A stretch of DNA of 64,000 bases from Rhizobium sp. FY34 (GTDB lineage: Bacteria > Pseudomonadota > Alphaproteobacteria > Rhizobiales > Rhizobiaceae), in NCBI RefSeq assembly GCF_005222845.1, contig NZ_STFZ01000005.1, forward strand, positions 186,001 to 250,000. The letters run 5' to 3'. The position numbers and the translations under genes were made by a program. Under the pieces are notes generated by a model. That model made no database searches, had not been told where the DNA came from, and saw nothing but the letters and a program-made list of their open reading frames with translations. Shown here piece after piece: positions 1 through 64,000 of the stretch (position 1 is its first letter; every line of letters starts with the position of its first letter).

Positions 1-1086
1 CTTGCCGCCAAACACATTGAGAAGCGGCGCGCCGCCATCCGGCGTCTCGACCTTCAGCACATAATCGCGCGTGGCTTCCTGGGCCCTCGATGCGCCGTCA
101 TCAAACAGCGGGCGCACAGCGGAATAGCTCCAGACGATATCGCCCAGCGCAATCGGCTCCTTGAAATAGTCGCTGGCCGCATTGCAGAGATAGTCCACCT
201 CTTCCTGGCTGATGCGCACATCCTTCGGATCCTCCTTGAAATCCCGGTCCGTCGTGCCGATCAGCGTGAAATCCCCCTCATAGGGAATGGCAAAGATGAT
301 GCGGTTGTCCGGGTTCTGGAAGAAGTAGGCGCGCGCATGTTCGAATTTCTTGCGCACGATAATGTGGCTGCCCTGTACCAGCCGCACATTCTGGGCATTG
401 TTGCGGCCCATGGCGCCGGCAAGCACCTGATCGACCCAGGGGCCGGCGGCATTGACCACCATGCGTGCCCTGTGCGTCTGCAGACTGCCATCGCGCTCAA
501 GCTTCGTGGTAATGACCCAGTGATCGGCTTCGCGCACCGCGCTCACCACCTTTGAGCGGCTGAGGATGGTGGCGCCGCGGATCTGCGCATCCCGCGCATT
601 CAGCACCACCATGCGCGCATCATCCACCCAGCCGTCGGAATATTCAAACGCCCTGCGAAACTCCGGCTTCAGCGCGCGGCCGGCCTCGTCACGCGTCAGG
701 TTCAGCGTTTTCGTTGCGGGCAAAAGCTTGCGGCCACCCAGATGATCATAGAGGAAAAGGCCGAGCCGCACGAGCCAGGCGGGACGCACGCCGCCCTTCT
801 GGATCGGTAATACGAAGCGCAGTGGCCAGATGACATGCGGCGCCATGGCCCAGAGCACTTCACGCTCCATCAGCGCCTCGCGCACCAGACGGAATTCATA
901 GTGTTCGAGATAGCGCAATCCACCATGAATGAGCTTGGTGGCGCCCGAAGACGTACCAGAGGCAAAGTCATTCATTTCCGCCAGCGCCACCGAATAGCCC
1001 CGCCCCGCCGCATCGCGGGCAATGCCGCAGCCATTGATGCCGCCGCCAATCACAAACAGATCATGGATGGGCTCTTCGGAATTCAT
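1..1086 (-). CDS. glpD: Aerobic glycerol-3-phosphate dehydrogenase, 5' part
   Basis: Flavoprotein that oxidises sn-glycerol 3-phosphate to dihydroxyacetone phosphate at the membrane and feeds electrons to quinone. Only the first 362 codons lie in the window; the family is about 500 aa, so the C-terminal part is beyond the left edge. Near the N-terminus is an FAD-binding GGGINGCG motif (about residues 14-21), followed by GTSSGATKLIHGGLRYLEH, the hallmark of GlpD. The ATG at 1086 gives the usual family N-terminus. In-frame ATG 1119 and GTG 1104 exist upstream but have no better Shine-Dalgarno. It has its own promoter (1134-1163) downstream of the dpp terminator, so it is not part of the peptide operon. 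Confidence 0.93.
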   Translation of the reverse strand, partial: MNSEEPIHDLFVIGGGINGCGIARDAAGRGYSVALAEMNDFASGTSSGATKLIHGGLRYLEHYEFRLVREALMEREVLWAMAPHVIWPLRFVLPIQKGGVRPAWLVRLGLFLYDHLGGRKLLPATKTLNLTRDEAGRALKPEFRRAFEYSDGWVDDARMVVLNARDAQIRGATILSRSKVVSAVREADHWVITTKLERDGSLQTHRARMVVNAAGPWVDQVLAGAMGRNNAQNVRLVQGSHIIVRKKFEHARAYFFQNPDNRIIFAIPYEGDFTLIGTTDRDFKEDPKDVRISQEEVDYLCNAASDYFKEPIALGDIVWSYSAVRPLFDDGASRAQEATRDYVLKVETPDGGAPLLNVFGGK

Positions 1087-1126
1087 GACGGGGGGGACTG
1101 GCACAGCACTTAACTCCATTTCGAAA

Positions 1127-1170
1127 CACAATTCCTATATTGTGAACCTAAAACGAATGTCAAACGAATG
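1127..1170 (-). promoter_or_regulatory. glpD promoter with tandem repeats, possible GlpR (DeoR-type) operator
   Basis: Read on the minus strand, a perfect -35 TTGACA (1163-1158) is followed after 18 nt by TATAGG (1139-1134). Two direct copies of CATTCGTTT (1170-1162 and 1159-1151, an 11-bp period) cover the -35. A perfect inverted repeat CACAAT-N6-ATTGTG (1127-1144) covers the -10. DeoR-family repressors such as GlpR often bind repeats containing TTCG, so GlpR control is a reasonable inference. No glpR lies in this window. Confidence 0.6.
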
Positions 1171-1282
1171 CGACCAGACACGCGTTGCCCATGGCGCGTT
1201 TCTCCGCCGCCGCATGGCAAAGCATGGCGAAGGGTCAATGGATCAACATGTCGGGAGTGTGAAACGTGCCGGCTCTTGGCCC

Positions 1283-1311
1283 AAAAAATAGCCGGGCCGC
1301 ACTGGCGGCCC
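1283..1311 (-). terminator. Rho-independent terminator of the dpp operon
   Basis: On the minus strand GGGCCGC and GCGGCCC form a 7-bp GC stem with a 4-nt loop (1311-1294), followed by TATTTTTT (1290-1283). It lies 33 bp after the last dpp stop codon and before the glpD promoter. Confidence 0.8.
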
Positions 1312-1343
1312 GTATCATTCCACAGCAAGGTAGTGCGCCCGGT

Positions 1344-2201
1344 TCAGGCGCTGGCGCGCTTTTTCGCTACGCGGGCGCGAATGGACTCCACATCGGCGCG
1401 GGGTGTGGCGGCAAACAGTGTGCGTGTATAATCGTGGGAGGGCGCGCTGAACACGGCCTCACGCGTTCCGTATTCCACCGCTTCGCCGTAATACATCACC
1501 ATCACCTCGTCGGCTATGTGCTTCACAACCGAAAGATCATGACTGATGAACACGTAAGTCAGGCCAAACTCCTCCTGCAGGTCAGCGAGAAGGTTCAGCA
1601 CCTGTGCCTGCACCGAAAGATCAAGTGCCGAGACCGGTTCGTCCAGCACCAGAAGTTTCGGGTTCATCATCAGCGCACGGGCAATGGCAATGCGCTGGCG
1701 CTGGCCACCGGAAAACATGTGCGGATAACGGTTATAGTGCTCGGGCGCCAACCCCACCTTGACCAGCATATCGGTGGCGCGCTCGCGCCGTTCGGCGACC
1801 GACATCTTCGTATTGATGGCCAACGGTTCGCCCAATACATCGCCAATCTTCTGGCGTGGGTTGAGCGAGCCATAGGGGTTCTGGAAGACGATCTGCACCT
1901 TGCGGCGCATTTCAGCCGTCAGGTGACCGGGCCTTGTATCGACGATCTTGCCATCGATCAGCAATTCGCCGGCCGTCGGTTCATCGATGAAGGTGAGGAT
2001 ACGGGCAAGGGTAGACTTGCCGCAGCCGCTCTCACCGACGATGGCAAGCGTCTTGCCAGTTTCCAGCTTGAAGGACACGCCCTTCACCGCATGGACAATT
2101 TTTTCCGCTTTGAACAGACCCTGCGGCACGCGGTAATCCTGGCGGATATTGCGAACTTCCAGCATCGGCACGGCAGCCGTCGGATTGGTCATCTCGCTCA
2201 T
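1344..2201 (-). CDS. dppF: Dipeptide ABC transporter ATPase, DppF type
   Basis: One of the two cytoplasmic ATPases that energise the dipeptide importer encoded upstream. Walker A GESGCGKST lies near residue 57, and the Q-loop region reads QIVFQNPYGSLNPRQ. The signature is FSGGQRQR and Walker B is LLVLDEPVSALD. At 285 aa it is shorter than many DppF proteins (about 330 aa), because the C-terminal oligopeptide-ABC cysteine tail is missing. It ends in an Ala/Lys/Arg-rich stretch. Its start overlaps the end of the previous gene by 4 bp (ATGA), which implies translational coupling. It is the last gene of the operon, just before the terminator. Confidence 0.9.
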   Translation of the reverse strand: MSEMTNPTAAVPMLEVRNIRQDYRVPQGLFKAEKIVHAVKGVSFKLETGKTLAIVGESGCGKSTLARILTFIDEPTAGELLIDGKIVDTRPGHLTAEMRRKVQIVFQNPYGSLNPRQKIGDVLGEPLAINTKMSVAERRERATDMLVKVGLAPEHYNRYPHMFSGGQRQRIAIARALMMNPKLLVLDEPVSALDLSVQAQVLNLLADLQEEFGLTYVFISHDLSVVKHIADEVMVMYYGEAVEYGTREAVFSAPSHDYTRTLFAATPRADVESIRARVAKKRASA

Positions 2202-3049
2202 CGCGCCTCTCCTGCAAAATCGGCCGCAGCCATGAAGTCGGAAACCGTGCTCAACCGCTTACCCGTCGCATTTTCCGGCAGTGCCGACATCAGCGCGCGG
2301 GTATAGGCGTTCTTCGGCGCCTCAAACAGGGTCAGCACTTCAGCCTCTTCCATCTTGCGGCCCTTGTATTGCACGATCACGCGGTCGGCGGTTTCCGCCA
2401 CAACGCCCATGTCGTGGGTGATCATGATGAGGCCCATGCCGTGCTCGGTCTGCAGCGTCATTAGAAGATCGAGAATCTGCTTCTGGATCGTCACATCCAG
2501 CGCGGTGGTCGGTTCATCAGCGATCAGCAGTTTCGGATTGCAGGCGATCGCCATGGCGATCATCACGCGCTGGCACTGGCCGCCCGACATCTGGTGCGGG
2601 AAGTGATGGAGCCGTTCCGCAGGATTCGGCAGGCCAACCAGCGTGAACAGTTCGATGGCGCGCGCCCGGCGGTCCTTCTTGCCTAGCCCCATATGAATGC
2701 GCAGCACTTCCTCGATCTGGAAGCCGACGGTGAAACACGGGTTAAGGCTGGCGATCGGCTCCTGGAAGATCATCGCCATGTCCTTGCCGATCAGCTTGCG
2801 CCGTTCGCTATCGGGCAGGTTGCGGATATCGCGCCCGGCAAACAGCATCGTGTCGGCGGTGATCTTGGCGCTCCACGGCAAAAGGCCCATGACGGCGAGC
2901 ATGGACACGGACTTGCCCGAGCCGCTTTCGCCCACAATGGCCAGCACTTCGCCGGCATTGACGGACAGTGACACGCCATCGACCGCCCGGAACCAGCCGG
3001 TGGCAGTTTCAAATTCGACGGTCAGATTTTCAATTTCAAGAAGCGCCAT
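2198..3049 (-). CDS. dppD: Dipeptide ABC transporter ATPase, DppD type
   Basis: Partner ATPase of the dipeptide importer, 283 aa. It shows Walker [10 protein letters not shown] (about residue 39), the Q-loop [14 protein letters not shown], signature MSGGQCQR and Walker [15 protein letters not shown], followed by the H-loop [13 protein letters not shown] about 9 nt before the ATG lies inside the end of the upstream permease gene, consistent with coupled translation. DppD and DppF normally form a heterodimer under DppBC. Confidence 0.9.
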
Positions 3050-3052
3050 GGA

Positions 3053-3961
3053 TCAGGACCTCTTCATCTTGGGATCGAGCGCATCACGCAGGCCGTCACC
3101 CATCAGGTTGATGGCGAGCACCGTGATGAGAATGGCAAGACCGGGAAAGGTCACCACCCACCAGGCGCGCAGGATGAACTCGCGGGCTTCAGCCAGCATC
3201 GTGCCCCATTCGGGTGCAGGCGGCTGGGCGCCCATGCCGAGAAAGCCGAGTGCGGCGGCATCGAGAATCGCATTCGAAAAGGACAGTGTTGCCTGGACGA
3301 TCAGCGGCGCCGTGCAGTTCGGCAGGATGGTGCGAAACATCAGGCGGAAGGAGCCGGCCCCGGAAATGCGCGCAGCCGTTACATAGTCGCGGGTCTTTTC
3401 CGTCATCACGGCGGCACGCGTCAGGCGCACGAAATGCGGCTGTAGCGTCAGCGCAATGGCAATCATGCCATTCGTCAGGCTAGGTCCCATGATGGCCACC
3501 AGCACGAGCGCCAGAAGCAGCGAGGGAAAGGCCAGGATGATATCCATCAGCCGCATGATGACTGTATCGACCCAGCCGCGATAATAGCCTGCGATGAGGC
3601 CAACCAGAATGCCGCCGGTCAGCGACAGTGTGGTGACGAACAGGCCGATGAACAGCGAATATTGCGCGCCATAAATGAGGCGCGACAGCATATCGCGACC
3701 CACGGGATCGGTACCGAGGAGGAAGCTCATGCGTCCGCCGTCCATCCAGGCCGGCGGCACAAGCACGGCGTCACGATATTGTTCGAAGGGCGAATGCGGT
3801 GCAATCAGCGGCGCAAAGACCGCGACGATGACGAGTGCCACGAAGACCCAGAGGCCGATGACGGCGCCGCGGTTTTCGGAAAAGTAGAACCAGAATTCTG
3901 ACAGCATCTGGCGGCGCAGCGCCGCGCTGGAAACCGGCTGGACTTTAACAGTGTCTGCCAT
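3053..3961 (-). CDS. dppC: Dipeptide ABC transporter permease, DppC type
   Basis: Inner-membrane permease of the peptide importer, 302 aa, the usual length. An N-terminal cytoplasmic tail of about 30 residues precedes the first membrane span (near residues 33-53). The LLGTDPVGRDMLSRLIYGAQYSL segment typical of DppC/OppC follows. The EAA loop that docks to the ATPase (AARISGAGSFRLMFRTILPN) is clear near residue 200. AAGGAG sits 8 nt before the ATG. It lies 15 bp after dppB. Confidence 0.91.
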   Translation of the reverse strand: MADTVKVQPVSSAALRRQMLSEFWFYFSENRGAVIGLWVFVALVIVAVFAPLIAPHSPFEQYRDAVLVPPAWMDGGRMSFLLGTDPVGRDMLSRLIYGAQYSLFIGLFVTTLSLTGGILVGLIAGYYRGWVDTVIMRLMDIILAFPSLLLALVLVAIMGPSLTNGMIAIALTLQPHFVRLTRAAVMTEKTRDYVTAARISGAGSFRLMFRTILPNCTAPLIVQATLSFSNAILDAAALGFLGMGAQPPAPEWGTMLAEAREFILRAWWVVTFPGLAILITVLAINLMGDGLRDALDPKMKRS

Positions 3962-3976
3962 GGGATTTTCTCCTTC

Positions 3977-4981
3977 TTAGTGGCGAATGCGCGGATTGAT
4001 CAGCCCATAGAGCAGATCGACAATCAGGTTCACCACCATGATGATGCCGGCAATCAGCAGCAGGCCACCCTGGATGACCGGGTAGTCGCGGCGAAACACA
4101 CTATCGACCATCCACTTGCCGATACCCGGCCAGGAGAAGATGGATTCTGTGAGGATTGCGCCGGCCAGCATCACGCCGATCTGCAGGCCGATCGTGGTGA
4201 TAACCGGGATCATGGCATTGCGCAGCGCATGCAGGCTGACGACCCGAAACGGTGACAGGCCCTTGGCGCGGGCGGTACGGATGTAATCTTCCGACAGCAC
4301 TTCCAACATGGCAGAGCGCGTCTGGCGGGCAATGACCGCCAGCGGAATGGTGGCCAGCACGATCGAAGGCAGGATCAAATGGCTGACCGCCGAGGAAAAA
4401 GCGCCCTTCTGGCCGGAGATCAGCGAATCGATCAGCATGAAGCCGGTGACGGGCTTGAAGAAATACATCAGCGAAATGCGGCCAGAGACCGGCGTCCATT
4501 GCAGGATGCCGGAAAACAGGATGATCAGCAGCAGGCCCCACCAGAAGATTGGCATGGAATAGCCGACAAGCGCGATACCCATCATCGACTGGTCAAGCGC
4601 CGAACCGCGCTTGATGGCGGCAATAATGCCGGCGGGAATGCCAAGCGCCACCGCAATCAAGATGGCGCAGAAGGACAGCTCCACCGTCGCTGGAAACAGC
4701 GCCATGAACTGCTTGAGAATGGGGGTCTTCGATACAATCGAGGAGCCGAAATCACCGGTCAGCACGCCGCCGAGATAATCGAAATACTGGATGACCAGCG
4801 GTCGGTCGAGACCAAGCTGGGCGCTGATCATCGCATGGCGCTCAGGCGACATGACGCGCTCGCCCGACAGCAGCGCGACCGGATCACCCGGCAGAAGCCG
4901 AATGAAGGCAAAGGCGATGATGGAAACCCCGATAAAAGTCGGGATCAGCACGGCGATACGCCGCAACAAAAAGCCAAACAT
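3977..4981 (-). CDS. dppB: Dipeptide ABC transporter permease, DppB type
   Basis: Second permease of the dipeptide importer, 334 aa, beginning MFGFLLRRIAVLIPTF as in DppB proteins. It carries GERVMSPERHAMISAQLGLD after the first span, and an EAA loop (ARAKGLSPFRVVSLHALRN) near residue 245. The frame stays open to 5125, but the extra 48 residues are Cys/Arg/Pro-rich and run through an intercistronic hairpin, so I set the start at ATG 4981. The 163-bp gap to dppA is unusually long for this operon and holds that hairpin. Confidence 0.92.
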   Translation of the reverse strand: MFGFLLRRIAVLIPTFIGVSIIAFAFIRLLPGDPVALLSGERVMSPERHAMISAQLGLDRPLVIQYFDYLGGVLTGDFGSSIVSKTPILKQFMALFPATVELSFCAILIAVALGIPAGIIAAIKRGSALDQSMMGIALVGYSMPIFWWGLLLIILFSGILQWTPVSGRISLMYFFKPVTGFMLIDSLISGQKGAFSSAVSHLILPSIVLATIPLAVIARQTRSAMLEVLSEDYIRTARAKGLSPFRVVSLHALRNAMIPVITTIGLQIGVMLAGAILTESIFSWPGIGKWMVDSVFRRDYPVIQGGLLLIAGIIMVVNLIVDLLYGLINPRIRH

Positions 4982-5095
4982 GGATGGACCTGCTTTTGTT
5001 TTTGAAAAGGTATGGCTGCTGGACAGCAGCCTGGCCGTCGGACATGCACACCGGTGACCGGGCCGGATTTGAACCGGGCCAACCTTCAGGAAAAG

Positions 5096-5118
5096 CCGCG
5101 GGATGAAACATCCCGCGG
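5096..5118 (-). terminator. Intercistronic hairpin between dppA and dppB
   Basis: A perfect 10-bp stem, CCGCGGGATG paired with CATCCCGCGG around a 3-nt loop, 26 bp after the dppA stop. On the minus strand it is followed by CTTTTCC, a weak T-run. It probably acts as a partial terminator or as a 3'-end stabiliser that raises dppA mRNA over dppBCDF. Confidence 0.7.
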
Positions 5119-5144
5119 CCAGCACTCATTATGGCCTAACCGGA

Positions 5145-6740
5145 TTACTCGGCAATATCGACGTTTTCGAAGGTGAAATCACCAAGCGGGCTCTGGACGA
5201 AGCCGGTGACTTCCTTGCGCATCGGAACGACGGACAGCGAATGGTCGAGCGTTGCCCAGGGAGCCTCGCGCTTGAAGATGACCTGCGCCTGTTCGTAAAG
5301 CTTGGTGCGTTCGGCCTGGTCGGATGTGACCTTGGCCTTCTTCACCAGCGCGTCGAATTCCGGATTGCACCACTGCGCGCGGTTGTTGCCGCCGACTGCT
5401 TCGCAGCCGAGCAGGGTGTCGAGGAAGTTGTCCGGATCGCCATTGTCGCCGGTCCAGCCGAGCATGGCTGCGCCATCGCGGTCCTTGGCCTTCGAACGCT
5501 GCAGATATTCGGCCCATTCATAGGATACGATCTCGACCTTGACGCCGATCTTGGCAAAGTCGTCCTGCATGATTTCGGCCGCACGGCGGGCGTTCAGCAT
5601 ATAGGGACGCGATACGGGCATGGCCCAGATCTTCATCGACAGGTCCTTGACGCCGGCATCAGCCAGCATCTTCTTGGCCGCGTCGAGATCGTAGGCGTCG
5701 TCCTTGATGTCCTTGTTATAGGACCACATGGTCGGCGGGATCGGGTTCGTTGCAGGCGTTGCCATGCCCTGGAACACGGCTTCGACGATCGCCTTCTTGT
5801 TGATTGCCTTGTTCAGTGCCTTGCGCACTTCCGGCTTATCGAAGGGAGCCTGCGTCGTGTTGTAGGCGAGATAGGCAACGTTGAGGCCTTCCTGCTCCAT
5901 GACCTGAAGGTTCTTGTCAGCCTTCATGGACTGCACGTCGGCAGCATTCGGATAGGGCATCAGGTGGCATTCGCCGGCCTTCAGCTTCTGGTAGCGAACG
6001 GCAGCATCTGTGGTGATGGCGAAGACTAGATCGTCGATCTTCGGCGCGCCACCCCAGTAATCGGCATTCTTGGCATAGCGGATAACGGCGTCCTGCTGGT
6101 AGCCGACGAAGGAGAACGGACCCGTGCCAACCGGCATCTGGTTCAACTGCTCCATTTTACCATCAGCCTGCAGCTTGTCGGCATATTCCTTCGACATGAT
6201 CGAAGCAAACGGCATGGCAAGATTGGCAAGGAAAGGCGCTTCCGGACGGTTGAGCGTGAACTTGACTGTCAGGTCGTCGACCTTCTCGACCGACTTGATC
6301 AATTCCGGAAAGCCCATGCCGGCGGCATATTCCCAGGACGTGCCAGGCACATACTGGTTCCAAGGATTGGCCTTGTTGATCTGGCGGTCGATGGAGAAGA
6401 CAACGTCATCGGCGGTCAGCGTGCGGGTCGGCGTGAAGAATTCGGTGGTGTGGAACTTGACGCCCGAACGCAGCTTGAACGTATATTCCTTGCCATCGGC
6501 CGATACGGTCCAGCTTTCGGCGAGACCGGCGGCCGGCTTTGTTGTGCCCGGTTCGAATTCGAGCAGGCGGCTATACACCGGATGTGCAGAGGCATCAAAT
6601 GTGCTGCCGCCTGTGTAGAGGCCAGGATCGAAGCCTTCCGGCGAAGCTTCAGAGCAGTAGACAAAGGTCTTGGCGCTCGCAGCGGTCGAAAGGAAGGAGG
6701 CGGCCAGCAGGGCTGCCGTGAAACCAAGTTTAAATTTCAT
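5145..6740 (-). CDS. dppA: Periplasmic dipeptide-binding protein
   Basis: High-affinity periplasmic receptor that delivers dipeptides to DppBCDF. It is a 531-aa solute-binding protein of family 5. A Sec signal peptide ends at ASA (about residue 23), and the mature protein starts KTFVYCSEASPEGFDPGLYT, which matches the DppA family closely. The segment GLAESWTVSADGKEYTFKLR is also characteristic. The Shine-Dalgarno GGGAGA (6751-6746) is 5 nt from the ATG. First gene of the dpp operon. In some bacteria DppA also carries haem or 5-aminolevulinate; nothing in the sequence settles that here. Confidence 0.93.
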   Translation of the reverse strand: MKFKLGFTAALLAASFLSTAASAKTFVYCSEASPEGFDPGLYTGGSTFDASAHPVYSRLLEFEPGTTKPAAGLAESWTVSADGKEYTFKLRSGVKFHTTEFFTPTRTLTADDVVFSIDRQINKANPWNQYVPGTSWEYAAGMGFPELIKSVEKVDDLTVKFTLNRPEAPFLANLAMPFASIMSKEYADKLQADGKMEQLNQMPVGTGPFSFVGYQQDAVIRYAKNADYWGGAPKIDDLVFAITTDAAVRYQKLKAGECHLMPYPNAADVQSMKADKNLQVMEQEGLNVAYLAYNTTQAPFDKPEVRKALNKAINKKAIVEAVFQGMATPATNPIPPTMWSYNKDIKDDAYDLDAAKKMLADAGVKDLSMKIWAMPVSRPYMLNARRAAEIMQDDFAKIGVKVEIVSYEWAEYLQRSKAKDRDGAAMLGWTGDNGDPDNFLDTLLGCEAVGGNNRAQWCNPEFDALVKKAKVTSDQAERTKLYEQAQVIFKREAPWATLDHSLSVVPMRKEVTGFVQSPLGDFTFENVDIAE

Positions 6741-7181
6741 TATAGTCTCCCATCGGCAAGGCTGCGGATCAGCCGCAGATGCCGTTTATCGGATTGAGAT
6801 TGCTCCGGAGCGTCGCATTCTTGTTCTTCTTGGCGCGCCGCAGCTCACCGTTTGGCCAATTCAGTCCTCTTGCCGGATGTCGCCAGGAGGTGTTCTCCCG
6901 CGGCTCGTTGGACAAGACGACATAATCTCATATCCATTAGGCGCGCCTTGTAAAGACGGCTTCTGCCAACTGACTGACACAATCAGCATTATTTTTTGGC
7001 GGCCTTTCGGAGTGCAAAGAATATGAGCGCCAGAAGAAACAATGTTTCGTCAATTTTACGCCACAGCAAAAATTATCCCCACAAATCAAAGTTTATGAGC
7101 GTGGTTTTTCACAACCACGCCAAAACGCGAAACGGGCCAGCGACATGCCGACCCGTTCTCATTACGCCCCGATACCTGTGA
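6741..7181. other. 441-bp intergenic region: galactoside operon end and dppA leader
   Basis: No credible gene is present. Near the galactoside operon end are two inverted repeats: AACGGG/CCCGTT (7131-7157) and an 8-bp perfect stem GCGTGGTT/AACCACGC (7099-7120). Either could end the upstream transcript, although neither has a strong T-run. GAAAC-AAT-GTTTC lies at 7036-7048. Nearer dppA, a weak sigma70-like pair on the minus strand is TTTACA (6954-6949), 16 nt, TATGAG (6932-6927). It would give a leader of about 180 nt. A small CTGCGG/CCGCAG hairpin (6762-6778) sits 22 nt before the dppA start codon. Confidence 0.45.
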
Positions 7182-9119
7182 TCAGCAGGCATTTTTCCAG
7201 ATTGCAACCGCCTGCGGCTTTAGCACCGCTTCGCCTAGAACGGGCACCGCACCTTCCGGCAACGGCCAATCTTGAATGCCATAGTTGAAGGCGAAGGTGA
7301 GGCTGCCGCGACGGCGTATACGGATGAAATCCGGGACCGGCAGCGTATCAAGTCCGGCCTTTTCCGCGGCAAGCGTCATGACGCTTTCCAACAGCGTCTG
7401 ATCGGGCCAGCAGGCGAGATAGAGTGTATTGCCCTTTTCCGTCAGCGCCGCATCACCGTTTTCAAACCGGGCAAGTACCGTGGCTGACGCTTCCAGCGTT
7501 TCGCGCCACCGACTGCCAGCCCCGGCAACCTTACCGGAAACCGTATCCGACAGGCCGGGCCTCAAGGTCGAGACCTGAATGACGCGGTTGCCCGTCGCGT
7601 CTGCGAGCGGACCAGGGGCCAGGTTTTCCGGGATGACGAAATTGCGATCCCGCGAGCCGCTTCGTGCGCCGATCAGCACGGTGCCCGAAGCATTTTCCAG
7701 CGCAGAGCGGGCGGCCTCATCCACTTCCGTCATGCAGGGCACAACGACTAGCGCATAGCCTTCCAGCGAAGCGCCGGGACGCACGAAATCGACGTTGAGC
7801 CCCAGACGGCGCAGCCCCTCATACCAGCGGAAGCAGAGTTCCTCATAGCGGAAATCACGGCCCTGCGGCTGGATCGCCGTCATCCAGTGGCTCTGGTAAT
7901 CGAAGACAAGCGCAACAGAGGACTGCTGCGTGTCCGGCAAGCCACCCAGCACGGCAAGTTCCTGCGCCACCTGCCGCGCCTCAAGTCCGCCCGGCGAAAG
8001 CTCATCAAGCCCTGCCATGTTGAGACCGGCATGCATCTGCTCCTGCGCAAACGTCGCCTGCCGCCAGCGGAAATAACTCACCACCTCGGCGCCATGGGCC
8101 AGCGCTTCGAAGGTCCAGAGCCGCACCATGCCAGGCTTCGGCACCGGGTTCCACGGCGCCCAGTTGACCGGCCCCGGCTGCTGTTCCATTACCCAGAAAC
8201 GGCCCTTGCCGACGGCGCGGTAAAGATCGTGGTGATAGGGCGCGATATCCGGATGCGATGTCTGCGCCCAGCGATTGCGCTCTTCCTCTGAGAAGGGAAA
8301 CTTCTCGACAAAGCCGATCGGATAACTATCCCAGGAGGCCAGATCGAGATTATCACCCACCTTGAAATGATCGAAATCCGAGATGAAGCCCATGAAGTTA
8401 TGAGTGACCCAACGCTCAGGCGAATGCTTGCGGATGATATCGCACTGCATTTTGTCATAGGCCGCCACCTGCTCGGAATGGAAGCGCCAGAAATCCAGCC
8501 GCGTTGCCGGATTGGCTTCCGTCACCGTCAGGTTCGGCAGCGTCACCTCGTCAAAGCTGTTCACCTCCATCGACCAGAAGACGCTGCCCCAGGCCTCGTT
8601 CAACTGATCGGTGGACTGGTAGCGCAGGCGCAGCCAGCGTTTGAAGCTCTTCAGATCCTCCGGCCCCCAGGACACGGTGGTATCGTGACAACCGTATTCA
8701 TTGTCCGTCTGCCAGCCGACAAGCCCCGGATGATGGCCGTAGCGCTTGGCGATGATCTCGACAATGCGCGCGCTTTCACGCCACCAGGTCTCGGATGAAA
8801 ACGTGTAGTGACGACGCGAACCAAAACCGCGCGGACGACCCTGCACATCATAAGGGATGATATCCGGGCACTCATCCACCAGCCATTTCGGCGGCGTGGC
8901 AGTCGGCGTGCCCAGCACGATCTTCAACCCGGCATTCGCCAAAATATCCATGGCCCGGTCCAGCCAGGAAAAATCAAAGCTATCCCGGCGCGGCTCCAGC
9001 CGCGACCAGGCAAATTCTCCGATCCGCACGAAGGATATGCCGAGCTCGCGCATACGCCGCGCATCGGTTTCCCACCGGCTTTCGTCCCAGTGTTCCGGAT
9101 AGTAGCATACGCCCAACAT
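7182..9119 (-). CDS. Beta-galactosidase, glycoside hydrolase family 42
   Basis: Hydrolyses terminal beta-D-galactose from lactose-like sugars or plant galacto-oligosaccharides in the cytoplasm. At 645 aa it has the GH42 size. The N-terminus, LGVCYYPEHW...IRIGEFAWSRLEP-like, opens a TIM barrel. The acid/base Glu is E141 in WQTDNEYG and the nucleophile Glu is E312 in VMEQQPGPVNW. A trimerisation domain and small C-terminal beta domain follow. There is no signal peptide. Its ATG shares one base with the stop of the ATPase gene (TAATG), so the two are coupled. As the last gene of the galactoside operon it pairs with the GH36 enzyme upstream, so one importer serves both alpha- and beta-galactosides. 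Confidence 0.93.
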   Translation of the reverse strand: MLGVCYYPEHWDESRWETDARRMRELGISFVRIGEFAWSRLEPRRDSFDFSWLDRAMDILANAGLKIVLGTPTATPPKWLVDECPDIIPYDVQGRPRGFGSRRHYTFSSETWWRESARIVEIIAKRYGHHPGLVGWQTDNEYGCHDTTVSWGPEDLKSFKRWLRLRYQSTDQLNEAWGSVFWSMEVNSFDEVTLPNLTVTEANPATRLDFWRFHSEQVAAYDKMQCDIIRKHSPERWVTHNFMGFISDFDHFKVGDNLDLASWDSYPIGFVEKFPFSEEERNRWAQTSHPDIAPYHHDLYRAVGKGRFWVMEQQPGPVNWAPWNPVPKPGMVRLWTFEALAHGAEVVSYFRWRQATFAQEQMHAGLNMAGLDELSPGGLEARQVAQELAVLGGLPDTQQSSVALVFDYQSHWMTAIQPQGRDFRYEELCFRWYEGLRRLGLNVDFVRPGASLEGYALVVVPCMTEVDEAARSALENASGTVLIGARSGSRDRNFVIPENLAPGPLADATGNRVIQVSTLRPGLSDTVSGKVAGAGSRWRETLEASATVLARFENGDAALTEKGNTLYLACWPDQTLLESVMTLAAEKAGLDTLPVPDFIRIRRRGSLTFAFNYGIQDWPLPEGAVPVLGEAVLKPQAVAIWKNAC

Positions 9120-10213
9120 TATCGTGTCAGATCCCCATTGATGACGGCCGTGCCGTCAGTGTTGAACAAATGGCAGGCCTTGGCATTGATGCCGAGCGTG
9201 ATCGTGTCACCCGGACGCTGGCTGGCCAGACCATCGGCCTTCACCGCCATTTCCGACCCGTCGGCAAGCGTGACGAAAAACAGCGTTTCGGAACCGAGAT
9301 ATTCGGCAAGCTTGACCGTGGCCTGGATCTGCGCATCGCCCTTGCCTTTGGCATCCACATGCTCGGGGCGAAGGCCAAAGGTCATCTCGCCGCCGGCAAT
9401 GGTCGTGGCCCCGGCATCGAGAACAACCGTTGCGCCGGGAAGAGAAACAACTGCCTTACCACCCTCGCCGGCCGTGACGTTGACGGTGAGGAAATTCATC
9501 TTCGGCGACCCGATGAAGCCGGCGACGAACAGGTTGTTCGGGCGGTGATAGAGCTCTAGCGGCGAGCCGACCTGTTCGATCTTGCCGGCTGATAGCACGA
9601 CGATCTTGTCCGCCATGGTCATGGCTTCCACCTGGTCATGGGTGACGTAGATCATCGTCGCCTTCAAATCCTGGTGTAGCTTGGACAATTCGGTGCGCAT
9701 CTGCACGCGAAGGGCCGCATCCAGGTTCGACAGCGGCTCGTCAAACAGGAAGACTTGCGGATTGCGCACGATGGCGCGACCGATGGCGACGCGCTGGCGC
9801 TGGCCACCGGAGAGCTGGCCGGGCTTGCGTTGAAGAAGCGGTTCCAACTGCAACAGCTTGGCGGCCGCCGCCGTACGCTCGGCAATCATCGCCTTGGAAT
9901 GACCGGTCATCTTCAGGCCGAAGCCAATGTTTTCAGCGACCGTCATATGCGGGTAAAGCGCATAGGACTGGAACACCATGGCGACACCTCGCTCGGAAGG
10001 GCCGACGCTGGTCATGTCCTTGCCGCCGATGGAAAGCGCCCCGGAGGTAATGTCTTCAAGACCGGCGATCATGCGCAAAAGCGTGGACTTGCCGCAGCCG
10101 GACGGCCCGACGAAAACGCAGAACTCACCATCCTTCACGTCGAGATCGACGCCCTTGATGACGCTCAAGGCGCCGAACTGTTTCTTGACGTCGCGAAGGC
10201 TCACGTCAGCCAT
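9119..10213 (-). CDS. Sugar ABC transporter ATPase, LacK/UgpC/MalK type
   Basis: Cytoplasmic ATPase for the galactoside importer, 364 aa. Walker A is GPSGCGKST (about residue 36), the signature is [14 protein letters not shown] and Walker B is [15 protein letters not shown]-terminal MalK-like regulatory (TOBE/OB) domain contains FGLRPEHVD. The frame stays open to 10414, but the extra 67 residues are Arg/Cys-rich and lie inside the alpha-galactosidase gene, so ATG 10213 is chosen. It overlaps the upstream gene by 8 bp. LacK of Agrobacterium belongs to this class. Confidence 0.92.
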
Positions 10214-12311
10214 GGGTCTTGCCTCCCTTTGAAGGAATAAGTTCAAGCAGCAATGCGCTTTCAGGCCGCAGCATCGGCAGCGGCAGGCCGGAAAGCCCCG
10301 CCACAGCCAAATCAAAGCTGATCTCGCCCGAAAGAAGCGCCTTCTGCCCTTCGGAAATACGGATAAACTCCGGTTCTGCCGGAAGCATCTGCGCGATTGC
10401 CCAGCGCCCACCAAGCTGTGTGACGCTGTCGGGCAATTTCAGTGATGCGGGCTGTTCACCGACCATCTGCGGCCCCTGCGCCACGATCATGACGATCTTC
10501 TCGTCGCTTGCCGCTCCCCAGACATAGCGTCCGTCGAGCGGCTCCATGCGAAAGCTCGCGCCCGACGCATGCAAGAGACTGCGTAGCCGCTTGTAGGTCT
10601 CGATATAGACGTTGAGCTCGGCGCGCTCCTCGTCCGTCAGTTCCAGCGGGTTAAGCTCGACACCCAGATGATAGGCCATCGCCACCAGCGCCCGGAAGGA
10701 CAGGCTATGGCGCCGACCCGTCTGGTGGTTGGGCGATGCGGAAATATGGGAGCCCAGAATTTCCGGCGGCACGAAAATGGAGGCACCGCGCTGGATTTCC
10801 AGGCGCTCCAGCGCATCCGTGCAGTCGGATGTCCAGACACGATGCGTGCGCGATAGCACGCCGTAATCGATACGCCCGCCACCCGAGGCACAGCTTTCGA
10901 TCTCGACATCCGGATGGAAAGCGCGGATGCGATCCATCAGCGCATAGACGGCGCGTGTCTGCGCAGCGATCTTTGCCTTGCCATCGCGACCACCGGCATG
11001 CGTCAGGTCGCGGTTCATGTCCCATTTGATGTAGGATACGGCATGATTTTGCAGGACGGCGTGCATCTTGTCGAACAGATAGTCTGATACGTCCTTGCGT
11101 GTCAGATCCAGAACCAGCTGCGTGCGCGATTGCAGGATGGGCCGGCCGGCAATGGTCAGCGCCCAATCGGGATGTGCTTCGTAAAGCGCAGAGACGGGAT
11201 TGACCATTTCCGGCTCGAACCAGATGCCGAACTGCATGCCAAGCCCGGTCACATGATCCACCAGCGGCTTCAACCCGTCGGGATATTTGCGCGGATCGAT
11301 ATCCCAGTCGCCAAGGCTCGTCGTGTCATCGTCGCGTTTGCCGAACCAGCCATCATCGAGCACGAAACGCTCGATGCCGAGTTCGGCCGCAGCCGTCGCC
11401 TGGTCCTTCAGCGAGACCATGCGATGGTCAAAGTAATTGCCTTCCCAAGTGTTCAGCGTCACCGGACGCGGGCTCATGGTGCCACCCGGCCAGGTCATCA
11501 ACTCCTCGCGCACGAAGGCGTGGAAATCTTCCGTGTCGGCACCGGCATAGGCAATCGGGCTCTGATAGCTTTCGCCCGGCGCCAGGATCATCTCGCCGGG
11601 CTCAAAAAGCTCGCCCAGATGTACCAGCCGCTGGCCGTCATCGGTGCGGTCGATCACCATCTGATGATTGCCGCTGAAACCGAGCGTCACGCCAAACAGC
11701 TGGGTTTCGCTTTCGACAAAGAGCATCGGAAAACGGTCATGCGAGGTGCGGCCACGCCGGCTTTCCTGGGTCCAGGTGCCATTGCCCAGAAGCTCGCGCC
11801 GCGTCTGGAATTCACGGCCCCAGATGCCGGTAAAGCTCATCACCTGCACATCGCCGGCGGGTGCGAGAAAGGTTGCGGCCATGCAGCGGTCGAGCTGGTA
11901 ATCCGCTTCACCCGTATTGGTGAGCGTCGTCGCCATGGAGATGAGACCGGACGCATGCGCTGTGAGCGCAATCGAAAGGCCAAGCTTTGCCACCGCGTCC
12001 GTTGCGGAAAGAACGGTGCGATTCCCCTCGCGCAAAACGGTCCAGCCGCCGAACTGGGCGACGAAATCCCGGCCGTTTCGATGTCCGGCAATTGCCGGCC
12101 AGCCAAAGAAACCCATGCCGCCGGTCGGCAGCAGAGCGGCAGACGGCACGGCCACATCCATGCCGTTGACACGGCTTGAACGCTCGATTTCAAACAGCGG
12201 ATCGGCTTCGACCGGTTCGCGGCCGAAGGACAGGATTTCCGGCATTCCAAGCGCGGGCAATCGCAGGCAAAGCGAAAGCTGGCCTGAATCAATGGTGATA
12301 ATCTCGCTCAT
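10206..12311 (-). CDS. Alpha-galactosidase, glycoside hydrolase family 36
   Basis: Removes alpha-1,6-linked galactose from melibiose, raffinose or stachyose in the cytoplasm. It is 701 aa, the normal GH36 size. An N-terminal beta-supersandwich is followed by the barrel beginning [14 protein letters not shown]. The nucleophile is D431 in IKWDMNRD and the acid/base is D496 in TSDCTD. The [13 protein letters not shown] segment between them binds sugar. There is no signal peptide. The start overlaps the upstream permease by 4 bp (ATGA). The open frame extends to 12602, but the extension is shadow sequence inside that permease. Confidence 0.94.
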
Positions 12312-13159
12312 CCCTTGGTCGCTCCAAGCGTCAGGCCGGCAATGAAATGCCGTTGCATCAGGAAAAACATGGCAACCGGCGGCAATGCCGCGACGATCGA
12401 GCCGGCGGAAACCAGGTGCCAGGCGGCAACCCATTGGCCGTTCAGCGAATTGAGGCCCGCCGTCACCGGCATGGCGTGCTGGCCCTGCACCAGCACGGTT
12501 GCCCAGAAATAGTCGTTCCAGACAAAGGTGAAGATGAGTACGGAGAGCGCGGCAATGGCCGGACGCATCAACGGCAGCACGATATAGCGGAAGATCCGCC
12601 ATTCCGACACGCCTTCGACACGGGCAGATTCAATCAGCGCAAATGGCAGGCCCTTGATGAAATTGCGCATGAACAGCGTGCAGAAACCGGTCTGGAAGGC
12701 GACATGGAACAGCACGAGCCCCATGGTCGTATCGTAGAGCCCCAGTTTCAGCGTCAGGTCACGCACCGGCACCATGAGGATCTGGAAGGGTATGAAATTG
12801 CCGGCGACGAACATGAAGAACAGGATCAGGTTGCCCTTGAACTTGTAGACGGCGAGCGCAAAGCCGGTAAGGCAGGAGAGCGCCACGGCACCGATCACCG
12901 TCGGGATCGTCACCTTGAACGAGTTGAGGATGTAGAGGCCGATCGGCGAATCCCGGAAGACGGCCGTATAGTTCTCGACGCCGGCAAAGCCGGAGGGAAT
13001 GCCGAAATAATTGCCGGCAGCCAGATCGCCTGCCGGGCGCACGGAGGTAACGGCAACGCCGATCAACGGCAGGAGCCACAGAAACAGTGCCAGCGGCAGA
13101 AGTAGCTTGTAACCTGCCTGAACAAAGGGCGATGCCTTCTGGATGGGTGTCGGGAACAT
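12308..13159 (-). CDS. Galactoside ABC transporter permease, MalG/LacG type
   Basis: Inner-membrane permease, 283 aa, with six predicted spans, the first near residues 15-35. The EAA loop (ESARVEGVSEWRIFRYIVLPLMRP) near residue 190 docks to the MalK-type ATPase. It ends GLTLGATKG, the usual MalG-family C-terminus. The ATG shares one base with the stop of the upstream permease (TGATG). The partner MalF-type permease and binding protein are directly upstream. Confidence 0.92.
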   Translation of the reverse strand: MFPTPIQKASPFVQAGYKLLLPLALFLWLLPLIGVAVTSVRPAGDLAAGNYFGIPSGFAGVENYTAVFRDSPIGLYILNSFKVTIPTVIGAVALSCLTGFALAVYKFKGNLILFFMFVAGNFIPFQILMVPVRDLTLKLGLYDTTMGLVLFHVAFQTGFCTLFMRNFIKGLPFALIESARVEGVSEWRIFRYIVLPLMRPAIAALSVLIFTFVWNDYFWATVLVQGQHAMPVTAGLNSLNGQWVAAWHLVSAGSIVAALPPVAMFFLMQRHFIAGLTLGATKG

Positions 13160-14067
13160 CAGGCGTTCCTTTCCTGCGAGAGCATGCGCACGATGAACAG
13201 CGTGATGAAGATCATCATAATGAGGAAGAGGATGACGGCAATCGCCGCGCCATAGCCCATGCGGTATCCGTATTCGGACAGCGCCTGCTCATACATGAAG
13301 TAGGAGAGAACCTGGCTTGTGCCATAGGGACCGCCGGCGGTCATCACCGATACGAGATCGAAGGACCGCAGCGAACCGATGACCGTGACCACCATGGCGA
13401 TGAAGGTGGCAGGCGCCAGCTGCGGCAGAACCACGAACCAGAGAAGCTTTGCCCCCTTGGCACCATCCATGCGGGCCGCCTCCACCTGCTCGGGATTGAT
13501 GTTGTTGAGACCCGTCAGATAGAGGATCATGCAATAGGCAGTCTGCGGCCAGAGACCGGCTGCAATAATGCCATAGGTGACATAGCGTTCATCGGCGAGC
13601 ACGGCGACTTCTTCGCCGGTCAGCCATTTGAGCAGTTGCGAGAACAGCCCGAAATCCGGAGCGTAGAACCAGGTGAACATCAGCCCGACAACGACCTGGC
13701 TGATGACGAAGGGAAAGAAGAACAGCGACTTGTAGAGCCTTATGCCGGTGACCGTCTGGTTGAGGAAGAGCGCCACCGCAAGCCCCGCCGGGATCGACAG
13801 GAGATAGAGCACCAGCCAGATGATGTTGTTCTTCAGCGAGGTGTAGAAGTCTTCATCATCGATAAGCTCGACATAATTGCCAAGCCCGATCCAGACCTTT
13901 TCGCCCAGACCGTCCCAGTCATGGAAACTGATCCAGATGGATTGGAAGATGGGCACCAGCACATAGATAACAAACATCAGAAGGCCCGGCGCCAGAAACA
14001 GCCAGGGCGCAAGCTTCTGCTGGTTCTTCTTCCAGAAGCCGGGCGCGGAAGAGACGGCCTGGGTCAC
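13159..14067 (-). CDS. Galactoside ABC transporter permease, MalF/LacF type
   Basis: Inner-membrane permease, 302 aa. It starts at GTG 14067 with GAGG 7 nt upstream. The first span is near residues 17-38 (WLFLAPGLLMFVIYVLVPIF), followed by the SFHDWDG periplasmic stretch typical of MalF/UgpA proteins. The EAA loop is EAARMDGAKGAKLLWFVVLPQ near residue 210. It forms a heterodimer with the next permease. Confidence 0.92.
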   Translation of the reverse strand: MTQAVSSAPGFWKKNQQKLAPWLFLAPGLLMFVIYVLVPIFQSIWISFHDWDGLGEKVWIGLGNYVELIDDEDFYTSLKNNIIWLVLYLLSIPAGLAVALFLNQTVTGIRLYKSLFFFPFVISQVVVGLMFTWFYAPDFGLFSQLLKWLTGEEVAVLADERYVTYGIIAAGLWPQTAYCMILYLTGLNNINPEQVEAARMDGAKGAKLLWFVVLPQLAPATFIAMVVTVIGSLRSFDLVSVMTAGGPYGTSQVLSYFMYEQALSEYGYRMGYGAAIAVILFLIMMIFITLFIVRMLSQERNA

Positions 14068-14104
14068 GGCAACACCTCGGGATATTTCAAAGGACGGGGG
14101 AATA

Positions 14105-14141
14105 CCGGGCGCCGGCTCCTGATTGGAGACACGGCACCCGG
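14105..14141 (-). terminator. Intercistronic hairpin between galactoside-binding protein and permease genes
   Basis: CCGGGCGCCG (14105-14114) pairs with CGGCACCCGG (14132-14141), with one G-U pair. Inside the loop CTCC and GGAG extend the structure. It lies 15 bp after the binding-protein stop, with no T-run. The likely role is 3'-end protection or partial termination that favours the binding protein. Confidence 0.65.
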
Positions 14142-14156
14142 CACTGGGAGGATGGG

Positions 14157-15389
14157 TTATTTGTAGACGCGAGCCTGGACCTTATCGAGGCGCGCAAGAA
14201 TGGCATCGAGCTTGTCTGGCTTGACCATGAATTCCTGGAAGCTTTCCATGCCGGCCTTTGCCATATCGGCCGGTGCATCACGGTCATAGAACTGAGCGAG
14301 CGCATAGGCATTGGACAGCATTTCAAAACCTGCCGCCAGGAACGGATCGTTGGACTTGGTTGCCTTGTTGTTGATCGGCAACTGGCCAAGCGTCGCATTC
14401 ATCTTGGTCTGCGTTTCCGGTAGGGCCAGATAGGCCAGGAACTTGCGGGCATCCGCCTTGTTCTTGGCGCCGGAGGGGATGTGGAAGGATTCGGTCGGCG
14501 CGTCTTCCGCCATCGGAATGCCGGGGGTAATCGTCGGGAATTGCAGGAAACCGATCTGCTCTTCCTTCAGGCCGCCGTCCTTCATCGTGGCAACCGCGAA
14601 ATTGCCCATCAGATACATGGCAGCCTTGCCCTGCACCATCTGCGGCACTGCATCCTGCCAGTCGATGGCGGCGTGGTTGGCGTTGAAATAGCCCGGCTTG
14701 ACAAGCTCGCCCCACTTTTCAAACACGGCCTTCACGCGTGGATCGGTGTAGGGAACCTTGCCCGCTGTCAGGTCCATGTGAAACTCATAGCCGTTGACGC
14801 GCAGGTTCAGATAATCGAACCAGCCACCGGTCGGCCACAGGGCCTTGGTGCCGATGGTAAACGGCGTTATGCCGGCAGCCTTCAACTTTTCGCAGGCAGC
14901 GAGCAGTTCCGCCCAGGTCTTCGGCGGGGTGATGTTCTTCTCGGCAAAGATGTCCTTGCGGTAGTAGATACCCCATTGATAGGTCGAGTAAGGGATGCCC
15001 CACTTCTTGCCGTCGATTTCCATCGATTTGGTGGCGGACTTCAGCTGATTGTTGAGATCACCCTGGGCCCACAGGTCGCTCACGTCTTCAAACAAGCCGG
15101 CCTTGACGAAGGGCGCCATGCGGTTGCCGGAATACCAGGACACGACATCCGGAGCGTCCGCCGTCAGGAAGTTGCGGATGGCGGATTTGTAGCCTTCATG
15201 GTCAAAATTGTTCCATTTGACCTTGATATCCGGATTGGCCTTTTGGAAATCAGCGATCAGCTGTTCCATGGCCTTTTTCGGCGCCGGATCGGACTGGTCG
15301 GAATTGATAACCAGTTCGCCGGCTGCGGCGGACCCAAGCGTCAGAGCATAGACAAGGCCAAGGCCAGTCAGATATTTCAGAGACTTCAT
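14157..15389 (-). CDS. Galactoside-binding protein of a sugar ABC transporter (family 1)
   Basis: Periplasmic receptor, 410 aa. A Sec signal peptide of about 23 residues ends SAAAG, followed by an ELVINSDQSDP start. Family-1 sugar-binding features include the YSGNRMAPFVKAGLFEDVSDLW and YRKDIFAEKNITPPKTWAELL segments. ATG 15389 has GGGAGG 5 nt upstream; an upstream in-frame start at 15491 would prepend 34 non-signal residues. It is the first gene of the operon and divergent from a MelR-like activator. Substrate is inferred from the co-encoded alpha- and beta-galactosidases. Confidence 0.9.
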   Translation of the reverse strand: MKSLKYLTGLGLVYALTLGSAAAGELVINSDQSDPAPKKAMEQLIADFQKANPDIKVKWNNFDHEGYKSAIRNFLTADAPDVVSWYSGNRMAPFVKAGLFEDVSDLWAQGDLNNQLKSATKSMEIDGKKWGIPYSTYQWGIYYRKDIFAEKNITPPKTWAELLAACEKLKAAGITPFTIGTKALWPTGGWFDYLNLRVNGYEFHMDLTAGKVPYTDPRVKAVFEKWGELVKPGYFNANHAAIDWQDAVPQMVQGKAAMYLMGNFAVATMKDGGLKEEQIGFLQFPTITPGIPMAEDAPTESFHIPSGAKNKADARKFLAYLALPETQTKMNATLGQLPINNKATKSNDPFLAAGFEMLSNAYALAQFYDRDAPADMAKAGMESFQEFMVKPDKLDAILARLDKVQARVYK

Positions 15390-15551
15390 AGCTTCCTCCC
15401 AAAATAGCCATTGCGATCCTGCATTGAAGATCGGTGCACTGCGCCCGCCTCTCCCGCAAACGCCGCTTGACAGTGATGGAGAAAGCCGCAACTTTCCTCC
15501 GCATTTCCATAAGAAAATTCCGGTATCCTAAGCTTCGATAGGGGATTGCAT

Positions 15552-16478
15552 TTGGCTCACCGTTCCTTGGCCATCAATCATCTGGGTGCAACGCCCGTTC
15601 ACCCGCATCACGACCCGGCGCATCCGCTTGTCGTGTTCGGCGATCACCAATTCTGTGCGGGCAAGATCATGGAAGTGCAGCGTATGGCCGGCCCGCATAT
15701 GCACAGCCAGATCGAGCTGAACTTCGTCCTGAAAGGCAAGATGACCTACTGGTTCGATGGGCGCGAACTGACGGTGGATGAGGACCGGCTCTGCCTGTTC
15801 TGGGGCATGATCCCGCACCAGGTGATAGATAGAGACGAAGGTACGCAGTTCATCTGCCTTTACGTTCCGATGTCGGTGTTTCTCGGCTTTGCCAGTCTCA
15901 GCCGTTTCCGCGATGCGGTGTTTCGCGGCGCCGTCATCGAAGCGCTCGACATTCGCGGCTGGGACCGCGAGGTGTTCCAGCGCTGGCGCGAGGAGCTTCT
16001 GTCCGGCGATCCGGAAGCTGCCGAAATCGTGCGCGCGGAACTGACGGCGCGCGTCATGCGCATCGAGCGCGAAGGCTGGCGGGATCTGCGGCAACAGGGG
16101 GCAGCCCTTATCAGCAATGGCAAGCGCGACGCCGACTGGGTGGTGCATGTGGAAAAGATGCTGCGCTTCATCGGTGAAGGGGCGCTGACACAGATCTCGG
16201 CCGACGATGTGGGCCGTGCGGCCGGTCTGCATCCCAACTATGCCATGACATTGTTTCGCAAGGCCGTTGGCATGACGATCAACCAGGCGATCGTGCGCCA
16301 CCGGCTGGATACCGCGCAATCCTTGTTGATCGCCACCGATCTACCGATCACCGAGGTGGCTTACGAATCCGGCTTCGGTTCGCTTTCCACCTTCTATGAC
16401 GCCTTTCAGAAGCGCTTCAAGGAAAAGCCGGTGCAATATCGCCGGCGCATGCGTCCCGCAAGCGCAGCTGCGGCATGA
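15552..16478 (+). CDS. AraC-family activator, MelR-like
   Basis: Probable melibiose/galactoside-responsive activator of the divergent operon. It has an N-terminal cupin sensor with PHMHSQIELNFVLKG, and LFWGMIPHQ, both recalling E. coli MelR. The C-terminal double helix-turn-helix (about residues 205-300) includes AYESGFGSLSTFYDAFQKRF. I chose TTG 15552 because AGGGGA (15540-15545) stands 6 nt before it; the in-frame TTG at 15546 is too close. It shares a 156-bp divergent intergenic region with the binding-protein gene. No operator could be assigned by eye. Confidence 0.85.
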   Translation: MAHRSLAINHLGATPVHPHHDPAHPLVVFGDHQFCAGKIMEVQRMAGPHMHSQIELNFVLKGKMTYWFDGRELTVDEDRLCLFWGMIPHQVIDRDEGTQFICLYVPMSVFLGFASLSRFRDAVFRGAVIEALDIRGWDREVFQRWREELLSGDPEAAEIVRAELTARVMRIEREGWRDLRQQGAALISNGKRDADWVVHVEKMLRFIGEGALTQISADDVGRAAGLHPNYAMTLFRKAVGMTINQAIVRHRLDTAQSLLIATDLPITEVAYESGFGSLSTFYDAFQKRFKEKPVQYRRRMRPASAAAA

Positions 16479-16613
16479 ACCGATGAAGTTTCTGCGATTA
16501 AACCGTATTTCCTGGCAGCAGGCCTTGCATTCCTTGGAAAAAGGCAATTCGCTAGCCGAACGCTAATCATTGCTGGATAGAGTGCCGCTATCCGGGGAAG
16601 CTCATGATGCAAA

Positions 16614-17444
16614 ATGGACTGTGATCGATTTCAGGTGAAGATCTGGGGAGCCAGGGGCAGCATTCCCGTGGCCGGCCAGGACTTTCTCAAATATGGCGGC
16701 AACACCCCATGCGTCGAGGTGCGGTGCGGCGACTACAAGCTGATCTTCGATGCCGGTTCCGGCATTCGCGAGGCAGGGCTTGATATGCTGGCGGACGAGA
16801 CCCGCCAAATCGATGTGTTCTTCTCGCATTGCCATTATGACCACATCATCGGCCTGCCCTTCTTCAGACCGCTTTATAGCCCCTCCATCGTCGTGAATGT
16901 CTGGTCCGGCCATATGGCCGGCATCATGACGACGGCGGAAATGATCAAGCAATTCGTCAGCCCGCCTTATTTTCCGGTGAAGCTCGACATCTGCAAGGCC
17001 TCGCTCAACTTCCGTGATTTTCGCGCCGGAGACGTGCTGTCGCCACGTCCCGGCATTTCCATTCGCACCTTCACCCTCAATCATCCCGGCGGCTGCATCG
17101 GCTACCGCATCGAATGGGGGGCCAAGGCGGTGGCGCTTGTGTTTGATATCGAACACCAGCCGGGCATTCTCGATCCAACCGCACTCGAACTGATGGCGGA
17201 TGCCGATCTTGCCATCTACGATTCGGCCTTCACGGAATCGGAAATGGACCGCTATCGGGGCTTTGGCCATTCCACCTGGGAACAGGGCGTGAAGCTGGCC
17301 AAGCAGGCGAAGACGAAGAAGCTGATGCTGTTCCACCACGCCCCCTCGCGCACCGATGCCGAGATGGCGCTGATCGAGCGGCTGGCACAGGAAGAATTTC
17401 CGGCCACGCTAGCAGCGCGCGACGGCATGTTGCTCGACATCTAA
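16614..17444 (+). CDS. MBL-fold metallo-hydrolase, possible phosphodiesterase of the cyclic-nucleotide cluster
   Basis: A 276-aa metallo-beta-lactamase-fold enzyme. The metal motif HCHYDH (H72, H74, D76, H77) follows an N-terminal IWGARGSIPVAG and a YGGNTPC segment. Later candidate ligands are NHPGG (about residue 158), VFDIEHQ and FHHAPS. The GxRGS/YGGNT subfamily resembles RNase Z/PhnP-like phosphodiesterases. No signal peptide, so cytoplasmic. It stands 143 bp before the ferredoxin-cyclase on the same strand, so cyclic-nucleotide or phosphodiester hydrolysis is a reasonable inference but unproven. GGGGAAG lies 13 nt upstream, rather far. A 5-residue ORF starting at ATG 16604 overlaps the start and might couple initiation. 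Confidence 0.8.
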   Translation: MDCDRFQVKIWGARGSIPVAGQDFLKYGGNTPCVEVRCGDYKLIFDAGSGIREAGLDMLADETRQIDVFFSHCHYDHIIGLPFFRPLYSPSIVVNVWSGHMAGIMTTAEMIKQFVSPPYFPVKLDICKASLNFRDFRAGDVLSPRPGISIRTFTLNHPGGCIGYRIEWGAKAVALVFDIEHQPGILDPTALELMADADLAIYDSAFTESEMDRYRGFGHSTWEQGVKLAKQAKTKKLMLFHHAPSRTDAEMALIERLAQEEFPATLAARDGMLLDI

Positions 17445-17587
17445 AAGCTGCAAGGATCTGGTCGATCCGCGAAACGTGATGAGCCAGAGCCCAGGGACTG
17501 GCACCATATGCCGGAACGGTGATTTACACCGCAAATCAAAACTGCCATTCACTGAAGCCGAGGAACAGGCTGCGAGGCTCTACATCC

Positions 17588-19306
17588 ATGGCGGCTGACG
17601 TCAAAGACCGCATTTTTTCCGAGCGCCGCATCCGGCGCGCCCGCCTTGTTTCCGGTCTGGTGATCTTCCTCTTCATGATCACCCATCTGAGCAATCATGC
17701 CTTCGGGCTGATCTCCGTCAGCGCTGCCGACGAGGCGCGCCGCTGGCTGCCGTTCATCTGGCATAACCCGGTGGGTACGGTACTGCTTTACGGGTCGTTC
17801 CTCGTCCATATCGGGCTGACCCTGCGCTCCATCTACAAGCGCCGAAGCCTCGTGATGCCGAAATCGGAAGCCGCGCAGATCATCCTGGGCCTGGCCGTTC
17901 CGCTTCTCATCATTGACCACATCATCGGCACGCGCATTGCTTCCGGCCTATTTGCGTTTCGCAGCAATTACGAAAACATCGTCCACATCATGTGGACGAA
18001 ATCACCCAGCGACGGCCTGCGCCAGTCGATCGCCATCGTAATCCTATGGGCACATGGCTGTATCGGCATTCATTTCTGGCTGCGCTATCGGCCATGGTAT
18101 CAGGGACTCACCTCGTGGCTTCTGCCGCTTGCCATCCTGCTACCCATCCTGTCGCTGCTCGGCTTTGCACAAATGGGCCGCACCATCGCCAGCCCAACCT
18201 TCCTGCTCAGTGGCTATCCGGGCGGAAATTATGATCCGACGACACTGACCGCCGAGGCCACGCATACCTTGCGGATCATCCAGATCTGCGCCTATTCCGC
18301 CTTTGGTCTGGCGGTCGCTATCGTTTTTTTCCTGCGTATCCTGCGATGGATGAAGGAGCGTGCGCATCTCATCACCATCCGCTATCCGAATGGCGAAGCC
18401 ATCAGCGTGCCGCGCGGCTTTACCGTGCTCGAAGCAAGCCGGATGGCGGGCAAGCCCCATTACTCGGCCTGCGGTGGCAAGGGCCGATGCTCGACCTGTC
18501 GTGTGCAGGTGATTGAGGGCGAGGAGACGCTGCCGGCCGCCGAACCGCTGGAACAGCGCACCCTGACCCGCATCAATGCCGGACCCGGCGTGCGGCTTGC
18601 CTGCCAGCTGCGGCCAAAGGCGAATGTGATGCTGGTGCCGCTTCTTGTTGCCATGCCGGAAACCGATGTCGATCCGAGCAATTACGAGGCCGTGCCCGGA
18701 CGCGAACGAGAAATTGCCGTGCTGTTTTGCGATTTGCGCAATTTCACCACGCTGACCGAAACGCGCCTGCCCTTCGATATCGTCTTTCTGCTCAACCGCT
18801 ATTTCGGCGTCATAGGCCGTGCCGTCGAGGAAAGTGGCGGCCGGATGGACAAGTTCATCGGCGATGGCGCCATGGCCCTGTTCGGTATTTCCGGCTCGAC
18901 CGAAGATGCCTGTCGGCAGGCCTTGCAGGCGGCAGCGCGCATCCTTGCCGGCATAGACGAGTTGAACCGGCAGTTGGCCAAGGAGCTTTCCACGCCGCTG
19001 CGCATCGCCATCGGCATCCATACCGGCCCCGCCGTCGTTGGAACGCTCGGCTATGGTGCAGCACGAAACCTGACGGCTGTCGGCGATACGGTCAATGTCG
19101 CAAGCCGGCTTGAAACGGTTGCCAAGGATTTCGATGCAACGCTGGTCATCTCCGCGCCGGTGGCGCGCCTTTCGGGTCTCGACACGTCGGCGTCAAACGC
19201 GCGCGATATCGCCATTCGTGGTCGCAGCGAAATGCTTCAGGTCTATATCTTCGACGAAGCCGCCACGGCCACGCTGAACCTTGCAACAGAGGCCGTGCCC
19301 GCATAA
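17588..19306 (+). CDS. Membrane adenylate/guanylate cyclase with [2Fe-2S] ferredoxin domain
   Basis: A three-part protein of 572 aa. Residues 1 to about 255 hold five or six membrane spans with many His residues (ITHLSNH, LVHIGL, IIDHIIG, HGCIGIHFWLRYR), resembling succinate-dehydrogenase-type cytochrome b anchors. Residues about 258-355 form a plant-type ferredoxin with C295, C301, C304 and C339. Residues about 375-555 form a class III cyclase with a complete active site: metal Asp D382 and D426, purine-selecting K422 and D500, transition-state N503 and R507. This suggests cAMP synthesis gated by redox state, light or oxygen through the iron-sulfur cluster. ATG 17588 is preferred over ATG 17519, which would add 23 hydrophilic residues. 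Confidence 0.9.
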   Translation: MAADVKDRIFSERRIRRARLVSGLVIFLFMITHLSNHAFGLISVSAADEARRWLPFIWHNPVGTVLLYGSFLVHIGLTLRSIYKRRSLVMPKSEAAQIILGLAVPLLIIDHIIGTRIASGLFAFRSNYENIVHIMWTKSPSDGLRQSIAIVILWAHGCIGIHFWLRYRPWYQGLTSWLLPLAILLPILSLLGFAQMGRTIASPTFLLSGYPGGNYDPTTLTAEATHTLRIIQICAYSAFGLAVAIVFFLRILRWMKERAHLITIRYPNGEAISVPRGFTVLEASRMAGKPHYSACGGKGRCSTCRVQVIEGEETLPAAEPLEQRTLTRINAGPGVRLACQLRPKANVMLVPLLVAMPETDVDPSNYEAVPGREREIAVLFCDLRNFTTLTETRLPFDIVFLLNRYFGVIGRAVEESGGRMDKFIGDGAMALFGISGSTEDACRQALQAAARILAGIDELNRQLAKELSTPLRIAIGIHTGPAVVGTLGYGAARNLTAVGDTVNVASRLETVAKDFDATLVISAPVARLSGLDTSASNARDIAIRGRSEMLQVYIFDEAATATLNLATEAVPA

Positions 19307-19356
19307 CGGGTCAAACAAGCCTAGGACCGATCGATTTACAATGTTAGGACTGGCGC

Positions 19357-20511
19357 ATGCGTGCCAAAGGCCATGATCCGTTTTACCAGTCGCTCCCCGT
19401 CTTCACCCAGTTCGAAGGGGTGGCGGATACGCGCAACTACATGCCCCTGCCGGGGGGCTGGGTGCTGGCGGTGGCCGATGTCATCGGCTCAACCAAGGCC
19501 ATCGCCGCCGGTCACTACAAAGCCGTCAACATGGCCGGCGCCGCCGTCATCTCGGCGGTTCTCAATGCGGTCGGCACGCAGGATTACCCCTTCATATTCG
19601 GTGGTGATGGCGCCATGGTGGCCCTTCCCGCTGCCCATGCAAACAATGCCGCGCAAGCCTTGAGCGATGTGCGTAAATGGACAGCTGGCGAACTTGGTCT
19701 AGAGCTTCGCATCGCGCTTGTTCCGGTGGATGATGTCCGGGCGCAAGGGCTGGAGGTTTCCATAGCCCGCTTTGCCGCAAGCCCGCACGCCTCCTACGCC
19801 ATGTTCAATGGCGGCGGCGCAAGCTGGGCCGAGCAGCAGATGAAAGCCGGCCGCTACGCCATCGATCGGAAAAGTCTGTCCCCGCCCGATCTTACCGGCC
19901 TTTCCTGCCGCTGGAGCCCGATCCTGGCGCAAAATGGCGAGATCGTCTCGATCATCGCCAAGCCGACCTCCCCGGACAACATGCAAGCCTTCCGCCGCCT
20001 AGTGTCGGAGATCATCTCGATCACGGCCGAACAGAACCGGGCCGGTCACCCGGTTCCCGAACAAGGACCACGGCTTGCCTTTTCCAGAGAAGGGATTGCT
20101 GCAGAGGTGGCGGCGACCCCGGCATCTGCCGGTCGCGTCATCCCGTGGTTATCGATTGGTCTTCAGGTGTTTCTCACCTATGTGCTGCACAGACTGAACA
20201 TCACGCTTGGGCGTTTTGATCCGCGCAGCTATACGCGCGACGTGGCGGCAAACTCCGATTTCCGCAAGTTCGATGACGGGCTGAAGATGACGGTCGATGT
20301 TGACGAGGCCCACCGCCTGCGCATTGAGGCCCTGCTTTTGCAGGCTGAAGCTGCTGGCGTGTGCCATTACGGCCTGCACCGGCAGGATAGCGCTTTGGTT
20401 ACCTGCCTGGTCCTGAGCCCGATGACACGCGACCACATGCATTTCATCGATGGCGCGCATGGCGGCTATGCTCTGGCCGCCAGCCAGCTATCGCACAAAC
20501 ACTCATCCTGA
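19357..20511 (+). CDS. DUF3095-like protein with cyclase-like motifs
   Basis: A 384-aa protein I recognise as DUF3095-like; its function is unknown. The first half mimics a class III cyclase: AVADVIGSTKAI near residue 39 resembles the first metal-binding strand, and FIFGGDGAMVALP near residue 80 resembles the GDG hairpin. The NxxxR transition-state motif is missing, so it may bind but not cyclise nucleotides. A hydrophobic segment (about residues 262-282) could be a membrane anchor, and a C-terminal domain follows (about 300-370). It is 50 bp after the ferredoxin-cyclase, probably the same transcript. Confidence 0.75.
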   Translation: MRAKGHDPFYQSLPVFTQFEGVADTRNYMPLPGGWVLAVADVIGSTKAIAAGHYKAVNMAGAAVISAVLNAVGTQDYPFIFGGDGAMVALPAAHANNAAQALSDVRKWTAGELGLELRIALVPVDDVRAQGLEVSIARFAASPHASYAMFNGGGASWAEQQMKAGRYAIDRKSLSPPDLTGLSCRWSPILAQNGEIVSIIAKPTSPDNMQAFRRLVSEIISITAEQNRAGHPVPEQGPRLAFSREGIAAEVAATPASAGRVIPWLSIGLQVFLTYVLHRLNITLGRFDPRSYTRDVAANSDFRKFDDGLKMTVDVDEAHRLRIEALLLQAEAAGVCHYGLHRQDSALVTCLVLSPMTRDHMHFIDGAHGGYALAASQLSHKHSS

Positions 20512-20682
20512 CGCCTGTGGCAAATGTGTCTCTCGTTTTCGACACCTGCACCCAATAGGCGAAAATCCTAATCCATGCCATTGTTTGCGGATCATACCGC
20601 ACCGATCTAAAGCGATACCAGACGCCGACAACCGCATCCGAGTGTTGCAGCGAGCGGGCGCCTCTATCGAACAGGTACACCC

Positions 20683-22035
20683 ATGACGACGAATACTGGA
20701 ACGGTTTCCGCGCTTTTCATGGACAAGGTCGCCGATTGGCTGACGCGCGCGGCTCTGTCAGGCCGTTCGCTGGAAGATATCGTGCGCGGCTTTTGTGATC
20801 GTATTGCCGCCGCCGGTCTTCCCATCGCTCGGGTGCATCTTTCATTTGCCATGCTCCACCCCCTTTATGATGCCCTGGGCTTCACGTGGCGCGCGGCAGA
20901 CGGCCTGACCGTGGAAGGCTATCGTTACGATGCGGGTAATCCGGACATATTCCTGAAAAGCCCCTATTACAAACTGCTCAGCTCCAACCTGGATTATATG
21001 CGCCGGCGCATTCCGGCCGAAGGTCCTGTCGAGTTCCCGGTCTTCGAGGATCTGCGTCGCGAGGGCATCACAGATTATATCAGCTTCATGCAGCCGTTTG
21101 GCGACCAATCGGTGCAAGGAATGATGGGTTCCTGGTCCACGGATGCCAAGGACGGTTTCGATGACGAGACGATCGGCGCGCTTCTGCGTATCCAGAACCA
21201 TCTGGCGGTCGCGGCAAAAATGGCGGTTCTCGACAAGCTCGCCAACAATATGCTGACCACCTATCTTGGCGGCGACGCCGGAAAGCGGGTTTTGAACGGC
21301 CAGATCCGCCGCGGCGACGGCGAAACCATCCGCGCGGCACTAGTGATGGGCGATATGCGCCACTCCACCATGCTAGCCGAAAGAGAGGGCCGCCAGACCT
21401 ATATCGATACGCTGAACGATTTCTTCGATGCGATTGCCACGCCATTCAATCGCAATGGCGGGCAGATCCTCAGTTTCATGGGCGATGGGTTTCTGGCCGT
21501 CTACCCGTGCGACCGCCACCGCGAACCATCGCAGCAAGCCTGCCAGGCTGCCATTTCCGCTGTCCGCCAGGCGCAGATCCGGGTTGCCCATCTCAACACC
21601 GAGCGGCGAAAAAAACATAAGGCCGTCATCCATTATGGTATCGGCCTGCATGTCGGCAATGTCATGTTCGGCAATGTGGGCTTGCAGGAACGCCTGACCT
21701 TTTCGGCTTTCGGATCAGCGGTCAACGAGGTGTCTCGCCTGCAATCGCTCAGCAAGAAATATGATCGCGAAGTGATCGCCACCCAAGCCTTTGCCAATTA
21801 TTGCGGCGGAGACTGGACGACGCTCGGCCAGGAAAAGCTGCGCGGCGTGCGCCAGAAGGTGACGGTTCTCGAGCCCATGCCTCTGGAAGCGGGAGAGCGA
21901 GTGGACGAAGTGGTGGCAGATTTGCGCCGGCATGCGCTGTCGGAAGCCGAGCGGCTGATCCTGCTTCACCGCGATGCCGTCGAGATCGATCCGAAGTCCG
22001 GTCCCCGGCCCATGCTGAGCAAGTTTATGCCGTGA
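20683..22035 (+). CDS. Class III nucleotide cyclase with substituted substrate-selecting residues
   Basis: A 450-aa soluble protein. An N-terminal sensor-like region (about residues 1-210) precedes a class III cyclase domain (about 218-400). Metal residues D224 (VMGDMRHST) and D268 (SFMGDGF) are kept, as are transition-state N348 and R352 (AVNEVSR). The purine-selecting Lys is S264 and the partner Asp is S345. Non-standard pairs like this occur in some class III cyclases, and they leave the product (cAMP, cGMP or other) open. No membrane span. It lies between the DUF3095-like gene and the ABC gene, with 171 and 199 bp flanks. Confidence 0.87.
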   Translation: MTTNTGTVSALFMDKVADWLTRAALSGRSLEDIVRGFCDRIAAAGLPIARVHLSFAMLHPLYDALGFTWRAADGLTVEGYRYDAGNPDIFLKSPYYKLLSSNLDYMRRRIPAEGPVEFPVFEDLRREGITDYISFMQPFGDQSVQGMMGSWSTDAKDGFDDETIGALLRIQNHLAVAAKMAVLDKLANNMLTTYLGGDAGKRVLNGQIRRGDGETIRAALVMGDMRHSTMLAEREGRQTYIDTLNDFFDAIATPFNRNGGQILSFMGDGFLAVYPCDRHREPSQQACQAAISAVRQAQIRVAHLNTERRKKHKAVIHYGIGLHVGNVMFGNVGLQERLTFSAFGSAVNEVSRLQSLSKKYDREVIATQAFANYCGGDWTTLGQEKLRGVRQKVTVLEPMPLEAGERVDEVVADLRRHALSEAERLILLHRDAVEIDPKSGPRPMLSKFMP

Positions 22036-22171
22036 ACTGGCAACACCCAGCGCGGGCCGGCAATTGCGTTCTCTCCCTCGCTCTCCTGTATAAAGACGGG
22101 GGTTCAACCGTCCCTGCACATTGCCAAATCTTGCCAATACAAAGATACTCGCTGGAGAGATCAGGCAGATT

Positions 22172-22228
22172 ATGGCCGAAAAGCCTTCCGGCGTCAGGCA
22201 AACTGCATTCGACAGGCGCTCAGTGTAG
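22172..22228 (+). other. 18-codon ORF in frame with, and abutting, the ABC gene
   Basis: ATG 22172, with AGG 6 nt upstream, opens MAEKPSGVRQTAFDRRSV and stops at TAG 22226-22228. The next codon (GTG 22229) continues in the same frame into the ABC protein. It may be a leader peptide, or the original N-terminus of the ABC protein cut off by a nonsense codon. Upstream in this 199-bp gap only a TATAAAG string (about 22090) stands out. Confidence 0.3.
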
Positions 22229-22234
22229 GTGAAG

Positions 22235-24946
22235 ATGGAAAAAGGCCTGACGCGGTACATCTGGTCCAATACCTACAAGCAGCAGATCTGGATTCTCCTG
22301 ATCGTCGCAGCCTCGATGGTTCCCTACTTCCTCTCCTTCGACCTGCCCAAGCGGATCGTCAACGGGCCCATCCAGGGAGAGGGCTTCGAGACTGCTGAGG
22401 CAACGCAGCGCTTTTTCGCCATTGCCTTCAACCTGCCCTTCATCGGTCCTATCGACTTGTTTTCCGGCTTTGAGCTGAACCGCGTCGAGATGCTGATGGC
22501 GCTGAGCACCGTTTTCCTCGGTCTCGTCGTGCTCAACGGCTTGTTCAAATTCTACATCAACACCTACAAGGGTCGCCTCGGCGAACGCATGCTGCGGCGC
22601 ATCCGCTTCGAACTGGTCGATCGTGTGCTGCGTTTTCCGCCCGTACAGTTCAAGCGCGTCAAATCCGCCGAAATCGCAACAATGATCAAGGACGAGGTAG
22701 AACCGCTCGGCGGCTTTACCGGCGATGCCTTCGTCCAGCCGGCGCTTCTGGGCGGACAAGCGCTGACAGCGCTGGTCTTCATCGTCATCCAGAATTTCTG
22801 GCTCGGCATGATTGCCGCATCCATCGTCTGCGTGCAGGCCGTCATCATTCCACGCATGCGACGCAGGCTTCTGGAACTGGGGCGCGAGCGCCAGCTGACA
22901 GCGCGACAGCTCTCCGGCCGGGTGAGCGAGATCGTCGATGGCATTCACACCATTCATGGCCATGACACGACCAACCTGGAGCGGGCCGACATCGCCTCGC
23001 GGCTCGGCATCATCTTCCAGATCCGCTACGACCTGTATCAATGGAAGTTCATGGTGAAATTCATCAACAACTTCCTCGCCCAGGTCACTCCATTTCTGTT
23101 CTATGCCATCGGTGGCTATCTGGCGCTGCAGGGACGTCTCGACATCGGCCAGCTGGTGGCTGTCATCGCCGCCTACAAGGATCTGCCCGGCCCTCTCAAG
23201 GAGTTGATCGACTGGGATCAGGCTCGCCAGGACGTGCAGATCAAATATGCGCAGGTCGTGGAACAGTTCGACGTGGAAGGGCTTGTCGCGCCTCATGTGC
23301 ACAGCGTCGTCACAGACCCCGTGCCACGCCTGTCGGAAGCTTTGGTCATCACCAATCTCGTGCTGAGCGATGACAGTGGCGCGCGGCTGCTGCACCGTAC
23401 CTCGCTGGATGTCCAGCCCGATGAAACGGTGGCCATTCTGGGGCAGAACGGTAGCGGGGGCGAGGCCCTAGCCGAAGCACTGGGCCGTATCCTCTGGCCG
23501 GAAGCCGGCCGGATCACGATTGGCGGCAAGGATCTGCTCGATATCCCGGAATCAGTCACGGGCAGGCGGATATCCTTCGTCGCCTCCGACACCTATTTCT
23601 TCTCTGGCAGCCTGCGGGATAATCTTCTCTACGGGCTGAAGCACGCGCCCCTGACCCAGGCGCAGTACCAGGGCGAAGATCAGCGCAAGTTCAAGCGCAA
23701 GCTTCTGGAAGCGCTCCGCTCAGGAAATCCCGCGCTCGACCTCAACAGCGACTGGATCGACTACGGGTCTGCTGGCGCAAGCGGGCCGGATGATCTCTTG
23801 AAGGTGATCCGCCCTGTGCTGGATGCCGTGACCATATCGCAGGACATTTTCGATCTGGCCTTGCGGTCGCAGGTGGATACGGATGCCCACCAGACTCTGA
23901 CCGATCGTATCGTGGAGGTGCGGCAGGCACTTCGCCGCCGCCTCAGCGAAGAAGACCTCGGCCACATCGTCGCCCCCTTCGAGGCCGATGCCTATAATCG
24001 CCAGGCGACGGTTGGTGAAAACCTGCTATTCGGCACGATGAAAAAGCCGATGAATCCGCAGATATTGGCGACCCATCCTTACTTCCGCAGGATTATCAGC
24101 GAAACCGGTCTTGGCGCCCATCTTTACGAGATGGGTCTGGAAATTGCCGAAAACGCGGTCGAATTGTTCCGCGACCTGCCACCAGACCATCCCTTTTTCC
24201 AGCAGCTGACCTTCATGAGCGCCGATGATATTCCGGCTTACGAAAACCTCCTGCAAAAACTGCAGGGCACGACCATCGACAAGGCATCGGCCAGCGAGCG
24301 CAGCGCCATCATTCGCCTCAGCTTTTCCTATATCGAGCCGCGCCATCGCTTCGGCCTTCTGACACAGAAGCTGATGGACGAAATCGTCGAGGCGCGCCGG
24401 CAATTCTACGCCAATATTCCAGCGGATCTGTCTGCGGCGATTGAACGCCACGATGCGCAGCGGTTCACCGCATCAACATCGCTGATGGACAATGTCCTGT
24501 TTGGCCGTCTCTCGCTTCAGGAAGTCGATACCACGGAGCGCATCCGTGCCATTACCCGCAGCGTGTTTGCCGAACTGGGGCTGGAAGACCATGTTCTCTC
24601 CATCGGTCTGGATTTCGAGGTCGGCTCGCAGGGACGACGCCTCACCAATGTACAGCGCCAGAAACTCAACCTGGCACGCGCCCTGTTGAAGCGCTCCGAT
24701 TACTTCATCTTCAACCGGCCGCTTTCGGCACTCGATCAGCGTGCGCAGGATTTGATCGTGACACATGTCATGCAGGACCTGCACAAGGACGGGCAAAGGC
24801 CTGCCATCATCTGGGTACTGCCCAATGCGCATGTCAGCGAATTGTTCGACAGGATTCTAGTGTTCGATAATGGAAACCTTGTCGAAAGCGGCCGATTCGA
24901 AGAGCTTGCGACCACAAACGGGATGTTCAAGCAGCTCCTGTCGTAA
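22235..24946 (+). CDS. ABC exporter-like protein with degenerate, expanded ATPase domain
   Basis: About 904 aa. Residues about 1-330 form an ABC-exporter membrane domain with about six spans. The nucleotide-binding domain is abnormal. Walker A reads GQNGSGGEA (from residue 403), lacking the catalytic Lys. The Q-loop Gln is replaced (VASDTYFF). The signature is VGSQGRRLTNVQRQ instead of LSGGQ, and Walker B is YFIFNRPLSALD with Asn827 in place of Asp. About 290 extra residues separate the Q-loop from the signature. Across this span the NLLYG/NLLFG/NVLFG motif occurs three times, at N463, N596 and N753. ATG 22235 is preferred over GTG 22229 because AGG stands 5 nt before it. The frame is intact throughout. 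Likely a non-hydrolysing or atypical ATPase; cargo unknown. Confidence 0.85.
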   Translation: MEKGLTRYIWSNTYKQQIWILLIVAASMVPYFLSFDLPKRIVNGPIQGEGFETAEATQRFFAIAFNLPFIGPIDLFSGFELNRVEMLMALSTVFLGLVVLNGLFKFYINTYKGRLGERMLRRIRFELVDRVLRFPPVQFKRVKSAEIATMIKDEVEPLGGFTGDAFVQPALLGGQALTALVFIVIQNFWLGMIAASIVCVQAVIIPRMRRRLLELGRERQLTARQLSGRVSEIVDGIHTIHGHDTTNLERADIASRLGIIFQIRYDLYQWKFMVKFINNFLAQVTPFLFYAIGGYLALQGRLDIGQLVAVIAAYKDLPGPLKELIDWDQARQDVQIKYAQVVEQFDVEGLVAPHVHSVVTDPVPRLSEALVITNLVLSDDSGARLLHRTSLDVQPDETVAILGQNGSGGEALAEALGRILWPEAGRITIGGKDLLDIPESVTGRRISFVASDTYFFSGSLRDNLLYGLKHAPLTQAQYQGEDQRKFKRKLLEALRSGNPALDLNSDWIDYGSAGASGPDDLLKVIRPVLDAVTISQDIFDLALRSQVDTDAHQTLTDRIVEVRQALRRRLSEEDLGHIVAPFEADAYNRQATVGENLLFGTMKKPMNPQILATHPYFRRIISETGLGAHLYEMGLEIAENAVELFRDLPPDHPFFQQLTFMSADDIPAYENLLQKLQGTTIDKASASERSAIIRLSFSYIEPRHRFGLLTQKLMDEIVEARRQFYANIPADLSAAIERHDAQRFTASTSLMDNVLFGRLSLQEVDTTERIRAITRSVFAELGLEDHVLSIGLDFEVGSQGRRLTNVQRQKLNLARALLKRSDYFIFNRPLSALDQRAQDLIVTHVMQDLHKDGQRPAIIWVLPNAHVSELFDRILVFDNGNLVESGRFEELATTNGMFKQLLS

Positions 24947-24981
24947 TATCCTGTTTGAAGCCTATAGGGGGTACCACGCTG

Positions 24982-25446
24982 ATGCTATTGAAGGACGAGG
25001 TTGAAATGTTGCGGCGTGTGCCGCTTTTCTCCCGCATTGCTCCGGCAAAGCTCAAGCTATTGGCCTTTGCTTCCGAGCGGATGAGCTGTCGCGAGGGACA
25101 GAACCTCTTCAGCCAGGGCGATACGGGGGATGCTGCCTATGTCATCCTGTCGGGCACCGCAGATATCGTGGTGAGTTCCGAATCCGGTGAAATCAAGGTT
25201 GCAGAACTCGAGAAAAACTCCATTGTCGGCGAGATCGCCATTCTTTGCGATATGTCGCGCACGGCAACGGTGCGGGCAACGTCACAGCTTGAACTGCTCA
25301 AGATCAGCAAGGAAAGCTTCCTTGACCTGATGAATGATTTCCCCGACATGGCCGTGGAAATCATGCGGGTGCTTGCCAACCGCCTGAATCATACGACCAG
25401 CGAACTGACGGCAGCCCGCAGCAGGGAGCAGCGCGTCAACTCCTGA
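24982..25446 (+). CDS. Single-domain cyclic nucleotide-binding protein
   Basis: A 154-aa protein made almost entirely of one CNB (Crp-type sensor) domain. FSQGDTGDAAYVILSGTADIVV forms the beta roll. The phosphate-binding cassette GEIAILCDMSRTATVRA has the ligand-contacting E84 and R93. There is no helix-turn-helix, so it is not a transcription factor; it more likely binds a partner protein. It follows the ABC gene by 35 bp. ATG 24982 is taken, 10 nt after AGGGGG; TTG 24955 is a possible longer start. It is the likely receptor for the messenger made by the two cyclases upstream. Confidence 0.88.
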   Translation: MLLKDEVEMLRRVPLFSRIAPAKLKLLAFASERMSCREGQNLFSQGDTGDAAYVILSGTADIVVSSESGEIKVAELEKNSIVGEIAILCDMSRTATVRATSQLELLKISKESFLDLMNDFPDMAVEIMRVLANRLNHTTSELTAARSREQRVNS

Positions 25447-25509
25447 TGCACACGGCAGGCCATGGACATTCGGGCATAAAGTGCATCCTGTTTCTGAATG
25501 CAGAACGTA

Positions 25510-25542
25510 AAACGCCGCGCACGAGAACCGTGCGCGGCGTTT
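25510..25542. terminator. Bidirectional terminator between the cyclase cluster and pntB
   Basis: A perfect 14-bp stem, AAACGCCGCGCACG paired with CGTGCGCGGCGTTT around AGAAC. T-rich ends follow on both strands, stronger on the minus (TTTTAC). It lies between convergent genes, 63 bp after the CNB stop and 45 bp from the pntB stop. Confidence 0.88.
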
Positions 25543-25587
25543 CCATCGGTCGGGCAAAAGGCGGCGGACCCAGCCCGACGTCTGAGC

Positions 25588-27021
25588 TTACTTGATGAGC
25601 GGCAGAAGCTCGCTCACCGATTTCTTGGCATCGCCATAGAACATGCGTGTGTTGTCCTTGAAGAACAGCGGGTTCTCGATACCGGAATAGCCGGTTCCCT
25701 GCCCGCGCTTGGAGACGAACACCTGCTTTGCCTTCCACACTTCCAGAACCGGCATGCCGGCAATCGGCGAATTGGGATCTTCCTGCGCCGCCGGATTGAC
25801 GATGTCATTGGAACCGATGACGATCACCACGTCGGTCTTGGGGAAATCCTCGTTGATCTCGTCCATTTCCAGAACGATATCATAGGGCACCTTGGCTTCG
25901 GCCAGCAGCACATTCATGTGGCCGGGCAGGCGTCCGGCGACCGGATGGATGGCAAAGCGCACCTCCTTGCCGGCAGAACGCAGCTTGCGGGTGAGTTCGG
26001 ATACCGCCTGCTGGGCTTGCGCCACCGCCATGCCATAGCCGGGAACGATAACGACGCTGTCTGCATCGTTGAGTGCATTTGCAACACCATCGGCATCGAT
26101 GGCGATCTGTTCGCCGGAAATCTCCATGGCAGGCCCCGTTGTGCCGCCAAAGCCGCCGAGAATGACCGAGATAAACGAGCGGTTCATCGCCTTGCACATG
26201 ATGTAGGAAAGGATTGCCCCGGACGAGCCGACCAGCGCGCCGGTCACGATCAGCAGATCATTTCCCAACGTGAAGCCGATGGCAGCGGCTGCCCAGCCGG
26301 AATAGCTGTTGAGCATGGAGACGACCACGGGCATGTCTGCGCCGCCAATGCCCATAATCAGGTGATAGCCGATGAAGAAGGCGAGAAGCGTCATCAGGAC
26401 CAGCGCCCAGGCGCCGGCGCCATTGGCATAGGCCACCAGAAGGATAATGCTGAGCGCTGCGGCACCGGCATTCAGCAGATGCCCGCCCGGCAGTTTCTTC
26501 GCCTTGCCATCCACCTTGCCAGCAAGCTTGCCGAAGGCGATGATCGAGCCGGTGAAGGTGACGGCGCCGATGAAGACGCCGAGGAAGACCTCGACCTTCA
26601 TGATCGCCAGTTCCACCGGCGTCTTGTGGGCCAGGATCGCCGCAAAACCGGAGAGCGTCGAGCGGGTGGCCTCGTCCATGCCGGCGATGCGCCAGGCTTC
26701 GATATGGGTGTTGAAGCCGATGAAGACGGCGGCAAGGCCAACGAAGGAATGCAGGGCCGCCACCAGCTGCGGCATTTCCGTCATCTGCACGCGGGCAGCG
26801 ACATAGTAGCCGATGACAGAGCCGCCGGCGATCATCACCAGAATAATGAAGCCGTGGCCGACATCCGGGCTCAAAACGGTGGCGAGAACGGCAAGCGCCA
26901 TGCCGGCAATGCCGTACAAGACGGCGCGCTTGGCGCTTTCCTGGCCCGACAGTCCGCCCAGCGACAGGATGAAGAGAACGGCTGCAGCCACATAGGCTGC
27001 CGATACGATACCAAGTGTCAT
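25588..27021 (-). CDS. pntB: Proton-translocating NAD(P) transhydrogenase, beta subunit
   Basis: Couples hydride transfer between NADH and NADP+ to proton entry across the inner membrane. The 477-aa protein has about nine N-terminal membrane spans (residues 1 to about 270). The C-terminal NADP(H)-binding domain has [49 protein letters not shown] and [15 protein letters not shown] stands 7 nt before the ATG. It follows pntA by 19 bp. Confidence 0.96.
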
Positions 27022-27040
27022 GGTGTTATTCCTTCCCGCC

Positions 27041-28612
27041 TCAAGACTTCTGGAACATGGCGAGCATGCGCCGTGTCACGAGGAAGCCGCCGACGATGTT
27101 GATCGTCGCGATCAGCACCGACAGCGCGGCCAGAATGACCACCAGCCAGTTGCCCGACCCGATCTGCAGCAGAGCGCCGAGGATGACGATGCCGGAGACG
27201 GCATTGGTGACGGCCATCAGCGGCGTGTGCAGCGAATGGCTGACATTCCAGATGACCTGGAAGCCGATGAAGCAGGCCAGAACGAAGACGATAAAGTGGC
27301 TCATGAAGCTTGCCGGCGCAACGGAGCCGACCAGCAGCAACAACAGCGTGCCGATGGCCAAAAGCCCCACCTGGTTGCGAGTCTGCGTCTTGAAGGCCGC
27401 GGTTTCCTGGGCGCGCTTTTCCTGCGGCGTCAGTTCCTTCACCTTTTCCTTGGGCTTGGCAGCCGCAATCGCCTGCACCTTGGGCGGCGGCGGGGGATAG
27501 CTGACCGTGCCCTCGAAGGTAACGGTCGCGCCGCGAATGACGTCGTCTTCCATATTATGGACGACGACACCGTCCTTCTTCGGCGTCAGGTCCGTCATCA
27601 TGTGGCGGATATTCGTCGCATAGAGCGTCGAGGCCTGCGCCGCCATGCGGCTTGGAAAATCCGTATAGCCGACAATGGTAACACCATTGTCCGAGGTGAC
27701 CTTCTGGTCGGGAACGGTCAGGTCGCAATTGCCGCCGCGTTCGGCTGCCAGATCGACGACGACGGAGCCCGGCTTCATGGCAGCCACCATATCGGCTAGC
27801 CAGAGTTTCGGCGCATCACGGCCGGGAATGAGGGCCGTGGTAATGACGATGTCGATATCCGGCGCCAGTTCGCGGAACTTGGCGAGCTGCTTTTCGCGGA
27901 ATTCCGGCGAAGAGGGCGCCGCATAGCCACCGGTTGCCGCACCATCCTGGGCAGCTTCGAATTCGAGATAAACGAACTGCGCACCCATGCTCTCGATCTG
28001 CTCGGACACTTCCGGGCGCACGTCGAAGGCATAGGTGATCGCACCGAGCGAGGTGGCCGTACCGATGGCCGCAAGACCTGCAACGCCAGCGCCAATTACC
28101 AGAACCTTGGCGGGCGGCACCTTGCCGGCAGCCGTCACCTGACCGGTGAAGAAGCGGCCGAAATTGCTGCCGGCCTCGATCACCGCCCGGTAGCCGGCGA
28201 TATTGGCCATGGATGACAGCGCGTCCATCTTCTGGGCGCGCGAAATGCGCGGCACCATGTCCATGGCAATGACGCTGGCACCAGTGCTCGCGGCCTGGTC
28301 CAGAAGGTCCTTGTTCTGCGCCGGATAGAAGAAGGAAATAAGCGTCTTGTCCGGCGAAAGCCTAGCGATTTCGCCCGCTTCCGGCGGGCGCACCTTAGCA
28401 ATCACATCGGCGCCTTCATAAAGCGCTGCTGCCGTCTCCACCACATCCACGCCGACGGCACGATAGGCATCGTCGGAAAATCCCGCTGCCTTGCCGGCGC
28501 CCGCTTCCAACAGACAGGTATGTCCGAGCTTTTGCAGTTGAACCGCACTATCCGGCGTCAGCGCCACGCGCGCCTCGCCCAGATATATTTCCTTCGGTGA
28601 ACCGACCTTCAT
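27041..28612 (-). CDS. pntA: NAD(P) transhydrogenase, fused alpha subunit
   Basis: Carries the NAD(H)-binding domain and first membrane spans of the transhydrogenase. At 523 aa it is the fused, E. coli-like form; many alphaproteobacteria split it into PntAA and PntAB. It shows the RVALTPDSA start region, [23 protein letters not shown] for NAD (about residue 168), and a Pro-rich linker (YPPPPPKV, near residue 377). At the C-terminus are about four spans ending in FQKS. AGAGGA directly abuts the ATG, a tight Shine-Dalgarno spacing. It heads the pntAB operon. Confidence 0.96.
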
Positions 28613-28713
28613 TCCTCTACCCCACTAACCAATGAGCTTCATGCTTCATCCGGATTTCTTCATGCGCGGTATCCGCAGGCTTACACTCTAGCCCTGTTCA
28701 TCCGCCACATGGG

Positions 28714-28739
28714 AAAAATCGCCTCCGGGTTAGGCGATT
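28714..28739 (-). terminator. Second terminator-like hairpin between aldehyde dehydrogenase and pntA genes
   Basis: On the minus strand AATCGCC/GGCGATT form a 7-bp stem with a 9-nt loop, running into T5 (28718-28714). It lies about 100 nt before pntA. It may be a backup terminator for the dehydrogenase transcript or an attenuator in the pntA leader. Confidence 0.5.
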
Positions 28740-28746
28740 AGCACCC

Positions 28747-28778
28747 GGCGCCGGTGGTTGACCACCTCATGAGGCGCC
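28747..28778. repeat. Compound inverted repeat upstream of pntA
   Basis: Outer GGCGCC copies (28747-28752, 28773-28778) flank an inner GGTGG-TTGA-CCACC hairpin (28753-28766). There is no T-run. It could be an operator or part of the two-terminator block. Confidence 0.35.
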
Positions 28779-28796
28779 ATTTCGGTACGCTTACTG

Positions 28797-28828
28797 AAAA
28801 GACGGCGGAGCTTTTCACCTCCGCCGTC
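28797..28828 (-). terminator. Terminator of the aldehyde dehydrogenase pair
   Basis: GACGGCGGAG pairs perfectly with CTCCGCCGTC (10 bp, 8-nt loop), followed on the minus strand by TTTT. It begins 28 bp after the last dehydrogenase stop. Confidence 0.82.
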
Positions 28829-28855
28829 CATATTATCGATTGAAATCAGAACCGA

Positions 28856-30304
28856 TCAGAACGGATAGTGCTGGTTCGGGTCTTCGATCGTCACCCAGCG
28901 CAGGTCGGTAAACTCGGCAATGGCTGCCTTGCCGCCGAAACGGCCATAGCCGGAGCTCTTCACGCCGCCGAAGGGCATCTGGGCTTCGTCGGCCAAAGTC
29001 GGGCCGTTGATATGGCAAATGCCGGATTCCAGACGCGCGGCAAGATCCATGGCGCGCTTTACATCACGGCTGAAGATAGCCGAGGAGAGACCGTATTCGG
29101 TATCATTAGCGATGCGGATCGCCTCTTCCGCATCCTTGACGCGAATGACCGGCTTGACCGGACCGAAGCTTTCCTCGTCAAACGAGCGCATGCCTTCCTT
29201 GACATGATCGAGCAGCGTTGCGGAAACAACGCTTCCGTCGATCTTGCCGCCAGCCGCAAGCGTTGCGCCCTTGGATACGGCGTCATCGATGAAGGCCTGC
29301 ATCTTGACGGCGGCTTCCGGATTGACGAGCGAGCCGAGCACGACGTGACCACGCGGATCGCCGGCCGGAAGCGCTGCAGCACGGGCCGAAAGCTTGGCGA
29401 CGAATTCATCGGCAACGGCTTCATGCACGATGAGGCGTTCCGTCGACATGCAAATCTGGCCCATGTTCATGTAGCAACCGAAGACAGCAGCATTCACGGC
29501 AGCATCGATGTCGGCATCTTCCAGCACGATCAACGGTGCCTTGCCGCCCAGTTCCAACAGAGCCGGCTTCAGGTGACGCCCCGAAAGTTCGCCGATGATG
29601 CGGCCAACCTTGGTGGAACCGGTAAAGTTGACGCGACGCACTTCAGGGGCTGCGATCAAGGCTGCAACGATCTCGGCTGCATCTTCCGGCGCATTGGTGA
29701 TGACATTGATCACGCCTTCCGGCAGGCCGGCTTCCACCAGAACCTCGCCGATCAGCACATGCATGCCGGGGCAGGCTTCAGACGCCTTCAGGATGACGGT
29801 ATTGCCGCAGGCAATGGCCATGGCGATGGCACGGGTACCCAGAATGACCGGTGCGTTCCACGGCGCGATACCGAGGCAGACGCCGGCTGCCTGGCGGAGC
29901 GCCATGGAGATCGTGCCGGGCTTGTTGGAGGGAATGACTTCGCCCTGGATCTGCGTGGTCATGGATGCAGCTTCGCGCAGCACGCCGGCGGCCAGCATGG
30001 TGTTGAACCCTGCCCAGGGCGCCGTGCCGCCGGTTTCGGCGATCATCAGCTCGGTGAACTGGCCAGCCTTGGTTTCCATGATGTCGGCTGCCTTCAGGAG
30101 CAGCGTGCGGCGCTGTCCGGGGCCAGTGCTAGACCAGGCCGGAAAGGCGGCCTGTGCGGCAGCAACGGCTGCCTTGACATCCTCAAGACCAGAGGCGGGC
30201 GCGCGGCTTGCCACTTTGCCGGTAAAGGGATCGATGCGGTCAAACGTCTTGCCGGAAATCGCTCCGACATGCTTGCCCCCGATGATCTGCTGGATTTCGA
30301 ACAT
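28856..30304 (-). CDS. NAD(P)-dependent aldehyde dehydrogenase (aromatic/vanillin-type), copy 1
   Basis: Oxidises an aldehyde to its acid. The 482-aa protein has the whole ALDH fold: cofactor site IAPWNAPVILGTRAIA, FTGSTKVGR, general-base Glu in LLELGGKAP, and catalytic C285 in GQICMSTER. The C-terminal PFGGVKSSGYGRFGG is also present. The GQICMSTER variant is shared by vanillin and salicylaldehyde dehydrogenases, so an aromatic aldehyde is plausible but not shown. ATG 30304 follows an AAGAGGA Shine-Dalgarno; an ORF start at 30379 would prepend a Gln/Glu-rich tail. A paralogue is 71 bp upstream. Confidence 0.9.
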   Translation of the reverse strand: MFEIQQIIGGKHVGAISGKTFDRIDPFTGKVASRAPASGLEDVKAAVAAAQAAFPAWSSTGPGQRRTLLLKAADIMETKAGQFTELMIAETGGTAPWAGFNTMLAAGVLREAASMTTQIQGEVIPSNKPGTISMALRQAAGVCLGIAPWNAPVILGTRAIAMAIACGNTVILKASEACPGMHVLIGEVLVEAGLPEGVINVITNAPEDAAEIVAALIAAPEVRRVNFTGSTKVGRIIGELSGRHLKPALLELGGKAPLIVLEDADIDAAVNAAVFGCYMNMGQICMSTERLIVHEAVADEFVAKLSARAAALPAGDPRGHVVLGSLVNPEAAVKMQAFIDDAVSKGATLAAGGKIDGSVVSATLLDHVKEGMRSFDEESFGPVKPVIRVKDAEEAIRIANDTEYGLSSAIFSRDVKRAMDLAARLESGICHINGPTLADEAQMPFGGVKSSGYGRFGGKAAIAEFTDLRWVTIEDPNQHYPF

Positions 30305-30375
30305 GTCCTCTTCCTCTTCTTGCTGCTGTTGTCTGAATGGTGACCATCCGCCGGCGCAGATGGTCGTGTTGAAGG

Positions 30376-31887
30376 TCATATCGGGTAGGTTTTCCCACCC
30401 GCTGCCCTGGTGATCCAGCGCAATTCCGTAAACTCGTCTATGGCCGAGGCGCCGCCAAAGCGCCCGTAGCCGGACGCCTTCACACCGCCAAACGGCATGG
30501 CGGGTTCATCGGCGACGGTTGCGCCATTGATGTGCATGATGCCGGTTTCGACCCGCAAGGCGATGTCGAGCGCCCGCTCGAGATCGCGGCTGAAAACCGC
30601 GCCGGAGAGGCCATAGTCGCAATCATTGGCAACCGTCACGGCCTCTTCGGCATCAGCCACGCGCAGGATGGCGGCAATCGGCCCGAAGCTTTCCTCGCGG
30701 TAGAGCCGCATGGAACTCGTCACGCCATCGACAATCGTTGCATCCATCATCGCACCATAGGCAGCGCCGCCGATGCGCAGAACCGCACCTCTGGTCACGG
30801 CATCCTCGATCAGGGTGGTGAGACGACGCCCGGCATCGGTAGAAATCAGCGCGCCGAGCGGCATATGGCCGATGGATGGATCGCCAGATTTCAGCGGCCG
30901 CGCCCGCTCGATCATGCGTGCAAGGAATGCGTCTGCAACGGCATCCTCGACGATGATCCGCTCTGTCGACATGCAGATCTGGCCCTGATTGAAAAAAGCG
31001 CCGAACACGGCAGCATCGGCCGCCTCGTCCAGATCGGCATCGGCCAGCACGATCAGCGGCGCCTTGCCGCCAAGCTCCAGCAGGCAGCGCTTCAGATGAC
31101 GGGCAGCCATCTCCGCAATCATCCGCCCGACCCGCGTCGAGCCGGTGAAATTGACGCGGCGGACCACCGGATGGGCAATCAGCGCCTCAACGATCCTGCG
31201 AGCATCTTCCGGCGCATTGGACAGAATGTTCAAGACACCCGCTGGCAGGCCAGCATCAGCCATCACATCGCCCAGCAGGCGCTGGGTGGCCGGGCAGAGT
31301 TCGGATGATTTAAGGATGACGGTATTGCCCCAGGCAATAGCATAGGCAAATGACCGCACGGCCAGAAGGATGGGCGCGTTCCACGGCGCAATCGCCAGGC
31401 ACACGCCGGCCGGCTGGCGAATGGCGACAGATCCGCCGCCAAGACCAAGCGTCGCCATGTCGGGGGGAGAGACATCGCCTGCGCAATCGGCGGCCTCGCG
31501 CAGCACGCGAACGGCAAGCTCGACATTGAAATGACACCATTGGCTCGTGGCACCGGTCTCGACCAGCATGACGGCGGCAAGGTCATCGGCCCGCGCGCTC
31601 AAAAGGTCGGCGGCCTTTTCGAGGATTGTCTTTCGCTGCTGCGGCGTGGTGCGCGACCAGTGCGGAAAGACGGCAGCGGCGGCACAGGCGGCGGCCTCCA
31701 CATCCTCTTCGCCGGCAGCAGCAGCACTCGTTACGATCGTGCCGGAACAAGGATTGGCACGCAAGAAACGCTGTCCGGTGGCAGAGGCCACGGACTTGCC
31801 GGCGATCAGAAGGTCTGCCATGTGGCAGCCCGCTTCTGTCGTCACCGGTGCGGCGCGTGTGCCGCTACGTTTCAGAGCTTCGGACAT
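30376..31887 (-). CDS. NAD(P)-dependent aldehyde dehydrogenase, copy 2
   Basis: Close paralogue of the next gene: IAPWNAPILLAVRSFA, FTGSTRVGR, LLELGGKAP, C305 in GQICMSTER and PFGGVKASGYGRFGG. It is 503 aa, with about 20 extra residues at the N-terminus. ATG 31887 is preceded by GGAGGAGG at 7-9 nt. It is divergent from an AraC regulator. Two isoenzymes in tandem suggest different chain lengths or ring substituents, or a dosage duplication. Confidence 0.9.
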   Translation of the reverse strand: MSEALKRSGTRAAPVTTEAGCHMADLLIAGKSVASATGQRFLRANPCSGTIVTSAAAAGEEDVEAAACAAAAVFPHWSRTTPQQRKTILEKAADLLSARADDLAAVMLVETGATSQWCHFNVELAVRVLREAADCAGDVSPPDMATLGLGGGSVAIRQPAGVCLAIAPWNAPILLAVRSFAYAIAWGNTVILKSSELCPATQRLLGDVMADAGLPAGVLNILSNAPEDARRIVEALIAHPVVRRVNFTGSTRVGRMIAEMAARHLKRCLLELGGKAPLIVLADADLDEAADAAVFGAFFNQGQICMSTERIIVEDAVADAFLARMIERARPLKSGDPSIGHMPLGALISTDAGRRLTTLIEDAVTRGAVLRIGGAAYGAMMDATIVDGVTSSMRLYREESFGPIAAILRVADAEEAVTVANDCDYGLSGAVFSRDLERALDIALRVETGIMHINGATVADEPAMPFGGVKASGYGRFGGASAIDEFTELRWITRAAGGKTYPI

Positions 31888-32010
31888 AAATGATGCCTCC
31901 TCCCAAAGGCTGACGCACCCTACCTGTTCGCCAGAGGAGAGGAATGCATTTTTCCGGCGCAAACTTATCATTATATGGTAGGCACTATCACGGTTTGGTC
32001 AGGTGATGGG

Positions 32011-32904
32011 ATGCAGACAGCACAGAAGAACCAGTTCATGCGGGGCGAAAAACTCGAACCCGCCCTGCAGCGCCGTGTCATTTTCAGCGGATCAGCTTCG
32101 GATCTTGAGGCCAATCACCTGATTTTCCTGGTCTCCGGGCGCCTGCAATCGACAGGTCGCGACGAGACGCAGACGGTGACGGCACCGGCCCTTCTCATTC
32201 TGCCGCGCACCAACCCGGCGCGCCTGACGCTGGAGGCGGGCAGCCGGGCCTATCTGCTCGGCGCATCCGATGATGAAATCGCCGCAGCACTCGGAGATTT
32301 TCCCGAAGCTCCGGCCATCCGTGGCATATTGTCTGGAGTGATACATCTCACGGATCTCGAACCTGACCAGCAACGGTTGCTGGACCGGGCATTCGATGCC
32401 CTGGTGGGTGAAATCCGTACCCAGTCTGCGGGCGCGATGATGGCGATCGCTGCCCATCTGCGGCTGATCCTGCTTGCCGCCTGGCGGCTTGCCGGCGCGC
32501 TGGACCAGGATGTCGTCGCCAGCGGCGATGGCGTCTCCGTGTTGCAAAAATTCCGGCAACTGGTGGAGGCACAGTTTCGCCGCCACCGGCCCATCACCTT
32601 TTATGCCGATGAACTGGGTGTGACGGCCGACCGCCTGCATGCCATTTCCACGCGCCATCTGGGGCGCCCGCCGCTCGATCTGGTGCATGACAGGCTGGCG
32701 CGCGAGGCGCGGCATTATCTGGAACGGTCGAGCCTCTCGGTTCAGGCGATTTCCGACAGCCTGAACTTCAAGGATCCGGCGCATTTCAGCCGCTTCGTCA
32801 AACGCCGCACCGGCTATGCGCCGGCGCAGTATCGTGCCCTCATGCGCAAGACATCCGATCGAAGCGCCAGCGATGCCCGCTTCGACTATCACGAATGGCC
32901 GTGA
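32011..32904 (+). CDS. AraC-family transcriptional regulator
   Basis: A 297-aa regulator, divergent from the dehydrogenase pair and so its likely controller. The N-terminal ligand domain has ANHLIFLVSGRLQSTGRDE. The C-terminal HTH domain (about residues 190-290) has ADELGVTADRLHAI and ISDSLNFKDPAHFSRFVKRRTGYAPAQYR, the usual AraC second helix-turn-helix. ATG 32011 has AGGTG 7 nt upstream; the longer GTA-region start is not supported. Similar to PobR/HpaA-like activators of aromatic genes by eye; ligand unknown. Confidence 0.82.
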   Translation: MQTAQKNQFMRGEKLEPALQRRVIFSGSASDLEANHLIFLVSGRLQSTGRDETQTVTAPALLILPRTNPARLTLEAGSRAYLLGASDDEIAAALGDFPEAPAIRGILSGVIHLTDLEPDQQRLLDRAFDALVGEIRTQSAGAMMAIAAHLRLILLAAWRLAGALDQDVVASGDGVSVLQKFRQLVEAQFRRHRPITFYADELGVTADRLHAISTRHLGRPPLDLVHDRLAREARHYLERSSLSVQAISDSLNFKDPAHFSRFVKRRTGYAPAQYRALMRKTSDRSASDARFDYHEWP

Positions 32905-32929
32905 TCACTCCCGACCACGACCCTCGTGA

Positions 32930-33682
32930 TCAGGCGGTTCCATCGACGATCACCAGCGGGCGACCTTGCGTGCAGTTTTCGATGCGTGCATCGACGCGGT
33001 AGACATCGCGCAGCATGGCGGGCGTGACCACGTCCAGCGTCGGGCCGCTGGCCAGCAGCCGTCCGCCGGCAATCACCATCGTATTGGTGCAATAACGCAG
33101 CGCATGATTGAGGTCGTGCAGGGCAATCAGAACCGCCATCCCCTCGTCAGCGGCAATGCGCTTCATGAACTGCAGCACCTCGATCTGGCGAAACAGGTCG
33201 AGCGCCGAAGTTGGCTCATCCATCAGCAGCACTTCCGGCTTGCGCACCAGCGCCTGGGCAATCGCCACAAGCTGTCGCTGGCCACCCGACAGGGCGCCGA
33301 GATCGCGGAAGGCCAGATCCGAGATATGAAGGGCTGCCAGCAGCCGGTCGATTTCGGAAAGATCGTCTTCCGCCACCCGCCAGCCGGTGCCCTGCTTAGC
33401 CGCCAGCAGAATCGATTCGTAAACGGTCAGAACGGCATTGGCGCCGGTATCCTGCGGCATATAGCAGATCGGCCGGTGGCCTTCGCGTACATCCTCCACC
33501 GTGACAACGCCCTTGCCCTTGAGCAGGCCGGCAATGCGCTTGAACAGCGTGGATTTGCCGGCTGCGTTCGGGCCGATCAGCGCCGTCAACTCGCCGCCGC
33601 GCAGCCAGTCGGTCGAGATATCCTCAAACACGGTGGTGCGGCCATAGCGGGCGCTGATATCGTCGAGCTTCAGGGCTACCAT
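32930..33682 (-). CDS. Iron-complex ABC transporter ATPase, FecE type
   Basis: ATPase of the iron-type importer, 250 aa. Walker A GPNAAGKST (about residue 37), signature LSGGQRQLVAIAQA, Walker B VLLMDEPTSALD and H-loop IALHDLNHAL are present. It overlaps the permease gene by 7 bp, so translation is coupled. It ends 26 bp from the convergent AraC gene; a TGATCAC/GTGATCA repeat lies between them. Confidence 0.9.
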   Translation of the reverse strand: MVALKLDDISARYGRTTVFEDISTDWLRGGELTALIGPNAAGKSTLFKRIAGLLKGKGVVTVEDVREGHRPICYMPQDTGANAVLTVYESILLAAKQGTGWRVAEDDLSEIDRLLAALHISDLAFRDLGALSGGQRQLVAIAQALVRKPEVLLMDEPTSALDLFRQIEVLQFMKRIAADEGMAVLIALHDLNHALRYCTNTMVIAGGRLLASGPTLDVVTPAMLRDVYRVDARIENCTQGRPLVIVDGTA

Positions 33683-34743
33683 GCGCGCCTCCGATTGGTG
33701 AAGATCAGCGAGAAGAAGAAGGGAACACCAACCAGGGCCGTGATGACGCCGATCGGCAGGATAGCGCCGGGAATGAGCATCTTCGACACGACCGAGGTGG
33801 CCGACAGCAGCAGCGCGCCGCAGATGACCGAGCCGGGCAGGAAGAAACGCTGGTCCTCGCCCACCACCATGCGGGCAATATGCGGGCCGACCAGACCGAC
33901 AAAGCCGATCGTGCCGACAAAGGACACTGGAATGGCGGCCAGCAGGCTGACCAGCATCATGGTTTCCAGGCGCAGACCCCGCACATTGACGCCAAGACTT
34001 GCAGCCTTGTCATCACCGAGCCGCAGCGCCGTCAGCGCCCAGGCGCGACGGGCAAACAGCGGTACGCAGAGAACAAGAATGGCAAAGGTCACGGCAACCT
34101 TGCCCCATGTCGCCTTGGTAAGGCTTCCCATGGTCCAGAACACGACGGCCGCCAGCGCCTGTTCTGAGGCCAGATATTGCAGCAGCGACAGGAGCGCATT
34201 GAAGGTGAACACCAGCGCAATGCCAAGCAGAACAATGGTTTCCACCGTGACGCCGCGCAGCGTGGAAACGCCATAGATGAACAGCGAGGCAAGCATTGCC
34301 ATCAGGAAGGCATTGATCGGCACCATATATTGAACGGCGGCCGGAAAGACGGACACGCCCGCCACCAGCGCCAGCGCCGCGCCAAAGCCGGCGGCAGCGG
34401 AAATGCCGAGCGTAAACGGGCTTGCCAGCGGATTGGCCAGAATGGTCTGCATCTGCGCACCGGCAAGCGACAGGCAGGCACCCACGGTGACGGCCATCAG
34501 TGCGATCGGCATGCGGATATCCCAGACGACAACGCGCAACTGGTTGGAAACGCTGCCCGGCGTGAAAATCGCCGACAGCACTTCGCTGAGGCTATAGCGT
34601 GCCGGGCCAAGTCCGATATCGACAGCCACGCTGAATGCCAGCGCTATAGCCAGACAGCAGAGAATGAGAATGCGACGCGCCGCAAGGGCGCGGTACTGTC
34701 CGCGCCCTTCCACCACCGTCTGCTCCTGAAAAGCTATGGCCAT
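33676..34743 (-). CDS. Iron-complex ABC transporter permease, FecCD family
   Basis: Permease of 355 aa with about ten predicted spans, the type II importer fold used for siderophores, haem and B12. Typical FecCD strings are GACLSLAGAQMQTILANPLASPFTLGIS (split over residues about 90-118) and GFVGLVGPHIARMVVG. Because only one permease gene is present, it presumably works as a homodimer. Its start shares one base with the stop of the upstream binding-protein gene. Confidence 0.9.
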   Translation of the reverse strand: MAIAFQEQTVVEGRGQYRALAARRILILCCLAIALAFSVAVDIGLGPARYSLSEVLSAIFTPGSVSNQLRVVVWDIRMPIALMAVTVGACLSLAGAQMQTILANPLASPFTLGISAAAGFGAALALVAGVSVFPAAVQYMVPINAFLMAMLASLFIYGVSTLRGVTVETIVLLGIALVFTFNALLSLLQYLASEQALAAVVFWTMGSLTKATWGKVAVTFAILVLCVPLFARRAWALTALRLGDDKAASLGVNVRGLRLETMMLVSLLAAIPVSFVGTIGFVGLVGPHIARMVVGEDQRFFLPGSVICGALLLSATSVVSKMLIPGAILPIGVITALVGVPFFFSLIFTNRRRAW

Positions 34744-35876
34744 CAGTTTGTGCCTTTCTCAGCCGTGACGAAGTAACCCGGCCTGTAGGTGACCGGCAGG
34801 AACTTGTCGTGGAAGTCCCGGAAGGTCTGGTCCGGGTCAAGATCGGCAAACAGGTCCGGGTGAAACCATTTGGCAAATTGCTGGATCGGAATGAACTCGT
34901 AAGGCGCGCCATAGAACTGGTGCCACACCGCATGCACATGGCCTTGCTTGACGGCCTTGAGTTCTGGAAAAGGCGTGCGCGTCATCAGGGCTGCCAACCG
35001 CGTGCGGGCCGCCTGCATATCTGCGCCACGACCGACGGAGACGAACTGGTTGATGTCGGATTCTGCGGCCCAGTTGGAGCCGGTGACGATGACATGATCC
35101 GGATCGGAGACAACCAGCTGTTCGGGATTGAGATCGCCGAACGTGGTGGTGATGATGCCATTGGCGATGTTGTTGCCGCCAGCCAGATCGACCATGGCGC
35201 CGAAATTATAGGGACCGAAGGTGCGGCAGCAATTGTTTTCGCCGGAAATTCCGGGCGAACGCTCGATGAAGACATTCGGCCGTTTCAGGTCGCGGATACC
35301 GGCCAGACGATCCGTCACACGGGCGATCTGCGCGCGGCGATAGGCCTTGAATTCCTCTGCCTTGTCACTGGCACCGAACAGTTGGCCGAGAATATCGATG
35401 GATTTTTCGGTGTTCTTGTCGGGATCGATGCGGAAATCCAGATAGACAACCTTGATGCCGGCGCTCGCGGCCTTTTCCTCAAAGCCGCTTTCCTTGGCAA
35501 CCTTGGCCGATTCCAGATTGAGCGTGATCACGTCAGGGTAAAGCGTAATGGCCGTTTCGAGATCGAAATTGCCCTGCGGCACGTAACCGAACTGGGGAAG
35601 CTTGGCGATATCGGGAAAACGCTCGACATAGGCCGCGTAGCTGTCCGGATCCTTTTTCACCAGGTCGTCGCGCCAGCCGACAATCGTGTCGAAGGTCTGC
35701 GCGCCTTTAAGGGCGGCGATCACATGGATCTGGCGGGCTTCGCCGACGATGACGCGCTTGGCCGGCAGGTCAAGCTCGACAGTGCGACCGGCAACATCGG
35801 TCAGCCGAGCGGCGAAGGCCGGACCAGCGAAAAACGGCAAAAGGGCGACGAGCGCCCGGACAAATTTGAAGATCAT
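34743..35876 (-). CDS. Iron-type ABC transporter substrate-binding protein, copy 1
   Basis: Periplasmic receptor of the FecB/FepB class, 377 aa, with a signal peptide ending AFA (about residue 21). It contains the DVAGRTVELDLPAKRVIV start typical of the family. It shares with the upstream paralogue an adjacent Cys pair (C216-C217, in NCCRTFG), GHVHAVWHQFY and FHPDLFADLDP. ATG 35876 follows GGGGAG at 7-8 nt. It is directly joined to the permease gene (1-bp overlap). Confidence 0.88.
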   Translation of the reverse strand: MIFKFVRALVALLPFFAGPAFAARLTDVAGRTVELDLPAKRVIVGEARQIHVIAALKGAQTFDTIVGWRDDLVKKDPDSYAAYVERFPDIAKLPQFGYVPQGNFDLETAITLYPDVITLNLESAKVAKESGFEEKAASAGIKVVYLDFRIDPDKNTEKSIDILGQLFGASDKAEEFKAYRRAQIARVTDRLAGIRDLKRPNVFIERSPGISGENNCCRTFGPYNFGAMVDLAGGNNIANGIITTTFGDLNPEQLVVSDPDHVIVTGSNWAAESDINQFVSVGRGADMQAARTRLAALMTRTPFPELKAVKQGHVHAVWHQFYGAPYEFIPIQQFAKWFHPDLFADLDPDQTFRDFHDKFLPVTYRPGYFVTAEKGTN

Positions 35877-35933
35877 GTCGGATCTCCCCTTTTCAACGAT
35901 GCGCCGGCGCGAGACCAAGGCACATAGGACGGA

Positions 35934-35958
35934 ACCCGGCAGGACCAGCCTGCCGGGT
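35934..35958 (-). terminator. Hairpin between the two iron-type binding-protein genes
   Basis: A perfect 10-bp stem ACCCGGCAGG/CCTGCCGGGT around 5 nt, just 9 bp after the stop of the upstream binding protein. On the minus strand only TTCC follows. It probably reduces readthrough into the second receptor, permease and ATPase genes. Confidence 0.7.
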
Positions 35959-35967
35959 GCTCACTCA

Positions 35968-37119
35968 TTACTGCTTGCCGTTCAGCGACACGAAGTAGCC
36001 GGTCTTGTAGTCCACCGGCAGGAAGCGCGTGTGCAGTTCCTGGAACGTGGCTTCCGGATCGAGATCCTTGAACAGGTCCGGATGCAGCCACTTGGCAATC
36101 TGCTGGATGGCGACGAACTGGTACGGATTATTGTAGAACTGGTGCCAGACCGCATGGACATTGCCATCCTTGACCGCCTTGATATCCGTGAAGGCCGGGC
36201 GCTTCATCAGATTGGCAAGCTTCTTCTTGGCCAGTTCCTTGTCTGCACCGGGACCGACGCCGACCCAGTTGCCACCCGGAACATAAAGCTCCCAGTTGGC
36301 GCCGGTGACGATGACCTGATCAGGATTGGAGGCAATGATCTGCTCGGGATTGACCGTGCCGAACGTGCCGGGAATGATTTTTGCAGCCAGGTTCACACCA
36401 CCTGCCATTTCGACCATCTTGCCGAAATTCTCATTGCCGAAGGACATGCAGCAATCGTCGCTATAGCCACCGGCGCGTTCCATGAACACGAGAGGCTTCT
36501 TCAGATCCTTTGCCTTGGCGATCGTGTCCGTGACGCGGGCGATCTGCGCATCATGGAACTTCACGAATTCATCGGCCTTGGCTTCCTTGCCAAAGAGCTT
36601 GCCGATCAGGCGCATCGACGGATCGGTGTTTTCCATCGATTTCTCACGAAAATCGACGTAGACCAGCGGAATACCAACCTTGGAAAGCTTCTCGATATAG
36701 CCGCTTTCTTCCGTCGCAGACTTGGCGTCGATGTTCATGATGATGACATCGGGCTTCAGCGTCACGGCCTGCTCGACGTCGAACGTGCCATCCTTCATAC
36801 CGCCAAAGGTCGGGATCTTGTCCATCTGCGGAAATTTCTTCAGATAGATATTCCAGCCGTCGAGATCGGCCTTCTTGAAATCGTCGCGCCAGCCGACAAC
36901 CCGCTTGAAGGGTTCTTCGGTGTCGAGGGCAGCAGTGAAATAGATCTGGCGCCCCTCGCCCAGAATCACGCGTTCGACAGGTACGCTCACTTCGACCTCA
37001 CGGCCGGTGATATCCGTCACCTTGATCTTTTCGCCCGCATCGGCCACACCCGCCATCAGGGCGAGCGAAAGCATGGCAGCGGTAGCCACCCCAGAAACGT
37101 TGAACACGTTTGCCTCCAT
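35968..37119 (-). CDS. Iron-type ABC transporter substrate-binding protein, copy 2
   Basis: Paralogue of the following gene and first gene of the operon, 383 aa. The signal peptide ends ADA (about residue 28), followed by ITGREVEVSVPVERVIL. The adjacent Cys pair C223-C224 (DDCCMSFG) and NVHAVWHQFY are conserved with copy 1. Two receptors for one permease/ATPase suggest two ligands or two affinities. The promoter region carries candidate RirA and Irr boxes (37151-37192), so an iron substrate is likely. No TonB receptor is in the window. Confidence 0.88.
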   Translation of the reverse strand: MEANVFNVSGVATAAMLSLALMAGVADAGEKIKVTDITGREVEVSVPVERVILGEGRQIYFTAALDTEEPFKRVVGWRDDFKKADLDGWNIYLKKFPQMDKIPTFGGMKDGTFDVEQAVTLKPDVIIMNIDAKSATEESGYIEKLSKVGIPLVYVDFREKSMENTDPSMRLIGKLFGKEAKADEFVKFHDAQIARVTDTIAKAKDLKKPLVFMERAGGYSDDCCMSFGNENFGKMVEMAGGVNLAAKIIPGTFGTVNPEQIIASNPDQVIVTGANWELYVPGGNWVGVGPGADKELAKKKLANLMKRPAFTDIKAVKDGNVHAVWHQFYNNPYQFVAIQQIAKWLHPDLFKDLDPEATFQELHTRFLPVDYKTGYFVSLNGKQ

Positions 37120-37150
37120 TAGATTGTTTGTAGCGGCATCTATGTTTTTA

Positions 37151-37165
37151 TGACTTTCATCGTCA
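37151..37165. promoter_or_regulatory. Candidate IRO box (RirA-type iron operator)
   Basis: TGAC-N7-GTCA, a perfect palindrome matching the rhizobial TGA-N9-TCA iron-responsive operator. It is 32 bp upstream of the binding-protein start, between two divergent genes. Confidence 0.55.
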
Positions 37166-37175
37166 AGAATTATCT

Positions 37176-37192
37176 TTTAGAAGAATTCCAAG
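37176..37192. promoter_or_regulatory. Candidate Irr (ICE-type) box
   Basis: TTTAGAA-GAA-TTCCAAG agrees at 12 of 14 arm positions with the Irr-box form TTTAGAA-N3-TTCTAAA as I recall it. It is 10 bp from the IRO box, so dual iron and haem-status control is possible. Confidence 0.4.
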
Positions 37193-37218
37193 TAGATAGT
37201 AGAGTACGGACCTTACTC

Positions 37219-38022
37219 ATGCAGCAGTTGGCAACTCAGACGAATTACAACTTGAGAGACGAGATCAAGGCCTATTGGTCGGCGCGCGCCGAAACCTTCG
37301 ACAGCCAGCCGGGCCACGAGATTTTTTCCGAGGACGAGCGAGCCGCCTGGCATGCGCTGATTGCGCGACATCTGGGCGCCGGTGAGGGTCGCAAGGCGCT
37401 GGACCTGGCATCGGGTACCGGCGTGGTGTCGCATCTTCTCGATGATCTCGGCTTTTCCGTCACCGGCATGGACTGGGCGGAACCCATGCTGGAGCGAGCG
37501 CGGGAAAAGGCCAAGGCGCGGGGGCGCAGCATTCGCTTCTTCATGGGAGACGCAGAAAACACGCTGGAGCCGGATGCTGTCTATGATGTCATCACCAACC
37601 GGCACCTGGTCTGGACGCTGGTCGATCCGAAGACCGCCTTCCTGGAATGGTACCGCGTGTTGAAACCGGGCGGCAGGTTGCTGATCGTCGATGGTGATTT
37701 CGTCAATCCGAGCCTGGTGTCGCGCATTGCCAACCGGCTTGCGTCTCTGGCCCAAAGCTTCGGCATCGGCGCCAAGCGACCGCATCATGGACCGGCAGCC
37801 AACCTGACCGATACGCATCGCAGCATCTTGTCACGTGTCTATTTTTCAAAAGGGGCACGCGCCGAAGCGGTCATGGCACTTTTGAAGGAAGCTGGTTTCT
37901 CGTCGGTCACGGTCGATACCAACATGCGGGCGATCCATAAGGCGCAGAAGAAGAATTTCGGCTTCCTGAAGGGGTTGGAGCGGGCAACCCAGCACCGCTA
38001 TGCCATCTGCGCGGTGAAATAA
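37219..38022 (+). CDS. Class I SAM-dependent methyltransferase
   Basis: A 267-aa methyltransferase of the UbiE-like type. The SAM motif ALDLASGTGVVSHLL lies near residue 48. The acidic loop is VTGMDWAEPMLERAREKA, and RVLKPGGRLLIVDGDF is the post-motif. The substrate is unknown. It is divergent from, and shares candidate iron boxes with, the iron-type importer, so its target may be a siderophore or metal chelator; that is inference. ATG 37219 is preferred (GGA 9 nt upstream); an ATG at 37150 has no Shine-Dalgarno and lies in the operator region. Confidence 0.82.
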   Translation: MQQLATQTNYNLRDEIKAYWSARAETFDSQPGHEIFSEDERAAWHALIARHLGAGEGRKALDLASGTGVVSHLLDDLGFSVTGMDWAEPMLERAREKAKARGRSIRFFMGDAENTLEPDAVYDVITNRHLVWTLVDPKTAFLEWYRVLKPGGRLLIVDGDFVNPSLVSRIANRLASLAQSFGIGAKRPHHGPAANLTDTHRSILSRVYFSKGARAEAVMALLKEAGFSSVTVDTNMRAIHKAQKKNFGFLKGLERATQHRYAICAVK

Positions 38023-38037
38023 TCGCCTGACGCTTTG

Positions 38038-38946
38038 TCAGCCCTTCCAGCCAAGCCCCAGCAGAGCCGCGCCGATCAGGCCCGGCTCGATGCGGCACGT
38101 CGCTTTCACCACCAGCGGGTGATCGAACCGGCGCAGGATATTGCGGCGTACAGCCTCATCCAGCGTCGCGAGTAGCGGTTCTGAATTGGACAGCCCGCCG
38201 CCAACCGGCATTACCGTTGCGCCGGTCACATTGGCAACCAGCGCCAGCGGTGCGGCCAGAAGTTCGATAAAGACGCCGATGGTCTGCGCCGCCGGCACCT
38301 CGCCTGCCTGCCAGGCGGTGACGATTTCCTCGCTGGTCATCACGACCTGATGCAGATGCGTATGCAGCTTTTCCATGCCGCGTGCGCTGCAGGTGGCATC
38401 GATACAGCCTTTCAGGCCACAGCCGCATTGAAACCGCGGCAGTTGCACCGGTGGATCGCCCACTTGCGTTGCCGCCACCGGCGCATGGCCCCATTCACCG
38501 GCAAAACCGCCATCGCGGTTGATCAACTGGCCGTCGATAACCAGTCCGCCGCCGACCCCGGTGCCCAGAATGACACCGAACACGACGCGGTGGCCCCTGC
38601 CGGCACCCAGGCCGGCTTCTGCCAGAACGAAACAATCCGCATCATTGGCAATCAGCACCGGCAGGCCAAGCGCTGCCTGAAGATCGTCCTTCAGGCAGCG
38701 CCCGTTGATGCAGGGCACATTGGCAACCACGGCTTTTTGGCTATCGGGATCAATAATGCCGGCAATCGACAGCGCCACGCATTCTGGCCGCTCTTCGGCC
38801 AGATCGACAACCGCCTGCAACACGCGCACGAAAGCGTCGAAATCATCAATGGGTGTCGGCTGGCGCGGCAGCACGCGTATATCATCCGGCGAATAGGCAT
38901 GCGCACCCTTGATGGCGGTGCCGCCGATATCGAAACAGACGATCAC
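38038..38946 (-). CDS. ROK-family sugar kinase, probable N-acetylglucosamine kinase
   Basis: Phosphorylates a sugar, probably GlcNAc, at C6. The 302-aa protein has the ATP-site start CFDIGGTAIKG, the catalytic Asp in ANDADCF, and GVILGTGVGGGLV. It also has the ROK zinc motif CGCGLKGC followed by a conserved IDATCSARGME helix. It overlaps nagA by 4 bp (ATGA), so the product feeds directly into deacetylation. Convergent with the methyltransferase, 15 bp away. Confidence 0.87.
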   Translation of the reverse strand: MIVCFDIGGTAIKGAHAYSPDDIRVLPRQPTPIDDFDAFVRVLQAVVDLAEERPECVALSIAGIIDPDSQKAVVANVPCINGRCLKDDLQAALGLPVLIANDADCFVLAEAGLGAGRGHRVVFGVILGTGVGGGLVIDGQLINRDGGFAGEWGHAPVAATQVGDPPVQLPRFQCGCGLKGCIDATCSARGMEKLHTHLHQVVMTSEEIVTAWQAGEVPAAQTIGVFIELLAAPLALVANVTGATVMPVGGGLSNSEPLLATLDEAVRRNILRRFDHPLVVKATCRIEPGLIGAALLGLGWKG

Positions 38947-40118
38947 GGCTTAGCTCCCATTCCGGCGCCATGCACGCAATGGCCGCCGATATAGGTCGAG
39001 ACAAGGCTCAGGTCTTTGTCGAGCAGGATGAAATCGGCCCGCATTCCGGGGGAAAGCCTGCCTCTGTCTGCCGCACCGATCGCCTGCGCCGGATAGAGCG
39101 AGGCCATGTTGAGCGCTTGCGGCACAGGCAGTCCGAGGCGGGTGTGGGCAAAGCGCACGCAGGACAGCATGTCGATATCGGCGCCGGCCAGCGTTCCATC
39201 GGCCAGCGACAGCCGACCATCGCGGCGAAATACGTGGCGACCATTCAGATCAAAACCGGTGTCATCCGTGCCGATAGTAGACATCGCATCGGTCACGAGA
39301 AAGATCTGGCCGGGACCCGCTTTGGCCCGCAGCGCAATGCCCATGCTGGTGGGATCGACATGGAAGCCATCGGCGATGAGACCGCAGAACAGGGCGCCGA
39401 ATGAAAGCGCTGCCCCAACCAGCCCCGGCTCGCGATTGCCCATCTGGCTCATGGCATTGAACAGATGCGTGACCATGGAAGCCCCGGCTTCGACATAATC
39501 CGCAACCTCTGCCGCCGCCACATCGGTGTGGCCAAGGCTGACGACGTAACCGGCAGCGCACAAAGCCCTCACCTGCTCGGGGTTGACATTTTCCGGCGCA
39601 ATCGTTGTCAGCGCATGGCCAAACGTGCCGACCGCTGCCACAAGCGCTGATAAATCCTCTTCGTCCATCGGCCGAATGAGGGCCGGATCATGCGTGCCCT
39701 TTCGCGCAATCGAAAGATGCGGCCCTTCCAGATGCAGGCCGAGATAGCCCGGCAAATGCTCCGCATGCGCTGTCGCACCGGCAGTCAGGGCCTCATCCCT
39801 CACCGCCACCCTGTCGGTAATCAGCGTTACCATCAGAGCCGTCGTGCCAAAGCGGGCATGCGCTTCGCAAATCGTCGCAATGCCATCGCGGGTCGGGCAG
39901 TTGTTGAACAGCACGCCGCCGCCGCCATTCACCTGAAGATCGACAAAACCGGGCGCCACCAGCGCGCCCTCCGCCTCAAGCCGCGCAAGATCTGCCGGCA
40001 GGGCATCCTCTTCCACGATTGCGCGGATAGTCGCCCCTTCGACGACAAGGGCATGGCCTGTCAGGATCGCGTCGCCATCAAAAATCCGGCCGCCTGTCAC
40101 GGCAAAAGGAGCGGTCAT
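38943..40118 (-). CDS. nagA: N-acetylglucosamine-6-phosphate deacetylase
   Basis: Deacetylates GlcNAc-6-P to GlcN-6-P, for amino-sugar catabolism and wall recycling. The 391-aa amidohydrolase has GFVDLQVNGGGG, the metal-binding Glu in LHLEGPHLS, His in SLGHTDV and HLFNAMS, and the catalytic Asp in FLVTDAMST. The open frame runs to 40175, but ATG 40118 gives the normal start. It lies 123 bp after the Lrp gene on the same strand, probably with its own promoter. Confidence 0.94.
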   Translation of the reverse strand: MTAPFAVTGGRIFDGDAILTGHALVVEGATIRAIVEEDALPADLARLEAEGALVAPGFVDLQVNGGGGVLFNNCPTRDGIATICEAHARFGTTALMVTLITDRVAVRDEALTAGATAHAEHLPGYLGLHLEGPHLSIARKGTHDPALIRPMDEEDLSALVAAVGTFGHALTTIAPENVNPEQVRALCAAGYVVSLGHTDVAAAEVADYVEAGASMVTHLFNAMSQMGNREPGLVGAALSFGALFCGLIADGFHVDPTSMGIALRAKAGPGQIFLVTDAMSTIGTDDTGFDLNGRHVFRRDGRLSLADGTLAGADIDMLSCVRFAHTRLGLPVPQALNMASLYPAQAIGAADRGRLSPGMRADFILLDKDLSLVSTYIGGHCVHGAGMGAKP

Positions 40119-40241
40119 CGGGTGTCCAATATGTTCGAAAATGCCAAGCAGGCGACAGGATGAGAACTCGACCATGGCACAAGAATGGGCGGGCGGGCAG
40201 AGCCCATCATCTGGAAGGTTTCGGTTTCCACAAGCACAAAC

Positions 40242-40706
40242 CTATCGCCGCCTGCCGCGCGCCGTCAGCGCATTGCGGATGGAGAAGCTCGAATGAATGC
40301 GGGTAACACCCGGCAGCTTGGAGAGGATATCGGTGTGGATGGCTTCGAACTCCTTCGGGCTTTCCACCTCCACGCGCAGAAAATAATCCCAATCGCCGGT
40401 CATCAGATAGCATTCGCGGATCTCGGGCTGCTTGCGCACAGCATCCTCGAAGCGGTTCAGCGAATCCTCGGTCTGGCGATCCAGCGTGATATTGATCATC
40501 ACCGCCAGCGTGCTGCCTTCTTCGCCGGAACCGATCAGCGCCGTATAGCCACGGATCACGCCGCTTTCTTCCAGAATGCGGATACGCCGCAGGCAGGCGG
40601 ATGGCGAGAGCCCAACGACCTCGGCCATTTTCGCGCTGCTCATGCGCGCATCGAGCCGCAGCAGGCGGATAATGTTGCGGTCAATCGCGTCAAGAGTTTC
40701 AGCCAT
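40242..40706 (-). CDS. Lrp/AsnC-family regulator (DadR/AlaR-like)
   Basis: A 154-aa Lrp-type regulator. The N-terminal HTH (IDRNIIRLLRLDARMSSAKMAEVVGLSPSA, split over residues about 7-36) is followed by a RAM amino-acid-binding domain with CYLMTGDWDYFLRVEVES. ATG 40706 fits the family; the frame to 40772 adds 22 unrelated residues. Divergence from alanine racemase and dadA, over a 135-bp spacer, points to L-alanine-responsive control of that pair. Confidence 0.9.
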   Translation of the reverse strand: MAETLDAIDRNIIRLLRLDARMSSAKMAEVVGLSPSACLRRIRILEESGVIRGYTALIGSGEEGSTLAVMINITLDRQTEDSLNRFEDAVRKQPEIRECYLMTGDWDYFLRVEVESPKEFEAIHTDILSKLPGVTRIHSSFSIRNALTARGRRR

Positions 40707-40841
40707 GCTCGTTTCAATCAGCCTTGCGCTAAATTTACGCCCGAATTGAGCACGAATGCACATTTCATGCAATATCTGCTCGAAACACGCAGGATTTTCA
40801 CGTTACGCTGTTGGCAAGGGTAAGGCTTGCGGGGTTGGGCC

Positions 40842-41960
40842 ATGGACATGCTGTCAACGACACACTGGGAAAAGACCGGCGCGCCGGGCATTGTAACAAT
40901 TGACCTTCAGGCCATCAGGCGCAATTACCGCCGGATCGCCACACTGGTGGCGCCAGCGCGTGCGTCCGCCGTGGTCAAGGCTGATGCCTATGGGCTGGGT
41001 GCTGACAAGGTTGCACCCGCCCTTTACGACGAGGGCTGTCGGGATTTCTTCGTGGCGCAGTATCACGAAGCCTTGGACCTCCAGCCGCTTCTGCCCGCCG
41101 ATGCGACCCTCTATGTGCTGAACGGGCTGCAACCCGGCATAGAGGCAGATTGCGCACGCCGTGCCATCACTCCGGTCCTGAACTCGCTCGAACAGGTTGG
41201 CCGCTGGCGCTCTGCCGCGCAGTTTGCCGGGCGCCGCCTGCCGGCTCTCCTGCAGTTTGATACCGGCATGTCGCGGCTTGGTATGAGCCCGGAAGAGGCT
41301 GAGGCGCTGGCCAGCGACGATATGCTCCTGTCGGGCATCGACATTGTCTATATCATGAGCCATCTCGCCTGCGCCGATGAGGCGGACGATCCGCACAATG
41401 CCGCCCAGGCCGAGCAGATGCGCCGCTTTTCCGCAATGTTTCCGGGCGTCCCCGTCTGTTTCGGCAATTCGGCGGGATCTTTCCTCGGCGAGACCTATCG
41501 CGGCGCGCTGGTGCGGCCGGGACTGGCGCTGTATGGCGCACGCCCGACCGACATGCTGGAGCGCCCGATGGAGCCGGTGCTGACAATCGAGGCCGCCGTC
41601 GTGCAGACCCGCACGGTGCCGGCCGGCACATCCATAGGCTATTCCGCCACGCATGTAACGACCGAGACACGCCGGCTTGCAACGATCTCGCTCGGCTATG
41701 CCGATGGCATCCTGCGCGCGCTCAGCAATCGTGGCGCCTTCTTTTATGAAAACATCCGCCTGCCGATTGTCGGGCGCGTGTCGATGGATAGCACCATTAT
41801 CGACATTTCCGACCTGCCGGAGGGCGCGCTGCATCTGGGCAGCCTGGTCGAATTCATCGGCCCGCACCAGTCACTCGAAGAGGTGGCGGAGCTTGCCGGA
41901 ACGATTTCCTGGGAGGTGCTGACCAGCATTGGCCATCGCACGTTCCGTCAGTACCGCTGA
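40842..41960 (+). CDS. alr: Alanine racemase (catabolic, DadX-like)
   Basis: PLP enzyme that interconverts L- and D-alanine, 372 aa. The PLP lysine is K46 in VVKADAYGLGA; the catalytic Tyr is Y286 in SLGYADG. GRVSMDSTIIDIS is the dimer-partner segment. ATG 40842 has GGGG 7 nt upstream; TTG 40827 is closer to an AAGG and less convincing. It precedes dadA by 30 bp, so D-alanine made here is oxidised to pyruvate. Synteny makes the catabolic role more likely than wall synthesis. Confidence 0.93.
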   Translation: MDMLSTTHWEKTGAPGIVTIDLQAIRRNYRRIATLVAPARASAVVKADAYGLGADKVAPALYDEGCRDFFVAQYHEALDLQPLLPADATLYVLNGLQPGIEADCARRAITPVLNSLEQVGRWRSAAQFAGRRLPALLQFDTGMSRLGMSPEEAEALASDDMLLSGIDIVYIMSHLACADEADDPHNAAQAEQMRRFSAMFPGVPVCFGNSAGSFLGETYRGALVRPGLALYGARPTDMLERPMEPVLTIEAAVVQTRTVPAGTSIGYSATHVTTETRRLATISLGYADGILRALSNRGAFFYENIRLPIVGRVSMDSTIIDISDLPEGALHLGSLVEFIGPHQSLEEVAELAGTISWEVLTSIGHRTFRQYR

Positions 41961-41990
41961 GAAACAAGAAGAACACAAGGGGATAGCATC

Positions 41991-43244
41991 ATGAAGATCA
42001 CCATTCTGGGCGCCGGCGTCATCGGTGTGACCTCCGCCTATTATCTTGCCAAAGCCGGCCACGAGGTGACCGTGCTCGACCGCCAGCCCGGCCCGGCGCT
42101 GGAAACCTCGTTTGCCAATGCCGGCGAAGTATCCTTCGGCTATTGTTCGCCCTGGGCTGCACCCGGCATTCCGCAAAAGGCGATGAAATGGCTGTTCATG
42201 GAGCATGCCCCGCTCATCCTGCGCCCCAAGCTCGACATGGCAATGCTGTCCTGGATGGTGCGCATGCTGAGCAACTGCACCTCCGAGCGTTATGCGCTGA
42301 ACAAGAGCCGCATGCTGCGCCTGGCTGATTACAGCCGGCTGGCGCTGGCAGAGGTTCGCCAGCAGACCAATATCGATTACGACCAGCGCATGCAGGGGAC
42401 GCTGCAGCTGTTTCGCACGCAAGCGCAGCTGGATGCCTCGGCAAAGGATGTCAAGGCGCTTGCCGCCGACGGCATCCCCTTCGAGGTTCTCGATCCCGAA
42501 GGCTGCATTCGCGTCGAGCCGGCGCTCGCCCATGTGCGTGACAAGATCGTCGGCGGTTTGCTGACACCGAAGGACGAGACCGGCGACTGCTTCAAGTTTA
42601 CCAATCTGCTGGCTGATGCAGCCATCAGCATGGGCGTTCGCTTCGAATGGGGCGTCAATATCAAGGGATTGGACGTACAAGGTGGTGCCGCCACCGGCGT
42701 GGTGACCGATCGCGGCACGATCGCATCGGATGCCGTTGTCGTGGCCATGGGCAGCTTTTCACCGCTCCTCGTCAAGCCGCATGGCATCAACCTGCCGGTC
42801 TATCCGGTCAAGGGCTATTCGCTGACTATCCCGATCATCGATGCCGCGCGTGCACCGGAATCAACGGTCATGGATGAGACCTACAAGATCGCCATTACCC
42901 GGCTTGGAGACCGTATCCGCGTCGGCGGCATGGCGGAAATTTCCGGTTATACCAATGATCTGGGCGAGGCGCGCCGCCGCACGCTGGAACATTCCGTCAC
43001 TGACCTGTTTCCGGGCGGCGATGTCACCAAGGCCAATTTCTGGTCTGGCCTGCGTCCCATGACGCCGGATGGCACGCCGGTGATCGGCGCAACCAAGGTG
43101 CGCAACCTCTTCCTCAACACCGGCCACGGCACGCTGGGCTGGACGATGAGCTGCGGCTCGGCCAAGGTGCTTGCCGATATCGTCGGCGGTCGCAAGGCCG
43201 ATATCGAGACCAAGGATCTGGCGGTCGCACGCTACGCCGCATAA
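41991..43244 (+). CDS. dadA: D-amino acid dehydrogenase small subunit
   Basis: FAD enzyme that deaminates D-alanine and other D-amino acids to 2-oxoacids and passes electrons to quinone. At 417 aa it is the normal length. The FAD motif [20 protein letters not shown] is N-terminal. [23 protein letters not shown] and the C-terminal [20 protein letters not shown] are DadA signatures. It ends at a strong terminator. Confidence 0.95.
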
Positions 43245-43268
43245 CGAACCTGGAACGATCTCCCCGAG

Positions 43269-43301
43269 AAAGGCGGCCCGTTTGCGGAGCCGCCTTTTTT
43301 T
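43269..43301 (+). terminator. Rho-independent terminator of alr-dadA
   Basis: AAAGGCGGC pairs with GCCGCCTTT, with an inner CCG/CGG, and runs into seven T residues (43295-43301). It sits 24 bp after dadA and just before the convergent GH105 stop. Confidence 0.92.
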
Positions 43302-43306
43302 GTCGT

Positions 43307-44395
43307 TCAGGCTTCCAGCTCTTGCTTTTCCGCCATCACGCGCACCAGAAGCAGCATGACAAGCGCCTGGCCATAAGGCGCCGGTACATTGGGGATCTGC
43401 CGGTAGAAATCCAGCGTATGGCCCATCGGCGTGCCGTCGGAGACTTCCAGCACGATGCCTGTCTCGTCGATGCGCTGCATCACGGCCTCCAGCGCCTTGA
43501 CCGCCACCGGCTTCAGTTCTGCATCGAGAAGACCCAGATCAATGCCGCGCAGGATGCCATAGGCAATGGCGGCCGTAGCCGAGGTTTCCTCCGGTGACTG
43601 CGGATCGCAGACGAGCGTGCAGAACATGCCATTGTCGCGCTGATGGGCGGCCAGCGTCTTCACCTGCGAAGCCAGAACATAGGTCAGGTGGCGGCGCAGA
43701 TGATCCGGCACGTGATCGACCAGGCTGAACAATTCGGGAATGGCAACCGTGATCCAGGAATTGCCGCGTGCCCAGAAGGCATTGGCGAAATTGTGCCGGC
43801 CGTTGAAGGTCCAGCCGTGATACCAAAGGCCGGTCACCGGATCGGCGAGATAACGTTCATGCGCCATGAACTGGTAGAAGGCCTCCTCGATCCAGTCCTG
43901 CCGACCAAAGCGCTGTCCGGCGCGGGCGAGAAACAGGCAGGTCATGAACAGCGTATCATCCCACAATTCGCCGTCATTCATGCGCTCCTTCACCACATGC
44001 TGGAAACCGCCATCTTCGGTGCGGGCAAGCTTCGTCACCAGCCAGTCGGCCCAATCCTTCACCAGGACTTCCCAGTCCGGCCGGTCCACATGGTCGATAA
44101 GGACGGAAAGCGCCAGCATGGGCGAGGAGGAATTCACCTGACGCGGCGGCAGGCCACGGCTGATCTGCCAGTCATACCAGCGGGCGATGGCTTCCATCAG
44201 CGACTGGTCTTCAACGGCTTCTGCATGGCGGATGAGGCCATAAATGCCGACACCCACTTCCCAGTCCCATTCATCGAACTGCAGGTCGTATGTGCCGTCA
44301 GGGGCGGCTACGGTCTCATTGATACCCTTCAGACGGGCAAGCCCGACAGCAACGCGGGACAGGGTTTCGGAAAGGATTTCAGGCTGCATCAACAT
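43307..44395 (-). CDS. Unsaturated uronyl (rhamnogalacturonyl) hydrolase, GH105
   Basis: Cleaves the unsaturated uronic acid left at the non-reducing end by a polysaccharide lyase, using hydration rather than ordinary glycosidic hydrolysis. The 362-aa protein is an alpha/alpha barrel with LWDDTLFMTCLFLARAG (catalytic-type Asp D146/D147), WYHGWTFNGRHNFANAFWARGNSW and the C-terminal ASVYGQALVMLLL-like stretch. No signal peptide, so the substrate is imported. AGGA is 8 nt before ATG 44395. Last gene of the glycan locus; it implies a lyase product upstream in the pathway. Confidence 0.9.
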   Translation of the reverse strand: MLMQPEILSETLSRVAVGLARLKGINETVAAPDGTYDLQFDEWDWEVGVGIYGLIRHAEAVEDQSLMEAIARWYDWQISRGLPPRQVNSSSPMLALSVLIDHVDRPDWEVLVKDWADWLVTKLARTEDGGFQHVVKERMNDGELWDDTLFMTCLFLARAGQRFGRQDWIEEAFYQFMAHERYLADPVTGLWYHGWTFNGRHNFANAFWARGNSWITVAIPELFSLVDHVPDHLRRHLTYVLASQVKTLAAHQRDNGMFCTLVCDPQSPEETSATAAIAYGILRGIDLGLLDAELKPVAVKALEAVMQRIDETGIVLEVSDGTPMGHTLDFYRQIPNVPAPYGQALVMLLLVRVMAEKQELEA

Positions 44396-44427
44396 CGATA
44401 AGGTCCTGTCTTGCAAATTGGAATGCG

Positions 44428-46941
44428 TCAGAAGCAAACGGCATCGAGATGCCGGATCGCGGGCTCGAGCGAGCGGTTGGGGAAGGAATAGGGCGTGTCG
44501 TTAAGGAAAAGCCCGAGGTCCCAGTCGAGCGAAAGAGACCGGCCCTCACGGCTGACAAACTGCAACCGGCCATTCGTACCGATGGTCAGCTGCGTCTCGG
44601 ACAGGCTCTGGCAAAAGGCTGCAAATGCGGCGTCGCCATCGCCTTCGGCCATAATGGCCGCCCAGCCGCAGCGTGCGCCATGGGCCCGAAACTCGATGCC
44701 CGCACCGGGGCCTGTGGTGACAGGATCGATCGGCTGGGTCGCTCCAAGCGCTGCAAAGCCGCGACCGGCGCGCATGACGATCCATTTGCCGAAGCGCTCG
44801 ACCGTGTCGAAGGCCGATGTCTCGACATAGGCATGGGTGAAGCCAATGCGCGGATTGTCACCCAGATCATATAGCATCAGGCCGGTGTTTTCATATTGCG
44901 CGGCCCGCGGCATGGAACCATTGCCCGCCCAATAGGATGGTCGCTGGCTGCCCCAGGGATCATCCTCGCCCGGATGGTTCACCCAGGCGCGGGCAAAGGG
45001 ATCGGCGGCAAGACGCAGATCGATCACATGCTGCTGATGGCCACGCCCGCCGGGCTTACCGTCCATCATAGAAGACAGCTGTACCGCTGCCGTCTTGTAG
45101 AGCACCAGCCGCGCTGCCTCGTCATGGCCCTGCACGTAATGCGCCGTCAGCGCCTTGCCCGGTTCCGGCTTCACGACGGCTGCCGCCTTCGCAGGCGGCA
45201 CATAGGAGCCGGCCGCCAACATGGTCAGCGATGCAACGCCATCGTTCAGCCAGCCTTCACCGAAAGCAACCGTCGCAAAAGGCGCAAGCTCGGTCAGCGG
45301 CCCGGCGCGCAATTCCTTGTCATAGGCACGCCCCATCGTGCCGGCTGGAACACCGGCCAGCGTGTGCAGGCCGATCATCAGGAACAGGCGATCGACAAGC
45401 GCACGGGCGCGCGTCTGGATAACGCCCTCGCCCAATTGCTCGAGCGCCAGAAGACCGATGAAATCCACCGGGTAATAGGCAGCCGAATTCCATTCCGCCA
45501 ATCCGTGGTGCTCGACACTGTCGAACCATTTCAACAGCCGCTCTTCGCCCAGCCGCGCCTGTTCTTCACCGATACGGCCCGAGCAGGTGAAGCCGGCACG
45601 CGGCAACAGGCGGCCCGCCAGATATTGCGAAACGTGGAAGCACAGAACATGGTTCTCGCTCCAGAACCACATCACGTCATTGCCCGGCTCATCCACCCAG
45701 TAACGATAGCTGAGGATTGCCTCGCGGATCTCACTCTGCATGTCGTCCGGCAGCCGGTCCTTGTATTGCGCATAGAGCCAGAGCAGCGGCACGAGAACGA
45801 AATCCGAGCAGTCGCGCCGCTCGTTGATCGCCCCCAGCGTATTGGCGATAATCTCGCGGAACACGGTATCCACCGGCAGGCCGGCCGCCATCATCGCAAT
45901 CGCCTTGCCGGCGCGCTGTTCGCCATTCTGGGCAGCGAAGGCAATGGCCTCAGCCTTGCGCTGCGCCAGCGACAGGCCGGAAAGATCACGCAGCGGCTCG
46001 GACAGCGTGGCAAAACCGATATGGCGGGCAAGCCGCGTCTCGCCGATCGAGAAGGTCAGGTTGAGCGCATGGAAGCCATCGGGAAGATGCTCGGCTCCCG
46101 AAAGGCTGACGCTGGTTTCACCAGCCTTCAACAGGCCCGTCACGTCGAGCAGCGGCGGCTTGTCGCGCATATGCACGCTCGGCAGGATCTTTGCCGAAAC
46201 ACTCACATCCACATCGACCGGTCGCTCGACGGCAAGCGTCAGCCGCCCGTCGCGCACATGCAAGGGAGTGGGGCGCACGGCAATGGCCAGATCCTTGAGG
46301 ATAGCCAGTGTGGCATCCGAGACATCGACCGGCAGTTCGATGCGAAGCGGCTGATCGTCCAGTAGGCTCAGTTCGAAATACCAGAGCGCATCGCGCTCGG
46401 CGAGTTCTTCCGTCAGCACCACCACATCGCTGCCGCCGGCCTTCAGCTGCAACGTAATCTCGGTCGTGGATTCGCGGTTGCGACGGAAGGGCTCGAACAC
46501 CGCCTGTTCCACGCCGTCCACCCAGATGCGCACGCCACCGCAGGTGGTCAGCCGAAACCTAAAGGCGCCTGCCCGTTCAGGCACCAGCCGCGTCTTCAGC
46601 CAGCGGGAAAGCCGCGTCGGCCGGTGCCAGAAGCCGGAAAATTCCACACGACGGTTGAAGCCCGGCAGGTAGAGACCCTCAACGGCAAAATCAGCCTGGA
46701 GCGTGACCTGTCGCGTCTTGATCTCGTTCCACAAAGCGACCCGGCAGGGCAGATCGCCCACATCGACAAAGCCGTTGATGAAGCGATAATTCACCCGGTC
46801 TTCAGCCAGCGCCGACTGGCCGGGGTAAAGCACGGCACTGACCGGTGACATGGCCCAGGCGGTGATCGACTGACCCTGCTCGACCGGAAAGCCACCCTGG
46901 CTTTCGCTGATCTCGATGCTGGAAAGGGAGGATGCACGCAT
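44428..46941 (-). CDS. Large unrecognised protein of the glycan locus, possible polysaccharide-active enzyme
   Basis: An 837-aa protein I do not recognise. By eye residues 1 to about 330 look beta-rich (repeated VDGVEQAVF, LQLKAGGSDVVVL-like strands). Residues about 340-620 look helical, with MWFWSENHVLCFH (E429, N430, H431, H436), AEWNSAAYYPVDFIG (E483-W484) and GRAYDKEL. The rest is beta-rich again. A helical toroid between beta domains is the plan of several polysaccharide lyases and hydrolases. There is no signal peptide. It lies 4 bp after the HAD fusion gene and 32 bp before GH105, which needs a lyase product. A lyase role is a hypothesis only. Confidence 0.65.
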   Translation of the reverse strand: MRASSLSSIEISESQGGFPVEQGQSITAWAMSPVSAVLYPGQSALAEDRVNYRFINGFVDVGDLPCRVALWNEIKTRQVTLQADFAVEGLYLPGFNRRVEFSGFWHRPTRLSRWLKTRLVPERAGAFRFRLTTCGGVRIWVDGVEQAVFEPFRRNRESTTEITLQLKAGGSDVVVLTEELAERDALWYFELSLLDDQPLRIELPVDVSDATLAILKDLAIAVRPTPLHVRDGRLTLAVERPVDVDVSVSAKILPSVHMRDKPPLLDVTGLLKAGETSVSLSGAEHLPDGFHALNLTFSIGETRLARHIGFATLSEPLRDLSGLSLAQRKAEAIAFAAQNGEQRAGKAIAMMAAGLPVDTVFREIIANTLGAINERRDCSDFVLVPLLWLYAQYKDRLPDDMQSEIREAILSYRYWVDEPGNDVMWFWSENHVLCFHVSQYLAGRLLPRAGFTCSGRIGEEQARLGEERLLKWFDSVEHHGLAEWNSAAYYPVDFIGLLALEQLGEGVIQTRARALVDRLFLMIGLHTLAGVPAGTMGRAYDKELRAGPLTELAPFATVAFGEGWLNDGVASLTMLAAGSYVPPAKAAAVVKPEPGKALTAHYVQGHDEAARLVLYKTAAVQLSSMMDGKPGGRGHQQHVIDLRLAADPFARAWVNHPGEDDPWGSQRPSYWAGNGSMPRAAQYENTGLMLYDLGDNPRIGFTHAYVETSAFDTVERFGKWIVMRAGRGFAALGATQPIDPVTTGPGAGIEFRAHGARCGWAAIMAEGDGDAAFAAFCQSLSETQLTIGTNGRLQFVSREGRSLSLDWDLGLFLNDTPYSFPNRSLEPAIRHLDAVCF

Positions 46942-46945
46942 TGTG

Positions 46946-48235
46946 TCAGTCTTTCGGTTCGGCAGAGATAGACGCCACAGGCAGGGGCAGGCTGAGCTCG
47001 ATCTGCTCCAGCAAAGCAGGCAGTTTCCAGATATGCGAAATGGAAAGCAGCGGTCGCTCGCGGCGAAGCCGGTGCTTGTGGCTGCGGCGCGTGGACCAGG
47101 CGAGGAATATGCTGATAAGGCCGAAACGGTTGGCGCCCAGAATGTCGCGCTGGAGATTGTTGCCGACCATGACCGTGCGTGCGAGGTCTTGGCCCGTCAG
47201 CTGAAGCGCCTCACAGGCCGTGGCAAACATCTTCGCCGAAGGCTTCAGCTCCCCGACATCGCCGGAAATCACATGCGCCTCAAAGCAGTCCCAGAGCCCG
47301 CGGGGCTTCAGGATGTTTTCAAAGGTCGCGCGCGGGCCATCTGCCACCAGTGCCAGCCGATAGCCGCTCTTGACCAGCTGGTGCAGCATGTCGCTGGCAC
47401 CGGGGATCATCTCGGCCTTCACCACCACCTCGGTGCCGGGGATCTTTTCCTCGGTCGCCTCGTCGGCCAGCGTATCACCGCAATCGAGAAACACGGCGGC
47501 CAGATGCGGAACGGTGGAGGGCAGATCCTTTACCAGCCGTGCGACACGCTGCGGTATCCAGGCTTCCAGCTGCACCCAGGGCACCAGCGTGATCCCCTGC
47601 CCTTCATCACCGGTGCGGGTAAACTCAAAACACGGACCAAAGGCCGCACGCTTCATCTTGAGCCGCGCCAGGCGAATGTCGAGCTGGGATGCCGAGATCA
47701 GGCCACGGTCGGAAAAACGGTTGGAGAGATGAATGCCCTGCTCGCCGGCAAAGGCTCCACACATGGCCTCGATCAGCGTGCCGGATTTCACATGCATTTC
47801 GCCATTATCGGCCCAATGCGCATGCTTGCCGGGCTCAACGAAGAGGACCGGTCTGCCCTCCTCCACCGGCACGGAACCATCCGGGCGGCGCATGACAAGC
47901 CGCTTGCCATGGCGGGAGGCTTCCACCTTCACCACCTGCTCGTCAGCATCCAGATGCACCCAGACATGCTCCAGATCATAGAGATGCTGGATATCCCAGT
48001 CATACCAGATTGCATATTCCACCACCGTGCCGGCCATGGGGCGGATGGTGAACTTCGACGATACCGACGGCGATTCCTGGCCGTAGACGGCAAAGCCAGC
48101 CGCAAGCGGCAGAAAGGGCTCGCAGCCATCAAGCCGCAGAAGTGGCAGATGGCGGGCGGCAAGCTGCGTATCGGCATCGCCCTTGACGGCCATCAGCTCA
48201 CGCAGGTCACCGGATCGGATCGTCATGCTGTTCAT
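46946..48235 (-). CDS. Two-domain protein: beta domain fused to HAD-like hydrolase
   Basis: A 429-aa fusion. The N-terminal part (about residues 1-235) has YAIWYDWDIQHLYDLEHVWVHLD and EASRHGKR, a family of unknown role seen in part as a carbohydrate- or lipid-associated domain. The C-terminal part (about 245-400) is a HAD phosphatase with motif I DCGDT (D251, D254), LVADGPRAT for motif II, a Lys in ELKPSAKMF and VMVGNNLQRDILGA for motif IV. Likely acts on a phosphorylated intermediate of the glycan pathway. Start overlaps the ATPase gene by 4 bp. An upstream Arg-rich extension to 48334 is rejected. Confidence 0.78.
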   Translation of the reverse strand: MNSMTIRSGDLRELMAVKGDADTQLAARHLPLLRLDGCEPFLPLAAGFAVYGQESPSVSSKFTIRPMAGTVVEYAIWYDWDIQHLYDLEHVWVHLDADEQVVKVEASRHGKRLVMRRPDGSVPVEEGRPVLFVEPGKHAHWADNGEMHVKSGTLIEAMCGAFAGEQGIHLSNRFSDRGLISASQLDIRLARLKMKRAAFGPCFEFTRTGDEGQGITLVPWVQLEAWIPQRVARLVKDLPSTVPHLAAVFLDCGDTLADEATEEKIPGTEVVVKAEMIPGASDMLHQLVKSGYRLALVADGPRATFENILKPRGLWDCFEAHVISGDVGELKPSAKMFATACEALQLTGQDLARTVMVGNNLQRDILGANRFGLISIFLAWSTRRSHKHRLRRERPLLSISHIWKLPALLEQIELSLPLPVASISAEPKD

Positions 48236-49278
48236 TGGGCTGTAACCCCCACGAGATCGAGGCTTTCCGCATGGTGACAGCGCACCTGCCTTCCGCCTTC
48301 GACGACGCGCAAGGCGGGCGTTTCGGCCCGGCATTTGTCATCGGCATAGGCGCAGCGCGGGTGGAAAGGGCAACCGGTCGGGATATTCATCGCATCGGCG
48401 ATTTCGCCCTTCAGGGCCACGCGCTTGCGGGTGCGGTTGCCACGCGGATCAGGCTGCGGAACGGCGGCCAGCAGCGCTTCCGTATAGGGGTGCTTGGGCT
48501 TGGCAAACAGCTCATCGGTCGGCCCGACTTCCATCAACCGGCCAAGATACATCACGCCGACGCGGTCCGAAATATGCTCGACCATGCCCAGATCATGGGT
48601 GATGAACAGATAGGTCAACCCGAGCTTTTCCTGCAGGTCCTGCATCAGGTTGATGTTCTGCGCCGCGACCGACACATCCAGTGCCGAGACAGCCTCGTCG
48701 GCGGCGATGAAGCTCGGATTAAGCGCGAGCGCACGGGCAATGCCAATGCGCTGGCGCTGGCCACCGGAAAAGGCGTGCGGATAGCGCATCACATATTCCG
48801 GCCGCAGGCCCACAAGCCCCAGCAGTTCCGACACCCGGTCCTTGATCTCCGCCGGCGTGCCCATGCCATGGATCACCAGAGGTTCGCCCACCAGTTCCAG
48901 CAGCGTCATACGCGGATTGAGCGAGGAATAGGGATCCTGGAAGATCATCTGCATTTCGCGGCGGATTTCGCGCATGTCGCGATCGCCCAATGTGGTGATG
49001 TCCACAACATCGCCGCTCGTGCGGCGAAACAGGATTTCGCCCTCCGTCAGATCATAGGCGCGCAGGATGAGGCGGGCGATCGAGGATTTGCCCGAACCGC
49101 TTTCACCGACCAGACCAAAGGTCTCGCCCTTGCGGATATCGAAGCTGATATCGTCCACCGCCTTGATGGTCGCCACCTGCCGGTTGAACCAGCCTTCGGT
49201 CACCGGAAAATACTTCTTGGCACCGCGTACGGAAATCAGCGTCTCGGCATCCATGGATTTCTGCTGGAAAGTGCTCAT
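48232..49278 (-). CDS. Peptide/oligosaccharide ABC transporter ATPase, OppF/DppF type
   Basis: A 348-aa ATPase: Walker [10 protein letters not shown], signature FSGGQRQRIGIARA and Walker B FIAADEAVSALDVS. It carries the full C-terminal oligopeptide-ABC tail with the Cys cluster CPFHPRCAYADDKCRAE, unlike dppF of the first operon. It pairs with the next-upstream ATPase (4-bp overlap). In this context the cargo is more likely an oligosaccharide than a peptide. Confidence 0.9.
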   Translation of the reverse strand: MSTFQQKSMDAETLISVRGAKKYFPVTEGWFNRQVATIKAVDDISFDIRKGETFGLVGESGSGKSSIARLILRAYDLTEGEILFRRTSGDVVDITTLGDRDMREIRREMQMIFQDPYSSLNPRMTLLELVGEPLVIHGMGTPAEIKDRVSELLGLVGLRPEYVMRYPHAFSGGQRQRIGIARALALNPSFIAADEAVSALDVSVAAQNINLMQDLQEKLGLTYLFITHDLGMVEHISDRVGVMYLGRLMEVGPTDELFAKPKHPYTEALLAAVPQPDPRGNRTRKRVALKGEIADAMNIPTGCPFHPRCAYADDKCRAETPALRVVEGGRQVRCHHAESLDLVGVTAQ

Positions 49279-50339
49279 TGGGCGGCCTCCGAGATTGCGA
49301 CCTCTCCGGCGAAATGACAGCGCGCACGCTGCCCGCTCGCAAACACGACATCTTCCGGCGTCTTGACATCACAGACCCCGCGCACGCCATGCAGACAGCG
49401 TGGATGGAAGGAGCAGCCGGTCGGCACATTGTAGGGGTCCGGCACCATGCCGGAAATGGTGCGCAACCGCCGTCCATGGCTCTTGCCCAGACGCGGGATC
49501 GATTGCAGCAGCGCTTGCGTATAGGGATGCTTCGGCTCGTAGAAAATTTCATCCACCGTGCCGGTTTCCACCACGCGTCCGAGATACATCACGGCGACAC
49601 GGTCTGCGATATCCGCCACCACGCCGAAATTATGGGTGATGAAGACGATCGCCATATTGAGTTCCTGCTGCAGCGATTTCAGCAGTTCGAGGATCTGCGC
49701 CTCGGTGGTGACATCGAGCGCCGTAGTCGGTTCATCGGCAATCAGGAGAGCCGGATCACAGGCCAACGCCAGAGCGATCATGGCGCGCTGACGCATGCCG
49801 CCGGAAAGATGGTGCGGAAAGCGGTCCACGATATCGTTCGGGCGTGGCATCTGCACGCGCGTCAGAAGTGCGATCGCCTGGGCACGGGCTTCCGCCTTGG
49901 AAACCTTCCGGTGCAGCATGACCGTGCGGATAATCTGGGTGCCAATCGTATGCACCGGCGAGAGCGCCGTCATCGGCTCCTGGAAAACCATGCCAATCTC
50001 GCCGCCGCGCAATTGCCGCATGGTGCGTGATTGCCGGTCCTGCGCTGAAATCAGCACTTCTTCACCGCTTGCCCGGCGAAAGCGGATCGTGCCGCTGGCA
50101 TCGAGCGCAGTCTTCGGCTGCAGGCGCATGATGGAACGCGCAGTGACCGACTTGCCCGAGCCGCTTTCGCCGACAATCCCGAGCACCTCGCCGCGATTGA
50201 CGTGATAGGAAACGCCGTTCACGGCGCGTACCAATCCATCGCGCGTGGGGAAATGCACACCGACATTGTCGAGTTCGAGCAGGCGTTCCGGCGGCATGGG
50301 TGCCAAGGGGGCATGTGTGGATTTTGTCATGTTGATCAT
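49275..50339 (-). CDS. Peptide/oligosaccharide ABC transporter ATPase, OppD/DppD type
   Basis: A 354-aa ATPase with Walker [11 protein letters not shown]-loop [11 protein letters not shown], signature [14 protein letters not shown] and Walker [15 protein letters not shown]. The oligopeptide-type Cys tail [15 protein letters not shown] is at the C-terminus. ATG 50339 or 50330 are both possible; GGA is adjacent to the first and 9 nt from the second. The frame upstream to 50561 lies inside the permease gene and is shadow. Confidence 0.9.
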
Positions 50340-50355
50340 TCCGTTCAACTGCCCC

Positions 50356-51519
50356 TCACTGGCCATAGGGATCGGCTGCATCGCGCAAGCCGTCGCCGAT
50401 GAAGTTGAAGGCCAGTACCACCAGCACCACGGCAACGCCGGGTGCCAGAAGCCAGGGAGCAAGAGAAATACTGCGCAGGTTCTGGGCATCCTGCAAAAGC
50501 ACGCCCCAGCTGACGACAGGCGGGCGAAGTCCCAGACCCAAGAAGCTGAGCGCCGTTTCACCGAGGATCATTTCCGGCACGGCAAGGGTCAGCGATGCGA
50601 TGATGTAGCTGGTCATGGCCGGCAGCATATGCTTCGTGACGATACGGTATTCGGAAGCACCGGAAAGCCTTGCGGCCAGCACATAGTCCTCCGTCTTCAG
50701 CGAGAAGAAGCGGCCGCGCACGACGCGGGCAAGATGCGTCCAGCCGATCAGCGACAGGATGACAGTGATCAGCACGTAGACGAAGAGCGGATCCCAGGCG
50801 ATGGGAAGTGCTGCTGCCAGCCCCATCCACAGCGGGATTGTGGGGATGGAGCGGATGAATTCCATCAGGCGCTGGATGCCTGAATCCAGCCAGCCGCCGT
50901 AATAACCGGAGACGGCACCGAGCGCGAGGCCAAGCACGAAGGAGAAGGCAACACCCACGAGACCGGCCGACAGCGTGACCCGTGCGCCATAGAGAAGGCG
51001 GCTAAAAAGATCACGACCAAGCGAATCCGTGCCGAGCAGGTTGATCTGCTGACGGCGATCATCCACCCCGAAGAAATGGGTCTTCGTCTCGACAAGGCCG
51101 AGCAGGTTATAGGTCTCGCCCTCTACGAAGAACCGCACCGGCAGAACCTTGGTACGATCCTCCTGATAGATGACGCGGGCCGTTTCCATGTCGCGGGTGC
51201 GCTTCATCGGATAGATGAACGGCCGCTGCAACTGGCCATCATGGATAACGCGCACCACGGAGGGCGGCGCAAAGGTGTTCAGCTTGTTGAACGTGCCGGG
51301 AAGATAGGGCGACATGAAATCGGCAAAGATCGCCAGCAAGGTAAGCGTGATCATGAAGCCCAGCGAGACCACAGCAAGCTTGTGCTTGCGGAAGCGCCAC
51401 CAAATCAGCGTCCAGGGCTTTGCGGTATAGACGTTCTCGTCGCGGGCCGCTTCCTTTGGCGCCAGTGGTGGGGTGGCGGGAAGTGCGCTCAGGCGATCAA
51501 AGGTTTGAATATCGGTCAT
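50356..51519 (-). CDS. Peptide/oligosaccharide ABC transporter permease, OppC type
   Basis: Permease of 387 aa, about 90 longer than DppC. The extra length is a periplasmic insert (about residues 80-170) between span 1 and LLGTDSLGRDLFSRLLYG, found in YejE/OppC-type permeases of sugar-linked systems. EAA loop: AARLSGASEYRIVTKHMLP. ATG 51519 has GGAG 6 nt upstream; GTG 51531 would overlap the previous stop. Confidence 0.9.
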   Translation of the reverse strand: MTDIQTFDRLSALPATPPLAPKEAARDENVYTAKPWTLIWWRFRKHKLAVVSLGFMITLTLLAIFADFMSPYLPGTFNKLNTFAPPSVVRVIHDGQLQRPFIYPMKRTRDMETARVIYQEDRTKVLPVRFFVEGETYNLLGLVETKTHFFGVDDRRQQINLLGTDSLGRDLFSRLLYGARVTLSAGLVGVAFSFVLGLALGAVSGYYGGWLDSGIQRLMEFIRSIPTIPLWMGLAAALPIAWDPLFVYVLITVILSLIGWTHLARVVRGRFFSLKTEDYVLAARLSGASEYRIVTKHMLPAMTSYIIASLTLAVPEMILGETALSFLGLGLRPPVVSWGVLLQDAQNLRSISLAPWLLAPGVAVVLVVLAFNFIGDGLRDAADPYGQ

Positions 51520-51527
51520 GGCGCTCC

Positions 51528-52514
51528 TCACGAGAACCGGATGCGCGGATCAGACAGCGCAAGAAGGATGTCGGACAACACCGTGCCAATGACGGTGAAG
51601 ACGCTGAGAATGAGAATGAAGCTGCCGGCCAGATACATGTCCTGCATCTTCAAGGCCTGCAGCAGAAGCGGGCCCGTGGTCGGCAGGTTCAGGACGACGG
51701 CGGTGATGACATCGCCGGAAAACAGCGCCGGCAGCGCCCAGCCAACGGTGGAAATGAACGGGTTCAGCGCCACGCGCACCGGATAGCGCCAGACGACCGT
51801 GCGTTCACCAAATCCCTGCGCATAGGCGGTTTCCACATAAGGCTTGCGCAACTCGTCCAGCATGTTGGCGCGCATCACACGAATGAGGCCGGCTGCACCG
51901 CCGGTTGCCAGAACCACCAGCGGGATCCAGATATGCGAGAGCATGTTGACGATCTTGTCGAAATCCCAGGGCTTGCCTTCGAACTGCGGCGAGACAAGCC
52001 CACCGACATCGAGATTCATCCAGATAAAGGCAACCCACATCAGGATCAGGGCCAGCAGAAAATCGGGAATGCCTTTGCCGAGAAAGCCGAACACGGTGAA
52101 AATATAGTCGAAGGCCGAATATTGCCGCGTAGCGGAATAGACGCCGACGGGGATGGCAATGATCCATGTGAAGACGAGACTAATCGTCGACAGCACCAGC
52201 GTCAGCGCCAGGCGCTCCCAGATCAGCTCGCTGACCGGCGCGTTCCACTCGAGCGAGCGACCAAAATCACCATAAAACAGGATATTGGAAATCCAGCGCC
52301 AATATTGCACCAGCAGCGGGTCGTTCAACCCGTAATCCTCGCGCAACAAGGCTTCCTGCATGTCCGTGATATATTCGCCGCCGTTGCGCAACTGGGCGAC
52401 ATAGGCGGTCACGAAGTCGCCGGGCGGCAACTGGATGATCACGAAGGAAATGAAGGATACGAAGGCCAGCGTGGGAATGGCCCACATCAAGCGTCGGACT
52501 ATATAGCCGAGCAT
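51528..52514 (-). CDS. Peptide/oligosaccharide ABC transporter permease, OppB type
   Basis: A 328-aa permease beginning MLGYIVRRLMWAIPTL. The periplasmic loop carries EDYGLNDPLLVQYWRWI, and the EAA loop near residue 225 has ETAYAQGFGERTVVWRYPVR. GGAG precedes the ATG closely. 148 bp separate it from the binding-protein gene upstream; that gap holds a long hairpin (52602-52647). Confidence 0.9.
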   Translation of the reverse strand: MLGYIVRRLMWAIPTLAFVSFISFVIIQLPPGDFVTAYVAQLRNGGEYITDMQEALLREDYGLNDPLLVQYWRWISNILFYGDFGRSLEWNAPVSELIWERLALTLVLSTISLVFTWIIAIPVGVYSATRQYSAFDYIFTVFGFLGKGIPDFLLALILMWVAFIWMNLDVGGLVSPQFEGKPWDFDKIVNMLSHIWIPLVVLATGGAAGLIRVMRANMLDELRKPYVETAYAQGFGERTVVWRYPVRVALNPFISTVGWALPALFSGDVITAVVLNLPTTGPLLLQALKMQDMYLAGSFILILSVFTVIGTVLSDILLALSDPRIRFS

Positions 52515-52601
52515 GGTTACTCCTTCCGCTTCACAGCGGCAAAGTTCTTAAAGTCGCAGAGGCGCTCACGCCGCTGTCGTCATAGTTGATCCGGAATGGA
52601 A

Positions 52602-52647
52602 GGGTTCGCCCGCGCATCCGCGTCTGGTTGCGAGCGCGGGAGAACCC
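52602..52647 (-). terminator. Intercistronic hairpin after the glycan-locus binding protein
   Basis: GGGTTC-G-CCCGCGC (52602-52615) pairs with GCGCGGG-A-GAACCC (52634-52647), 13 pairs with one mismatch. No T-run follows. It lies 16 bp after the binding-protein stop. Confidence 0.65.
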
Positions 52648-52662
52648 CAGCTGGTGTCTGGC

Positions 52663-54567
52663 CTACTTCTTCATCCACATCTGCTGTGTCTGGCCAAGGC
52701 CCTCGCCACGGGTGGTATCGTCTTCGATCAAGCCGTCACGGAAGTTCTTAAAATTGGTCTTGACGACGGAAATTGCCGGCACTTCGCCCACGACACCAAT
52801 CACCCAACCCTCAGTCACGAAGGTCTTGATCAGATCAGTGAGCGCCGCATCGGCTTCTTCACGGCTGGCGGCCTTTGCGGCCTTGTCCCAATCACTGAAG
52901 ACGCGACGAATGGCATGGTTTGCCGGCGGCTCGATGCCCGATGCGCCCTTTGTCGAATACCAGACATAATACTGATGCGCGTAGCTGTCATTGCCCATCA
53001 TGATGCGCGGATCAGCCGCGACCACCGAGAGACGGTCGAACGGATACCACTGCATCTGGAAGTCATTGTTGTCGCGGCTGGCATCCCACTGGGTGCGGTC
53101 AATCAGACGCGGAAGCAACTCGATACCGACTTCCTTATAGTTGTCGGCAATGATTTCAACGGTCTTTGGACCATTGGGATGCTGCATTTCCACGACGATC
53201 GAGAGTCGCTTGCCATCCGGGCGCAGGCGATAACCCGCGCTGTCACGCTTGGCAAGACCGACCTTGTCGAGCAGCTGGTTTGCCTTGTCCGGGTCAAATT
53301 CCGCCCAGTGCGTTTCCAGTTCCGGGTCGAAGTTCGGCGAACCGGTAACAGGCGATGCCTGACGGGCTTCGGCCAGACCGGAAAAGACCAGTTCATTCAC
53401 GGTCTGGCGATCGATCGCGACATTGAGCGCCTGACGGAAATCGGGGGTCTCGTAGAGCGCGCGCAGCACGTCATCCTTGACGTTGAGGTTCGGCACCAGC
53501 GACCAGGTCTGCGCCTGCGTCCAGCGGGTTACCTTATAGTCACCCTTGCTCTGGTTTTCCTTGTAGAATGTAAAGTCCTGCGGCTCGACATAGCGCATCT
53601 GCATGTCGATCTGCCCCTGCACAACCATCAGGTTGAAGGCTTCCTGATCGCTGAACAACCGGTGCGAGATCCGGTCGATATAGGGCAGCTGGTTGCCGGC
53701 CTGGTCCACGGCATAGTAATAGGGATTGCGCACCATGGTCACGACATCGGCCGGCGCCGGCTTTTCGATCTTCCAGGCGGTGATGACCGGCAGATCCGGG
53801 TTCTGCCACCAGGCGGTTGCCGCACCCTTGGAACCCCAGAGATCTTGCCACTTTGCTACGCCAAACTTGGCGGTCGCCGCCTGCAACTGTTCAGGCGTCG
53901 CATATTTGTTGTTGAACTGCTTCAGATAGTGCTTTGGGAAAATGAAGCTCGGGCGGTCAAGGCTCGGCTCGCCGGTGGAATCCTTGGCGAGGATTTCAAG
54001 GAAATAGACGTAAGGCTCATCAAAGCTCACCTTGAAGGTCTGGGCATCGATAACCGTCAGCTTCATCGGCTTGCCGCGCGGCGCCAAGGTCTGATCAATC
54101 GACTTCAGGAGATCTTTGTTCAAGAAGACATCATTGTACCAGAAGTCCACATCTTCGGTCGTGACCGGATGGCCGTCGGACCATTTCAGGCCCTTGAGCA
54201 ACGTGAAGGTAAACTCCCTGGAATCCTCGCTGACCGAGTAGGACGAGATATAGCCGGGAATGAGACCGAGTTTGCCATCGGCATTCTGCGACCATTTCAC
54301 CACACGCTCTTCCATCAGTTTCGTCGGTCCCCAGCGATCGCCTGGCCCCTTGAAAGCGCGCTGCCAGTTACCGCCATACTGACCAACTTCAACCGCCGTG
54401 ATGACAGTCGGCTTTTCCGGGAGCCGCTGATCGACAGGCGGCAGCTTGCCGGCCTTCACCTGCTCGGCGAGCATCGGAGATTCCTGAAAAGCAAGCGCGG
54501 ATCCTGCCAAACATGTCGCCAGCAGAATACCGACAGATGCGGTGAAAATATTTTTATGAATTACCAT
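52663..54567 (-). CDS. Family-5 solute-binding protein, likely oligosaccharide receptor
   Basis: A 634-aa periplasmic protein, longer than DppA (531 aa in the first operon). The signal peptide ends ALA (about residue 26), followed by FQESPMLAEQVKAGKLPPVDQRLP. That PPVDQRLPE segment is typical of long family-5 proteins tied to carbohydrate uptake. Core motifs include FTLLKGLKWSDGHPVTTEDVDFWYND. GGGAGG lies 5-6 nt before the ATG. The neighbouring enzymes suggest an acidic, mannose-containing oligosaccharide as cargo. Confidence 0.88.
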   Translation of the reverse strand: MVIHKNIFTASVGILLATCLAGSALAFQESPMLAEQVKAGKLPPVDQRLPEKPTVITAVEVGQYGGNWQRAFKGPGDRWGPTKLMEERVVKWSQNADGKLGLIPGYISSYSVSEDSREFTFTLLKGLKWSDGHPVTTEDVDFWYNDVFLNKDLLKSIDQTLAPRGKPMKLTVIDAQTFKVSFDEPYVYFLEILAKDSTGEPSLDRPSFIFPKHYLKQFNNKYATPEQLQAATAKFGVAKWQDLWGSKGAATAWWQNPDLPVITAWKIEKPAPADVVTMVRNPYYYAVDQAGNQLPYIDRISHRLFSDQEAFNLMVVQGQIDMQMRYVEPQDFTFYKENQSKGDYKVTRWTQAQTWSLVPNLNVKDDVLRALYETPDFRQALNVAIDRQTVNELVFSGLAEARQASPVTGSPNFDPELETHWAEFDPDKANQLLDKVGLAKRDSAGYRLRPDGKRLSIVVEMQHPNGPKTVEIIADNYKEVGIELLPRLIDRTQWDASRDNNDFQMQWYPFDRLSVVAADPRIMMGNDSYAHQYYVWYSTKGASGIEPPANHAIRRVFSDWDKAAKAASREEADAALTDLIKTFVTEGWVIGVVGEVPAISVVKTNFKNFRDGLIEDDTTRGEGLGQTQQMWMKK

Positions 54568-54683
54568 GCTATCCTCCCAGATTAGCGATGAACTGGCTTC
54601 TTACCTAAAATAATCCCTACAGAAGCGCTGAAACGGACGATCTGGTAAAGAAGCTCAAAAATCAAGCTCTAAAAAAATTTTCA

Positions 54684-55742
54684 CTACTGGCGCTGTGCAA
54701 AGACCGAACCGCCACTCTCTCGCTCCACCAACTGGCAGCCAAGCTCCACCCGGCAGGCGGGATTGCCGAAGCCGGACACCGAGAGGCGTCTCTCGAGAAC
54801 CTGCACGGTGTTGGAAGCGAGCGCCTCCAGAGGCACCCGCACAGTGGTCAGCGACGGCACGGTCAGATCGCCAGGCGCCACACCATCAAAGCCAACCACG
54901 GCGATATCCTTCGGAATATGAAAGCCTTGCGCCTGCAATTCGCTGAGCGCGCCGATGGCCAGATTGTCAGCCGCACAGAACACCGCCGTGAAGCCATCCA
55001 ACCCGCCACGCTCAGCGATGAAGGTCTTCAAGGCGTCGCGCGCATGGGCGGGCTCATAGCCCTTGGCATAGAGCACCTCCGCCATATCCTGCGGCAGGTC
55101 GCGCTCGGCATAGGCATCATGGAAACCGTCGACACGGCGCATGATGGTGCTACGCCCCCGCCAAGTCAGGTGCAGAATGCGCCGATGCCCCTGCGACAGC
55201 AGCCATTCCGTGGCAAGCCGTGCGCCGTAGCGATTGGCTGGCGCGACCGTGTCGATATTCATCGTCGGATCTTCGCCATTCAAAAGCACGACACCGAGAT
55301 CGGAAGCGGCAAGCGCGCGCAGCAAGGCCGGGTTATCGTCGAACACCAGGGCGATACCTTCCGCGCCGACGGCGCGTGCGCCTGAAATGATCTCTGCGGC
55401 ATTGAGTTCCGGCGCGCCGGTATGGGCGACGACACGGATGCCGCGCCGCTCGCATTCGCGTGAAAGCGCCGTCAGCAGGGTCCAGGACACCAAGTTGATA
55501 TCATTATGCGGCAGGTTACCGGGCGGCACGGCGAGATAAAGCGTCGTCAGTGATGCTATCACACCCTTTTGCTGGCGCTTGGCGAGATAGCCAAGCCTGC
55601 GGGCAACCTCAAGCACCCGCACCCGCACCTCCTGCGAGATCGGTGCGGTTCCATTCAACACATGGGAGACGGTGCTAAGCGCGACGCCGGCCTCGCGGGA
55701 GACATCCTTGATGCCGACTTTGCGGTCCAACCGTCTGTCCAA
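54684..55742 (-). CDS. LacI-family transcriptional regulator
   Basis: Likely repressor of the glycan locus, in which it is embedded. 352 aa from the chosen start. The HTH (VGIKDVSREAGVALSTVSHVLNG) occupies about residues 9-31, then a periplasmic-binding-type sensor, ending with GFGNPACRVELGCQLVERES. I set the start at TTG 55742, because AGGAG (55754-55750) stands 7 nt before it and the length fits LacI. Earlier in-frame starts (ATG 55799, 55877) would overlap the CehA gene by 47 bp or more and prepend 19-45 residues. Its effector is presumably an import product. Confidence 0.88.
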   Translation of the reverse strand: MDRRLDRKVGIKDVSREAGVALSTVSHVLNGTAPISQEVRVRVLEVARRLGYLAKRQQKGVIASLTTLYLAVPPGNLPHNDINLVSWTLLTALSRECERRGIRVVAHTGAPELNAAEIISGARAVGAEGIALVFDDNPALLRALAASDLGVVLLNGEDPTMNIDTVAPANRYGARLATEWLLSQGHRRILHLTWRGRSTIMRRVDGFHDAYAERDLPQDMAEVLYAKGYEPAHARDALKTFIAERGGLDGFTAVFCAADNLAIGALSELQAQGFHIPKDIAVVGFDGVAPGDLTVPSLTTVRVPLEALASNTVQVLERRLSVSGFGNPACRVELGCQLVERESGGSVFAQRQ

Positions 55743-55752
55743 GCCAAGACTC

Positions 55753-56988
55753 CTATTCTGCGTAGAAGGGATTTGTGAAGAGCCTCGGTTCCTTACCATG
55801 CCAGACCTCGTAACGCACGAATGCTCCTGCAAATGGCTGATGAAGGCACAGCGTGCCCTTTGGCGGCGATTGCACATCGACCGTGCCTGCCTCCGTCACC
55901 GTGCGGATCTCGTCGCCGGCCACCAGACCTGTGAAAGTGACGCCGACTTCAGCGCCCGCCGCCACCTGCGTGCCGAACATCGGCAAGTCTTCATCAGAAG
56001 GCTTCGCCATGGTCTCATCCGGCGAGAAAGTCACGACATTACGCCCTTTTCGCACCGCCTCCAGGATGCCGCGGATCGAGGTGGTTTCCACCTGCATCCG
56101 GTTGGCGGGCCGCCCATGCCGGCGACGGTTCTTCAGATGGAAATCGCTGCCGCCAGTGGCCGGAATGCGCCGGCCGGAAACGAGAAGTTCCTGCCAGAAG
56201 GCCAGCCCCTGCTCGTTCATCACCGACCAATTGCCGTTCCAGATCTCATAGGCATCGAAGGCAACATCGAAGCCGGACTGCCAGCGCCCGCCGGCCGAAT
56301 TCTGGAAGGGATGATTGATGACGATGGTGGCACCCTTGGCGCGCGCTTCTTCCATCTTTTCCGCGACATCCTGCGGCGAACGGCAGCGCCAGTCTTCGAC
56401 CGGCCGTTCGACACCCAGAAAATTCGTGTGGCCGTAATAGGAGGTGAGTTCCATGGCCGGAATGACGAGGATATCAGGATCATCCGGCCGGATGATGTTC
56501 TGCGAGACGGTGTTGTGATCGGTGATCGCCACGAAATCCAGTCGGGCAGCGCGTGCCCGTTGAATGGCATCAAGCACCGTCACGCCGCCATCGGAATGTT
56601 CCGAATGGCTATGCAACTCGCCGGCCAGCCAGCGCTGGGTCTTGGCAATCAGCCGGATCTGCAGATCGACCTTGCAGGCCGGACCGATCTTCACGATGCC
56701 GAGCACGACATGCCAGCGACCGGCAATCGGTCCAAGATCATAGCCCGGCGTGGCGCGATCCTCTTCCAGCGTGATATGGCCACGCTCAGCGCCCGTCCAG
56801 CCGCGCATGCGACCATTCTGGGCGACGCCCAGATCAATGACGCTGCCGCCACCGCCAAACGGGAAGTGGTAGCTGACCTCGATGCGCTCGATCTGTGGCC
56901 CCACCTCGAAAGGAACCTCGACAAAGGATTTTTCGCCATCCGGAAAGCTGTCGATGACATAGGTGAATGTCTGGTCGCGTTCCGTCAT
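55753..56988 (-). CDS. PHP-domain phosphoesterase, CehA/McbA family
   Basis: A 411-aa metal-dependent hydrolase. A beta-rich N-terminal region (about 1-115) is followed by a PHP domain with ELHSHSEHSDGG (H126, H128, H131, D133), AITDHN, IVINHPF and GGSDFH, giving a trinuclear metal site. CehA-type proteins cleave phosphoesters or carbamates. Its place after GH38 with a 4-bp overlap suggests removal of a phosphate or other ester from the imported glycan; that is inference. No signal peptide. Confidence 0.87.
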   Translation of the reverse strand: MTERDQTFTYVIDSFPDGEKSFVEVPFEVGPQIERIEVSYHFPFGGGGSVIDLGVAQNGRMRGWTGAERGHITLEEDRATPGYDLGPIAGRWHVVLGIVKIGPACKVDLQIRLIAKTQRWLAGELHSHSEHSDGGVTVLDAIQRARAARLDFVAITDHNTVSQNIIRPDDPDILVIPAMELTSYYGHTNFLGVERPVEDWRCRSPQDVAEKMEEARAKGATIVINHPFQNSAGGRWQSGFDVAFDAYEIWNGNWSVMNEQGLAFWQELLVSGRRIPATGGSDFHLKNRRRHGRPANRMQVETTSIRGILEAVRKGRNVVTFSPDETMAKPSDEDLPMFGTQVAAGAEVGVTFTGLVAGDEIRTVTEAGTVDVQSPPKGTLCLHQPFAGAFVRYEVWHGKEPRLFTNPFYAE

Positions 56989-59900
56989 TTCGTTTCGTCT
57001 TTCAGCTTCAGCGTGATGATTTCAAAGGGCTTGAAGGCAAGCGTCAGCTCGGCCCCGTCAAGCGCCAGGGGCATGGCACTCTCTTCGAGAAGGTCGGTCA
57101 TCTCGACGGCGCGCACATCTGGATGAAGGGCCACGCGGGCATGGCGCCGCGTGCCGGTCGTCTCCCAGAGACGCAGGATCACGCCGTCGCCGGCCTCCGC
57201 CTGCTTGACCGCTTCCAGCGCAATACCCGGTGTGATGATGGAGGCGAGCGGCGAGACAGATGCTTTCGCCTCTCCGCGCACCACCGTCAGCGGCAGGTTG
57301 AAATCTTCTGCGGCCTCATGCACGGCCACCTTGTCGCCACTATGCGGCATCAGCGCATAGCGCATGCGGTGTTCGCCCTGGTCTGCCTCGGCCCAGGGAT
57401 AGGTCGGCGAGCGCAACAGCGTCAGGCGAATATCGCTGCCCTTGGCATCGTAGCCGTATTTGCAATCATTCAGCAAAGCGACGCCGAAATCCTCTTCGCT
57501 GACATTGACCCAGCGCTGCATGGAGCATTCAAATCGGGCGCGATCCCAGGATGTATTGCGATGGCTTGCGCGGCGCACATGGCCGAACTGGATTTCCGCC
57601 TCCACAGCCGCTGCATTGACGGCAACCGGAAACGCCGCCTTGACCAGCGTATTATGTTCACGCCAGTCAATGAAACAATCGACCTCCACCCGCTCGGCAC
57701 CCGCGGCAAGCGAGACGATCTGCACCAGGGTGGAGGCCTCATAGCGCCATTCGAAACGGATCGCGGCCCGTAACGGACCGGTTTCCACCACCTTGGCGCT
57801 CACCAGATCATCGATCTCATAGGACTGGTCCTCGAAATCCGCATCGATATCCCAGGCATCATATTGCGCCGGCATATCGCGGAACGCCTGCAGGCGATTG
57901 CCCAGCGCACCCGGTGGCAGGATCTCGCGATCGCGCTTGCGATCATGGATCGAGACCATGCGACCGGCCTTGTCGAAGCGGATCGACAGGTTCTCGTTTT
58001 CCAGATGCTCCGGCGAAACCTGAAGTGCATTTGCTGAAGGTGCGATGCTGCACTGTTCCACAAAACTGAAGGATAGAGGCACTAGGTTTTCAACCGCCAC
58101 CACGCATGCCATCGTGCCATCGGCCTGGTGGATTGCCTGCCCTTCGCCTTCCAGCCCGAAGGCCAGGCCGGAACGATGCCGCCCCGTGGCATTGAAGATC
58201 GAAAGGCCGGAGGCCGGCGCAAGCTTTTGCATCAGCTTCCGGCGCAAGGCATCACTGCGTGCAAAGAAGTCCGCATAGTCCCGGTCGCTGTCGTCATAGA
58301 CGGCGCCGATCGACGAGCCCGGCAGGATGTCATGGAACTGGTTGAGCATGACGATATCCCAGAGGCTGCGGATCTCGCCTGCCGGATAAGCGTGACCCGT
58401 TTGGCGCTCGGCCAGAACCGCCAGCATTTCGATCTCGCGCAGTGCGATCTCCGCCAGCCGGTTGGACCGCTTGTTCTTGGCAACCGAGGTCAGTGTTCCG
58501 CGATGGAACTCGGCATAAAGCTCGCCCACCCAGACCGGATAACGCTCCGGCTCGGCGCGCATGCGGGAAATCAGCCGATCGAAGAAGGGCCGCATCGTCT
58601 CGTGGCTGACCTTCGGGCAGCCGGGAATGCCGCGTTCCATGCGCCGGATGTTCTGCAACATCTCACGCGTTGGGCCGCCGCCGCCATCGCCAAAGCCATA
58701 AACGAGAAATAGTTCGGAATTCAGTGCCTGCTGGCCGTGCCGCCGCCAGGTACCCATCACATGCGTGGGCTTCAGGTTGGGGCAATAGGTCGTGCCAAGG
58801 CTGGTCGAATCATAGGGCTGCGTCGTCAAGAAATAGGCAACCACCTTGGTGCCATCGATACCCTGCCAGAACATGGTTTCGTCCGGCATGCGGTTGGTAT
58901 CGTTCCAGGACAGCTTGTGGGTGACGAAACTATCGAGGCCAGATTTTTCCATCAATTGCGGTAGCGAGGCGGAATAGCCAAACGTATCCGGCAGCCAGAT
59001 CATCCGCGGGCGCACGCCAAATGTCTTCTGATGATAATCGACTCCGTAGAGAATATGGCGCACCAGCGCTTCACCGCCGGCAATATTGACATCCGGCTCC
59101 AGCCACAGCGCGCCTTCGATTTCAAAGCGGCCGGTCTTCACCTCGGCTTCGATCCGCTGGAACAGTTCCGGATAGTCCTCGTTCAGGTGATCGAGAAGGA
59201 CACACTGGTTGTACATGAAACGGTAATCGGGAAAATCCTCCATCAGCGACAGCGCTGTCGCCATGGAGCGGGCCATCTTCTGGCGCGTTTCGCGCACCCG
59301 CCATAGCCATGCGACATCGATATGCGTGTGGCCGGTGGCAACCACCGTCGGCTTATCCTCGAAATCCTGCGCCTCATAGATCGGCTGAACGGCCGCACGC
59401 GCCTTAGCCATGGAGGCACGGAAACGCGCGTCATTGCCGGGCCGCAGATCGATGTGGTCGATAGCTGCTTCCACATGGTTGAGAATGAAATGCCGGCGCG
59501 GATCGTCCAAGGCCAGCAGGCGCGCCACATCCAGCGGCACGCGCAGATCGTAATAGAGATCATCGACCTCCAGATCATGCAGCTTCAGGGCACAGCCGAA
59601 TCCCAGCTGCCGGCGATCCTCAATGGTCCCGGCTTCGATGAGAATATCGAAGCTTTCGCCTGCCTTCGCCTCGGCGGTCAGCATAAATTCGCGATGATTG
59701 CCATCGACGCCCTGGCGGATCGCGCCATTGACACGAACCAGACATTGCGGATCGCTGCGCCCCATGACGCTGCCGAAGGCGGCATCCACGGCGACGACCA
59801 CGCGCTGGCCGTCTGCCTGCGGCGGGACCGTCACCTGTCCGCCGAACCAATAATAGCCGTCCGGCTCGCCCCAGATGAGGTCGCGGCTGACCGGTGTCCA

Positions 59901-60044
59901 GCCTGTCCGATCGGAGGTGACCATGGCTGCCCGCCCGTCTGCGGCAGCCGGCGCATAGACGAGGGGAACCTGCACGCCGAGCGGCAGGAAAATCCGTTCC
60001 TGCAGGCGCGAGAGCAGGTGGTCGATTTTGCGGATACGCTTCAT
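56985..60044 (-). CDS. Alpha-mannosidase, glycoside hydrolase family 38
   Basis: Retaining, zinc-dependent exo-alpha-mannosidase, 1019 aa, cytoplasmic. The zinc site begins at GHTHIDVAW (H239, H241, D243). The nucleophile is D353 in WLPDTFGYSASLPQ. The N-terminal beta region and the C-terminal beta-sandwich half match the large bacterial GH38 type. AGGAGG lies just upstream of ATG 60044. It overlaps the PHP gene and follows the GH28 gene by 40 bp, so mannose is part of the target glycan. Confidence 0.94.
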   Translation of the reverse strand: MKRIRKIDHLLSRLQERIFLPLGVQVPLVYAPAAADGRAAMVTSDRTGWTPVSRDLIWGEPDGYYWFGGQVTVPPQADGQRVVVAVDAAFGSVMGRSDPQCLVRVNGAIRQGVDGNHREFMLTAEAKAGESFDILIEAGTIEDRRQLGFGCALKLHDLEVDDLYYDLRVPLDVARLLALDDPRRHFILNHVEAAIDHIDLRPGNDARFRASMAKARAAVQPIYEAQDFEDKPTVVATGHTHIDVAWLWRVRETRQKMARSMATALSLMEDFPDYRFMYNQCVLLDHLNEDYPELFQRIEAEVKTGRFEIEGALWLEPDVNIAGGEALVRHILYGVDYHQKTFGVRPRMIWLPDTFGYSASLPQLMEKSGLDSFVTHKLSWNDTNRMPDETMFWQGIDGTKVVAYFLTTQPYDSTSLGTTYCPNLKPTHVMGTWRRHGQQALNSELFLVYGFGDGGGGPTREMLQNIRRMERGIPGCPKVSHETMRPFFDRLISRMRAEPERYPVWVGELYAEFHRGTLTSVAKNKRSNRLAEIALREIEMLAVLAERQTGHAYPAGEIRSLWDIVMLNQFHDILPGSSIGAVYDDSDRDYADFFARSDALRRKLMQKLAPASGLSIFNATGRHRSGLAFGLEGEGQAIHQADGTMACVVAVENLVPLSFSFVEQCSIAPSANALQVSPEHLENENLSIRFDKAGRMVSIHDRKRDREILPPGALGNRLQAFRDMPAQYDAWDIDADFEDQSYEIDDLVSAKVVETGPLRAAIRFEWRYEASTLVQIVSLAAGAERVEVDCFIDWREHNTLVKAAFPVAVNAAAVEAEIQFGHVRRASHRNTSWDRARFECSMQRWVNVSEEDFGVALLNDCKYGYDAKGSDIRLTLLRSPTYPWAEADQGEHRMRYALMPHSGDKVAVHEAAEDFNLPLTVVRGEAKASVSPLASIITPGIALEAVKQAEAGDGVILRLWETTGTRRHARVALHPDVRAVEMTDLLEESAMPLALDGAELTLAFKPFEIITLKLKDETK

Positions 60045-60084
60045 GAACGAGGCCCCTCCTCCGAGGCCATGGAATGGATTTCCC

Positions 60085-61428
60085 TCAGGACCAGACGCTT
60101 GGCTGGTCCTGACTGATCACGATCGCCTGCGTATTCCAGCCGGACGGTAGCGGCGACGGTCTGTCGAAGGAAATGTCCTCCAGCGCCAGACCCGAGACAT
60201 TCAGCGCAAAGAGCGATGGCATGCCGCCGGGATAGGCCACAAGCCCGATGACCTGGCCATTTTCATCCTTCACCCAGGCATTGGCGCGGCCTGCCGCATC
60301 CGGCGATGGCGCCAGATCGAAATGGGTGGGACGCACATCATAGCGATGCCCCTTGAAAGGCCCGTCCACCTGCCGGATGGCAATGCGGCTGAGGCGCAGA
60401 TTGGCAATGCCAGACGCACTGTCGGCGATCAGGTTGACGGCCCCCTCCATGGACCCATCGATGTCCTCGAAGGTGACATTCTCAACACGGCCAGCCGGTA
60501 TTCCGGGATTGCGATCGACGACGGTGATGGTGATTGCCTCGCCAGAACCCCAGAAGCCCTCCGGCGTTTCATGGGCATCCAGCGTGATGCGCTGGCTCAG
60601 CACATTGCTGATGCGCCCGCCATCACGCGAGAAGATGCCGATGGCACGGTTGGACCGCAGGATCTGGCAGTCGCGGAAGGTGATATTGGTGACGTCGCCA
60701 TGCGTTTCCGTGCCGACCTTCAGGGCGCAGCTGCGGCTTTCGATACGCGAATGCTCGACGAGGATATTGCGGCAGACGCCGACGGCCTTGCCATCAGGCC
60801 CCTTGCTCGTCTTCAGCACCACGCCATCATCAGCCGTTGCAATATCGCAATGGCGGATAGTCACGCCATCGCAGGCATCGATGACAATGCCATCGGTATT
60901 GGGCATTTCGCGATCGTTGTCGATGTTCAAGCCTTCGACGGAGACGTTGCGGCAGGCAATCAGATGCACCGTCCACATGGGCGAAGAGCGGATGGAAAAG
61001 CCCGAAAGCGTTACATTTTCACAACCCTGCATGACCAGCACGCGCGGGCGCAAGGCAGCCGGAATATGGGTTCCCATGTCTTCAAGCCGGCCTGTGATGA
61101 AATCAGGACCCGGCGCCTCGATCAATCCCTTGCCGGTGATGCGGATATTGGCGGCATTCTTTGCCGTCATCATGGCCGTATCGGAGGATTCGGCGATCAC
61201 ATCGACGCGGTTACCGGCATAGGCGGCATAATCGCTGGAAAAGCGCAGCACGGCACCTTCGGCCAGATGAAAATCAAGCCCGGCCGGAAGTTTCAATGCG
61301 CCGCAGAGGTGAAGACCCTCCGACAGCACAAGCCGAACACCATTGGTAGCCGCCTCCACCATCGCCTGCTGAAGCACAGCGGTACAATCACCCGGCATAG
61401 CGGAAAAAATATTTTCATTATTTGACAA
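60085..61428 (-). CDS. GH28-like right-handed beta-helix (polygalacturonase family)
   Basis: Likely cleaves alpha-linked uronic acid (galacturonide or relative) residues. The 447-aa protein is a beta-helix: NTDG (D179), ADDG (D200, D201) and THGD (H243) reproduce the GH28 acid set, although the usual RIK motif is replaced by RAIGI. No signal peptide, so it acts on imported oligomers rather than on the cell wall. Start at TTG 61428: GGGAGG (61442-61437) is 8 nt before it; GTG 61458 would place the ribosome site inside the coding region. First gene of the glycan locus. Confidence 0.85.
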   Translation of the reverse strand: MSNNENIFSAMPGDCTAVLQQAMVEAATNGVRLVLSEGLHLCGALKLPAGLDFHLAEGAVLRFSSDYAAYAGNRVDVIAESSDTAMMTAKNAANIRITGKGLIEAPGPDFITGRLEDMGTHIPAALRPRVLVMQGCENVTLSGFSIRSSPMWTVHLIACRNVSVEGLNIDNDREMPNTDGIVIDACDGVTIRHCDIATADDGVVLKTSKGPDGKAVGVCRNILVEHSRIESRSCALKVGTETHGDVTNITFRDCQILRSNRAIGIFSRDGGRISNVLSQRITLDAHETPEGFWGSGEAITITVVDRNPGIPAGRVENVTFEDIDGSMEGAVNLIADSASGIANLRLSRIAIRQVDGPFKGHRYDVRPTHFDLAPSPDAAGRANAWVKDENGQVIGLVAYPGGMPSLFALNVSGLALEDISFDRPSPLPSGWNTQAIVISQDQPSVWS

Positions 61429-61448
61429 GGCCAGCGCCTCCCGTTCGC

Positions 61449-61541
61449 AAGCTTTCACACTATGCGACGGAGTTTTAGCTAGAAAAATGCGTCAATCAAG
61501 CCTGGAAAGACGACAGGGGCATAAAAACCACGAAGCTTTCA
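61449..61541 (-). promoter_or_regulatory. Promoter region of the glycan operon with paired TGAAAGCTT repeats
   Basis: TGAAAGCTT occurs twice on the minus strand, at 61541-61533 and 61457-61449, 84 bp apart (eight helical turns). The weak promoter-like TTGATT-N16-TAAAAC lies between them. LacI-family proteins often bind TGAAAGC-type half-sites, and the operon encodes one, so these are candidate operators that may loop. A related AAGCGCT-GAAAC element lies at 54623-54634, before the binding-protein gene. Confidence 0.35.
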
Positions 61542-61594
61542 GCAGAATGTTCATGCAAATATTTTCATATCCGAGCATGGCATCCGATCGAGAC

Positions 61595-63238
61595 CTATTC
61601 GGCGGCCTTGAGCCGGCTTTCGATGAGAAGCCCGCTTTCATCCAGAATGGGATGCGCCACGGAGACGATATGTGCGTTGATGCGCTTCAGATCCCGCAGC
61701 ATATCGAGATGCAGGGAACTGGTCTGCAGGCTTTCGATGCGCCCATCCTGCAACCGCTTGATATGCCGCTCGGCGGATTCCTTTTCCATCCGGCGCACCT
61801 CAACCTTGACCTCCATCATCTGGCGGGCAAGCCCGAAATCTCGGGTCACGAAAATGGTCTGGGCAACGCGCAGGTTGTCGATGGTGAGGTTCATCAGCCG
61901 CGTCAATTCCTCATACCCATCATCGGAAAACTTCAGACCAAGCGAGATCTTCTTGGTCACCTGCGGCAGCAGGCCCTTCTCGATGATATCGCCGATATGT
62001 TCGAGATTAATGGCATAATCGATGATGTGGATCGACCGCCTGCTGTTTTCATCGCTCAGGCCCACGCGTGACAGCATGGCAAGATAGACTTTGACCTCCT
62101 GCTGGAGTTTATCCACCCGCGCCTCCAGTTGCGCAATCTCGGCCAATTGCGCCATGTCGCTGCCGCGGAAAGCTTCCGCCGTCTTGAGCAACATCCGTTC
62201 GATGAGATCGCCAACGCCGAGCACCTCGCGCGTGGCACTGGCAAGCGCCACCACCGGCGTGGAAAGCTCTGTCCGATCCAGGAATTTCGGTGCCATGTCC
62301 GGCTGCTCTTCGTCTGCAATCAGCCCTGCCATGCGGTTGGAGAGCAAAGAGGAGAAAGGCCAGGCGACCAGGGTCAGCAACAGGTTAAAGGCCAGATGCG
62401 CATCGACCGGCAGCATGGCCGGCGGGGTGGGGATGAGGTCGAGAGCCATTCCGCCATAGCCGGCCACCGGCAGAACCAGCATGCAGCCGACACCACGCAC
62501 GATAAGATTGCCAAGCGTAACGCGGCGGGCAGAGGCAGCACCACCCAGGGAGGCCATGAAGGGTGGGATCGCGCCGCCGAAATTGGCGCCCAGAACCAGA
62601 ACCAGAATGAGGCCGGACGGCACGGCACCGGTTGCCGCCACCGAAAGGATCAGCACAACGGCCGCCAGACTGGAGGAAGAGACGAATGCGATAAAGGCTG
62701 AAAAGGCAAAGGCCACCGGCCAGGCCTGATCGAGCAACCCGATAAAGGCAATCAGCGCATCGGAATGGCGCAGCGGTTCAGTCGCGGCACTCATCAGATG
62801 CAGGGACAGCAGCATCAGGCCGATGCCGATCAGAGCGCCGCCAAGCCCCTGGCGGCTTGCCGATTTGCTGCGGTAAAAGCCGATGCCGATGAGGATGAGC
62901 AGTGGCGACAGCCAGCCAATGCCCAGCCCGACGATCCAGGCGGTGACCGCCGTGCCAACATTGGCACCGAGCAGAACGATCTGCGCCATACGTGGCTTGA
63001 TCAGTTCACGCTCCACGAAGGAGGCGGTCATCAGGGCCGTGGCGGTGGAGCTTTGCAGAGCGATTGTGGCAAAGAAGCCGGAGGCAAACGAGCGAATGCC
63101 ATTGCGGGTACCAGTCGCAAGCCCCGTGCGCAAACGGGCACCAAAGGCGCGCGACACGCCATTCTTAACCTGCGACAGCCCGAACAGCAGCAGGGCCACC
63201 GCGCCGAACAGGTTGATCATGATGGCCGTAGAACCCAT
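61595..63238 (-). CDS. Sodium/phosphate cotransporter with PhoU-like C-terminal domain
   Basis: Na+-driven phosphate importer of the NptA/PF02690 family, 547 aa. Two inverted membrane repeats carry the signature QSSTATALM (about residues 61-69) and a second SSSSLAAVVLIL. The C-terminal third (about 340-547) is helical and PhoU-like, typical of the bacterial form. GGGAG is 10 nt before ATG 63238; ATG 63220 is an alternative. Upstream of the glycan operon and apparently independent of it. Confidence 0.9.
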   Translation of the reverse strand: MGSTAIMINLFGAVALLLFGLSQVKNGVSRAFGARLRTGLATGTRNGIRSFASGFFATIALQSSTATALMTASFVERELIKPRMAQIVLLGANVGTAVTAWIVGLGIGWLSPLLILIGIGFYRSKSASRQGLGGALIGIGLMLLSLHLMSAATEPLRHSDALIAFIGLLDQAWPVAFAFSAFIAFVSSSSLAAVVLILSVAATGAVPSGLILVLVLGANFGGAIPPFMASLGGAASARRVTLGNLIVRGVGCMLVLPVAGYGGMALDLIPTPPAMLPVDAHLAFNLLLTLVAWPFSSLLSNRMAGLIADEEQPDMAPKFLDRTELSTPVVALASATREVLGVGDLIERMLLKTAEAFRGSDMAQLAEIAQLEARVDKLQQEVKVYLAMLSRVGLSDENSRRSIHIIDYAINLEHIGDIIEKGLLPQVTKKISLGLKFSDDGYEELTRLMNLTIDNLRVAQTIFVTRDFGLARQMMEVKVEVRRMEKESAERHIKRLQDGRIESLQTSSLHLDMLRDLKRINAHIVSVAHPILDESGLLIESRLKAAE

Positions 63239-63328
63239 GGCTGAAAATCTCCCGCGGCATCCTCCCCAATAGCGGAAGGTTCATCGGCAAAGTCGATGGG
63301 AATTCTCTCATCGTGTACTGAAACGCTC

Positions 63329-63364
63329 AAAAAACAGTTTCAGCATGGCCGAATATGGCCATGC
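63329..63364 (-). terminator. Terminator downstream of the right-edge ABC gene
   Basis: On the minus strand GCATGGCC/GGCCATGC form a perfect 8-bp stem around ATATTC. After 8 nt it reaches TTTTTT (63334-63329). It lies between the truncated ATPase stop (63432) and the phosphate transporter start. Confidence 0.7.
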
Positions 63365-63431
63365 CGTGCAAGTGTGCGCTCCTGATCGCGCCTTTCATGC
63401 CGCCATAGGCGACGCAGCATGAGAATCCCGC

Positions 63432-64000
63432 TCAGGCGCCGGTGATCCTCTGGCCGTCCGAGCCAAAGGCATGGATGTCCTTCAGATCTGCCGCAATCAC
63501 CATCTGGTCACCCGGCTCGATCCTGGAACGGCCGGAGACGCGAAAGACGATGTCCTGGCCCGAAGCGAGCCTGCCATAAACGTAGCTTTCGGCGCCGACC
63601 AGTTCCACGGCACCCACGGTCACATCGGCCCGGAAGGCCTGATCCTGCGCGGAACCTTCGGGCACAAGCCGCAGATCTTCCGGCCGGATGCCGACAGTTG
63701 CGGCCTGCCCGCCGCCCGCCAAGTGAAATCCACCCTTGGCCTGATCCAGAAGGTTCATCGAGGGCGAACCGATAAAGGTCGCGACGAATGTCGTTGCCGG
63801 ACGCTCGTAAAGCTCGATCGGCGTTCCGACCTGCTCGATCTTGCCGGCATTGAGCACCACCAGCCGGTCGGCAAGCGTCATGGCCTCCATCTGGTCATGG
63901 GTGACGTAAACGCTTGTCGTGCCCAGCGCCCGCTGCAGCCGCTTGATCTCGACGCGCATCTGCACGCGCAGTTTCGCATCGAGGTTGGACAGCGGCTCGT
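63432..64000 (-). CDS. Sugar/glycerol-phosphate ABC transporter ATPase, UgpC/MalK type, C-terminal part
   Basis: The 3' part (about 189 codons) of a MalK-type ATPase cut by the right edge. It opens within Walker B/D-loop ([14 protein letters not shown]), then [15 protein letters not shown], and ends with the regulatory TOBE-type domain ([14 protein letters not shown]). The Walker A and signature motifs lie outside the window. The full operon and substrate cannot be seen; it may be ugpC, a role that would link to glpD at the other end of the window, but this is not shown. Confidence 0.85.

Follow-up and report, generated by a model that had tools for sequence, protein, structure and literature searches.

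How does an ABC exporter-like protein with a broken ATPase come to lie among genes for the synthesis, possible hydrolysis and sensing of a cyclic nucleotide, and which part of this arrangement is conserved? The question is raised by six genes in a 64,000-nt stretch of DNA from Rhizobium sp. FY34 (assembly GCF_005222845.1, contig NZ_STFZ01000005.1, positions 186,001–250,000 of the forward strand; hereafter the window). ORF calling and Pfam searches confirmed the six ORFs of the preliminary description, all on the plus strand at positions 16614–25446. These genes and the hairpin that follows them are:

16614..17444, plus strand: MBL-fold hydrolase of the RNase Z/phosphodiesterase type, 276 aa (PF12706, Lactamase_B_2, 62.4 bits)
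17588..19306, plus strand: FeCyc, 572 aa from ATG 17588 (GTG 17519 in the ORF list), with PF00111 (Fer2) and PF00211 (Guanylate_cyc)
19357..20511, plus strand: DUF3095 protein, 384 aa (Pfam DUF3095)
20683..22035, plus strand: Cyc2, class III cyclase, 450 aa (PF00211, 42.9 bits)
22229..24946, plus strand: ATPase-dead type IV ABC-exporter-like protein, 905 aa (Pfam ABC_membrane and ABC_tran); the family start is probably ATG 22235
24955..25446, plus strand: CNB protein, 163 aa, start TTG 24955 or ATG 24982 (PF00027, cNMP_binding)
25510..25542, no strand assigned: 14-bp hairpin between the converging CNB (plus) and pntB-like (minus) genes (folding and shuffles)

Intergenic gaps range from 50 to 193 nt, except for the 8 nt between the ABC and CNB genes (35 nt if the latter starts at ATG 24982). 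The hairpin had been described as a strong terminator. It has a 14-bp stem, and the 51-nt stretch folds at −27.9 kcal/mol on the plus strand (z −4.9) and −30.4 on the minus strand, energies that none of 200 shuffles reached on either strand; but its U tail is weak and it is absent from the terminator-scan list. Since it reads on the minus strand too, it could also act for the converging gene, and it is likely a shared terminator of the CNB and pntB-like genes. The claim that no transcription factor is involved held for the CNB protein, in whose 163 aa Pfam detected only cNMP_binding and no DNA-binding domain or HTH, but not for the surroundings, as an AraC-type gene (15546–16478) on the same strand ends 135 nt upstream of the MBL gene.

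The exact six-gene set was rejected as a conserved unit: within 10-kb flanks, all six genes were found in the window's order at only 3 of 80 loci (L011, L061, L065), so that this set is one restricted form of a broader association. By contrast, the CNB gene lies next downstream of, or is fused to, the ABC gene in 165 of 165 loci, which represent 164 distinct ABC proteins (those of L083 and L208 are identical), some genomes contributing two or three loci. The two genes were adjacent in 80/80 loci of a first set, and among 85 further loci 66 showed adjacency and 19 fusion; because 20 of the latter set (L216–L235) were picked partly for long frames, 19/85 is no fusion rate, and among loci chosen for breadth 3 of 60 were fused. 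Fused proteins occur in Azospirillum oryzae (1074 aa) and Sulfitobacter sp. (1034 aa), and the fusion state required two changes on a FastTree phylogeny built from the TMD only, with a weak backbone. At four loci CNB had seemed merely near ABC through an artefact of coordinates; it starts directly after the ABC gene there or overlaps its end. Homologues of these genes are thus not scattered but share synteny, which extends in Hyphomicrobiales to the cyclases and the MBL gene. The proposed cluster stands as an association beyond chance, though not as a fixed set, and gene-order comparisons indicate that the ABC–CNB pair is what evolution keeps of the six genes. The ABC family was present in 128 of the 385 alphaproteobacterial genomes sampled, and a second ABC–CNB pair lies in the FY34 genome itself, among genes 49–67 kb downstream. 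Decay into pseudogenes was rejected because the genes have full-length frames that are conserved throughout Alphaproteobacteria.

The ABC protein comprises a TMD (residues 1–347) and an NBD split into two parts (370–482 and 745–905) by an insert of about 260 aa (483–744). The best ABC_tran match covers only model positions 1–80 of 137 (residues 388–483); structural modelling nevertheless predicts an exporter TMD with a complete NBD core around the insert. An NLLYG-type motif occurs three times, at 461, 594 and 751. The broken ATPase of the preliminary description was borne out. In the window protein G411/E412 replace Lys-Ser/Thr of Walker A, N829/R830 replace Asp-Glu of Walker B (R830 at the position of the catalytic Glu), LTNVQ stands for LSGGQ, and W862 for the H-loop His. 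The loss is a family trait, as none of 65 members examined kept the complete motif set that makes a working ATP site (LSGGQ 0, H-loop His 0 with Trp in 46, GK[S/T] 1, Walker B Asp plus Glu 3). Exporters of the same genome aligned alongside retained the motifs aligned, three of them Walker A and the Gln, a fourth the signature, Walker B and the His. The Walker A Lys was retained in 17/65 members, so the family may bind ATP without hydrolysis. Conservation is concentrated elsewhere: 28 of the family's 40 invariant columns fall in the TMD. The TMD and NBD core are shared by sequence and fold with MsbA, NdvA, PCAT1 and TM287/288; the window protein differs from all of these in lacking the ATP-site residues and in carrying the insert between the NBD halves. 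SMb20813, termed the msbA homologue of S. meliloti in the accessible part of PMC10945364, may be the member of this family in that species.

The CNB protein retains the phosphate-binding cassette residues E93 and R102, the Glu being present in 80 and the Arg in 83 of 86 family members. Its sequence and its constant position predict a receptor subunit of the ABC protein. The nearest precedent found is HetC of Nostoc PCC 7120, in which a CNB domain is likewise tied to an ABC exporter. According to the portion of PMC10986499 available, HetC combines CNB, a C39 peptidase and an ABC exporter; the CNB domain is at the N-terminus and needed for function, the N-terminal part bound ppGpp and not cAMP, and the catalytic Glu of the ATPase is essential. 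Set against that account, the window family has lost the ATPase motifs, carries CNB as a separate gene or at the C-terminus, and is without a peptidase domain, Pfam giving only ABC_membrane and ABC_tran for the window's ABC protein.

Among the remaining genes, FeCyc proved to be the ferredoxin-linked membrane cyclase that had been claimed, with six hydrophobic segments, a 2Fe-2S ferredoxin domain and a class III cyclase domain. Invariant in 19 of 19 aligned proteins were five His of the six-helix domain (H33, H37, H74, H111, H156), the [2Fe-2S] Cys set (C295, C301, C304, C339), and D382 and D426. This layout of six transmembrane segments with conserved His, [2Fe-2S] and class III cyclase is that of S. 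meliloti CyaC, as far as the accessible part of PMC10463352 describes it, and the cyclase residues K422, T496, N503 and R507 of FeCyc correspond, at a constant offset of 12, to K410, T484, N491 and R495 of CyaC, positions taken from that description. Because CyaC activity is reported there to follow the quinone redox state, the proposal that signalling is redox-driven is plausible by analogy. Their settings differ: in the same account cyaC lies beside cycR and smc01817, whereas FeCyc lies beside the MBL, DUF3095, Cyc2, ABC and CNB genes. Cyc2 has no hydrophobic segment and no predicted TM; its D224 and D268 were invariant in 17/17 proteins, and Ser264 occupies the position of the adenine-specifying Lys. 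Together, FeCyc and Cyc2 account for two of the three PF00211 proteins of the genome.

The DUF3095 protein is predicted from modelling to hold two tandem class III cyclase-like folds. Its best VIA fold match, over most of its length, was 6yii, a class III adenylyl cyclase-like ATP-binding protein of Pseudomonas aeruginosa. Cyclase profiles aligned with it at two Asp motifs with hhalign probabilities of 11–14%, too weak alone, and its sequence matched no PDB chain at E ≤ 1. The Asp pair D41/D84 was invariant in 14/14 proteins. In the MBL protein, HxHxDH and further metal ligands are present, and H72, H74, D76, H77, H157, D178 and H242 were invariant in all 23 proteins aligned. A role as cyclic-nucleotide phosphodiesterase is predicted; NF041851, the only model of such an enzyme to match the protein, gave 47.6 bits, far under its cut-off of 400. 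Neither a paper on DUF3095 nor a description of the gene set as a whole was found in the open-licence PMC literature.

The cyclases are associated with the pair within one order. A cyclase lay near the pair in 26 of 60 loci, where 3.3 would be expected (a count reached in 0 of 200,000 simulations), observed counts being obtained with our own profile and expected ones from PF00211 counts per genome. This excess came from Hyphomicrobiales (24/33 loci against 1.5 expected), and the other orders showed no enrichment (2/27 against 1.8). The enrichment of cyclases beside the pair is thereby confined to Hyphomicrobiales; elsewhere, lack of enrichment means that the messenger comes from another place or that the ligand is another one. 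Chance clustering in cyclase-rich genomes was rejected by the per-genome counts for Hyphomicrobiales but not for the other orders. The MBL gene recurs beside the pair in Hyphomicrobiales as the cyclases do; on the same strand and downstream, MBL followed by cyclase was seen in 6/85 loci and a cyclase at most 1.8 kb past the ABC end in 12/85. Fused loci contained a cyclase in only 5 of 19 cases within the stretch examined. In the first set, cyclases were seen at 16 of 80 loci with 10-kb flanks, and the resulting impression that most Rhizobium loci are without one was at least partly an artefact of flank length, since with longer flanks a Cyc2 orthologue (70–72% identity) appeared in 4 of 4 Rhizobium plasmid loci examined. 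Mesorhizobium pWSM1497 carries all parts except FeCyc in one stretch, and no cyclase was annotated in the locus stretches of Shinella, Azospirillum and Sulfitobacter. Some gene labels come from a crude ORF picker, and part of the unlabelled ORFs beside them are antisense artefacts.

A second association points to glycans. The ABC protein is inherited together with genes for glycosyltransferases, deacetylase-like proteins and importers; in FY34 these genes surround the second pair, 49–67 kb downstream, and lay outside the view of the preliminary description, which missed them. SBP5-type (oligopeptide-type) importers and glycosyltransferases recur with the pair, and the loci of R. phaseoli, R. 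binae and R. johnstonii combine DUF3095, a nucleotide-sugar dehydrogenase, a cyclase, an importer, three glycosyltransferases, ABC and CNB. A GT28-type glycosyltransferase, GT28a, was found in 58/60 ABC-bearing genomes, being missing in two, against 1/44 ABC-lacking ones (Fisher p about 1e-25), the latter a non-random group hand-picked from sampled rows without an ABC match. Among the 58, GT28a and an ABC copy are no more than 12 kb apart in 47, and in 11 the best matches lie away from a known copy.

The ABC protein being exporter-like but ATPase-dead, with a CNB-family gene and two of the genome's three cyclases adjacent, we predict that ABC and CNB form a membrane gate switched by a cyclic nucleotide rather than ATP, likely in a glycan pathway. 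Sequence comparison and modelling lead us to put the probability of this reading at about 55%. FeCyc would make cAMP in response to the quinone or redox state, Cyc2 would contribute further cyclic nucleotide, DUF3095 may serve as a nucleotide-binding regulatory partner, and the MBL protein would reduce the signal. The CNB protein would dock on the pseudo-NBD and alter the state of the TMD, which in turn would control glycan export, flipping or assembly. SUR chains were among the fold matches of the ABC protein. SUR and CFTR are ABC proteins that are not plain pumps and use the exporter fold for regulation or gating; they keep ATP-binding sites, belong to another subfamily and are not known to have a CNB subunit.

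Other explanations must be weighed. The ABC protein could be one half of an ATP-driven heterodimeric exporter, the competent half being encoded elsewhere and CNB only tuning it. Some heterodimeric exporters do have one degenerate half, TM287/288 and TmrAB were among the fold matches, and the genome encodes ordinary exporter-type proteins of about 600 aa. Yet Walker A, Walker B and the signature are all lost in this half, so that, as generally understood for ABC dimers, neither composite ATP site of a heterodimer would be left intact, and blastp with six exporters of the same genome, a search blind to very divergent halves, located another exporter-type half in just one of the 165 loci (L219). 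We consider this explanation unlikely. In another scenario the pair acts as a scaffold or sensor and controls either the glycosyltransferases or the oligopeptide-type importer, with no transport path and the TMD only an anchor. Loss of the ATPase and the recurrence of those genes fit such a role, which appears improbable in view of the strongest conservation falling in the membrane domain, beyond what a plain anchor needs.

The cyclases could instead serve Crp/Clr-type transcription while ABC–CNB is a glycan component whose CNB binds another ligand, proximity reflecting co-regulation. According to PMC10463352, CyaC of S. meliloti works together with Clr and CycR, and ppGpp binding by HetC offers such a ligand; six of the eight PF00027 places in the FY34 genome are not ABC partners, and the lack of cyclase enrichment in other orders points the same way. 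Against this, two of the three PF00211 cyclases sit beside CNB, the Arg so widely retained in the cassette is a hallmark of cyclic-nucleotide binders, and at some loci a cyclase or MBL gene lies downstream of CNB on the same strand; we therefore hold this possibility, too, to be doubtful.

A bolder form of the cyclic-nucleotide-switched gate, offered tentatively, is that this alphaproteobacterial ABC family traded ATP for a cyclic nucleotide. Its NBD, with the domain inserted into it, would be an inactive platform for docking, the CNB subunit (fused in at least two lineages) the ligand switch, and local redox-sensing cyclases and a phosphodiesterase would open and close a glycan channel or flippase, that is, a cyclic-nucleotide-gated ABC channel. 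ABC exporters are defined by ATP; dropped hydrolysis residues, a most constrained TMD and CNB at every locus examined suggest that their scaffold can be coupled to a different nucleotide signal, which would parallel its re-use for gating in CFTR and SUR. If so, bacterial cAMP would act directly on a membrane protein rather than through a transcription factor, and DUF3095 would gain a testable role. The CyaC-type cyclase and nearby cyo genes may link the state of respiration to cell-surface glycan in plant-associated bacteria; these cyo ubiquinol oxidase genes were seen close by in R. leguminosarum, R. phaseoli, R. binae, R. johnstonii and Shinella.

The gene positions and domains put forward in the preliminary description agreed with the ORF list and with Pfam for all six genes of the run; the window, G000:C31:186001-250000, belongs to a draft genome of 5.04 Mb (37 contigs, 99.99% complete). 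The run and its borders comprise, in window coordinates:

Within 12308-16478: sugar-type ABC importer genes on the minus strand, named by eye, and, divergent from them, an AraC/cupin regulator whose end lies 135 nt ahead of the MBL gene, both of these on the plus strand
16614-25446, plus strand: the six-gene run (MBL, FeCyc, DUF3095, Cyc2, ABC, CNB)
19357-20511, plus strand: DUF3095
25588-28612, minus strand: transhydrogenase-like pntB and pntA, named by eye, converging on the CNB gene

The strong terminator proposed to close the run stood in part: a 14-bp hairpin with a strong fold is present, but its U tail is poor. This hairpin sits between the run and the converging minus-strand gene, pntB-like by eye.

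Comparison of loci indicates that the conserved unit is the ATPase-dead ABC gene together with CNB, its neighbour of the cyclic-nucleotide-binding family. Sampling at the level of the order gave ABC relatives in 92 of 297 genomes (E <= 1e-100), at that of the class in 128 of 385 (E <= 1e-90) and at that of the phylum in 23 of 349 (E <= 1e-60), these draws overlapping one another and containing the window's own genome; by kinship labels, all 23 of the last set belong to the window's own class. The nearest named loci were from Agrobacterium vitis, Allorhizobium and Rhizobium. CNB directly followed ABC in 80/80 named loci; in 85 further loci it did so in 66 and was fused to the ABC C-terminus in 19 (165 loci, 164 distinct ABC proteins). 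Fusions, named in Azospirillum oryzae and Sulfitobacter, are classical evidence for a physical complex, and a TMD-only tree required two changes between the fused and separate states. The phosphate-binding cassette of CNB retained its Glu in 80 and its Arg in 83 of 86 sequences. One ABC relative, L247 (G922:C2:50231-52945), was listed with one in-frame TAG.

ATPase motifs were inspected in 65 ABC proteins, 60 from loci picked for breadth plus five near relatives. None had a complete residue set: LSGGQ and the H-loop His were absent from all (Trp replacing the latter in 46), GK[S/T] occurred in one and the Walker B Asp and Glu in three, and the Walker A Lys persisted in 17. Exporters from the same genome were intact wherever they were aligned: three showed Walker A and Q, and a fourth showed the signature, Walker B and His. 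The AF2 model is that of an exporter (pLDDT 85.9): the ComA NBD aligned over its full 240 residues, at 2.4 A, within the stretch 365-905, and MsbA- and TM287-type chains aligned along the model over roughly 400-490 residues. In the model the NBD is split by a mostly helical insert of ~260 residues (483-744). The motif that comes after the Q-loop (NLLYG/NLLFG/NVLFG) occurs three times (461, 594 and 751), as if the NBD helical subdomain had been duplicated into the insert. Of 40 invariant columns among 63 ABC sequences, 28 fall in the TMD.

Whether the pair acts as a gate or as an ATP-driven pump was weighed on these features. Since Walker A, Walker B and signature are all lost, both composite sites of any dimer would be damaged; a second exporter-type half, which could be missed if divergent, was detected in only 1/165 loci. 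Both points lead us to favour a gate. Among known ABC exporters that carry a CNB, HetC comes closest, but it depends on its ATPase, and ppGpp bound to its N-terminal part (PMC10986499). No description of the family or of the gene set was found in literature searches covering open-licence PMC papers.

The association with cyclases was assessed by counting PF00211 (class III cyclase) proteins in 61 genomes and comparing these counts with the cyclases near ABC in 60 of them. A cyclase lay near ABC in 26/60 loci, against 3.3 expected and a maximum of 14 in 200,000 simulations. Only the window's order shows this signal (24/33 loci, 1.5 expected); other orders show no enrichment (2/27, 1.8 expected). 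Two of the three PF00211 proteins of the window's genome are FeCyc and Cyc2. On the strand of the pair, and downstream of it, MBL followed by a cyclase occurred in 6/85 loci, and a cyclase less than 1.8 kb from the ABC end in 12/85.

FeCyc, the ferredoxin-linked membrane cyclase, has six hydrophobic segments, and five His, four Cys and two metal Asp are invariant (19/19). Its K422, T496, N503 and R507 correspond, offset by exactly 12 residues, to K410, T484, N491 and R495 of CyaC, described in PMC10463352 as a quinone-responsive adenylate cyclase of the diheme, [2Fe-2S] kind that works with Clr and CycR. The six-gene run contains no TetR-type gene. Cyc2 retains its Asp pair and carries Ser at the adenine-specifying Lys position, so its product could be cAMP or otherwise. 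DUF3095, on which a PMC full-text search returned no paper, is predicted to contain two tandem class III cyclase-like folds; its Asp pair is invariant, and profile comparison with cyclases left a weak trace. The metal site of MBL is complete.

Recurrent neighbours of the pair included two GT28-type and two GT4-type glycosyltransferases, a polysaccharide lyase, a nucleotide-sugar dehydrogenase, an SBP_bac_5 importer and a polysaccharide-deacetylase-like gene (under the Pfam cut-off in the one protein scanned). One GT28-type gene, GT28a, was present in 58/60 ABC-bearing genomes (59/61 counting the window's own) and in 1/44 hand-picked, non-random genomes without a detected ABC (Fisher p ~1e-25). 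It lay less than 12 kb from an ABC copy in 47 of the 58, near the sampled copy in 45 and a second copy in two. Named plasmids show these parts again. On Mesorhizobium pWSM1497, one stretch holds three glycosyltransferases, methyltransferase, ABC, CNB, MBL, deacetylase, a further glycosyltransferase, DUF3095, nucleotide-sugar dehydrogenase, cyclase and importer. R. phaseoli, R. binae and R. johnstonii carry DUF3095, nucleotide-sugar dehydrogenase, cyclase (a Cyc2 orthologue, 70-72% identity), importer, three glycosyltransferases, ABC and CNB. Stretches from Shinella, Azospirillum and Sulfitobacter contained glycan genes and no annotated cyclase. Genes for cyo ubiquinol oxidase lie near the ABC-CNB/glycan locus on four Rhizobium plasmids and in Shinella (L214, L250, L251, L252, L253); this closeness is suggestive in view of the quinone-sensing cyclase type.

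Beyond what the sequences establish (genes, motif loss and retention, adjacency, fusion, enrichment and co-inheritance), the gate might operate as follows. A cyclic nucleotide produced locally, probably with redox input, would bind CNB, which would dock onto the pseudo-NBD, perhaps at the insert, and the TMD would change state, with a glycan step to follow.

Another ABC-CNB pair, with identities of 55% and 52%, occupies C31:275.1-278.3 kb of the same contig. The genome's own GT28a (C31:262.7 kb) lies beside this second pair, as does a weaker GT28-type match at 260.3 kb; the locus thus appears to be split, the window cluster being its likely signalling half and having an ABC-CNB copy of its own. 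The second pair's locus, L207 (G000:C31:268001-287000), and G000:C31:260298-263897 lie outside the window, 49-67 kb from its cluster; around the pair are deacetylase-like, GT4-type, nucleotide-sugar dehydrogenase, methyltransferase, importer ATPase and GT28-type genes.
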